Origin: an uncultured Pelagibacteraceae bacterium
GTDB lineage: Bacteria; Pseudomonadota; Alphaproteobacteria; Pelagibacterales; Pelagibacteraceae
NCBI GenBank assembly: GCA_902524995.1
Contig: CABZFJ010000008.1
Location: forward strand, 1 to 36,464
Direction: 5' to 3'
DNA: 36,464 nucleotides
Each line of letters opens with the position of its first letter. The first letter of the stretch is position 1. Below, in pieces: positions 1 to 36,464 of the stretch. Below the pieces are notes generated by a model. That model worked only from the letters and a program-made list of their open reading frames with translations. It was not told where the DNA came from and did no database searches. The position numbers and the translations under genes were made by a program.

Positions 1-794
1 GAGCTGCTGATCATAACCTTTTATGTGATCCAGGGGTGTTTTTGGATACTTTATGTAATTTAAAGAAAAATAATAAATGGAACATAGGAAATAATTGGTT
101 TGATGAAAATAAAAATAAAAAAAAAGATTGGGTGGATAAATCTTTAAATGAATTAAAGATTGAGGCCGATCAAGCCAAAAAAAATGGTGGAAAAATTCAT
201 CCACTGCAATTAGCTTTAGACGTTCAAGAAGTAATGGATGAGAAAGATTGGCTTGTGATTGATGGAGGAAATACTCATTTCTGGTCGGAGATCGCAATAA
301 ATTTAGCAGGAGCTCAAGGAAAAAAATTGGGCGGAATTTTACATCCAGGCACATTTAGTATGCTGGGTGTTGGTGTATCATTTGCATTATCTGCAAAAAA
401 TAATAACCCTAAGTCAAATGTAATTTTAATTAGTGGAGATGGTGCCTTTTTATCTGGCGGCATGTCTATAGAAACCGCATTTTTTGAAAAGAAACCAATC
501 GTTGTTGTTATTGACAATAATGGTGGCTTAGCATCAATTGGTCAACAACAAGAAAGATTATTTGAAAGTGGAAAAAGAGTAGCAACCGATTTTAGAGATA
601 TTCCTTTTCACACAATATTTGAGGGCTTTGGAGGTTTTGGAGAATTAGTAACTAAAAGAGATGAATTGGGCCCCGCTTTGAAAAGAGCCATTGCAAGTGG
701 TAAAACTGCATGTGTTAATGTAAAAGCTAAACCAGTATTAAGTCCAATTGTTGCGGCAGTTGCTAGTAAAAGAGAGAAATCATCAATAGAGTAA
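1..794 (+). CDS. TPP-dependent enzyme (acetolactate synthase-like), C-terminal part, 5' truncated by window
   Basis: The reading frame is open from base 3, with codons before the GTG at 36 continuing it (AADHNLLCDP), so the gene begins outside the window. The visible part is the C-terminal TPP-binding domain of the acetolactate synthase / oxalyl-CoA decarboxylase / glyoxylate carboligase superfamily. It shows a GDG motif (ISGDGAFLSGG) followed about 25 residues later by the DNN that binds the Mg-diphosphate of ThDP, and an HPGTFSMLGVG stretch typical of the domain start. It is the first visible gene of a tight plus-strand run: the HIUase-like gene starts 1 bp after its stop. Family is secure. 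The substrate (pyruvate, glyoxylate, oxalyl-CoA or a 2-hydroxyacyl-CoA) cannot be told from this fragment. Confidence 0.8.
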   Translation, partial: AADHNLLCDPGVFLDTLCNLKKNNKWNIGNNWFDENKNKKKDWVDKSLNELKIEADQAKKNGGKIHPLQLALDVQEVMDEKDWLVIDGGNTHFWSEIAINLAGAQGKKLGGILHPGTFSMLGVGVSFALSAKNNNPKSNVILISGDGAFLSGGMSIETAFFEKKPIVVVIDNNGGLASIGQQQERLFESGKRVATDFRDIPFHTIFEGFGGFGELVTKRDELGPALKRAIASGKTACVNVKAKPVLSPIVAAVASKREKSSIE

Positions 795-795
795 A

Positions 796-1131
796 ATGGC
801 GAAATTTAGCTCACATTTATTGAATGGTTCTGATGGTACTCATGCAAGTAACGTCAAAGTAAAGATTTATCAAATACAATCCTCAAAATTAAAAAAACTT
901 TTTTTGAATACAAAGACAGACATAAATGGTAGGATAAACAAAATTTTTAATCTCAGTAAAAAAGATTGTAAATGTAATTATGAAATAGTTTGTGAGATAG
1001 GAGAATACTTTAAAAAGAAAAAAGTTGTGAGTGAAATAGTTATAAAATTTAAAATGATAAATAACAAAAGAAGTTACCATCTGCCTATTATAATTTCTCC
1101 GAACAGTTATACAGTTTGGTGGTCTAAATAA
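796..1131 (+). CDS. Transthyretin-like / 5-hydroxyisourate hydrolase-like protein
   Basis: A 111-residue protein of the length and layout of the HIUase/transthyretin family. H7 (SSHLLNG), R46 (DINGR) and H95 (YHLPIIISPNSY) fall where the family places its catalytic His, Arg and His. The C-terminus, which in true 5-hydroxyisourate hydrolases ends in YRGS, is instead VWWSK, as diverged as in vertebrate transthyretin. It has no signal peptide, so it should be cytoplasmic. It lies between a TPP enzyme gene and a DmdA-like gene with gaps of 1 and 3 bp, so it is almost certainly co-transcribed. No other purine-catabolism gene is visible. It may hydrolyse a different substrate or have lost activity. 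The fold assignment is fairly sure; HIUase function is doubtful. Confidence 0.7.
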   Translation: MAKFSSHLLNGSDGTHASNVKVKIYQIQSSKLKKLFLNTKTDINGRINKIFNLSKKDCKCNYEIVCEIGEYFKKKKVVSEIVIKFKMINNKRSYHLPIIISPNSYTVWWSK

Positions 1132-1134
1132 ATT

Positions 1135-2298
1135 ATGGCTTCTTTAATTCATAGTAAAATTAAGACTAAACTAAATATGTCTAGGAGAATTAGAAGAACT
1201 CCTTATACAAAAAGAGTAGAAGAGTGTGGTGTTACTGATTTTACAGTTGTGAATCATATGCTTTTGCCCAAGGGATTTCAAAAATCTGTTGAAGATGATT
1301 ATTGGCATCTAAATGAATACGTTCAATTGTGGGATGTTTCATGTCAAAGACAAGTTCAAATATCGGGACCTGATGCAAGTTTATTAGTTCAAAAAATGAC
1401 ACCAAGATCATTAAAAAATATGGAAACAGGAAAATGCTTTTATATACCAATGATTGATGAAAATGCAGGAATGATTAATGACCCAGTTTTATTAAAATTA
1501 GATGATGATATGTTTTGGATTTCAATTGCAGATTCAGACATACTGTTGTGGGCAAAAGGTATTGCAGTAGGTTTAAACTTAAATGTTAATATAAAAGAAC
1601 CAGATGTATATCCACTCGCTGTTCAAGGACCTAAGGCTGAAGATTTAATGGCTTCAATATTTGGCGAAGATATCAGGAAATTGAAATTTTTTAATTTTAA
1701 AGTATTTGATTTTTTGGGAACTAAACAGATAATCGCAAGATCAGGTTATAGCAATCAAGATGGTTTTGAAATTTATTTTAAATGCTTTGAGGAATATTTT
1801 GATAAAAATGAAATGGGAGAAAAAATCTGGGATATAATATGGAAAGCTGGTAAGGAATTTAATATTGCACCAGGATGTCCTAATTTAATTGATAGAATTG
1901 AAGCGGGTCTCTTGTCTTATGGAAATGATTTTACTAAAGACAATAATCCACTTGAATGTAACTTGGAAAAATACTTTAAAAACGAATCAGAACACGACTA
2001 TATTGGTAAGAAGGCATTAAAAAAAATAAAAATAAACGGTGTTCAACAAAGATTAAAAGGTATTATGTTTGAGGGAAATAATTGTCCACCATGCTCGATA
2101 CCTTTTCCAGTTTATTCAAAAAATAAAAAAATAATTGGTAAAGTTACCTCAGGTATCTATTCACCAAAATTAAAAAAAAATATTGGATTATCTATGATTT
2201 TAAATGAGTTTTGTGAAACAGGTACTGAAGTTATAGTTCACACACCAGACAGCAAGCTTAGAGAAGGTATTGTGTCTTCTTTACCATTTAAAAAATAA
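1135..2298 (+). CDS. DmdA-like GcvT-family demethylase (DMSP demethylase-like)
   Basis: A 387-residue member of the GcvT/DmdA aminomethyltransferase family, which moves a methyl or aminomethyl group to tetrahydrofolate. The N-terminal RRTPYTKRVE, then WDVSCQRQVQISGPDA, the GMINDPVLLK segment, SGYSNQDGFEIYF and the PGCPNLIDRIEAGLLSYGND region follow the order I recall for SAR11 DmdA (dimethylsulfoniopropionate to methylmercaptopropionate plus methyl-THF), which is about 370 residues long. The start at 1135 gives a 14-residue extension before SRRIRRTP; ATG at 1177 is an alternative. No Shine-Dalgarno precedes it. The neighbours are a TPP enzyme and a thiolase rather than dmdB/C/D, so demethylation of another compound (betaine- or sarcosine-like) remains possible. 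Family sure, substrate not. Confidence 0.7.
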   Translation: MASLIHSKIKTKLNMSRRIRRTPYTKRVEECGVTDFTVVNHMLLPKGFQKSVEDDYWHLNEYVQLWDVSCQRQVQISGPDASLLVQKMTPRSLKNMETGKCFYIPMIDENAGMINDPVLLKLDDDMFWISIADSDILLWAKGIAVGLNLNVNIKEPDVYPLAVQGPKAEDLMASIFGEDIRKLKFFNFKVFDFLGTKQIIARSGYSNQDGFEIYFKCFEEYFDKNEMGEKIWDIIWKAGKEFNIAPGCPNLIDRIEAGLLSYGNDFTKDNNPLECNLEKYFKNESEHDYIGKKALKKIKINGVQQRLKGIMFEGNNCPPCSIPFPVYSKNKKIIGKVTSGIYSPKLKKNIGLSMILNEFCETGTEVIVHTPDSKLREGIVSSLPFKK

Positions 2299-2320
2299 TA
2301 ATTATTGGTATAAAATCTTT

Positions 2321-3444
2321 ATGAATAAAGCGGTTATTGCAGGATATTCAAGATCCCCTTTTACAATGGCAAGAAAAGGAGCACTAATCGATGTCAAGCC
2401 AGTAAATATGTTTGCTGAGGTTGTGAAGAGCTTAGTTTCAAAATCAAAAATTAATCCAGCTGATATCGAAGATATTGTTGTTGGATGTGCTTTTCAAGTT
2501 GGAGAGCAAAGTTTTAATATTGGTAAACTTACAACTTTTTTATCAGGTATGGAGATACATACTTCAGGTATGACTGTTGATAGATGGTGTGGTTCATCAA
2601 TGGAGGCTATACATGTGGCTGTAGGAAAAATAGCTATGGGAGCAGGAAAAGCATTTGTTTGTGGAGGTGTTGAAAGTATGACAAGAGTGACAACTGGTTT
2701 TGAGCCTATACCCTATCCGTACACAGAAAAAGAAAATCCAAATGTTTATTTTTCAATGGGTATCACTGCAGAAAATGTTGCCAAAAGATATAATATTTCT
2801 AGAACAGAACAGCAAGAGTTTGCAATTCAAAGCCATCAAAAAGCAAATAATGCTCAACTTAATGGCAAATTTAAAAATGAAATTGTTGCAATTTCTGGAT
2901 GTGCTGAAGATGGAAATATTCGTCCTAAAAGTAGTCAAGAAACTTTAGATGGATTGAAACTTGCGTTTGATCAAGAAGGAACTGTCACAGCAGCAACATC
3001 ATCACCACTCACGGATGGAGCGGCGGCAACGCTAATATGTGAAGAAAATTTTGCTAAAGAAAATAATTTAGATATTTTAGGGAGAATTATTGCAACTGGA
3101 GTTAAAGGATGTGAGCCGGATGTAATGGGGCTTGGACCAATTGGGGCAACAAAAAAGCATTAGAAAGAGCAAATTTATCAATTAATGATATTGATATAGT
3201 TGAAATTAACGAGGCGTTCGCATCTCAGTCAATTGCATGCGTTAAAGATCTTGGTATTGACCAAAATAAAATAAACTTAGATGGTGGTGCATTAGCATTA
3301 GGTCATCCACTCGGTGCTACAGGGGCAAGAATTACTGGGAAAGCAGCCGATTTACTTAGACGTGAAGATAAAAAGTATGCTCTGTCTACTCAATGTATAG
3401 GCTTAGGAATGGGTATTGCAACTATAATAGAATCGGTTAATTAA
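2321..3444 (+). pseudogene. Thiolase (acetyl-CoA acetyltransferase family), split by a -1 frameshift at A AAA AAG
   Basis: The first frame (ATG at 2321 to TAG at 3163, 280 residues) is the N-terminal two thirds of a thiolase, with nucleophile C90 in DRWCGSS. It stops right after [10 protein letters not shown]. The -1 frame resumes without loss: GCA at 3157 reads [21 protein letters not shown], then [16 protein letters not shown] and [10 protein letters not shown], ending at TAA 3442-3444. The joined product would be about 374 residues, the normal thiolase length, and only the second part carries the conserved His and the second Cys. The break lies on an A6 run that is also an in-phase A AAA AAG slippery heptamer. 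It may be a programmed frameshift, a real inactivating deletion or a homopolymer sequencing error. An upstream TTG at 2270 overlaps the previous gene and was not chosen. Confidence 0.8.
3151..3157 (+). other. A AAA AAG slippery heptamer at the thiolase frame break
   Basis: The 0-frame codons are ACA AAA AAG CAT TAG, so the heptamer has the X XXY YYZ phase of the well-known dnaX -1 frameshift site. A one-base backward slip yields Lys-Lys-Ala-Leu-Glu and restores the thiolase frame exactly. A 0-frame stop follows one codon after the heptamer. I see only weak GGGG-rich sequence upstream (about 3143-3147) and no strong stem downstream, so the stimulatory elements of dnaX are not evident. Confidence 0.45.
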
Positions 3445-4299
3445 TTATCTATTAATTCCTCTTAAACGTTCCGATCTTCTTCTCAATAATTCAGCACTTA
3501 TCAGTATTAATGTTGATAAAACAATTAGACATGTAGCAACAGCAAGAATTGTTGGGCTTAATTGTTCTCTCAATCCTGTCCACATTTGAACTGGAATAGT
3601 CGTGTTTTCAAGTCCTGCTAGAAATAAAACTACTACAACTTCATCAAAGGAAGTTACGAAAGCAAACAAACCACCAGATATTACTCCAGGTAAAATTAAA
3701 GGAAGGGTAACTTTCATAAATGTATTTACTGGATTACTACCTAAACTAGCTGCTGCTCTTGTTACACTATGATCAAAACCTGACAATGTTGCGGTAACAG
3801 TTATTACAACGAAAGGTGTTCCTAAAATTATATGAGCTAGGACTATTCCTGTATGAGTTGCTGCTAAACCAGCTTTTGCCATAAAGAAAAATATTGCAAC
3901 ACCAGATATGATAAGTGGAACGATCATTGGTGAAATTAAAGTTGCCATTATTATGCCTTTAAAAGGCATATGTCTGCTACTCAATCCTAATGCAGCTACG
4001 GTCCCTAAAATTACTGAGCCCAAAGTTGCAAATATAGCTATAATAAAACTATTTTTAGCAGCAAGGCCCCATGGATTTTTAGTTCCATAGACCATATCCT
4101 TGTACCATCTTAAAGAAAAAGCATCTGGGTCTAAATTCTTCATTCCTTCTGAAAAAACAAGAAATTCTTCAGCATTAAAAGAAAGTGGGAATATAACAAA
4201 CAATGGCGCTATAAGAAAAAAAAATACGAAGGTGCATATGGCAATGTAAAAATAATGCCAAATTCTATATCTAGTTTCTGTGTACTTTGGTAACGCCAT
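3445..4299 (-). CDS. PotC-type ABC transporter permease
   Basis: A 284-residue inner-membrane permease of the spermidine/putrescine/opine (PotBC) type. TM1 is near residues 14-36, with an extracytoplasmic stretch before the second TM. The EAA-loop is AAASLGSNPVNTFMKVTLPL, which contacts the ATPase. The C-terminal tail is basic (RRRSERLRGINR). It is the last gene of the minus-strand importer operon, starting 1 bp after the PotB-type stop, and its stop abuts the end of the convergent thiolase. The substrate cannot be read from the permease; the neighbours upstream (EutA-like and DoeA-like) suggest an ectoine-like or other amino-acid-derived solute. Confidence 0.88.
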   Translation of the reverse strand: MALPKYTETRYRIWHYFYIAICTFVFFFLIAPLFVIFPLSFNAEEFLVFSEGMKNLDPDAFSLRWYKDMVYGTKNPWGLAAKNSFIIAIFATLGSVILGTVAALGLSSRHMPFKGIIMATLISPMIVPLIISGVAIFFFMAKAGLAATHTGIVLAHIILGTPFVVITVTATLSGFDHSVTRAAASLGSNPVNTFMKVTLPLILPGVISGGLFAFVTSFDEVVVVLFLAGLENTTIPVQMWTGLREQLSPTILAVATCLIVLSTLILISAELLRRRSERLRGINR

Positions 4300-4300
4300 A

Positions 4301-5563
4301 CTAACCTAATTTAATATTATCAACTCCAACTAGTTTATTATAAAGCCAATAGATAACTAAAACTCCACCTAGTAACATTAGTCCCATCGCTGAAGCAAAA
4401 CTCCAATCTAAAGTTGACTTCATATGATAGGCAATTTGGTTACTAATTAATGTTCCTGAAGCACCTCCTACTAAAGCTGGAGTAATGTAGTAACCAATTG
4501 CAAGAATAAAAACTAAAAGGCACCCTGCACCTATTCCAGGTATTGTTAATGGGAAGTAAACTTTCCAAAATGCTACAAAAGGTGTTCCACCTAATGATTT
4601 TCCAGCTCTCATTAAACTTGGTGAGATTGTTTTCATCACGCTATAAAGAGGTAAAACCATAAATGGCAATAGAATTTGTGTCATTGCAACATAAGTTCCA
4701 ACTTTATTGTACATCATCTCCGGCCTATTATCGTCTGCTACAAGTCCTATAATTACAAAGAAATCATTAACCACACCTTGTTGTTGAAGTAATATCATCC
4801 AGCTTGCAGTTCTGACTAGTAATGAAGTCCAAAATGGAAGAAGAACACATATCATTAGTAAATTACTGTATTTCATTGGAAGTGTAGCTAGCAAATGAGC
4901 TATTGGATAACCCATTAAAAAACAGAATATCGTAACAAAAAAAGCAACCTCTAAAGTTCTTAACCATAAAATTCTATGTATTCTTCTATCTTCGCTAACT
5001 TGCACAATTTTATTATCCTCATTTAGATACATATCCATAGCTTTTAAATATTTTGCAGATGTGTAAGGAGGAGCAGTTCTTTTAATTGCTTGCCAATATT
5101 CTACATCTCTCCATCTCTTGTGAACTTTCATTATTTGTTCTTTAATATTTTGAGTTTCATCAATTTTATTTCTTTTGACCTGTCTGAATAATTTTTTAAC
5201 AACTGAAGTAAAACCATTTTTTTCTTTATTAAGTCTTTGAGCTAATTTTCCGTGTTCTTTTTTTTCAACAAGAATTTTAAAGTCAGATAAAAATGAAGCA
5301 AACACTTCCTCTGAAGGAAGCTCTTTACCATCCCATGTCTCCATAGACTTAAATGTTTTGGGGAGCATGTTAGTGATCATTTTATCATCGATACTCCTTG
5401 TAAACATTTCACCAATAGGAAAAATGTATGTAATAATTAAAAATAATAATAAAGGAGCTACTAGTAGAAAGGCTTTAATTTTGTTTTTTCTCTCAGCCTT
5501 CTTTAAGCTTATCTCTAAAGGAATTCCGTCAGTTGTAAGTATTTGTTTTGTTTCACTGCTCAT
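4301..5563 (-). CDS. PotB-type ABC transporter permease with enlarged extracytoplasmic loop
   Basis: A 420-residue permease pairing with the PotC-type gene downstream. TM1 is at about residues 31-50 (AFLLVAPLLLFLIITYIFPI). A charged extracytoplasmic loop of about 150 residues follows (51-205), and the usual TM bundle begins near 206. The EAA-loop is RAGKSLGGTPFVAFWKVYFP. The large loop makes it longer than classical PotB (about 285 residues). The start at 5563 has no Shine-Dalgarno: the bases just upstream are the T-run of a stem-loop, so translation may depend on read-through transcripts from the binding-protein gene. Confidence 0.87.
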   Translation of the reverse strand: MSSETKQILTTDGIPLEISLKKAERKNKIKAFLLVAPLLLFLIITYIFPIGEMFTRSIDDKMITNMLPKTFKSMETWDGKELPSEEVFASFLSDFKILVEKKEHGKLAQRLNKEKNGFTSVVKKLFRQVKRNKIDETQNIKEQIMKVHKRWRDVEYWQAIKRTAPPYTSAKYLKAMDMYLNEDNKIVQVSEDRRIHRILWLRTLEVAFFVTIFCFLMGYPIAHLLATLPMKYSNLLMICVLLPFWTSLLVRTASWMILLQQQGVVNDFFVIIGLVADDNRPEMMYNKVGTYVAMTQILLPFMVLPLYSVMKTISPSLMRAGKSLGGTPFVAFWKVYFPLTIPGIGAGCLLVFILAIGYYITPALVGGASGTLISNQIAYHMKSTLDWSFASAMGLMLLGGVLVIYWLYNKLVGVDNIKLG

Positions 5564-5568
5564 AAATA

Positions 5569-5594
5569 AAAAGGGCGACTTAAAAAGTCGCCCT
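5569..5594 (-). terminator. Intercistronic stem-loop with T-run (attenuator) between binding-protein and permease genes
   Basis: A perfect 8-bp GC-rich stem, gggcgact at 5573-5580 with agtcgccc at 5586-5593, has a 5-base loop. On the minus strand it is followed by TTTTT immediately before the permease ATG at 5563. It has the form of an intrinsic terminator but lies inside an operon. It should cut transcription after the binding-protein gene with some read-through, or protect that part of the mRNA, giving more binding protein than permease. Confidence 0.75.
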
Positions 5595-5630
5595 ATATAT
5601 ATTATATTATACTAGTCTTTTATAGTTTTT

Positions 5631-6746
5631 TTATAGACCAGCTTTCATAGCTTCCCACTTTTCACCAAGTTCTGTTCCGTTATCAGCCCAGAAAAATGGA
5701 TCAACTAAAAAGTATTTTTTAGTATTTGAAGGAGAAGTAGGCATTTGTGGCATCATTTCAGTTTTACCATCTTTGTACCAAGGCTCATTTGCTTTGATAA
5801 TTTCTAAAGACGATAATCTGTATGGGGCGTATGCAATGTATTTAGCACTTCCAGCTAACATTTCAGTGTTAGTCATCATTGCCAAAGCTTTTTTAGCATT
5901 TGCTTCATCTGGTCCACCTTTAACTAGTGCAAAATATTCATAGTCAAGTCCTTGACCATCCCACACTTGCACAAGTGGTGCACCTTCACCGACTATTGCG
6001 TTAAAAAATCTTCCGTTCCAGCCAGTTGCCATTACAACTTCACCACTCATTAAAAGTTCTGGTGGTTGAGCACCTGCAGACCAAAATACACATCCACCAT
6101 TTGGATCTGTACAAAGATCTTTGATTTTTGCCATTGCTCTGTTAACACCAGCTTCTGTTTCTAGTAATTTGTAGATTTCAGATCCACCTTTACCCATGTA
6201 AACTCCATCACCAGCTAATGCGATTTCTAGGTTTGTTAGAGCTGATTTGTAAATAGCTCTTTTTCCTGGAAATTTTTTAGTGTTAAAGAAATCTTTTATT
6301 GTCGATGGTGTGCCGTCAACATTTTTACTGTTATAAGCATAATTCCACGAATATAAAATGTTTCCTACTGCACATTTACTTGGCATTGGAGCAAAGAAAT
6401 CTTCACTTGCAGGAGTTCCATCTGGAGCTGCTGGGAAGTCTTTGTCAAAATCGAATTCAACAAAAATTCCTTCGTCACACCCGTTAATAGTATCAAATGC
6501 AAATACATCGATAATATCCCAAGTAATAGCACCTGCTTCTTTTTGAGCTTTAATCTCAGATAATCCTCCTGAATAGTCAACCCAGTTGATATCTACACCA
6601 AGTTTAGAAGCAGTTGGATCACCGTACCCTAGCTTTTGAGACTCTGTGTAAGCTCCACCCCAAGATGCGACCGTTACCGCAAATGCAGATGTAGTTACTG
6701 AAAGAGCAAAAGAAAGAGCAAGTAATAATTTACTTATTTTTTTCAT
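5631..6746 (-). CDS. PotD-type periplasmic solute-binding protein
   Basis: A 371-residue family-1 extracellular solute-binding protein. It has a clear Sec signal peptide (basic MKK, hydrophobic core, SAFA cleavage near residue 23), then VTVASWGGAYTESQ, the usual start of PotD-like proteins. The WDIIDVFAFD stretch matches the lobe-1 segment of polyamine and opine binding proteins. Cys residues in the mature part (for example around NGCDEG and PSKCAV) could form periplasmic disulfides. It sits between the ATPase gene and the permeases. It has its own strong GGAGGA ribosome site and a candidate promoter in the 113-bp gap upstream, with an attenuator after it. The ligand is unknown; the context hints at ectoine-like compounds. 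Confidence 0.85.
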   Translation of the reverse strand: MKKISKLLLALSFALSVTTSAFAVTVASWGGAYTESQKLGYGDPTASKLGVDINWVDYSGGLSEIKAQKEAGAITWDIIDVFAFDTINGCDEGIFVEFDFDKDFPAAPDGTPASEDFFAPMPSKCAVGNILYSWNYAYNSKNVDGTPSTIKDFFNTKKFPGKRAIYKSALTNLEIALAGDGVYMGKGGSEIYKLLETEAGVNRAMAKIKDLCTDPNGGCVFWSAGAQPPELLMSGEVVMATGWNGRFFNAIVGEGAPLVQVWDGQGLDYEYFALVKGGPDEANAKKALAMMTNTEMLAGSAKYIAYAPYRLSSLEIIKANEPWYKDGKTEMMPQMPTSPSNTKKYFLVDPFFWADNGTELGEKWEAMKAGL

Positions 6747-6749
6747 TTA

Positions 6750-6755
6750 TCCTCC
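6750..6755 (-). promoter_or_regulatory. Strong Shine-Dalgarno (GGAGGA) of the PotD-type gene
   Basis: On the minus strand GGAGGA lies 3 bases before the ATG at 6746. This is exceptional here, since nearly all other genes in the window lack a Shine-Dalgarno. It supports the chosen start and high translation of the binding protein. Confidence 0.75.
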
Positions 6756-6766
6756 GTTTAAACGTT

Positions 6767-6772
6767 ATTATA
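6767..6772 (-). promoter_or_regulatory. Candidate -10 (TATAAT) for the PotD-type gene
   Basis: A consensus TATAAT on the minus strand, about 20 bases upstream of the binding-protein ATG, would give a leader of about 14 bases containing the GGAGGA. No good -35 at 17-18 bases is visible, and the region is very AT-rich. A TTGACT further up (about 6812-6817) is too far for this -10. The rest of the 113-bp gap shows only a weak ccat/atgg hairpin and no riboswitch I recognise. Confidence 0.3.
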
Positions 6773-6859
6773 AATTAATTTATATATTTTAAGTACAACA
6801 AAAACGATATTCAGAGTCAACAGGCCATTTTGCTGATGGAATACTATATATTTGTTAAA

Positions 6860-7945
6860 TTATTTAGGATCTAGAGCTCTGGCGTCTTGGCTATTCCAAC
6901 CAATCTTAATCTCATTACCTAATTTTAAATCTAATTCATTTGAACTGTTTGGAACTTTTAAAATAAATTCTTTATTTCCTAACAGATCTAAGCGAACTCT
7001 TGTGTGATCACCATGGTAAATTACTTCTTCAATTTTACCAATTTGATTATTATCCATTTTATTTTTTGGATTTATCAAAGCTCTTTCAGGTCTTATAGAA
7101 ACGGTTGTTTTATCTCCTTTAGACTCCACCGAAACAGGATTGGCTAAAATTTCACCTTTGTTTAATTTTACTTTACAGACATCTTTAGAAATATCTACAA
7201 CCTCACCGCCAAAAGTGTTATTTTCTCCAATAAATTCTGCAACAAATGAATTAACTGGTTCTTCGTAAAGTTTGTCAGGACTTGAAAGTTGCTGAACTTT
7301 GCCATCGTTAAATACAGCTATTCTATTTGACATAGTCAAGGCTTCCCCTTGATCATGTGTAACATAAACCACAGTAACTCCGATATTTTCATGAATGTGT
7401 TTAATTTCGTATTGCATGCTTTCCCTCAAATTTTTATCTAATGCACCAAGTGGTTCATCCATTAATACAACTGCTGGATCAAAAACTAATGCTCTTGCTA
7501 CTGCAACTCTTTGTTGTTGTCCTCCAGATAGTTGTGCGGGCATTCTACTTTCGAAACCTGATAAAGAAACCATCGATAAAGCTTTATCTACTTTTTTTTC
7601 TATTTCGTCTTTTTCAATTTTTCTTACTCTTAGAGGAAATGCTAAATTTTCAAATACTGTCATATGAGGAAACAAAGCATAATTTTGAAATACCATTCCT
7701 ATTCCTCTTTTGTGTGGTGGAATATTAGAAATTGGATTAGAATCTAAGTAGATCTCACCATTAGTTGGAGTTTCAAATCCTGCCAGCATCATCAAACAAG
7801 TAGTCTTTCCTGATCCTGAGGGACCAAGCATTGTAATGAATTCTCCCTCGGAAATATTAAGATTTAAATCTTTTACAACTAAGACTTTGCCATCGTAACT
7901 TTTATCTACTTTATCAAATTTGACGAATTCTGTATTTTTAGACAT
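6860..7945 (-). CDS. PotA-type ABC transporter ATPase
   Basis: A 361-residue nucleotide-binding subunit. Walker A is GPSGSGKT at 41-48, the signature LSGGQQQR at 139-146, Walker B VVLMDEP at about 159-165, and the switch His is in YVTHDQGEA. A C-terminal TOBE-like regulatory domain (about 235-361) is typical of PotA/MalK-type ATPases. It powers the PotBCD-type importer encoded just downstream on the same strand. It is 40 bp downstream of the DoeA-like gene and probably in one operon with it. No Shine-Dalgarno precedes the start. Confidence 0.9.
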   Translation of the reverse strand: MSKNTEFVKFDKVDKSYDGKVLVVKDLNLNISEGEFITMLGPSGSGKTTCLMMLAGFETPTNGEIYLDSNPISNIPPHKRGIGMVFQNYALFPHMTVFENLAFPLRVRKIEKDEIEKKVDKALSMVSLSGFESRMPAQLSGGQQQRVAVARALVFDPAVVLMDEPLGALDKNLRESMQYEIKHIHENIGVTVVYVTHDQGEALTMSNRIAVFNDGKVQQLSSPDKLYEEPVNSFVAEFIGENNTFGGEVVDISKDVCKVKLNKGEILANPVSVESKGDKTTVSIRPERALINPKNKMDNNQIGKIEEVIYHGDHTRVRLDLLGNKEFILKVPNSSNELDLKLGNEIKIGWNSQDARALDPK

Positions 7946-7985
7946 GAATATTGTTTAAAACATTTAAGAAGTTTATTTTCAATAG

Positions 7986-9158
7986 CTAATAGTTCTTTAT
8001 ACGCAATTCTTTTGGAAAATTACAGAATAATTCACAACCTTTGTCAGTAACTCGTACTGCCTCAGATGCTTCTACGCCCCAATCACCGAACTGCATTACT
8101 GCAATCATGTGAAAACAAACATTTGGTTCAAGCAAAGTCATATCTCCTTTACAAATATTTAAAGTATGCTCTCCCCAATCTGGTGGATATCCAATTCCTA
8201 TTGAATAACCTGTTCTTGATTTTTTTTCGATACCATATTTATCTAAAATTTTCCAAAAAGCTTGCGCGACATCATTTGCTGTATTTCCAGGTTTTGTAAC
8301 ATCAATACCTGCTTGTAAAGCTTCAATAGTTTTATTCATTGTATCAATTTTTTTTTGATCAGGTTTACCTAATAAAATTGTCCGAGCCATAGGCGCGTGA
8401 TATCTTTTATAAACACCTGATAGTTCAATTATAGTTGCTTCTCCTTCAACAAATTTATCTTGAGTTGCTGTTAAATGTGAAGCAGATGTACCTTTGCCAG
8501 TTGGAAGTAGTGTTGCAATACTTGAATATTCACCCCCAAATTCTTCAGTGCCATAAAACAAAGATTTTTGAATTTCTCCAACAGCATCGCATTGTCTTGT
8601 GCCAGGTTTAATTACTTCCATTGCTGTTTGCATTCCCTTTTGAGAAATTAAAGCTGCAGATTTCATATAATTTATCTCTGCATTAGATTTAATTAATCTA
8701 GCCCAATTAACTAGTCGATCAGAGTCTATAATGTTTGCTCCTGGCAATCCTTGCCTGATCTTTTCGTAACAAAAAGCTGTAAAATAGTGAGCATCCATTT
8801 CAACTCCAATGGATAGTTTATCCCACTTTTTTTCTTTAATTACTTTAGTCAGGTAATCATAGGGATGTTTTGGCCATGTGTGAATATAACTTTCATCATA
8901 AACAATAATATTATCTTTATTTAAATAGGTCTTTATGTGCGCCCCACCTGCATCTTGATCTCTAACAAAGCAAATTGGTTCTTTTGAATCAACATGCACT
9001 AATACGCATTGAGCATAATAAAATGACCAAGCATCGTAGCCTGTAAGATAATTCATGTTATTTGTGTCATGAGAAATAATTAAATCAATTTTTTTCTCTT
9101 TCATCAGAGATTGAACTTTTAATAGTCTTTGTTTGTATTCCTCTTTTGAAAAAGACAT
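7986..9158 (-). CDS. doeA: Creatinase-fold (M24) hydrolase, ectoine hydrolase (DoeA/EutD)-like
   Basis: A 390-residue M24/creatinase-family protein: an N-terminal creatinase domain (about 1-160) and a C-terminal pita-bread domain. The usual DxG and SDxTRT metal-ligand motifs read IELSGVYKRYHAPMART, with E245 and P256 in the two Asp positions, so the dinuclear metal site of aminopeptidases is probably absent. This is what the metal-independent creatinase/ectoine-hydrolase branch shows. Ectoine hydrolase opens ectoine to N-acetyl-2,4-diaminobutyrate. It starts 3 bp after the EutA-like gene, a pairing known from eut clusters of alphaproteobacteria, and is followed by an ABC importer. The deacetylase partner (doeB/eutE) is not in the window, so the symbol is tentative. 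Creatinase or another dipeptidase-like hydrolase is the alternative. Confidence 0.6.
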   Translation of the reverse strand: MSFSKEEYKQRLLKVQSLMKEKKIDLIISHDTNNMNYLTGYDAWSFYYAQCVLVHVDSKEPICFVRDQDAGGAHIKTYLNKDNIIVYDESYIHTWPKHPYDYLTKVIKEKKWDKLSIGVEMDAHYFTAFCYEKIRQGLPGANIIDSDRLVNWARLIKSNAEINYMKSAALISQKGMQTAMEVIKPGTRQCDAVGEIQKSLFYGTEEFGGEYSSIATLLPTGKGTSASHLTATQDKFVEGEATIIELSGVYKRYHAPMARTILLGKPDQKKIDTMNKTIEALQAGIDVTKPGNTANDVAQAFWKILDKYGIEKKSRTGYSIGIGYPPDWGEHTLNICKGDMTLLEPNVCFHMIAVMQFGDWGVEASEAVRVTDKGCELFCNFPKELRIKNY

Positions 9159-9161
9159 AAA

Positions 9162-9902
9162 TTAATCAAACAGTCTTCCAAATCCTTTTACAGATTTATT
9201 TTCACCAATGTTTTCTAAAGAATCCCAGATTAAAGCTTGGTTGCTTGAAAGAACTGGTATTCCTAGTTTATCTTCTAACCTTTGTATCAAAGCAAGTACT
9301 GGTAAAGCGGTACAAGATACAAATAAAGCATCTGCCTCACTTACATCTAAATTTATAAGAACATCAAACAGATAATTTTGATCTACTTTACCAATCTCCA
9401 TATCAGAATGAATATCAAAGTATGAATTAGAAGTAATTTCAAAACCAGATGATTTAAAGTAATCAACAACATCATCATTAACTTTTTTTCTATAAGGCGT
9501 GAAAATAGAAAGTTTTTTAATATTTAATTTTTTCAATGCTTTCAGAGCTGCTGTACTTGGTGTTGAAAGTTTTGCCTCTGGTTTTGCTGCTTGTATTTTA
9601 TTTTTAATATTATCGTATCCTGCTGCAATAGTTCCTGATGTACAAGCATATACAACACAGTCTAATTTTTGCTCTGGGAGGATATGTTTTGTAACTTGAG
9701 TAATATTCTCTGACATTTTGATTAAATTCTCTCTAGATAAGGGGTTATAACATTCTATTCTATTTACAAAAAAATCTATTTTTTTATCTTTAATTACACT
9801 TATAAAATCTTTTTCAATCACTAGATCAGTTGCTAAAGCGATGAGTCCAATACGTGGATTTTGATTTTTTTCAAACTTTGGTTCTATTTTTTGTGATTTC
9901 AT
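9162..9902 (-). CDS. Asp/Glu racemase-fold protein (maleate isomerase / EutA-like)
   Basis: A 246-residue protein with the two-cysteine active-site pattern of the Asp/Glu racemase superfamily: C87 in YACTSGT and C197 in FVSCTAL. It starts with PRIGLIALATDLVIEKDF, the opening typical of the maleate isomerase / arylmalonate decarboxylase / EutA branch. It is the first gene of the minus-strand operon that continues with the DoeA-like hydrolase and the PotABCD-type importer. EutA is found with ectoine hydrolase in ectoine-utilisation clusters, though its reaction is not settled. Maleate cis-trans isomerase is the other reading. It is divergent from the aldehyde dehydrogenase, sharing a 116-bp promoter region. 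Confidence 0.65.
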   Translation of the reverse strand: MKSQKIEPKFEKNQNPRIGLIALATDLVIEKDFISVIKDKKIDFFVNRIECYNPLSRENLIKMSENITQVTKHILPEQKLDCVVYACTSGTIAAGYDNIKNKIQAAKPEAKLSTPSTAALKALKKLNIKKLSIFTPYRKKVNDDVVDYFKSSGFEITSNSYFDIHSDMEIGKVDQNYLFDVLINLDVSEADALFVSCTALPVLALIQRLEDKLGIPVLSSNQALIWDSLENIGENKSVKGFGRLFD

Positions 9903-9963
9903 AAATATAATATACCACCACTTATTGATTAATCATTAAAATTTAAAAACTGCATCTAATTTC

Positions 9964-9993
9964 TTGAATGGTAAGAGCAAATAAACGTATAAT
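9964..9993 (+). promoter_or_regulatory. Sigma70-type promoter for the aldehyde dehydrogenase operon
   Basis: TTGAAT at 9964-9969, an 18-base spacer, and a perfect TATAAT at 9988-9993 lie 25 bases before the ATG at 10019. This is the best promoter match in the window. It lies in the gap between divergent operons, as expected. Confidence 0.6.
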
Positions 9994-10018
9994 AAGAAAA
10001 ATTAATTTTGAAATATAA

Positions 10019-11452
10019 ATGCTCGATAAAAAAAAATTTTATATCAATGGAAAATGGGTTGAGCCAGTAAACAAGAATGAATGTGAAGTTATTAATCCAT
10101 CAACAGAAGAAGTTTGTGCAATTATAAGTCTTGGAAGTTCTGATGATACAAATGCTGCTGTCAAAGCAGCAAAATCTGCATTTGAAACTTGGAAAGAAAC
10201 TTCAAAAGAAGAAAGGTTAAATTTATTAGAAAAATTATTAAAAATTTATAATTCTAGATGGGATGATATGACAAATGCTATTACTTCAGAGCTTGGTTGT
10301 CCTAAAGATTGGTGTTCAGCTAATCAAACATCTTCTGGTGCAGGTCATATCGAAGACTTTATAAAAAGATTAAATGATTTCGAATTCGAACCAGGTTTTG
10401 ATGAGGGATCTACTAATCATATTGTATATGAACCAATTGGAGTTTGCGGATTAATTACACCTTGGAATTGGCCTATAAATCAAATTGCTTTAAAAGTAAT
10501 TCCAGCTTTTGCTACTGGATGTACAATGGTACTTAAGCCATCTGAAATTGCACCATTGTCAGGAATGCTATTTGCAGAGATGATAGATGAGGCTGGATTT
10601 CCAGCTGGAGTGTTTAATCTAGTGAATGGTGATGGGCCTGGTGTTGGAACTGACCTGTCAGGACATCCTGATGTTGATATGGTCTCATTTACAGGATCTA
10701 CTAGAGCTGGAAAATTAATTACAAAGAATGCTGCTGAAACTATAAAAAGAGTTTGTCTTGAACTTGGTGGTAAAGGTGGAAATATTGTTTTTGCTGATGC
10801 ATATCCTGATGCAGTTAGAGATGGCATTAGAAACGTAATGAGTAATTCAGGTCAATCATGTGATGCTCCAACTAGAATGCTTGTTGAAAAATCAATTTAT
10901 AAAAGAGCTGTTGAAGAGGCTGCAGATGAAGCAAATAAAATTAAAGTTGATCTTGCTTCAAAAGCTGGTGATCATATAGGACCTGTAATTTCAAAAACTC
11001 AATTTGACAAAATTCAGAGTTTAATAAATAGTGGAATTGAAGAAGGTGCTACTTTAGTAGCAGGTGGTCCTGATAAACCTGAAGACTTACAGAAAGGTTA
11101 TTTTATTAAACCGACAGTATTCACTGATGTTAATAATAATATGAGAATTGCTAAAGAGGAAATATTTGGACCAGTATTGTCAATTATTCCTTTTGAAAAT
11201 GAAGAGGAGGCTATCCAAATTACAAATGACACAGAGTATGGATTAGGAAACTATTTACAAACAGAGGATAAAGAAAAGGCAAAAAGAGTCTCAAAAAAAT
11301 TAAGATCTGGAATTGTGTATGTAAATCATAAAGCGGCTGACTCCGGAACTCCTTTTGGTGGGTATAGGCAATCTGGAAATGGGCGTGAAGGTGGAACTTG
11401 GGGATTGCATGAATATCTTGAAGTAAAAACTATTACTGAATGGAAAAATTAA
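10019..11452 (+). CDS. NAD(P)-dependent aldehyde dehydrogenase
   Basis: A 477-residue ALDH-superfamily enzyme of normal length that oxidises an aldehyde to its acid in the cytoplasm. The cofactor-domain FTGSTRAGK motif is present, with the general base E248 in LELGGKGG and the nucleophile C281 in NSGQSCDAPTR. The Asp after the catalytic Cys is less common than the Ile or Ala usually found there. It is the first gene of a plus-strand operon with a VOC protein (1 bp after), a homocysteine methyltransferase-like protein, MsrA and a serine hydrolase. Betaine aldehyde or a semialdehyde from osmolyte breakdown would suit the neighbourhood, but the sequence does not fix the substrate. Confidence 0.9.
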   Translation: MLDKKKFYINGKWVEPVNKNECEVINPSTEEVCAIISLGSSDDTNAAVKAAKSAFETWKETSKEERLNLLEKLLKIYNSRWDDMTNAITSELGCPKDWCSANQTSSGAGHIEDFIKRLNDFEFEPGFDEGSTNHIVYEPIGVCGLITPWNWPINQIALKVIPAFATGCTMVLKPSEIAPLSGMLFAEMIDEAGFPAGVFNLVNGDGPGVGTDLSGHPDVDMVSFTGSTRAGKLITKNAAETIKRVCLELGGKGGNIVFADAYPDAVRDGIRNVMSNSGQSCDAPTRMLVEKSIYKRAVEEAADEANKIKVDLASKAGDHIGPVISKTQFDKIQSLINSGIEEGATLVAGGPDKPEDLQKGYFIKPTVFTDVNNNMRIAKEEIFGPVLSIIPFENEEEAIQITNDTEYGLGNYLQTEDKEKAKRVSKKLRSGIVYVNHKAADSGTPFGGYRQSGNGREGGTWGLHEYLEVKTITEWKN

Positions 11453-11453
11453 A

Positions 11454-11834
11454 ATGCTTGGTTATGTAATGGTGGGAACCAATAACTTAGAAAAAGCAAT
11501 AATTTTTTATGATGAAGTCTTAAAAGTTTTAAATCTAGAAAGAAACTATAAAGATGAAGTTTGTGCTGGTTACACAGAAAAAAATGGTGATGGAACTATA
11601 GAGTTTTATGTGACTAAACCTGTCAACATGAAAGAGGCAACTAATGGAAATGGAACGCAAGTTTCATTTATTACATCATCTAGAGATATAGTTGATAAGT
11701 TTCATGAGATCGGGCTTAAGGCAGGAGGAAAAAGTGAAGGAGCTGGAGGTGAAAGACCAGAAGGTTCTGGGGTTTACTATTCTTATATTCGAGATCTTGA
11801 TAATAATAAAATTTGTGCTTTCACAAACAATTAA
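11454..11834 (+). CDS. VOC-family (glyoxalase/bleomycin-resistance fold) protein
   Basis: A 126-residue protein of the vicinal oxygen chelate fold. It opens with LGYVMVGTNNLEKAIIFYDE, as in many glyoxalase-like proteins, and ends with GSGVYYSYIRDLDNNKICAF, the second beta-alpha-beta unit that usually carries a metal-ligand Glu; here DLDNNKIC has no Glu at that place. The expected first-strand His is also not evident. It may therefore not bind metal like glyoxalase I. It starts 1 bp after the aldehyde dehydrogenase, and its stop overlaps the next start as TAATG, indicating translational coupling. Confidence 0.75.
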   Translation: MLGYVMVGTNNLEKAIIFYDEVLKVLNLERNYKDEVCAGYTEKNGDGTIEFYVTKPVNMKEATNGNGTQVSFITSSRDIVDKFHEIGLKAGGKSEGAGGERPEGSGVYYSYIRDLDNNKICAFTNN

Positions 11835-12745
11835 TGTCTTACACTTTCATTCAAGAGAAAATTGATCAAGGAAAAATTATTTTACTTGATGGAGGTATAG
11901 GTGCCGAGCTTGAAAAAAAGGGAGCTAAAATGGATAAAAACCTTTGGTGTGGAAAATGTTCGGTAGATAGCCCAGGATTTTTAAAAGAAGTTCATGAAAA
12001 TTATATTGATGCGGGTGCTGATGTTATTACAACAAATACTTATGCAACTACTCCAATTTCTCTTAGAAAACATGGATATGAAGACTCAATTGAATTATTT
12101 AATAAGCAAGCAGTTCAAATTGCAAAACAAGCAATTGATATTTCAAAAAAAAGCGTTTGTTTAGCAGGAAGTGTTTCGAGTTATGGAAGTTTTCTTAAAC
12201 TTGGAACAAAGAATATGAAGCCGAGTTTTAATGAACAGATTAAAATTTTATCAAATGAGGGTGTTGATTTAATAATTTTAGAAGCAATGACATCTCAAGC
12301 AGAAATTGTGGAGACTATGCTTGAGTGTTCTTCAAATATAAAGTTGCCTATTTGGCTTTCTATTTCCTGTGTAGTAGATCAGAATACAAAAAATATTACG
12401 CTTGGCTATGATGATGTAAAGAATAAAACTGAAATTTACGAGGATTTAGAAGAATCGCTGAAAAGTTTTAGCAAATTACATAATGGGCCAATTTTAATTG
12501 CTCACTCAGATATTAAAACAACAAGTGCAGCTTTAGAGACAGCATTAAAATATTATAATGGAGTTATCGGTGCTTACCCTAATAAAGGCTTTTACGAAAA
12601 ACCAAATTGGAAGTTTGTAGATAATTTTTCACCTAATGATTATTTGGAAGTTGCAAAAAAATGGGTTAGCAAAGGTGTAAAAATTGTTGGTGGTTGTTGC
12701 GGTATAGGAGTTGAAGAGATAAAAGCTGTTTCAATTTTGAAGTAA
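11834..12745 (+). CDS. Homocysteine S-methyltransferase family protein with His in place of the first zinc Cys
   Basis: A 303-residue TIM-barrel methyltransferase of the homocysteine S-methyltransferase/BHMT/MetH-N family, starting KIILLDGGIGAELEKKGA and ending VKIVGGCCGIG. C288 and C289 are two of the three Cys that hold the zinc activating the thiol. The third ligand position, 65 residues before C289 as in the family, is H224 (LIAHSDIK) and not Cys. The ATG at 11834 overlaps the previous stop (TAATG); an upstream TTG at 11813 would only add seven residues inside the VOC gene. Family members methylate homocysteine from betaine, S-methylmethionine or dimethylsulfonio compounds. Donor and acceptor are unknown here. 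Confidence 0.8.
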   Translation: MSYTFIQEKIDQGKIILLDGGIGAELEKKGAKMDKNLWCGKCSVDSPGFLKEVHENYIDAGADVITTNTYATTPISLRKHGYEDSIELFNKQAVQIAKQAIDISKKSVCLAGSVSSYGSFLKLGTKNMKPSFNEQIKILSNEGVDLIILEAMTSQAEIVETMLECSSNIKLPIWLSISCVVDQNTKNITLGYDDVKNKTEIYEDLEESLKSFSKLHNGPILIAHSDIKTTSAALETALKYYNGVIGAYPNKGFYEKPNWKFVDNFSPNDYLEVAKKWVSKGVKIVGGCCGIGVEEIKAVSILK

Positions 12746-12762
12746 TAATATATTGTAAAATT

Positions 12763-13218
12763 ATGAAAACGTTTATTGGTGGTATTGGTTGCTTTTGGGA
12801 CGAAACTAAATACGATGGTATAAAAGGAATAGTATCTACCGAATGTGGTTACTGCGGAGGCGATAATCCTAATGTTACTTACAAAGCAGTTTGTGGTGGA
12901 GATACAGGTCACATAGAAGTAGTTAAAGTTCAATATGATGAAAATATTTTAAGCTATGAAGATATGGTCAGATTGTTTTTTAAATTACATGACTCAACTC
13001 AAAAAAATAGACAAGGAACTTACGTAGGAATTCAATATCGTTCTGAGATATTTTATAATAATGATAATGAAAAAAATACAGCAGAGAAAATTTTAAAAGA
13101 AATGAATGAGAAATTAGATGGAAAAGTTACTACAAAGATTTCCAAAGAAAAAAACTATTGTAAAGCAGAAGGCTATCATCAAAAGTATGAGAAAAATAAA
13201 TCTCTTAAGTTTGGATAA
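12763..13218 (+). CDS. msrA: Peptide methionine sulfoxide reductase MsrA
   Basis: A 151-residue MsrA that reduces methionine-S-sulfoxide in proteins or as free amino acid. Catalytic C10 is in GCFW, followed by E14 where the family keeps its acid. The family segments GYCGGDNPNVTYKAVCGGDTGH, VGIQYRSEIFY and AEGYHQKYEKN are all in order. C133 (KNYCKAEGYHQ) and other Cys could act in resolution. It is at the short end for the family and has no signal peptide, so it is cytoplasmic. It is the fourth gene of the plus-strand operon begun by the aldehyde dehydrogenase, 17 bp after the methyltransferase gene. Confidence 0.92.
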   Translation: MKTFIGGIGCFWDETKYDGIKGIVSTECGYCGGDNPNVTYKAVCGGDTGHIEVVKVQYDENILSYEDMVRLFFKLHDSTQKNRQGTYVGIQYRSEIFYNNDNEKNTAEKILKEMNEKLDGKVTTKISKEKNYCKAEGYHQKYEKNKSLKFG

Positions 13219-13229
13219 AAAATACTAAT

Positions 13230-14387
13230 TTGAAAAAAATTATTTCAGAAAAAAATTCAGAATTAGTTACAAGAAAAGATAATAAAGCTCAATGGAATCT
13301 CCCAAATAAAAGAAGGTTGGGTTTTAGAAATTTATATAAAATTAATAGATATGGAATATACCTTAGATCAGATTTTGTTCTAAAATTAAAAAAAAAAATT
13401 AATAAGAGAATTGGTAAATTATCTTATGTAAAAAAGGTAACTAAAAATAAAGCTTTTTGCTCTCTAATAGTTGGTAAAGATCAGGATATTTTATTCGAGC
13501 AGTATGCAAAAGACTTTTCTGCAAATCAGCCTCAAACAATTATGTCAATTACAAAAATGTTTATACATTTATTTGTGGGGGAGCTAATAGACAGAAAACT
13601 AATTAATTTAAATAAGAAAATTTCATTTTACTTACCAAAAATTGGCAGTGGTTATGCAAGTGCAAAAGTAAAAGACGTATTAGACATGAACATTGTAAAT
13701 CTATATAGCGAAGATTATACAAAAGCTTATTCGTCTTCATTTCTACATGAGCCTGTGGGAGGATGGAGACTGCCGATTAAAGGCAAAAATATTCAAAGTC
13801 AGGAACAATATTTAAATTCAATTAAATCCTTAAAAAGCAGAGATTTAAAAAATTATACTGATCTGGCGCATTATAAATCAGCTAATACCGATGTTATTGG
13901 ACTAATTGTAGAAAAAGTAAGTAAAAAAAGTTTAAGACAGTGGCTGTTGGAAACAATTGAAGCAACAGGATTTGAAGAAGGATTGTATATAGGAACAGAT
14001 AGATTTGGAACACCGTGGATGTCTGGAGGTGGAAGTTTAATCACAAGAGATTTTTTAAGAATGGGTTTACTTTTTTCTAGGTTTGGAAAAGGTATAAATG
14101 GAAAAAATATTGGTTCTAAAACTTTTTTGAGTAAAACTATTAATAGTGAGGGACCCAAATACATTCAATTATCTAAGGATAAATTTGTCTGTTATGTAAA
14201 TTCATTAATGAAATGCGATAACTGGATTGGTCACTCTGGATATGGGGGCCAATTTTTAGGAATAAATTTGAAAACAAAAGTTGTTGCTGCGTTTTTTTCT
14301 GTCTTAGAGACTAAATCTGCAACAAATGAAAAATATAAAAAAGATATGGTAAATATGGTAGACCAAATAATTAGTAAAGATTACTAA
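13230..14387 (+). CDS. Beta-lactamase-family (class C / 6-aminohexanoate-dimer hydrolase-like) serine hydrolase
   Basis: A 385-residue serine hydrolase with the three class-C motifs: S106-x-x-K109 (MSITK), Y215 with N219 (HYKSANT) and a KTG-equivalent HSG (IGHSGYGGQ). The only start that keeps the domain is TTG at 13230, because the first internal ATG is residue 105, beside the nucleophile. The first 60 residues are very basic and show no cleavable signal peptide, so the protein may be cytoplasmic. Beta-lactamase-fold esterases and amidases are varied, and resistance to antibiotics is not implied. It is the last gene of its operon and convergent with the next, with a 1-bp gap and no hairpin. 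Confidence 0.82.
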   Translation: MKKIISEKNSELVTRKDNKAQWNLPNKRRLGFRNLYKINRYGIYLRSDFVLKLKKKINKRIGKLSYVKKVTKNKAFCSLIVGKDQDILFEQYAKDFSANQPQTIMSITKMFIHLFVGELIDRKLINLNKKISFYLPKIGSGYASAKVKDVLDMNIVNLYSEDYTKAYSSSFLHEPVGGWRLPIKGKNIQSQEQYLNSIKSLKSRDLKNYTDLAHYKSANTDVIGLIVEKVSKKSLRQWLLETIEATGFEEGLYIGTDRFGTPWMSGGGSLITRDFLRMGLLFSRFGKGINGKNIGSKTFLSKTINSEGPKYIQLSKDKFVCYVNSLMKCDNWIGHSGYGGQFLGINLKTKVVAAFFSVLETKSATNEKYKKDMVNMVDQIISKDY

Positions 14388-14388
14388 A

Positions 14389-15372
14389 TTAAGAAAATTT
14401 TGTTATCAAGGATTTTAAATGTTTATCTGTGACTCCACAACAACCCCCAATAATTTTTACCTGATCGTCTATTAGCTCAGAACACTTATCAACAAATTCA
14501 ATTTCATTTTCAGTTATTAATGCTTGCATAGTACTAGTGTCAAATTTATGAATTTCTGGATAGAACATAATTGGCCCACTCCAATTTGATTTTAAAACTT
14601 TCATTCCCTCTTTCGTATCAATAAACCAACTATGCATTATGCCATAAACATCTCCACCAATAGATTTGAGTGAATTAATTATTTCAGCAAAATTTATAAT
14701 TTTATCTTCAGGAAGGAATTTTGGCTCATCAGGATATTTTAAAGGGTCATATATAATAGATCTCTCTTTTTCTGCTCTAAAATTTCTACCTACTACGGTT
14801 TCATCAAATTTACTTATGCAGCAACTTAATCCAACCCAAACAGGCAAATCTGTTTCCAAAGCTGCATTTAGCAAAATTTTAGCGTGATCAATGTCTAAAA
14901 GCATTTCAAGAATAAGCACTTCGACTCCCTCTTCTTTTAATACTTTCGCTTGTTCTTTATAATTTTTTTCTTCTTTTGCAAATGATGGTACAAATTTTGT
15001 GTCAGGTCTAAATTCATTTTCAGCCAAAGCTAAATATGTTGACATACTTCCAGCAATTTTAATTTTTTTTCCAGAATTTTTGACTGCTTGTCTTGCTAAC
15101 TTAACTGTATCAATGTTAATTTTTATTGTCTGATCTCCTAAATTTGAAGGCTCAAGACAATGTCTTGCAGTTCCAAAAGAGTTGGTTGTTATCATATCAC
15201 ATCCTGCATTTATATGACTTTCGTGTACTTTGATTACTATTTCTGGTGAGAAAACATTTGCTAAGCCAGAAAATGCTGGTCCCATTATTCCACCAAGTCT
15301 CTGAATTTCTGAGCCTGTTCCACCATCTAAGAAGACTTTTTTTTTTGATTTCAATAATTCATTAATATCCAT
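14389..15372 (-). CDS. Betaine/homocysteine S-methyltransferase-like protein with His in place of the first zinc Cys
   Basis: A 327-residue member of the same family as the protein at 11834, but clearly distinct in sequence. It begins KKVFLDGGTGSEIQRLGG and ends VKIIGGCCGVT, with zinc-type C311 and C312. The expected third ligand, 65 residues before C312, is H247 (YGIMHSW), the same Cys-to-His change as in its paralogue. It is the last gene of the minus-strand operon alcohol dehydrogenase, amidase, DMT exporter, methyltransferase. Its ATG overlaps the exporter stop (TAATG). BHMT-type transfer from glycine betaine would fit the betaine-producing pathway elsewhere in the window, but this is inference. 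Confidence 0.8.
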   Translation of the reverse strand: MDINELLKSKKKVFLDGGTGSEIQRLGGIMGPAFSGLANVFSPEIVIKVHESHINAGCDMITTNSFGTARHCLEPSNLGDQTIKINIDTVKLARQAVKNSGKKIKIAGSMSTYLALAENEFRPDTKFVPSFAKEEKNYKEQAKVLKEEGVEVLILEMLLDIDHAKILLNAALETDLPVWVGLSCCISKFDETVVGRNFRAEKERSIIYDPLKYPDEPKFLPEDKIINFAEIINSLKSIGGDVYGIMHSWFIDTKEGMKVLKSNWSGPIMFYPEIHKFDTSTMQALITENEIEFVDKCSELIDDQVKIIGGCCGVTDKHLKSLITKFS

Positions 15373-16274
15373 TATGCTAATTTCTTTTCTGACTTTGGAA
15401 CATATACAACTTCAATTACACCACCAAGAATTATTAGAATACTTCCTAGTGTTTCTCTCCAACCAAATGGTTCATTTGTTAAAATACTAGCACTAACAAC
15501 GCCAACAATTATTTCAGCTAAAAATAAAATAGATGATAAGCCGGCTCCTAATTTACTTGGAGCCCAAAATATTATTACCCCTGTAGGAATGAAATAAAAT
15601 ATTGAAATAAGTAATAAAAAAGTGGACATTGACATAATAACCTCCACTGATGGAACTGGTCCTAAATAATCTACTAAGAATAACCCAATGGGTATACTTG
15701 CTAAACCACCATAAAAAAAGAATGTGAATATAATTGGAAAGACACCATCGGTTTTAATTATTTCCATTCTAATTAAACCAGCACCAAATAGTGCACCTCC
15801 AGCAAGAGCCAACCAATCTCCTGCATTTTGAGGTAATGGAATTATATTCTCTTGACTAAATACAATCCACAAACCTCCTAATGCTAAACCTAATGTGATT
15901 AACCTCTTCCAACCAAATTTCTTTTTTAAAAATATAATTTCAAATATTGTTGTCCAAACAGGTATCATGTAAAACATGATTAATGCTTTAACAACGTCAG
16001 TAAGAAGAAAACTAAGAGCATAACAAACAAATCCACTACCAACAAAAAAACCAGTGAGAGGAAATTCCAATCCAATAGACTTTCCTTTTATAACTCTCCA
16101 AATTGCGATTGGTGATAATATTAATATTCCAACTACCATTTGGGATATTGTTCCCCAGCCACCAGTCAAACCTCCATCTTCTAGTATTCTTTGAGGTAAC
16201 CAATAAATTCCCCACGAACCTGCAGCGATAGCTAATGCAAACGAAATTTTAAAATGATGAGGGTGTCTGGTCAT
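15372..16274 (-). CDS. DMT/EamA-family transporter
   Basis: A 300-residue, very hydrophobic protein with about ten TM segments arranged as two EamA repeats. Small motifs such as GWKRLITLGLALGGLWIV close the first repeat, and FGWRETLGSILIILGGVIEV closes the second. The tail is basic (PKSEKKLA). Members export or import amino acids and other metabolites. It is co-transcribed with an amidase (5 bp upstream) and a methyltransferase (1-bp overlap). The substrate is unknown, and it differs from the two related DMT proteins at 18926 and 32851. Confidence 0.85.
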   Translation of the reverse strand: MTRHPHHFKISFALAIAAGSWGIYWLPQRILEDGGLTGGWGTISQMVVGILILSPIAIWRVIKGKSIGLEFPLTGFFVGSGFVCYALSFLLTDVVKALIMFYMIPVWTTIFEIIFLKKKFGWKRLITLGLALGGLWIVFSQENIIPLPQNAGDWLALAGGALFGAGLIRMEIIKTDGVFPIIFTFFFYGGLASIPIGLFLVDYLGPVPSVEVIMSMSTFLLLISIFYFIPTGVIIFWAPSKLGAGLSSILFLAEIIVGVVSASILTNEPFGWRETLGSILIILGGVIEVVYVPKSEKKLA

Positions 16275-16279
16275 TATAA

Positions 16280-17686
16280 TTACATTAATTCTGGTTTAAA
16301 TTTTGAAAAGTTAAAAATTTCTTCATAAGATTTGGCAAAATAAATTACTTTATTATCTTCTTTAACATTTGCTATAATCTGCATTCCCATTGGTAGCCCT
16401 TTGTCATTGAAACCAACTGGAACAGATATAGTTGGCAAACCAAGCAAGCTAGATAATATATAGACTTCCATATATCTATGATAAGTGTCAATTTTATTAT
16501 TATTGATAAATTCTGGATTATTTAGGTTCTTATCAAATGGAAATAATTGAGCTGAAGGTAATGCCAAAAAATCATAATGATTAAATAGTTTTTGAATTTT
16601 ATCCTGATATTTATTTCTAATTTCTATCGCTTTTAAAACATCATTTGTTTTAACACTTTTCCCTTTTTCATATTCCCAATATGCTTGTAAAGGCAATTCG
16701 TCTAAATTTTTTAAATTATATAACAGAAAATTTTCATATAATGTTTTGGCTCTTAATGTTGTCCAAGAAAACCATAATTTTTCTGAATTAATTTCAGTTT
16801 TTAAATTTTCAATATTTAAATTATTTGATTGCAATCTTTTTAAAATATTTTCACATAAATCAATAATTCCATCTTCAAATTTATATTGGTCATTCAGATC
16901 AATGCACCATCCAATTTTTAAATCTGAAAGTTTTTTAATATTTATATCTTCAAGATCGAAAGATAATTTATCCTTTAAATTTTTCCCTTTTATATACTTA
17001 AATAAAAATTCCATGTCATAAGGAGTTCTAGCAAGACAGCCGGTCGTTGAAATTAAAGGGAGACCATTTAAATTTTTAATTTCAAATCTGTCTTCTGCAA
17101 TCGCACCAGGTGTTGGTCTCAATCCATAAATATTGGCAAATGCTGCAGGATTTCTACAGGATCCCATCATGTCTGTACCATCTGCAAAAGGAATTAAATT
17201 TGCTGCAACAGCTGCTGCTGCACCACCTGATGACCCTCCCGCTGACTTACTATAATCATAAACATTGGATGTGGCTCCATAAACTCTGTTAGTAGTATGA
17301 CAACCAACAGCAAATTCAGAGAGATTTGTTTTACCAATTAAAATTGTATTTTTTCTATAATTATTTACTAATAAAGAGTCATGTTTTGGGATATTTTTTA
17401 ATAACTCTTTATATCCATAGCATGTTACCTCATTTTTAATATCAAATAATTCTTTGACTGCAATTGGAAGGCCATAAATATCATCTTGATTTTCATTTTT
17501 GAAGTTTTTGTCTTTTAATTTTGCATATTCAATAATTTTTTGTTCATCTAATATTGAAATAATAGCATTTAATTTTGGATTATATTTTTTTATCCTGTCT
17601 AAATAAAAATTTATTACTTCAACTATTTTTATTTCTTTATTTTTGATTTTAGAGATAATTTGAGATACAGAAAATGTTTCAAGCAC
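16280..17686 (-). CDS. Amidase-signature family hydrolase
   Basis: A 468-residue amidase-signature enzyme with the Ser-cisSer-Lys triad: K78 (AVKELFD), S152 (SAGGSSGG) and nucleophile S176 (GTDMMGSCRNPAA). The 74- and 24-residue spacings are normal for the family. The usual GTDxGGS motif here has Met before Gly. It hydrolyses amide bonds, cytoplasmically since no signal peptide is seen. The GatA alternative is unlikely because the gene stands apart from gatB/gatC and lies in a catabolic operon. It sits 10 bp after the alcohol dehydrogenase gene and 5 bp before a DMT exporter gene. Confidence 0.88.
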   Translation of the reverse strand: MLETFSVSQIISKIKNKEIKIVEVINFYLDRIKKYNPKLNAIISILDEQKIIEYAKLKDKNFKNENQDDIYGLPIAVKELFDIKNEVTCYGYKELLKNIPKHDSLLVNNYRKNTILIGKTNLSEFAVGCHTTNRVYGATSNVYDYSKSAGGSSGGAAAAVAANLIPFADGTDMMGSCRNPAAFANIYGLRPTPGAIAEDRFEIKNLNGLPLISTTGCLARTPYDMEFLFKYIKGKNLKDKLSFDLEDINIKKLSDLKIGWCIDLNDQYKFEDGIIDLCENILKRLQSNNLNIENLKTEINSEKLWFSWTTLRAKTLYENFLLYNLKNLDELPLQAYWEYEKGKSVKTNDVLKAIEIRNKYQDKIQKLFNHYDFLALPSAQLFPFDKNLNNPEFINNNKIDTYHRYMEVYILSSLLGLPTISVPVGFNDKGLPMGMQIIANVKEDNKVIYFAKSYEEIFNFSKFKPELM

Positions 17687-17696
17687 TGTTCCAAAC

Positions 17697-18887
17697 CTAT
17701 CTTGCTTGTCTAATGCTCTGTAAAACTAAACTTTTTACCTCATCCAAAGATGCTTTTTTAGGATTTTGTCCATAAGCTTGATCAAGCATAGATTTTTTTG
17801 CGATTCTCTCCTCACAATCTTCTGGAACGCCAATTTCATTTAAGCCTTTTGGTATTTTTAATCTATCTAAAATAATATTTAAGTTATTTTGAAATGCTTC
17901 AATAGAGTGATCTTTAAATTGCATAGCTTCTGACATTCTTTTCACTTTTTCATCTAATCCAGGTAAATTGTATTTCATTACTGCAGGTAATATTATCGCA
18001 TTTGTTAATCCATGATGAGTATTATATTCTGCACCTACCATGTGTGATATAGCATGGACTAAACCCAAACCTTTTAGAAATGCTATTCCACCCAGATAAG
18101 ATCCTACAATCATTCCTCCTCTTGCTAATAGATTATCTGGTTCTTCAACAGCTGCGTAAAGAGATTTTGAGATTAAATTTAAACTTTCTATAGCAGAACC
18201 ATCGCATAATGGATGAAACATGGGAACGCTATAGCCTTCTATCGCGTGTATCATAGCATCTATTCCAGTCCATGCAGTTAGATTTGCGGGTAATTTTAAT
18301 GTTAATTCTGGGTCTACTAGAGCTAGGCAAGGTCTAGCATCAGGATGCCACAAACAAAACTTCATTCCTTTTTCAAGATGAGTTACCATAGCAGTAACTT
18401 CTGTTTCAGCTCCTGTCCCTGCTGTTGTAGGAATCGTTATTATTTTAGGAAAAGGATTTTCCATCTCTAATTTTGGTGGTTCTTTTTCGAATTCAAAATC
18501 CCATAACGATACACCACTATTAACTGTTAAAGAAATTGCTTTTCCTCCATCCATTGCGCTTCCACCACCTATTGCAATAATTGCATCATGATTTCCATCA
18601 CGAAATTTTTTACATCCAGAATCTATTTCGTCATCTCTAGGATTTGGTGATATATTTGAATAAATTGCTGATTTTACTTTTGAGTCGTTTAGTAAGTTTT
18701 GTAGATCACTAATAAATGGAAGATTAACACTACCATTATCGGTTACTATTAAAGCATTATTAATTTTAAAATTATTACAAAATTTTCCAATTTCCTTGAG
18801 TCTGCCTGGTCCATAAGCAGTTAAAGTAGGAAAAGTCCAATCCTGATTATTTAATAAAAAATCTTCATTAAGTTTAAAATTTTGCAT
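17697..18887 (-). CDS. Iron-containing (group III) alcohol dehydrogenase
   Basis: A 396-residue group III dehydrogenase of normal length. The NAD(P) loop is GGGSAMDGGKAIS and TTAGTGAETE follows. The metal ligands fall as in FucO: D210 and H214 (GIDAMIHAIE), H278 (GLVHAISHM) and H292 (NTHHGLTNA), with the 14-residue His-His spacing kept. It interconverts an alcohol and an aldehyde. It is the first gene of the minus-strand operon with the amidase, and divergent from a DMT gene with a 38-bp gap between the starts. The substrate is not predictable. Confidence 0.9.
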   Translation of the reverse strand: MQNFKLNEDFLLNNQDWTFPTLTAYGPGRLKEIGKFCNNFKINNALIVTDNGSVNLPFISDLQNLLNDSKVKSAIYSNISPNPRDDEIDSGCKKFRDGNHDAIIAIGGGSAMDGGKAISLTVNSGVSLWDFEFEKEPPKLEMENPFPKIITIPTTAGTGAETEVTAMVTHLEKGMKFCLWHPDARPCLALVDPELTLKLPANLTAWTGIDAMIHAIEGYSVPMFHPLCDGSAIESLNLISKSLYAAVEEPDNLLARGGMIVGSYLGGIAFLKGLGLVHAISHMVGAEYNTHHGLTNAIILPAVMKYNLPGLDEKVKRMSEAMQFKDHSIEAFQNNLNIILDRLKIPKGLNEIGVPEDCEERIAKKSMLDQAYGQNPKKASLDEVKSLVLQSIRQAR

Positions 18888-18925
18888 AATATTTTAAAAA
18901 CTTATACTAATTTAAACATTATTAA

Positions 18926-19858
18926 ATGAAAATTTCATCTGAAAAATCAGATATAAAAAAAACATATCTAGCTGTAGCAACTATGCTTTTAGCAATTTTG
19001 TGTATAGATCTTTATATGGTAATTATTAAATTTCTGGGTGACGAATATTCAATAATTCAATTAACTTTGTTTAGAAATATTGCTGCGATCATACCTTTGT
19101 TACTATTAATTTTATTCACAAATGAATTTTCAACAATTTTTAAAAATTTAGGAAATAAATTTCTTATATTAAGTTGTTTAAGAGGCATTTGTTTCCTTTC
19201 AATGAATGTATTTATATTTATTTCTGTTATTAATCTTCAGTTTGCAACCGCAATGACATTAACTTTTTCATCACCATTTTTCATAGTAATTTTATCAATA
19301 ATAATGTTGAACGAAAGGATTGGTATTTATAGATGGTCGGCAGTTATTATAGGTTTTGTTGGAGTATTAATGATTATGAGACCAACAAGCGAAATATTTA
19401 GTTTTTACTCAATATTTCCTATTCTTACAGCTATAGCTTGGGCTTTTACTGTAATCATTTTAAAGTTTATTCAAGGAAATCATTCGACTGCTAAAATTCA
19501 ATTATATACATTAATATTTAATGTCAGCGGTGGGATAATACTATTTTTAGTAACAACAGGTCATTTAGAAATAAAAAGTTTAAAAGATTTTATTTTAATG
19601 ACAACCACTGGTATTTTAGGTGGTACAGCAGCAATATTATTTATTTATTCTTATAGATTAATTTCAGCAAGCAAGATTGCATCGTTTGAATATCTTGGTA
19701 TACCATCATCCTTTATTCTTGGATGGGTTTTTTTTTCTGAAGCGCCATGGGGTCAACTGTTTCCAGGTGTATTAGTAATTATTTTTGCAGGTATGATTAT
19801 TATTTGGAGAGATAATGTTAAACAAAAAAAAGCTGAAGGTAATAAACAAGTTTATTGA
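18926..19858 (+). CDS. DMT/EamA-family transporter (paralogue of 32851-33798)
   Basis: A 310-residue protein with about ten TM helices and two EamA repeats. The end of the first repeat, GIYRWSAVIIGFVGVLMIM, closely parallels GIRRWSAIVVGFIGVLIVL in the protein at 32851, so the two are paralogues. It stands alone on the plus strand between the alcohol dehydrogenase operon and proV. Its last 7 bases overlap the 3' end of convergent proV. It has no Shine-Dalgarno. A metabolite exporter or importer is likely; the substrate is unknown. Confidence 0.85.
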   Translation: MKISSEKSDIKKTYLAVATMLLAILCIDLYMVIIKFLGDEYSIIQLTLFRNIAAIIPLLLLILFTNEFSTIFKNLGNKFLILSCLRGICFLSMNVFIFISVINLQFATAMTLTFSSPFFIVILSIIMLNERIGIYRWSAVIIGFVGVLMIMRPTSEIFSFYSIFPILTAIAWAFTVIILKFIQGNHSTAKIQLYTLIFNVSGGIILFLVTTGHLEIKSLKDFILMTTTGILGGTAAILFIYSYRLISASKIASFEYLGIPSSFILGWVFFSEAPWGQLFPGVLVIIFAGMIIIWRDNVKQKKAEGNKQVY

Positions 19859-20898
19859 TTAGATCTCATAGATTTCATCACTATTACTCTATCTATTTCT
19901 CCTAACAACTCTCCAGTTTCATTACAAACAACTGGATAAATTTTATCATTATCAATTAGTTTATCTATTAAATTTTCAATTTTAGAATTATCTAAAATAT
20001 TATCTTTTCCATCATTAAATAAATTTTTTGTTTCATTACAGCATTCTGTTCTCATAACTTTTCCTGCACTTAACACTTTATATTTTGGAACATCTTCACA
20101 AAAATCTTTCACGTATTGATCTTTTGGATTAGAGACAATTTCCTCTGGAGTGCCAACTTGAGACACTTCTCCATCTTTCATAATTGCAATATGATCTCCC
20201 ATTTTAATAGCTTCCAAAAAATCATGAGTGATAAATACCATGGTTTTTTGAAGTTTTTCTTGGATCTTTAAAAGTTCATCTTGCATTTCTCTTCTGATTA
20301 AAGGGTCAAGAGCGGAAAAAGGTTCATCAAAAATTAATATTTCAGGATCTACAGCTAGCGCTCTTGCCAAACCAACTCTTTGCTGCATACCGCCAGAGAG
20401 TTCTCTTGGATAATTATTGTGCCAACCATCTAAACCAACCATCTTTAGAACTTCCATTGATTTTTCTACTCTAACATCTTTTTTTGTTCCTCTTACCTCT
20501 AAACCATATCCAATATTTTCTAAAACTGTTCTATGAGGGAATAAACCAAAATGTTGAAATACCATGCTCATTTTATTCCTTCTGAGTTCCAATAAATCTC
20601 TTGCACTCATTTTGGTTACTTCAACTTCATCCATTTTGACAGTTCCAGCTGTTGGCTCAATCAGTCTTGAAATACATCTTACTAATGTAGATTTTCCACT
20701 ACCAGACAATCCCATTACAACAAATGTTTCACCTTTTTGGATTGAGAAGCTGACATCTTTAACTGCAACAACATGGCCTGTCTTTTCTTGGACTTCCTTT
20801 ATAGTTAAACTTTTATCAAGGTTTTTAATAATTCTTTTTTCGTCTGGTCCAAATAATTTCCATATATTTGTGCAAGTGATTTTTTGTTCTGTAGCCAT
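19852..20898 (-). CDS. proV: Glycine betaine/proline-type ABC transporter ATPase ProV
   Basis: A 348-residue ATPase. It opens with ITCTNIWKLFG, the start typical of ProV/OpuAA, and has Walker A GLSGSGKST (63-71), signature LSGGMQQR (167-174) and Walker B EILIFDEP (about 186-193). A long N-terminal loop before Walker A, as in ProV, includes a QEKTGHVVAVKDVSF segment. Residues from about 280 form a short C-terminal region with one CBS-like half (YPVVCNETGELLGEIDRV). In ProV this part senses ionic state. Unusually it is divergent from its permease gene, with a 77-bp shared gap. It should energise the ProW-ProX system for betaine-like solutes. Confidence 0.92.
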   Translation of the reverse strand: MATEQKITCTNIWKLFGPDEKRIIKNLDKSLTIKEVQEKTGHVVAVKDVSFSIQKGETFVVMGLSGSGKSTLVRCISRLIEPTAGTVKMDEVEVTKMSARDLLELRRNKMSMVFQHFGLFPHRTVLENIGYGLEVRGTKKDVRVEKSMEVLKMVGLDGWHNNYPRELSGGMQQRVGLARALAVDPEILIFDEPFSALDPLIRREMQDELLKIQEKLQKTMVFITHDFLEAIKMGDHIAIMKDGEVSQVGTPEEIVSNPKDQYVKDFCEDVPKYKVLSAGKVMRTECCNETKNLFNDGKDNILDNSKIENLIDKLIDNDKIYPVVCNETGELLGEIDRVIVMKSMRSNQ

Positions 20899-20925
20899 TT
20901 TTAATAAATAATATTACCTTAAAAA

Positions 20926-20954
20926 TAGACAATATTTTACTTTAAATGTAAAAT
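20926..20954 (+). promoter_or_regulatory. Candidate promoter for proW
   Basis: TAGACA (20926-20931), a 17-base spacer and TAAAAT (20949-20954) lie 21 bases before the proW ATG, in the divergent proV-proW gap. The -10 hexamer is the same as in the candidate proX promoter. The region is AT-rich, so confidence is moderate. Confidence 0.4.
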
Positions 20955-20975
20955 TATTTATTTTAACTTGCAATT

Positions 20976-23090
20976 ATGGCTACTAGATCTGACTTAATTG
21001 ATAAATCTAATCAATCAAAAAACATATTATCATATGTAATCATTGGAGTTGTTTTTTTAGTAGCATTATGGCTATCTACCCAAAGTGAGGGCCCTTCAAA
21101 ATTTCCAAAAGAGGTCACAGATAAATTTACTTTTACAGCTTGGGTAAATGATGGCGAAGATTACTTAAAAAAAAATTATAGATGGGTAACTAAACTTATA
21201 GCAAGTTATATTAAAGAAACTTATTATTTTGTTGAAGACTTTTTATTAGAGTCTTCTTGGATTTTAATCGCAGCTATAATTATAATTCCCTGTATAATCG
21301 CAGGAGGCTTACGTCTAGGAATATATTCTTCGTTTGTAGTTTATTTTTGGGGAGTTACAGGAATGTGGGAGCCTTCCTTGCAAACTGTAGCATTAATGGG
21401 TTTATCGGTTTTATTATGTGTGTTTTTTGGTTTTATATTGGGAGTATTGTGCTCACAAAGTAATAGATTTGAAAATTTTATGAAGCCAGTCTTAGATACG
21501 ATGCAAGTAATGCCAGCATTTGTTTATTTGTTTCCTGCATTATTTTTTTTTGGGATAGGAGGTGCGCCAGCTATCTTGGCTACAATGATATATGCAATGC
21601 CTCCAATAATAAGATTAACAAATACAGGTATAAGACAAGTACCTGCACAAACAATTGAGTCGGCTACATCATTTGGTTCTAGTAAACTTCAACTATTATT
21701 TAAAATTAAAATTCCATTATCTTTGCCAAGTATAATGATGGGGATTAATCAAGTAATAATGATGGCATTGGCTTTAGTAGTTCTTGCATGTTTTATTGGT
21801 GCTGAGGGTATTGGTGGGCAGGTTTGGCAAGCCATAAGAAGACTGGACGTTGGATGGGCAATGGAAGGTGGGCTATGTATTTTATTTATGGCGATAATGT
21901 TTGATAGATTTAGTTTAGCTTTTAGTAAAACAGAAAGGACATTACCATCTGATGTTCAAAGATTTTATTTACTTCCCCAAAGTTGGGAAAAATATCAAAT
22001 TGCAAAAATAATTGAAATGCCATTAAATTTTGGAAATAAGATTTTAAAAATTATATGCCAACTTGTTACAACTATTATAGCATCTTTATTCAAACTTTTA
22101 GTATCAGTTTTTAATAAATCTACTGCAGACAACATTGGTGAGTTCATTAGTAAGAGATATTATGTAATTCCATATTTTCTAATTTTATTATTTATAGCTT
22201 TTCTGGATCATTACTTCTTAGAAATTGGAACATTCCCAAAAGAATGGAAATTATCAATAAGGCAACCAATTACTAATGCGGTTGAAAGTTTGACTGTAAA
22301 CCCAGGTTTTATTTCTTTTGCAAAAGGTTTAAGAGCTTTTGTTTACTTAAATTTATTAAGACCTTTAGATGTTTTTCTCACTCAAATACCTTGGTGGTAT
22401 ACATTGGCAGTATTTGCTGCATTAGGTTATGTAACAGTTGGTATAAGATTTGCAATTATTACTGCGCTTCTTTTATTATTTATAGGTGCGTGTGGAATAT
22501 GGACACAATCAATGATAACTTTATCTTCTGTACTAGTATCTGTTGCATTATGTTTTGTGGTAGGAGTTCCACTTGGTATAATTGCATCCTACAACGAAAG
22601 ATTTAGAAATATTCAAAATGTAGTGCTTGATGCTATGCAAACACTTCCATACTTTTGTTATTTAATACCTGTATTAATGTTTTTTGGTGGTGGAACTGTC
22701 TCTGCTGTTCTTGCAACAGTTATATACTCAATTCCTCCAATAGTTAGATTAACTTCATTAGGATTAACTCAAGTATCAGGTACTTACTCTGAAGTTTCAA
22801 GATCATTTGGAGGTACTTTAATTCAAACATTAAATAAAGTTAAATTTCCACTAGCAATACCAAGTTTGGTAATAGGTTTTAATCAAACAGTAATTATGGC
22901 ATTTGCAATGCAAATTGTTACTCCATTAATTGGAGGCAAAGGTTTAGGATTAGAGGTATTTAATGGACTAGCAAGATCTGATACTGGTAGAGGTCTTGCT
23001 GCGGGGATAGGAATTGTTCTTTTGGCAATCATTATTGATAGAATTACATTAGCTTATACTAAAAAACAGAGAGAGGCTTTGGGTTTATAA
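20976..23090 (+). CDS. proW: ProW-type permease, tandem fusion of two permease units
   Basis: A 704-residue inner-membrane permease, about twice the usual ProW length. Two complete permease modules are seen: one to about residue 320 with EAA-loop SATSFGSSKLQLLFKIKIP (from about 228), and a second from about 400 to the end with EVSRSFGGTLIQTLNKVKFP (from 606). The loops are 378 residues apart. Both halves repeat the same order, DTMQVMPAFVYLFP against DAMQTLPYFCYLIP, and IGAEGIGGQVW against IGGKGLGLEVF, so this is a duplication and fusion. The fused protein could replace the ProW homodimer by one chain with two different halves. A middle linker of about 80 residues contains amphipathic and TM segments. 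Divergent from proV and 90 bp upstream of proX. Confidence 0.92.
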   Translation: MATRSDLIDKSNQSKNILSYVIIGVVFLVALWLSTQSEGPSKFPKEVTDKFTFTAWVNDGEDYLKKNYRWVTKLIASYIKETYYFVEDFLLESSWILIAAIIIIPCIIAGGLRLGIYSSFVVYFWGVTGMWEPSLQTVALMGLSVLLCVFFGFILGVLCSQSNRFENFMKPVLDTMQVMPAFVYLFPALFFFGIGGAPAILATMIYAMPPIIRLTNTGIRQVPAQTIESATSFGSSKLQLLFKIKIPLSLPSIMMGINQVIMMALALVVLACFIGAEGIGGQVWQAIRRLDVGWAMEGGLCILFMAIMFDRFSLAFSKTERTLPSDVQRFYLLPQSWEKYQIAKIIEMPLNFGNKILKIICQLVTTIIASLFKLLVSVFNKSTADNIGEFISKRYYVIPYFLILLFIAFLDHYFLEIGTFPKEWKLSIRQPITNAVESLTVNPGFISFAKGLRAFVYLNLLRPLDVFLTQIPWWYTLAVFAALGYVTVGIRFAIITALLLLFIGACGIWTQSMITLSSVLVSVALCFVVGVPLGIIASYNERFRNIQNVVLDAMQTLPYFCYLIPVLMFFGGGTVSAVLATVIYSIPPIVRLTSLGLTQVSGTYSEVSRSFGGTLIQTLNKVKFPLAIPSLVIGFNQTVIMAFAMQIVTPLIGGKGLGLEVFNGLARSDTGRGLAAGIGIVLLAIIIDRITLAYTKKQREALGL

Positions 23091-23119
23091 ACCAATAAAA
23101 TAGTGCCGATTTGAACGGT

Positions 23120-23148
23120 TTGCATACAGTTATATTTTGTTTTAAAAT
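23120..23148 (+). promoter_or_regulatory. Candidate promoter for proX
   Basis: TTGCAT (23120-23125), a 17-base spacer and TAAAAT (23143-23148) lie 32 bases before the proX ATG, in the proW-proX gap. It would give the binding protein its own transcript. Confidence 0.45.
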
Positions 23149-23168
23149 ACATTTTTAATTAATTAAAA

Positions 23169-23174
23169 GAGAGG
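23169..23174 (+). promoter_or_regulatory. Strong Shine-Dalgarno (GAGAGG) of proX
   Basis: GAGAGG lies six bases before the ATG at 23181. With the PotD-type gene this is one of only two clear Shine-Dalgarno sites I see in the window. It fixes the start ahead of the signal peptide. Confidence 0.7.
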
Positions 23175-23180
23175 AAATAA

Positions 23181-24191
23181 ATGAAGTTATCAAAAAAAAT
23201 ATCAGCACTAATACTATCTGTGGTGTTGCTAATTGGATCTTTTGGACATGCTAATGCAGCTAAAAGACTTCATGCGGCTATTGCAGATTGGACTGGTGGG
23301 ATAATTACATGCGAAGTTGCAGTTGCAATCCTTGAAAGAGAAATGGGATATAAGGTTAAACAAACAGTATTCCCATCTGGAACAGGATTATGGGAAGCCA
23401 TTGCTGCTGGTGAATTAGATTTTGCATGCGAAAGTTGGCCAAGCTATGCTGAAGCTGACTCTGTAATGTTAAATGAAGATTTAATATACGAAGGCAAAGT
23501 TGTAGGAAGTTACAGCGGAGACGGAAGTGTAGATCTTTTAGGTACATCAGGAATAATTGGTTTATCTGATTATTGGATACCTAGATATGCAGCAGAGGAA
23601 TTTGGCATCAAAACTTGGAAAGATTTAAACAAACATAAAGCTAAATTTGCAACAATAGAGAGTGGTAAAAAAGGAAGACTTATTGGATGTCCTGTTGCAG
23701 GATGGAACTGTCATGACCAAAAAAGACTTGATCTTTTAGGCATAGATTTCCAAGCTGACGAACTTGGTACTGAGGCTGCTGCAATAGCAGAGGCTAAAGC
23801 TGCATACATGAGAAAAGAACCATTTATGTTATATCTATGGTCTCCACATTGGTTCTTTGGAGAGTTTGATATGGTTGGAGTACAACTACCTGAACATAAA
23901 GTTTGTGATCCAGATACGTTCACAGAGGCAGGAAATTGGAAAGATTGTGGAACAAAAGGATGGCCAGCAACTGGTTGGGCTAAGGATTATACAATGAATT
24001 ATGGTAATCCAGCAACTTTTGCTAGTGCTGAGCACTCAGATGCAAAAGCTTTCTTTGAAAAAATGTCTTTACAAAATATTGACCAAGCTAAGATGTTAGT
24101 GGAAGTTGATATCAAGAAAAGAGATGTAAAAGAAGTTGTTAATGAGTGGTTAGATAATAATCCAGATAAGTGGAAAAGTTGGCTTCCATAA
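23181..24191 (+). CDS. proX: Betaine-type periplasmic binding protein ProX
   Basis: A 336-residue OpuAC/ProX-family protein with a signal peptide (MKLSKK, hydrophobic core, HANA cleavage near residue 26). The mature part has ADWTGGIITCEVAVAILE, GELDFACESWPSY, PVAGWNCHDQKR and LYLWSPHWFFGEFD. These Trp- and Tyr-rich segments supply the aromatic cage that grips quaternary ammonium groups. Paired Cys may form disulfides. It is followed by a strong bidirectional terminator. Its position next to gamma-butyrobetaine and carnitine catabolism genes suggests that these, with or without glycine betaine or choline, are the ligands; that is inference. Confidence 0.9.
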   Translation: MKLSKKISALILSVVLLIGSFGHANAAKRLHAAIADWTGGIITCEVAVAILEREMGYKVKQTVFPSGTGLWEAIAAGELDFACESWPSYAEADSVMLNEDLIYEGKVVGSYSGDGSVDLLGTSGIIGLSDYWIPRYAAEEFGIKTWKDLNKHKAKFATIESGKKGRLIGCPVAGWNCHDQKRLDLLGIDFQADELGTEAAAIAEAKAAYMRKEPFMLYLWSPHWFFGEFDMVGVQLPEHKVCDPDTFTEAGNWKDCGTKGWPATGWAKDYTMNYGNPATFASAEHSDAKAFFEKMSLQNIDQAKMLVEVDIKKRDVKEVVNEWLDNNPDKWKSWLP

Positions 24192-24212
24192 TAACTTTTA
24201 AATAAATTAGTT

Positions 24213-24246
24213 AAAAAGGGCTTTGATTTTCAAAGCCCTTTTTTTT
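24213..24246. terminator. Bidirectional intrinsic terminator between proX and the gamma-butyrobetaine dioxygenase gene
   Basis: The stem gggctttg (24218-24225) pairs with caaagccc (24231-24238) around a 5-base loop. It is flanked by AAAAA on the left and a T8 run on the right, so it can end both the plus-strand proX transcript and the convergent minus-strand transcript. It slightly overlaps the stop of the minus-strand gene. Confidence 0.9.
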
Positions 24247-25369
24247 ATTTCTTAAGATAATTTAATCGACCCACAATTTCATCTCTATCCATGTAATAAC
24301 CTTGCAGGTGTCTGTGTCCAGAATTTGGATCAAACTCAGTTCTTCCGTGTAGTACTCTTCTATTGTTGAATGTATATATATCTCCTGGCCTTAGCCTAAA
24401 TTTTATTTGAAATCTATTATCGTGTAAGAGTTTTCCAAATTTATAATGAGATTTATAAACTTTATCCATTTGATCTGGATGACAGTCTAAAGCGTCCATG
24501 GTTGCAGTACTAAATCTAACATCATTATAGTCACCATCTTTTGTAAGACTTATTGCAGTTCCATAAAAGCTTCTATGAGCTTCTTGTGTGTAATCTTTAT
24601 CTCTAAACTTTAAAGGAATTTTTGTAAGCGTATCAAAAGTATCTCTGTCATTATTCTTTAAATATTCTCCGACTGCGAATGCATCTACTGCTGATGAATC
24701 ACCTCCCTTTGCTGAATTAACTAAACAATGTAAAAATTGATACCCAGGAGGATTTTCAAACCACGGTAAATCCATATGATTTTGAAGCGCATGAGCTGTA
24801 TAAGCTGAGTTATTTGGTTTTGGTATATTTATAACTTCGAAAGGTGTTTTAAAAAATGTCTCTCTAGTGTGACTAATTCTATTTAATACAGGAAACGCTG
24901 AATTTTTTTCCACTGGAGCATTATAAACTATAGCTATTCCTTTAAAGTGAAGAAGTTCTAACCATTTAATCAATCCCTCTTCGGAAGATATAATTTCATT
25001 ATGATCTATATATATACTCTCAATATTTTTTTCTAAATTGCCATCCCATAATTGGTAGGGTGATTTGTATTCTTCATTATTTTTTATAGTGTAGCAATTT
25101 TCTCTAAGCCAATTAATGTCATAATGGCTTACATGATTTCCCTCACTCCACTCTATTTCTAATTTACCATCACTATTAAGATTATATTTTTTTGGGTTTA
25201 TGTTTTCTGATACATCTAAAATATTAAACATTCGATGCCTAGAATCTTTATCGTGTGCTGTCGGGCAATTATCTCTCAGCCACATATAATTAAATTTACT
25301 TTCTTTACCGTCATCCCATATTACTTGGAGATAAGTCCCATTTTTTGAGATTTTTGAAATTGAGTGCAT
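24245..25369 (-). CDS. Gamma-butyrobetaine dioxygenase-like 2-oxoglutarate/Fe(II) oxygenase
   Basis: A 374-residue enzyme with the two-domain layout of gamma-butyrobetaine hydroxylase: an N-terminal DUF971-type domain (WLRDNCP, C35; H80) and a TauD-type oxygenase domain. The iron triad is H198, D200 (NHMDLPW) and H341 (RRVLHGRTEF), and R353 (HRHLQGYY) probably binds 2-oxoglutarate. The family reaction hydroxylates gamma-butyrobetaine to L-carnitine, cytoplasmically. The ATG at 25369 was chosen; the TTG two codons earlier is unlikely. The N-terminal zinc site looks altered, with only one Cys of the human three. The nearby L-carnitine dehydrogenase, BKACE and thioesterase genes strongly support the role. 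Trimethyllysine hydroxylase is the alternative. Confidence 0.8.
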   Translation of the reverse strand: MHSISKISKNGTYLQVIWDDGKESKFNYMWLRDNCPTAHDKDSRHRMFNILDVSENINPKKYNLNSDGKLEIEWSEGNHVSHYDINWLRENCYTIKNNEEYKSPYQLWDGNLEKNIESIYIDHNEIISSEEGLIKWLELLHFKGIAIVYNAPVEKNSAFPVLNRISHTRETFFKTPFEVINIPKPNNSAYTAHALQNHMDLPWFENPPGYQFLHCLVNSAKGGDSSAVDAFAVGEYLKNNDRDTFDTLTKIPLKFRDKDYTQEAHRSFYGTAISLTKDGDYNDVRFSTATMDALDCHPDQMDKVYKSHYKFGKLLHDNRFQIKFRLRPGDIYTFNNRRVLHGRTEFDPNSGHRHLQGYYMDRDEIVGRLNYLKK

Positions 25370-25405
25370 AATCAATATAAATATAAAATAATTTATTAAT
25401 CAATT

Positions 25406-25430
25406 CAATTATTAGTTGACTTATTAATTG
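25406..25430. promoter_or_regulatory. Imperfect 25-bp palindrome in the dioxygenase/SDR divergent promoter
   Basis: The arms CAATTA and TAATTG are exact, with inner TA/TA pairs; 9 of 12 base pairs match around position 25418. It covers a TTGACT (25415-25420) that could be a -35 for the SDR gene. It resembles a dimeric repressor site between divergent genes. AT-richness makes chance palindromes common, so confidence is low. Confidence 0.3.
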
Positions 25431-25471
25431 TTGGAAGATTTATTAGTTTGAATTATCTTTTAAAATAAAAA

Positions 25472-26257
25472 ATGAGCATAACCTTAAAAAATAAAAAACT
25501 AATCATATCCGCAGGAGGATCGGGTATTGGATGGAGTTCTGCAAAAATATTTTTAGATAAAGGTGCAACAGTATATCTTTGTGATATCAATTCCAATTTT
25601 CTTAATAAATGTAAGAAACACAAGCTCTATAATAAAAAATTATTTGTATTTCAGTGTGATGCCTCAGATGAGAACCAAGTAAAGAATTTTTTTGGCAAAG
25701 TATTAAAAAAAACAAAAAAAATTGATGCTCTTATAAATAATGTTGGAATAGCTGGGCCAACTGGAACCCTTGAAAAATTAAAAAGTAAGGATTGGGAAAA
25801 TACATTAAAGGTAAACGTTATTAGCCATTTTTATTTTTCAAAATATTCAATTCCTATGCTTAAAAAAAATAAAAGTGGAGCTATAATAAATTTATCTTCA
25901 ACAGCAGGTATATTTGGATTTCCATTAAGATCTCCTTATTGTGCAAGTAAGTGGGCAGTTATAGGCATAACTAAGACGCTGGCAATGGAACTAGGAAAAT
26001 TTAAAATTAGAGTAAACGCTATTTGTCCTGGAACAATTAAGGGAGATAGAATGGGTAGAGTGGTAAGAGATAAATCGAAGTTTTTAAATGTTTCAAAAAA
26101 ATTAATAGAAAAAGAATTTGTTTCAATGACTTCAATGAGTACCTGGGTTTATGAAGAGGATATTGGAAGGATTTGTAGTTTTTTAATTTCGAATGATGCA
26201 CCAAGGATATCTGGACAAATAATTGCTGTAGACGGCAATACTTTAAGAATGCATTAA
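25472..26257 (+). CDS. Short-chain dehydrogenase/reductase
   Basis: A 261-residue classical SDR. The cofactor loop is SAGGSGIG, a changed TGxxxGIG, followed by D38-type acid (YLCDIN) suggesting NAD(H). The motif NNVGIAGPTG, catalytic Ser in INLSSTAGIFG, and YCASK with Tyr and Lys are all present. It oxidises a secondary alcohol or the reverse. It lies alone on the plus strand between the dioxygenase and the carnitine dehydrogenase operon. A role on a hydroxylated betaine, for example the D-isomer of carnitine, is possible but only inferred from context. Confidence 0.88.
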   Translation: MSITLKNKKLIISAGGSGIGWSSAKIFLDKGATVYLCDINSNFLNKCKKHKLYNKKLFVFQCDASDENQVKNFFGKVLKKTKKIDALINNVGIAGPTGTLEKLKSKDWENTLKVNVISHFYFSKYSIPMLKKNKSGAIINLSSTAGIFGFPLRSPYCASKWAVIGITKTLAMELGKFKIRVNAICPGTIKGDRMGRVVRDKSKFLNVSKKLIEKEFVSMTSMSTWVYEEDIGRICSFLISNDAPRISGQIIAVDGNTLRMH

Positions 26258-26260
26258 TAA

Positions 26261-26671
26261 TTAAACTTTAATGTTTTTTTCGCTTATTTCCATAAATGGA
26301 AAATGAGAATCATTAAAATGTATGTTCTCTTCTTTATTTAGAAAACTGATATCGTCCAGCAAACCTGCATATAAATAATATTTTTTATACTTTTCTACAT
26401 AAGTTAAAATTGGAGCGGCACATTTCCCACAAAAATGTTTTTTGATTTTATTGCCACTACCACCTTCATGTTCATAAATTTTTAATTTTGACTTATCTAT
26501 ATCTATTGCGCCGTCTCTGAGCAGTATAATTGTCATCATTCCTCCTATTTTTTTTCTACAATCAATGCAATGACAATTGAATACTAAAGGGACCTCATCA
26601 AGCTTAACATTAAAAGTTATATCTCCACAGATACATCCACCAGTTTTATTTATAAATATTTTTTCTTTCAT
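26261..26671 (-). CDS. GFA-family (glutathione-dependent formaldehyde-activating-like) zinc protein
   Basis: A 136-residue protein with the GFA cysteine pattern: CIC (C13, C15), CHCIDC, and HFCGKCAAP, which bind zinc. The usual CG after the last pair is CA. The ATG at 26671 overlaps the stop of the carnitine dehydrogenase gene (TGATG), so translation is coupled; a TTG one codon upstream is unlikely. Family members are mostly uncharacterised despite the name. It may deal with formaldehyde released when betaine methyl groups are oxidised, but that is inference. Confidence 0.82.
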   Translation of the reverse strand: MKEKIFINKTGGCICGDITFNVKLDEVPLVFNCHCIDCRKKIGGMMTIILLRDGAIDIDKSKLKIYEHEGGSGNKIKKHFCGKCAAPILTYVEKYKKYYLYAGLLDDISFLNKEENIHFNDSHFPFMEISEKNIKV

Positions 26672-27612
26672 CAATTTCTAATTTTATTCTCATATTTTTT
26701 TCTAATTTTCAAAACATCAACTAAATATTGGTCCCTAATATTTGAAAGCATATTAATTGATTTACCTTTTGCTTGTTTTTTTGTGCCTGATATAAGCTTA
26801 CCAGATAATTTATTTGTTAACTTTGGAGCTTTTAATTTTGTCCAAGGTAATTTTAAAGCTGGACCAAATTGTTTTAACATATGTTTCATTCCCGCATTTC
26901 CTCCCGCAAGATGAAATGTTAAAAAGGTACCCATTATTGAGTATCTAAGACCTGGTCCATCTTCTATTGCACGATCTAATTCCTGTGTTGTTGCATAATT
27001 TTCGTTAATTATATGTAAACCTTCTCTCCACAATGCTTCTTGAAGTCTATCTGATAAATAACCTGGTAATTCTTTTTTAAGCATGATTGGCTTCATTGAG
27101 ATTGATTTATAATATTTGTTTGCGTCTACAAGAAACTTTTTTGTGGTTTTTTCTCCAGGAACTATTTCAACTGCTGGCAACAAGTATGCTGGGTTAAATG
27201 GATGTCCAATTATGCCCCTTTGTGGATTTTTACTCTTAGAAAAAATTTTAGAGGGTAAAAGTCCTGACGAACTAGAGGAAATAATTACATTTGATTTTAC
27301 ATATTTAGAGATTTTTTGGATTAAATCAGTTTTAACTTTATAATTCTCTAATACATTTTCTTGTACAAAATCTACATTTGAAAGAGCTTTTTCTAAAGAA
27401 TTAAAGAATTTTAAATTTTTAATTAAAATTTTTTTTCCAAAAAGTTTTTTTATACTTTTTGAGGTTCTTTTTATTTCTTTTAAAACATAATTTTTAAGAT
27501 TTTTGTTTTGATCATACGCATGAACAATTTTGTTGTGTGCTAAATTTCTAATTATCCAGCCTGTCCCTATTACACCGGTTCCAACTATTCCAACAGTTTT
27601 AATTTTTGACAT
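26671..27612 (-). CDS. lcdH: L-carnitine dehydrogenase-like 3-hydroxyacyl-CoA dehydrogenase family enzyme
   Basis: A 313-residue NAD-dependent dehydrogenase. The Rossmann loop is GIVGTGVIGTG (8-18), SSSSSGLLPS ends the cofactor domain, and H137 (GHPFNPAYLLPAVEIVPG) is the catalytic His of the family. The stretches LQEALWREGLHIINE, ATTQELDRAIEDGPGLRYS and FGPALKLPWT are those I associate with L-carnitine 3-dehydrogenase, which turns L-carnitine into 3-dehydrocarnitine. The 313-residue length fits. It overlaps the BKACE gene by one base (TAATG), so the enzyme for the next step is coupled to it. The only serious alternative is another hydroxyacyl dehydrogenase of the same subfamily. Confidence 0.85.
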   Translation of the reverse strand: MSKIKTVGIVGTGVIGTGWIIRNLAHNKIVHAYDQNKNLKNYVLKEIKRTSKSIKKLFGKKILIKNLKFFNSLEKALSNVDFVQENVLENYKVKTDLIQKISKYVKSNVIISSSSSGLLPSKIFSKSKNPQRGIIGHPFNPAYLLPAVEIVPGEKTTKKFLVDANKYYKSISMKPIMLKKELPGYLSDRLQEALWREGLHIINENYATTQELDRAIEDGPGLRYSIMGTFLTFHLAGGNAGMKHMLKQFGPALKLPWTKLKAPKLTNKLSGKLISGTKKQAKGKSINMLSNIRDQYLVDVLKIRKKYENKIRN

Positions 27613-28499
27613 TACTTGTGTTTTACAAGCTTTAATTTTTCTCTTGTTTCTGAAGGAGACATTATCTCAACGCCAAGATCTGTAACGATCCTAATTGCTT
27701 TCTCAACTAATTTAGGATTTGTTGCTAATTTACCCTTAGATAAATATAAATTATCCTCTAATCCAACTCTTGGGTTACCTCCCATTACTACAGTTTGAGC
27801 GACATATGGCATTTCATTTTTAGATATTGCAAACCCTGACCATATACCCTCTTTAGGCATTATATCTTTCATTGCTTGCATAGCTAGTGGTGTTGCAGGT
27901 GCTCCCCATGGAATGCCTAAACACATTTGAAAAAGAGGTGGATCACTTAATAATCCCTCTTTATATAATTGAGCGCCAAACCACATATTTCCCAAGTCAA
28001 AAGCTTCTATCTCAGGTTTAACTTTTATTTCTTGAAGTTTTTTTGCAGCTTTTCTTAAATCGTTAGGTGTGTTGACTGTGATAACAGAGCTATCTCCAAA
28101 ATTTAACGTACCACAATCTAGTGTGCATATTTCAGGCAGAAATTGTTCTGCATTAGCAATTCTTTCCATTACATTTGCCATGTCTGTCATTGGACCAAAG
28201 TCTAAAGGGTTCTTGCCTTGTCCGATATCTAAATCACCACCCATACCTGTTGTAAGATTAAGAATTACATCTGTTTCAGATGATCTCACTCTATCAACCA
28301 CTTCTTTATAAAGCTCAAGTCTTCTACTTGGAGTTCCATCTTCCTCTCTTACATGGATATGAGCAATTGCAGCTCCTGCTTTAGCTGATTCAATCGCAGC
28401 CTTTGCAATTTGCTCTGGAGTTTTAGGTAAATCAGGATGTTTACTTGCTGTATCACCAGATCCAGTAAGTGCACATGAGATGAAGACCTTATTATTCAT
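27612..28499 (-). CDS. BKACE-family (DUF849) beta-keto acid cleavage enzyme, probable dehydrocarnitine cleavage enzyme
   Basis: A 295-residue BKACE enzyme. The zinc ligands H47 and H49 (AHIHVRE) and E248 (GLEDNLYL) match those known in Kce. TPSRRLELYKEVVDRVR and LNLTTGMGGDL are typical. BKACEs condense a beta-keto acid with acetyl-CoA and cleave to acetoacetate plus a new CoA ester; with 3-dehydrocarnitine the product is betainyl-CoA. It is the first gene of the minus-strand operon, coupled to L-carnitine dehydrogenase, and divergent from the CitE/thioesterase operon. This context makes the dehydrocarnitine assignment likely, while the family itself covers many keto acids. Confidence 0.87.
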   Translation of the reverse strand: MNNKVFISCALTGSGDTASKHPDLPKTPEQIAKAAIESAKAGAAIAHIHVREEDGTPSRRLELYKEVVDRVRSSETDVILNLTTGMGGDLDIGQGKNPLDFGPMTDMANVMERIANAEQFLPEICTLDCGTLNFGDSSVITVNTPNDLRKAAKKLQEIKVKPEIEAFDLGNMWFGAQLYKEGLLSDPPLFQMCLGIPWGAPATPLAMQAMKDIMPKEGIWSGFAISKNEMPYVAQTVVMGGNPRVGLEDNLYLSKGKLATNPKLVEKAIRIVTDLGVEIMSPSETREKLKLVKHK

Positions 28500-28558
28500 T
28501 TTTTATTTTAAAAAAGTATATTATCATAACATCAAAAATTATAAGATATAAGAGCTAA

Positions 28559-29419
28559 ATGGAATTTGATAAAATTAGAGTAAGAAGAAGCTTCATATTT
28601 ACCCCAGGTCTACGACCAGAGATGTTTCCAAAAGCAATAGCATCAGGTGCAGATATGGTTTGTATTGAGTTAGAAGATGGAATAGCTATTAAAGATAAGG
28701 ATGAAGCAAGAAAAAAAACTATTGATGCATTAAAAAATCTTGAAATAAAAAATGATGTAGAGTTAGTAGTTAGATTTAATTGTCAAAGAACAAAGCATGG
28801 TCTTTTAGATTTAGAATCGTTCATTTCAAGTAAAATTAAAATCAAAGCAGTGATGTTGCCTAAAATTAAAACTCCTGATGAAATTAAATTTATAGACGAT
28901 CTGTTAACTGATAGTGGCTTAGATACTGATCTACATATTATAATGGAGACTAATGAAGCTCTTGAGAATATTTATGATATTGCTCATTCTAGCGAGAGAA
29001 TAGTTGCCTTATATTTTGGAGGAGAAGATATGGCTGCAGAGTTAAGGGTAAAGAATAAATTTGAAAATCTTGTGTACGCAAGATCAAGATTAGTTCATGC
29101 AGGTGCTAGTGTTGGAGTGGATGTAATAGATGTTCCATATTTGGATTTAGAAAATATGGATGGAATGAAAAGAGAGGCTCAACTTGTTAAAGACTTGGGA
29201 TTTACAGGCAAAGGGTCAATTCATCCAAAACAAATAAATATTTTAAATGAAATTTTTACTCCAAGCCAAGAAGAAATTATTAAAGCAAAAAGAATTGTAA
29301 ACCAATTCAATGAAGCAAACACCGGTTTGGTAGTAATAGATGGAAAACTAATTGAAAAACCTGTCCTACGAGAAATGCAAAGAAAAATATTGGTGGCAGA
29401 TAAAATAAGCAAAAATTAA
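28559..29419 (+). CDS. HpcH/CitE-family CoA-ester lyase
   Basis: A 286-residue TIM-barrel lyase. RRSFIFTPGLRPEMFPKA starts the family, R72 (VVRFN) binds the CoA ester, and the Mg ligands E130 (METNE) and D157 (GGEDMAAE) are present. IELEDGIA and GSIHPKQI are further family marks. It cleaves or forms malyl-, citramalyl- or methylmalyl-CoA-like esters. It is the first gene of a plus-strand operon with the betainyl-CoA-type thioesterase (2 bp apart), a dioxygenase and a GMC oxidoreductase. No step of the known carnitine route needs it, so it may handle another acyl-CoA made here. Confidence 0.87.
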   Translation: MEFDKIRVRRSFIFTPGLRPEMFPKAIASGADMVCIELEDGIAIKDKDEARKKTIDALKNLEIKNDVELVVRFNCQRTKHGLLDLESFISSKIKIKAVMLPKIKTPDEIKFIDDLLTDSGLDTDLHIIMETNEALENIYDIAHSSERIVALYFGGEDMAAELRVKNKFENLVYARSRLVHAGASVGVDVIDVPYLDLENMDGMKREAQLVKDLGFTGKGSIHPKQINILNEIFTPSQEEIIKAKRIVNQFNEANTGLVVIDGKLIEKPVLREMQRKILVADKISKN

Positions 29420-29421
29420 AA

Positions 29422-29889
29422 ATGTCAGTACATATTGATACAAGAAAAATTATTAAAGAATGGATAGATTATAATGGTCATATGAATATGGCCTATTATG
29501 TATTAATTTTTGACCAAGCTTGGGAGAATATTTTGAATAAATTCCAAATGGGTGGTGAAAAAGCTGAAGAAAGCAAAAGAACTACAATGGTTGTTGAAAC
29601 AAGAACAACCTATGACAGTGAAGTAAAAGAAGGAGATGAAGTTGATGTGTATGTTTCCTATTTTGACCATGATAAAAAAAGACTGCATTTAAAATGTGAA
29701 ATGTATGAAAAAAAAACTAAAAAGCTGTCAGCAACAATGGAAAATTTATCTCTTTATATAGATTTAGATAAAAGAAAAGTTACTGAATTTGAAGATGAAA
29801 AAGTTAAAATTATGGATGAATTTATTGATAAAAATAAAGTAGACTTTAAAATTGAAAATTTAATGTTTAAGGAAAAACTAAAAAAATAG
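29422..29889 (+). CDS. Hotdog-fold acyl-CoA thioesterase, probable betainyl-CoA thioesterase
   Basis: A 155-residue 4HBT-type hotdog thioesterase with WIDYNGHMNMAYYVLIFD near residues 14-31; D16 with NGHMN is the acidic active-site loop. Proteins with this DYNGHMN start are typical of carnitine operons (cdhB of Pseudomonas), where betainyl-CoA is split to glycine betaine and CoA. It lies 2 bp after the CitE-like gene and 1 bp before the dioxygenase gene, across a 59-bp divergent gap from the BKACE and L-carnitine dehydrogenase genes. This context supports the betainyl-CoA role. Confidence 0.8.
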   Translation: MSVHIDTRKIIKEWIDYNGHMNMAYYVLIFDQAWENILNKFQMGGEKAEESKRTTMVVETRTTYDSEVKEGDEVDVYVSYFDHDKKRLHLKCEMYEKKTKKLSATMENLSLYIDLDKRKVTEFEDEKVKIMDEFIDKNKVDFKIENLMFKEKLKK

Positions 29890-29890
29890 T

Positions 29891-30718
29891 ATGCAAGCTG
29901 AATTAATAGCAGGAGCATTAGGTGCTGAAATAAAAGGGATTAGTTTAAAAGATTCATCACCAGAAAATTGGAAACAAATAAATGAACTAATGTTAGAACA
30001 CAAAGTATTATTTTTTCGAGATCAAAATATTTCTCCAATAGAACAAATAAACTTAGCTAAAAGATTTGGACCTTTAGAAAAACATGTTTATGTAAAAGGT
30101 TTAGATGAATATCCAGAAATTCTCAGAATTAAGAAAGGTGCAAGTGAAAAACATCAGTGGGGAGAAACTTGGCATACTGATGTTAGCTATAATACTAATC
30201 CGACAAAGGTCATAATTTTAAGATCTAGAAAAATTCCACCTGTGGGTGGTGATACAATGTTTTCAAATATGCAGCTTGCGTACGAAACATTAAATGTTGA
30301 TATAAAAAAGAAAATTAATGGAAAGAAAGCAATTCATAGCTCTCTAGGTGCTTCAGCTTTTGTAGATAAATACGAAGAAATGGAGGGCAATGGAAATCTC
30401 GATGAATATTCTAATTCTCATCCAATAGTACGAACACATCCAGAAACTGGGAAAAAAATTTTATATGTAAATTCAATGTATACAAAAAAAATTATTGGAA
30501 TTGAAAAGAATGAAAGTGATGAAATATTGAAAGAAATATTTGTCCATCAAGAAAGATTAGACTTTACATGTAGATTTAAATGGACAGAAAATGCAGTAGC
30601 ACTGTGGGACAACAGATGCACATTGCATCAAGGATTGACTGATTTCTTTCCGGGAAGAGGTTTGGGTCATGAAAGGATAATGGATAGAATAGCAATCGAA
30701 GGTGAACGACCTTCATAA
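29891..30718 (+). CDS. TauD/TfdA-family 2-oxoglutarate/Fe(II) dioxygenase
   Basis: A 275-residue single-domain oxygenase. It opens GALGAEIKGISLKD and has the iron triad H95, D97 (WHTDVSY) and H246 (CTLHQGLTDF), plus R262 (HERIMDRI) for 2-oxoglutarate. It lacks the N-terminal DUF971 part of the gamma-butyrobetaine enzyme at 24245, so it is a different branch nearer to taurine or 2,4-D oxygenases. It hydroxylates a carbon next to a heteroatom, often releasing sulfite, an amine or an aldehyde. It is third in the thioesterase operon; the substrate is unknown but may be another quaternary or sulfonated compound. Confidence 0.88.
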   Translation: MQAELIAGALGAEIKGISLKDSSPENWKQINELMLEHKVLFFRDQNISPIEQINLAKRFGPLEKHVYVKGLDEYPEILRIKKGASEKHQWGETWHTDVSYNTNPTKVIILRSRKIPPVGGDTMFSNMQLAYETLNVDIKKKINGKKAIHSSLGASAFVDKYEEMEGNGNLDEYSNSHPIVRTHPETGKKILYVNSMYTKKIIGIEKNESDEILKEIFVHQERLDFTCRFKWTENAVALWDNRCTLHQGLTDFFPGRGLGHERIMDRIAIEGERPS

Positions 30719-30738
30719 CAATCATAACAAGAAAATTA

Positions 30739-32319
30739 GTGAAATTTGATTATATTATTATTGGAGCTGGCACAGCAGGATGTGTTCTCGCAAATAGATT
30801 AAGTGAAAGTGGTAAATTTAATGTTGCCTTATTTGAAGCAGGTGGTTCTAGTGATATTTGGAAAGTTAATATGCCTCTGGCAATTCTATATGCAATGCAC
30901 GATCCCAAATATAACTATAAATATTATTCAGAACCAGAGCCTTATTTGAATAATAGAAGATTATTTTGTCCAAGAGGTAAAATGTTAGGTGGATGCTCTG
31001 CTCATAATGGGATGGTTTATGTGCGAGGAAATAAAAACGACTATGAGAGATGGGCATCATTTGGTTTAAAAACATGGTCTTACGAAAATGTTTTACCTTT
31101 TTTTAAAAAAATTGAGAAATGGTCAGAGGGAGAAAATGAATTTAGAGGTGGAAAAGGGATTTTACCAATAAATCAATCCAAAAACCAAAATCCTTTATTT
31201 GGTGCTTTTATTAACGCTTCTGTTGAAGCTGGGTACAAAAAAAATAATGACATGAATGGAGAAGATCAAGAAGGATTTGGAATGTATGACATCACCATTC
31301 ATAAAGGTCAAAGGGCTAGCGCTTCTAAATATTATCTAGAACCTGCAAAAAAAAGAAAGAATTTAAAAGTTTTTACCAATTCTTTTGCTGAAAGGATTAT
31401 TTTTGAAGGAAAAAAAGCAGTTGGAATAGAGGTAAATATTAAAGATAAAGTCACAAAGGTTTACGCTAATAAAGAAGTTATTTTATGTGGGGGTTCAATC
31501 AATTCACCACAACTATTAATGTTATCGGGTGTAGGACCTGAAAAAGATTTAAAAGATAAAGGAATTAATGTTTTACACTCTTTAGAGGGAGTAGGCCAAA
31601 ATTTACAAGATCATTTAGAAACTTACATTCAGCAAGAATGTAAAACTAAAGATACTCTCTATTCTTATGTTAATAAAATAAATATGCTTAAAATTGGTAT
31701 TCAATGGTTTCTTTCAAAAAGTGGTCCATGTTCTACTTCATTTTTAGAAGCAGGTGGTTTCTGCAAATCTTCAGAAGACAAAAGCTATCCAAACATTCAA
31801 TTTCATTTTTTTCCAGCATTTGTAATTGATCATGGATTAGTTGACCCTGACAGACATGGTTATCAATTACACGCAAGTTTGAATCAACCTAAAAGCAGAG
31901 GACATATTAAATTAAATAGCTCTAATCCATATGATTACCCAAAAATTCAATTTAATTATTTAGAGGACGAATATGATTTAAAAGAAACGATCAAGTGTGT
32001 CCGTGTAGCTAGGAAGATTTTGGGTCAAGAATCAATGAAGCCTTACGCTGGAAAAGAGATAGGTCCAGGTGAAAGTGCTACTGATGATGAACAAATTACA
32101 GAGTACATTAGATCAAAAGCCGAAACAGCTTATCATCCATCCTGTACATTAAAAATGGGAACAGACAAAATGGCGGTAGTTGACGAAAAATTGAAAGTTC
32201 ATGGTTTGGAAAATTTAAGAGTTGCAGATGCTTCTGTTATGCCAGAGATTACAAGTGGTAATTTAAATGCACCAACTTTAATGATAGGTGAAAGAGCGGC
32301 CAATTTTATTCTTAATTAG
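30739..32319 (+). CDS. GMC-family FAD oxidoreductase (choline dehydrogenase-like)
   Basis: A 526-residue GMC flavoprotein. The FAD loop is IIGAGTAGCVLANRLSE at the N-terminus, GKMLGGCSAHNGMVYVRG follows, GGSINSPQLLMLSGVGP is the second signature, and H466 (AYHPSCTLKMG) is the catalytic His. The only start giving the full FAD motif is GTG at 30739. Choline dehydrogenase BetA is of this type but a little longer, and many alcohols are used by the family. It is the last gene of the operon with the CitE-like lyase, thioesterase and TauD-like oxygenase, and its end overlaps the convergent GFA gene by 8 bases. Confidence 0.9.
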   Translation: MKFDYIIIGAGTAGCVLANRLSESGKFNVALFEAGGSSDIWKVNMPLAILYAMHDPKYNYKYYSEPEPYLNNRRLFCPRGKMLGGCSAHNGMVYVRGNKNDYERWASFGLKTWSYENVLPFFKKIEKWSEGENEFRGGKGILPINQSKNQNPLFGAFINASVEAGYKKNNDMNGEDQEGFGMYDITIHKGQRASASKYYLEPAKKRKNLKVFTNSFAERIIFEGKKAVGIEVNIKDKVTKVYANKEVILCGGSINSPQLLMLSGVGPEKDLKDKGINVLHSLEGVGQNLQDHLETYIQQECKTKDTLYSYVNKINMLKIGIQWFLSKSGPCSTSFLEAGGFCKSSEDKSYPNIQFHFFPAFVIDHGLVDPDRHGYQLHASLNQPKSRGHIKLNSSNPYDYPKIQFNYLEDEYDLKETIKCVRVARKILGQESMKPYAGKEIGPGESATDDEQITEYIRSKAETAYHPSCTLKMGTDKMAVVDEKLKVHGLENLRVADASVMPEITSGNLNAPTLMIGERAANFILN

Positions 32320-32788
32320 TCTCGAGATATTTTTTATATCTATCTAAACTTTCTTTAGGCCAAGCAATTTTTGGATCGTACATCTCGTCATAGCAAATAT
32401 TTTTATCTACAATATTTATCCATGGATCTTTACTTTTAACAAATATGTGTGCTTGAGGTGGAAAATGCTCTGGATTAGATAAAGTATTTGTTCTGATACT
32501 TATCCTTTTAACAGCAAATTCATAGTCAGAATAAATGTAGACACCACACTTTTTGCAGAAGTAAATCTTGCAGCTTTTTCCACTACCTGCAATTAACTTT
32601 TTTTCTAAAAGTTCACCTTTAATATCTAATGAATTTTCAAAAATACTTGTATTAACAACAAAAGATGATCCAGTTATTTTCTTACAATCTTTACAATGAC
32701 AAGCATGTGTAAATAAAGGCTTAGATTTAATAGTATATTCAACTTCTCCACAAATACAGTTGCCAGAAATTGGTTTAAAATCTTCCAT
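32312..32788 (-). CDS. GFA-family zinc protein
   Basis: A 158-residue GFA-domain protein with the full zinc pattern: GNCICGE (C11, C13), CHCKDC and FCKKCG. ATG at 32788 is preferred; the TTG at 32800 would add four residues. It is monocistronic, convergent with the GMC gene and divergent from the DMT gene. It is a distant paralogue of the GFA protein at 26261 with a longer C-terminus ending in a Trp/Tyr/Lys-rich tail. The function of this family is mostly unproven. Confidence 0.85.
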   Translation of the reverse strand: MEDFKPISGNCICGEVEYTIKSKPLFTHACHCKDCKKITGSSFVVNTSIFENSLDIKGELLEKKLIAGSGKSCKIYFCKKCGVYIYSDYEFAVKRISIRTNTLSNPEHFPPQAHIFVKSKDPWINIVDKNICYDEMYDPKIAWPKESLDRYKKYLETN

Positions 32789-32850
32789 AGATAATTTCAA
32801 GAGTATCTTATTAATTATGAAGGTTAAAGTTTTTTTGATATAGGTGCGTT

Positions 32851-33798
32851 ATGCAAACAAACGATAATAAAAAGGGTATTTTTTTTATTATGACTGGAAT
32901 GGCCTTTTTTTCCATTCAAGATTCATTGATAAAATTTATTTTTGAAGATATTGCATTATTTGAATTATATTTGGGAAGAACTTTAATACAAGCGACTATT
33001 CTCATATCCTTTTTTTTAATAACAAAAAAAAAAATTACTCTTAAAACTCATTATCCTTTTTTAACTTTAGTTAGGGTTATTTGTTTCTTTTTTGGATTTG
33101 CTTTTTTTTATATTTCTTTAACTTTTATGTCTTTAGCAATGGTTAGTGCATTATTTTTTTCATGTCCTTTCTTTATGTCTATGTTTGCAAAATTTTTCTT
33201 AAAAGAACAAATTGGAATTAGAAGATGGAGTGCAATTGTTGTGGGTTTTATAGGAGTATTAATAGTACTTAATCCAACTTTTGAAGAGTTTAATTTTTTT
33301 AAATTGGCACCTGTAGGATGTGCACTTTGTTATGCATGCTCAATGACAATTACAAAATATACTTCTGATAAAGATAATATTTATACTCAAATGACTTTGC
33401 TTTATATTTTTGCAGTTAGTGTAAGTTTAATTATTTATCTTGTTAGTGGAGATGGTAAATTTAACAATTTTTCTGATCCTACTTTACAATTTATTGTGAG
33501 GGAATGGTTTACTAACCCTTCCGCTTCATGGCCTTACGTATTTGTAATGGGAGTGGTTGCTTCTATATCTTTCTTCTGTGTTTTTTCTGCCTACAGTATT
33601 GCGTCCCCATCCATAATTTCATTATTTGAGTATTCTTATATAATATTTGCTATGATTGCAGGATATATACTTTTTGAGACTATACCAACTCCTCGTACTT
33701 TAATTGGAGCAGTAATTATTATCTCTGCTGGTATATATATATATATTAGAGAAAAAGTTAGAAATCAGATGATAGCGACAGACACCCCAAATAGATAA
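32851..33798 (+). CDS. DMT/EamA-family transporter (paralogue of 18926-19858)
   Basis: A 315-residue ten-TM protein with two EamA repeats. KEQIGIRRWSAIVVGFIGVL matches the same place in the protein at 18926. It keeps the hallmark short loops and a basic C-terminal tail (REKVRNQ). It stands between the convergent-side GFA gene and the subtilase gene, 6 bp before the latter, though the two need not be functionally linked. The substrate is unknown. Confidence 0.85.
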   Translation: MQTNDNKKGIFFIMTGMAFFSIQDSLIKFIFEDIALFELYLGRTLIQATILISFFLITKKKITLKTHYPFLTLVRVICFFFGFAFFYISLTFMSLAMVSALFFSCPFFMSMFAKFFLKEQIGIRRWSAIVVGFIGVLIVLNPTFEEFNFFKLAPVGCALCYACSMTITKYTSDKDNIYTQMTLLYIFAVSVSLIIYLVSGDGKFNNFSDPTLQFIVREWFTNPSASWPYVFVMGVVASISFFCVFSAYSIASPSIISLFEYSYIIFAMIAGYILFETIPTPRTLIGAVIIISAGIYIYIREKVRNQMIATDTPNR

Positions 33799-33804
33799 TA
33801 ATTT

Positions 33805-36464
33805 ATGAGAACTAAGATTTTTTTTATATCGTTAGTACTTTACTTATTAAATTTCAGCAATGCTTTTTCTGTAAATTTCAAAAACTATTTAGAATTAAGC
33901 GCATGTGTTGATGAATATAATAGTTTTACAGGTTACAAAAACAAACTCAATGAATGTTTTAAAAATCAGGGAATAGACGTAGATAGAGACTCATTCAAAC
34001 TAATCGAAAAAAAATCAGGTATTATAGATGACATAATTGAATTAGAATTACCTAACCAAGAAGTTGTGGCCGAAAAAAAAAGTTTTTTAGAAAAATTAAA
34101 AAATTTTGAAAAAAACTTAAATGAAACATTTAATCCTGATTTAGATAAAATTGCTCAAGAAGAAAACATATTTAACAAACCGTCAGTTTTTTCAGATAAT
34201 TATAATGAGGCTCAGAATTTTAATATGGATGATAAAGACTTTAGAAAACTAAATAGACATATCAAAAATAATCCTAATGATATTTATGGACTAACTGAAG
34301 ATATTAATTTTTTAACATTTGAAAAAGGATATTTATCTGAATTTAAAAGACAAGAACTACTTTTAAATATTTATAATTCCTTTGATCCACTTTTATTTAG
34401 CAGTTTAGCAAAAACTAATATTTTTACTGGTACTGCTGGAGGTTCCCAGTTAGGAGTTTTGGCTGTAGTAGGTGGAATTGCAGCTGTTGGTGGAGGTGGA
34501 GGTGGAGGTGGTGGAAATAGTGGATCCTCCGGACCTGCTACAATTTCGTATAGCAAATCATCAAGCAGTATTAGCGAATGTGGAACTTCCATTACTTTTA
34601 CTGCAAATTTAACTAAAGCTCATTCATCTAATGTTTCAATCACTTACAGTACTGGAGGAACAGCGACTGATGGTGTTGATTATAATTTGTCATCAACAAG
34701 TTCTACAATTGTAGCTGGTGGAACTTCTGCATCAATAACATTATCTCCAGTAAATGACACTACTAATGAAACATCTGAAACGGTTATTGTAACAGCTAGT
34801 ACAACAGATGTATCCTCAACCGGTAATACTAGTACTACTATAACTATACATGATTATGTTTTGGCTTGTAATTCAACTGCTTATTCTGAAGATACATCGG
34901 TTCAAAATACTATTAAGAGTAGGTCCGCATGGACTACAGTAGATCAATCTAGTAACAATGTGCACCCTTATGAATTATTTAATTTACATAAAGCTCAATC
35001 TTATAAGGATAGTGGTAGTCAATATTTAACTGGCGAAGGTGAAACAATATTTGTTATAGATGACAAATTTAGTCCTTCTCATGAAACATATGACAATAAA
35101 ACAGTTACTGTAATTGATGTAACTACTCCAAGTACTACATCTTTTAATCATGGAGACCATGTTGCTAGTATAGCTGCTGGAGATATAAATGGGACAACTC
35201 ATGGTGTTGCTCCAGATGCAGATCTTGTATTAGCATCATTTGCAACAAGTAGTATAGCAAATTTAGCTACAGATCTAGATACAGCTAGAACAAATCATGC
35301 ACCTATTGTAGTAAATAATAGTTGGGGTCAACAGGAAGGTTGTAGTGGATCACCTCTTGTGTGTACAAGTGCTGTAGAATTTAATGAAGTTAAAAATGCT
35401 GCTACAAGTAACGGTATTACTTTTAGAGATCAGTTGGCAAATTATTGGGGAGGAGCTTCATCTGTTTCAAGCTTTATAACTGCTCTAGATAATTTTCAGA
35501 ATAATGGAGTTGTTGTTTGGGCAAGTTCGAATTATGTAAACGATAGTGATGTTGGTATGGAAGGTGGACTGCCAGCATACTTCGACGGAACTCAAGACTC
35601 AGTAGATTTATCTGATGCTTGGCTTTCAGTTATGTATGCTGAGTTCACAGGAACCTCATTATCAGGTGCATCAACATCTGATTTTAATAGGTTAGGTAAT
35701 CCTTGTGGGAGTGCTAAAGAATGGTGTCTGGTGGTAGATGATAGGCAGATAGGTGCAGCAGGATGGGTTGATAGTGGTGGCACCAGTCAGTATGCCTCTC
35801 TTAGCGGATCTTCAATGGGAGCTCCACAAGTTTCAGGAATGATAGCTTTGCTTGGTCAAGCTTTTCCAAATCACACCCCCGAACAACTAACTGATAGATT
35901 GCTAGCCTCAGCTAACAATTTATGGTTTACTCCAAATGGAAATACAACATTCACTACACATGGCGCTTCTATTCAACATGGTTATAGTAATGAATGGGGA
36001 CATGGTGTTCCCGATCTTTATGCAGCGTTATCACCGATAACTACTAGTAAAAATCCATTATCATTTGGTGGTGGGGGCGGATCTGGAGGTGGTGGATCTG
36101 GAGGCGGTGGATCTGGTAATACTATGCCTTTTTCAGTAATGAAGAAATATCCAGTTTCACAAACATCATTTACTTCATCTAGCTCATTAGGCAATTCTAT
36201 TTCTAATGGACTAAAAAATAAATATACCTATGCGTACGATGCCCTTCATGGTGGTTTCAAATTATATTTATCAGATTTTATAAATGAAGAAAATTTAGAA
36301 AGCCAAAAAATTGAAATTAATTTAAAAGATGAAATTGAAAAATTGAATAGTTTTGAAACCCACTACAAAATATCCAAAAATGTATTTAAAGGAGAATTTT
36401 TAAATTTAAAAAATCAATATAATTATGGCTCTAGCATAACATTAGATATCCCAAGTTTAGCTAT
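33805..36464 (+). CDS. Secreted S8 subtilase with Calx-beta-like domain and glycine linkers, 3' truncated by window
   Basis: At least 886 residues, open to the end of the window. A Sec signal peptide (MRTKIFFIS core, cleavage near SNA, residue 20) is followed by a charged region to about 200. A hydrophobic segment GVLAVVGGIAAV (217-228) runs into nine glycines (229-237). A Calx-beta-like domain spans about 243-355 (GTATDGVDYN). The S8 catalytic domain is about 405-745, with D419 (FVIDDKF), H449 (HGDHVASIAAG), oxyanion N576 (VWASSN) and S670 (SGSSMGAPQVSG). A (Gly4Ser)x3 linker is at 756-770, followed by a Lys/Asn-rich part that may lead to an autotransporter barrel, not seen. ATG at 33805 gives the signal peptide. 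It is probably an exported or surface protease. Confidence 0.87.
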   Translation, partial: MRTKIFFISLVLYLLNFSNAFSVNFKNYLELSACVDEYNSFTGYKNKLNECFKNQGIDVDRDSFKLIEKKSGIIDDIIELELPNQEVVAEKKSFLEKLKNFEKNLNETFNPDLDKIAQEENIFNKPSVFSDNYNEAQNFNMDDKDFRKLNRHIKNNPNDIYGLTEDINFLTFEKGYLSEFKRQELLLNIYNSFDPLLFSSLAKTNIFTGTAGGSQLGVLAVVGGIAAVGGGGGGGGGNSGSSGPATISYSKSSSSISECGTSITFTANLTKAHSSNVSITYSTGGTATDGVDYNLSSTSSTIVAGGTSASITLSPVNDTTNETSETVIVTASTTDVSSTGNTSTTITIHDYVLACNSTAYSEDTSVQNTIKSRSAWTTVDQSSNNVHPYELFNLHKAQSYKDSGSQYLTGEGETIFVIDDKFSPSHETYDNKTVTVIDVTTPSTTSFNHGDHVASIAAGDINGTTHGVAPDADLVLASFATSSIANLATDLDTARTNHAPIVVNNSWGQQEGCSGSPLVCTSAVEFNEVKNAATSNGITFRDQLANYWGGASSVSSFITALDNFQNNGVVVWASSNYVNDSDVGMEGGLPAYFDGTQDSVDLSDAWLSVMYAEFTGTSLSGASTSDFNRLGNPCGSAKEWCLVVDDRQIGAAGWVDSGGTSQYASLSGSSMGAPQVSGMIALLGQAFPNHTPEQLTDRLLASANNLWFTPNGNTTFTTHGASIQHGYSNEWGHGVPDLYAALSPITTSKNPLSFGGGGGSGGGGSGGGGSGNTMPFSVMKKYPVSQTSFTSSSSLGNSISNGLKNKYTYAYDALHGGFKLYLSDFINEENLESQKIEINLKDEIEKLNSFETHYKISKNVFKGEFLNLKNQYNYGSSITLDIPSLA
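36067..36114 (+). repeat. Tandem Gly4Ser-coding repeat (natural flexible linker)
   Basis: Codons 755-770 of the subtilase read one Gly, then Gly-Gly-Gly-Gly-Ser three times, with unequal glycine codons (ggt, ggg, ggc, gga) between the units and the same tct codon for each Ser. It links the protease domain to the C-terminal part. The codon mix argues against a very recent simple-repeat expansion. Confidence 0.85.

Follow-up and report, generated by a model that had tools for sequence, protein, structure and literature searches.

The window, i.e., the whole stretch of 36,464 nucleotides that we analysed from an uncultured bacterium of the Pelagibacteraceae (SAR11), carries an island with genes for an ABC importer of the quaternary-amine type and for enzymes that resemble those of gamma-butyrobetaine and carnitine degradation (Table 1). 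The genes named in a preliminary description of this sequence are all intact open reading frames located where it had placed them, and in profile searches the family matches of the island enzymes and of ProX are far above chance level. The SDR oxidoreductase, both GFA-domain genes, the CitE/RipC-like lyase, and the GMC dehydrogenase were not named there; the SDR is a frequent cluster partner, present in 24 of the 33 loci named Pelagibacter. The aldehyde dehydrogenase has 90% identical relatives lying one gene away from BKACE in three other loci (L156, L157, and L159). The window yields neither Rfam matches at the gathering score nor tRNAs, and the window proteins scanned for domains include no regulator domain. 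The region has 8 terminator-like hairpins, to be compared with 6.3 expected from shuffling.

Table 1. Genes and features of the island and of the remainder of the window, with family scores
Feature	Position	Strand	Evidence
Aldehyde dehydrogenase	10019-11452	+	BADH model 422.1 bits, below cut-off 668.6
ABC ATPase ProV	19852-20898	-	TIGR01186 363.2 bits, above cut-off 326.6
ABC permease ProW (704 aa, two permease units)	20976-23090	+	TIGR03416 416.2 bits, above cut-off 363, in two stretches
ABC substrate-binding protein ProX/OpuAC, quaternary-amine type	23181-24191	+	PF04069 144.5 bits; OpuAC 5.8e-42
Terminator-like hairpin, 14 pairs, between convergent ProX and BBOX genes	24213-24243	+	Consensus scan only
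BBOX-like (gamma-butyrobetaine dioxygenase-like)	24245-25375	-	TIGR02409 307.5 bits
SDR oxidoreductase	25472-26257	+	PF13561 186.2 bits
GFA-domain protein, in one run with LCDH and BKACE	26261-26674	-	PF04828 72.8 bits
L-carnitine dehydrogenase-like (LCDH/CdhA)	26671-27612	-	PRK07066 329.3 bits
BKACE	27612-28499	-	PF05853 303.4 bits, 1.8e-90
CitE/RipC-like C-C lyase	28559-29419	+	RipC model 240.2 bits, below cut-off 375; PDB match citrate lyase-like
Hot-dog thioesterase (CdhB-like)	29422-29889	+	4HBT_2 3.2e-26
Second TauD-family dioxygenase	29891-30718	+	PF02668 196.3 bits; taurine dioxygenase model 217.2, below cut-off 313
GMC dehydrogenase, choline dehydrogenase-like	30739-32319	+	PRK02106 745.4 bits, above cut-off 605; TIGR01810 675.4, below 732.1
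Second GFA-domain gene	32312-32800		Domain match

These enzymes are relatives of known ones, and we consider it probable from their sequences that the island encodes a pathway that turns gamma-butyrobetaine and carnitine into glycine betaine. We infer the catalytic steps, the identity of the substrates, and the direction of flux as follows. The cell would import gamma-butyrobetaine and/or L-carnitine; BBOX, an Fe(II)/2-oxoglutarate enzyme, would hydroxylate the former to L-carnitine, which the NAD+-dependent LCDH would oxidise to 3-dehydrocarnitine. BKACE would then use acetyl-CoA to split 3-dehydrocarnitine into betainyl-CoA and acetoacetate, and the thioesterase would release free glycine betaine from betainyl-CoA. 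At another place, the genome has a gene for an acetoacetyl-CoA synthetase (830.6 bits, above the cut-off of 639), which may re-activate the acetoacetate; in a second SAR11 family, a counterpart lies inside the corresponding cluster (836.3 bits). According to the preliminary description, the glycine betaine may also feed C1 metabolism; the genome has three proteins of the homocysteine-methyltransferase family, all scoring far below the cut-off for betaine-homocysteine methyltransferase (65-87 bits against 338).

BKACE was placed in a tree of 58 hand-picked sequences, built with a quick method, in which a clade of 44 (SH-aLRT 87, below the 95 mark) contains the window's enzyme, 42 of the 44 BKACEs linked to LCDH, and 1 of the 13 others. 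This single copy that does not adjoin LCDH is from SAR11 and has LCDH further off in the same locus; the remaining 12, mostly in-genome paralogues, fall outside. The objection anticipated in the preliminary description, that the enzyme might belong to another BKACE branch, thus finds no support, since the tree groups it with the BKACEs of carnitine clusters. H47, H49, and E248, which we take to be metal and catalytic residues, are present as described there. The tree and the neighbourhood together support the assignment of this BKACE to the predicted dehydrocarnitine-cleaving type (CdhC).

The best family model of LCDH is the L-carnitine dehydrogenase (2e-98), the best model of another kind reaching 193.6 bits. 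Its score is below the curated equivalog cut-off of 414, and we therefore call it LCDH-like and base its placement on its neighbourhood as well; this cut-off is passed by 9 of the 289 genomes of the class. H137, also noted previously, is present. LCDH adjoins BKACE in SAR11, Pseudomonas, and Burkholderia, and an LCDH tree that lacks a true outgroup does not split the sequences by BKACE neighbourhood. A single-protein query found no close LCDH relative in viral contigs, and in plasmid records the carnitine dehydrogenases were all more distant (below 60% identity in 483 out of 483).

The thioesterase is the weakest step of the pathway. CdhB is taken here to be the betainyl-CoA thioesterase, and the window's protein is 27-38% identical to the Pseudomonas and Burkholderia copies, with the DYNGHMN motif starting at residue 16. 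Its nearest PDB entry, 2hlj, is nearly identical to the thioesterase in a carnitine cluster of Pseudomonas plecoglossicida. A further match is to PRK07531, the model of the fused LCDH-thioesterase, in its C-terminal half (62.9 bits, profile positions 346-474). This recalls the L-carnitine pathway of Sinorhizobium meliloti, which has the same chemistry with LCDH and thioesterase fused instead of encoded by two separate genes (PMC12482172; here and below, published systems are described from the available parts of the sources). The betainyl-CoA step has been assigned to DhcAB in P. aeruginosa and to the dual-function fused enzyme in S. meliloti. Homologues of the thioesterase occur in 15 of the 25 same-genus genomes without LCDH, so the family is not restricted to this pathway, and at an E-value of 1e-5 a homologue is found in 1 of 24 genomes of the second SAR11 family.

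The linkage of these genes is conserved well beyond the window. BKACE and a thioesterase lie beside LCDH in 10/10 Pseudomonas loci, in 8/8 of Burkholderia/Paraburkholderia, and in 12/12 of another uncultured group of Alphaproteobacteria, a linkage that is over-represented because the loci were collected via LCDH. In P. aeruginosa, the caiX-cdhCAB operon degrades carnitine to betaine with homologues of BKACE, LCDH, and the thioesterase (PMC5806209). Against this compact operon the scattered, divergent arrangement pointed out in the preliminary description is confirmed: the SAR11 genes lie on both strands and are accompanied by BBOX, the SDR, and the GMC dehydrogenase. The look across related genomes that it recommended gave a consistent picture among 37 genomes of the genus, where BKACE always occurs with BBOX and LCDH always with BKACE. 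The carnitine-type BKACE is present in 15 genomes, all of which have a BBOX of at least 73% identity (BBOX is found in 16; p = 1.7e-9), and all 12 genomes with LCDH have BKACE (p = 2.5e-7), these p-values ignoring shared ancestry and linkage. In three of the 15 genomes with BKACE, all drafts, LCDH was not found at an E-value of 1e-20. LCDH is present in 22 of the 24 genomes of the second SAR11 family, BBOX in exactly these 22, and BKACE in 23. What these data show directly is the presence of the genes, the families to which they belong, and their conserved linkage and co-occurrence.

The preliminary description had proposed a complete system from gamma-butyrobetaine or carnitine to betaine with its own importer. 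The part on the enzymes is upheld by homology, the BKACE tree, gene neighbourhood, co-occurrence, and the acetoacetyl-CoA synthetase. The part on the importer is not borne out because ProXWV is found apart from the carnitine genes in the second SAR11 family and other SAR11 have a different importer beside BBOX. We see about even chances that ProXWV is an independent module, with an Fe-alcohol dehydrogenase, an amidase, and a beta-lactamase-like gene, that serves another quaternary amine, carnitine entering via another carrier. Of the 18 genomes in the second family with ProX as well as LCDH, 16 have the two genes on separate contigs; the distance is some 200 kb in one of the remaining genomes and some 15 kb in the other. 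In a further two (G045 and G052), ProX is present and LCDH was not found. The Fe-alcohol dehydrogenase follows ProXWV in all four places examined (G037, G045, G050, and G052), as do the amidase and the beta-lactamase-like gene in three of them (domains of the module were confirmed for the window and G037). Another ABC importer lies between the SDR and BBOX in nine loci (L057-L061, L068, L070, L160, and L161) and beyond BBOX in three (L086, L088, and L089). In the window itself, ProX and BBOX are convergent with the terminator-like hairpin in between. Against such independence, ProX of at least 86% identity occurs in 7 of the 37 genomes of the window's genus, always with LCDH on the same contig (p = 7.7e-5, again regardless of ancestry and linkage), and in one locus (L055) ProX (78%) directly precedes LCDH.

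ProX itself is closest in the PDB to TmoX (4xz6), the binding protein of TmoXWV from SAR11 HTCC1062, with which it shares the family and the box of four tryptophans (PMC8918994). TmoX binds TMAO and choline, and binds betaine and carnitine little (PMC8918994). Its Glu131, which binds the TMAO oxygen (PMC8918994), is replaced by Ser129 in the window's ProX, and for lack of this glutamate we do not favour ProXWV as the TMAO importer TmoXWV.

Entry from gamma-butyrobetaine through the predicted BBOX is supported by sequence, slightly less firmly than the enzymes from carnitine to betaine. The protein has a GBBH-like N domain and a TauD domain with a His-Asp-His metal site. The metal ligands reported as H198, D200, and H341 hold for an ATG start two codons in, from which they must have been counted; in the listed TTG-start frame they are H200, D202, and H343. 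The aromatic cage for trimethylammonium (F, F, Y, and Y at human positions 177, 181, 194, and 366) and the metal site are the same as in Pseudomonas BBOX, with residue roles taken from PMC13257696 and PMC4736438. BBOX scores below the NCBIfam curated cut-off (414.75), as does LCDH, which makes both divergent members of their families. It is improbable, in our view, that BBOX acts on another trimethylammonium substrate, be it 2-trimethylaminoethylphosphonate, as for TmpA, or delta-valerobetaine, with the product of BBOX, or carnitine alone, as the substrate of LCDH and BKACE. This would fit the best single PDB match, which is TmpA (172 bits vs. 161 for human BBOX1), and the carboxylate site: human BBOX holds the carboxylate with two asparagines, one of them Asn293 (PMC9296572), and the window's enzyme retains Asn191 and has lost the other, with Thr at position 293. 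This position is Thr, Val, or Ile in all 25 window-type SAR11 sequences, the four Pseudomonas/Burkholderia sequences have Ser191 and Asn293, and one further locus (L094) lacks both asparagines. On the other hand, the butyrobetaine model (1.2e-91) outscores that of TmpA (268.3 bits) and TMLD (199.2 bits), and positions 205 and 293, both Asn in TmpA, are Leu and Thr in the window's BBOX. Furthermore, BBOX is linked to LCDH and BKACE, and the second SAR11 family has, besides this BBOX, a TmpA-like gene of its own adjoining a TmpB-like gene.

We likewise find it unlikely that the main role of the island lies in choline and glycine betaine, through import of betaine or choline and oxidation of choline by the GMC dehydrogenase and an aldehyde dehydrogenase for osmoprotection or methyl supply, with the carnitine-like enzymes being secondary. 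The permease and the GMC dehydrogenase pass the cut-offs of the choline permease and of the choline dehydrogenase subfamily, respectively; the GMC dehydrogenase is present in 20 of the 33 loci named Pelagibacter, and the authors who described a similar Arctic island interpret that island as one of betaine uptake and production (PMC12421898), a reading close to this one. Such a function leaves unexplained the linkage and co-occurrence of BKACE, LCDH, and BBOX and the acetoacetyl-CoA synthetase in the cluster of the second family. The choline/betaine and carnitine readings may also hold together.

That Arctic island, published in 2025 and carried by 8 of 16 SAR11 isolates (PMC12421898), shows that this kind of island is already known. 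Its gene list is very similar: two BBOX, an ABC importer, ADH, CDH, BKACE, thioesterase, choline dehydrogenase, and DMT. It additionally has class II aldolase, GDPD, lactoylglutathione lyase, HADH, ALDH, and SMR, whereas in the window the neighbour of BKACE is the CitE/RipC-like lyase and the ALDH is about 9 kb from the importer. The available part of the study emphasises betaine uptake and Arctic adaptation, and no explicit route from butyrobetaine through carnitine to betaine was noticed there (PMC12421898). To this, our analysis contributes an explicit interpretation as a pathway, the evidence for this interpretation, and relatives not covered by that study.

It is possible, if rather doubtful, that this butyrobetaine-carnitine-betaine route is no Arctic speciality and that it recombines as a cassette, widespread in SAR11 and neighbouring streamlined alphaproteobacteria. 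Such a cassette would have exchangeable importers and, in the second SAR11 family, would be combined with TmpAB-like phosphonate oxygenases, a DMSP lyase, and the acetoacetyl-CoA synthetase. SAR11 cells are among the most abundant in the ocean, have small genomes, and require glycine or its precursors. The retention of a full predicted catabolic route in a part of these small genomes would therefore point to a real food source. If the cassette reading is true, SAR11 would have several routes into glycine betaine, and carnitine-type compounds would be a notable marine source of carbon, nitrogen, and methyl groups. If the pathway itself is real, models of dissolved organic nitrogen in the sea should include carnitine and gamma-butyrobetaine. 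Since some cultured Arctic isolates carry the island and others lack it, this idea is open to a direct test.

The second SAR11 family has a second BBOX homologue, with Asp at position 191 (L086, L088, and L089), which we considered as a trimethyllysine hydroxylase for full carnitine synthesis. We rejected this role because in L088 the TmpA model wins over that of TMLD (347.1 vs. 187.7 bits, the former still below the TmpA cut-off of 400) and a TmpB-like gene is its neighbour. A TMLD-like dioxygenase is encoded elsewhere in the genome of the window (253.7 bits, cut-off 268.3).

The gene set is real and, judging from sequence, the enzymes probably function as proposed, converting gamma-butyrobetaine to L-carnitine (BBOX, the gamma-butyrobetaine dioxygenase-like enzyme), 3-dehydrocarnitine (LCDH, L-carnitine dehydrogenase-like), betainyl-CoA with acetoacetate (BKACE) and finally glycine betaine (thioesterase). 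The island is a further instance of the published kind, the Arctic SAR11 betaine island (PMC12421898), with a sharper pathway reading, and we consider its novelty moderate. PMC12636525 also mentions that offshore SAR11 genera have genes for carnitine metabolism. Parts of the module occur in SAR11 records with no Arctic reference in their titles, e.g. MED-G42 and SAG-MED17. We take MED in these names to mean Mediterranean.

The window corresponds to contig 8 of a draft genome of 1.12 Mb (82% complete, about 31% G+C), and belongs to SAR11 because its nearest named relatives by LCDH (L046-L050, 96-98% identical) are uncultured Pelagibacteraceae records. Every gene named in the preliminary description is an intact open reading frame, and the residues it listed are present, the BBOX numbering being valid for an ATG two codons past the listed start. 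The scattered, divergent arrangement it described is also borne out. The minus strand carries BKACE, LCDH and a GFA-domain gene in a single closely packed run; on the plus strand, a second run (CitE/RipC-like lyase, thioesterase, TauD dioxygenase, GMC dehydrogenase) starts 59 bases from BKACE. SDR (plus) and BBOX (minus) are divergent. ProX (plus) and BBOX point towards each other, and a terminator-like hairpin lies between them, a terminator scan being weak evidence by nature. The carnitine genes thus lack a single operon, unlike the caiX-cdhCAB operon of Pseudomonas (PMC5806209). Against L046-L050, the block holding the lyase, thioesterase and TauD falls to 79-83% identity, then to 61-63%, and is locally unmatched. 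Of the remaining 500-base bins between 24 and 33 kb that these loci cover, most are 88-95% identical. TauD was not found in these five relatives, and the block looks like a recombined segment.

Coordinates of the features discussed (window positions unless a locus is named)
Feature	Position	Strand	Remarks
DMSP demethylase DmdA	1135-2298		530 bits (cut-off 410)
ABC importer genes with DoeA-like and EutA-like neighbours	3445-9902		the two neighbours are of the ectoine family and score under cut-off
ProV	19852-20898	-
ProW	20976-23090	+
ProX	23181-24191	+
Terminator-like hairpin	24213-24243
BBOX	24245-25375	-
LCDH	26671-27612	-
BKACE	27612-28499	-
Putative recombined block	28500-30700
Thioesterase (CdhB-like)	29422-29889	+
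Subtilase-domain open frame	33805-36462		PF00082, 78.9 bits; continues past window end
f2 cluster (coordinates of whole cluster), first arm	L088:2866-20017		TmpB-like, TmpA-like, acetoacetyl-CoA synthetase, aldehyde dehydrogenase
f2 cluster (coordinates of whole cluster), divergent arm	L088:2866-20017		BKACE, LCDH, BBOX, DddP, homocysteine methyltransferase-like, DMGDH-like
ProX-like, LCDH, FrhB/FdhB-like and SDR genes	L055:4452-8482		consecutive, without BKACE
Trimethyllysine dioxygenase-like protein	L168:7075-8169 (G000:C1:87104-88126)		253.7 bits (cut-off 268.3)

NCBIfam and Pfam place all four pathway enzymes in the expected families, BBOX and LCDH scoring below the curated NCBIfam cut-offs. 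We built a quick tree of 58 BKACE proteins, chosen manually from the loci available. Placement in another BKACE branch had been named as grounds for refutation; the tree instead puts the window protein in a 44-row clade (SH-aLRT 87) that takes in 42 of the 44 LCDH-adjacent BKACEs, the two outside (L113, L143) being very divergent. Twelve of the 13 BKACEs without an adjoining LCDH fall outside the clade, the exception, L075, coming from SAR11 and having its LCDH at another place in the locus. Since the rows were mostly gathered via LCDH, the tree speaks for kinship with carnitine-cluster BKACEs and is no census. The LCDH tree (57 rows) had no outgroup.

The neighbourhood was compared in 80 named loci collected via LCDH. 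The 33 Pelagibacter-named loci, several on contigs that end early, have BKACE in 26, BBOX and SDR in 24 each, and thioesterase and GMC in 20 each. Twelve loci of another uncultured Alphaproteobacteria group all have BKACE and thioesterase, with SDR and GMC in 10 and BBOX in none. Among the 35 others, BKACE is matched in 32 (two at just 29% identity), thioesterase in 25 and BBOX in four. BKACE and thioesterase are present in 10/10 Pseudomonas loci (BBOX in three) and 8/8 Burkholderia/Paraburkholderia loci (BBOX in one). One genome (G017) holds LCDH, thioesterase, SDR, ProXWV, BKACE and BBOX within about 24 kb of one contig.

Among 37 genomes of the window's genus, carnitine-type BKACE occurs in 15, BBOX (at least 73% identity) in these 15 and G034, and LCDH in 12, all among the 15 (Fisher p, ignoring relatedness and physical linkage: BKACE-BBOX 1.7e-9, LCDH-BKACE 2.5e-7). 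A second SAR11 family (f2) was covered by 24 genomes: LCDH and BBOX share the same 22 of them and BKACE occurs in 23. The acetoacetyl-CoA synthetase of the f2 cluster, which has an ABC importer beyond its divergent arm, fits the pathway closely because acetoacetate is the BKACE by-product; in the window's own genome such a ligase lies on a different contig (830.6 bits, cut-off 639). The trimethyllysine dioxygenase-like protein is about 10 kb from this ligase.

The thioesterase step is the least sure, because homologues occur in 15 of 25 same-genus genomes without LCDH (and 11 of 12 with it) and the 24 f2 genomes gave one weak match only, at E 1e-5; f2 would need a different enzyme here. The nearest solved structure, 2hlj, is nearly identical to the thioesterase encoded in the cluster of Pseudomonas plecoglossicida, and the cdhB product is presumably the betainyl-CoA hydrolase. 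Passages of PMC12482172 credit a fused enzyme of S. meliloti with this activity; for P. aeruginosa they name DhcAB. Three loci of SAR11 genomes that lack LCDH (L164, L165, L166) carry homologues at 56-58%; that of L165 adjoins MoaC- and MoaA-like genes, and in L165 and L166 a TmpA-like dioxygenase lies some 5 kb away. In the other Alphaproteobacteria group (L073, L074, L077-L085, L091), the thioesterase adjoins a TmpB-like HD-domain gene, 62-64% identical to f2 TmpB.

In an alignment to human BBOX1 and TmpA, the window BBOX keeps the His-Asp-His metal site and has F, F, Y and Y at positions 177, 181, 194 and 366; the Pseudomonas cage (PMC4736438) comprises Phe184, Phe188 and Tyr201, with Tyr368 close by. 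Asn191 is retained. At the second carboxylate ligand of the human enzyme, Asn293 (PMC9296572), the window carries Thr, and each of the 25 window-type SAR11 rows has Thr, Val or Ile. Four BBOX-like proteins from Pseudomonas/Burkholderia loci have the reverse pattern (Ser191, Asn293), and one from a gammaproteobacterial locus (L094) has neither asparagine. A single asparagine may be enough for SAR11 BBOX, or its substrate may differ slightly.

ProX looks like a quaternary-amine binder: compared with the TmoX (TMAO-binding protein) pocket as outlined in PMC8918994, it retains the four box tryptophans (W37, W86, W175, W220), with Ser where a TmoX Glu binds the TMAO oxygen. That ProXWV is the carnitine genes' own importer, as first described, agrees with the pattern in the window's genus, where ProX (at least 86%) occurs in 7/37 genomes, LCDH being on the same contig in 7/7. 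The picture differs in f2, where 20 of 24 draft genomes have ProX (63-68%), plus one fragment: LCDH was not found in two of them (G045, G052), and ProX and LCDH lie on different draft contigs in 16 of the 18 with both, and about 200 kb (G040) or 15 kb (G050) apart. Elsewhere in SAR11, a different importer lies between SDR and BBOX, its substrate-binding protein sharing about 30% identity with the f2 counterpart. ProXWV is therefore a plausible candidate for the pathway's own importer, no more. At all four f2 places compared (G037, G045, G050, G052), ProXWV is followed by an Fe-alcohol dehydrogenase, and at three also by an amidase and a beta-lactamase-like gene; the window has ProXWV with all three. 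Near the window's start, a short thiolase frame beside DmdA covers no more than positions 1-292 of its 385-position model.
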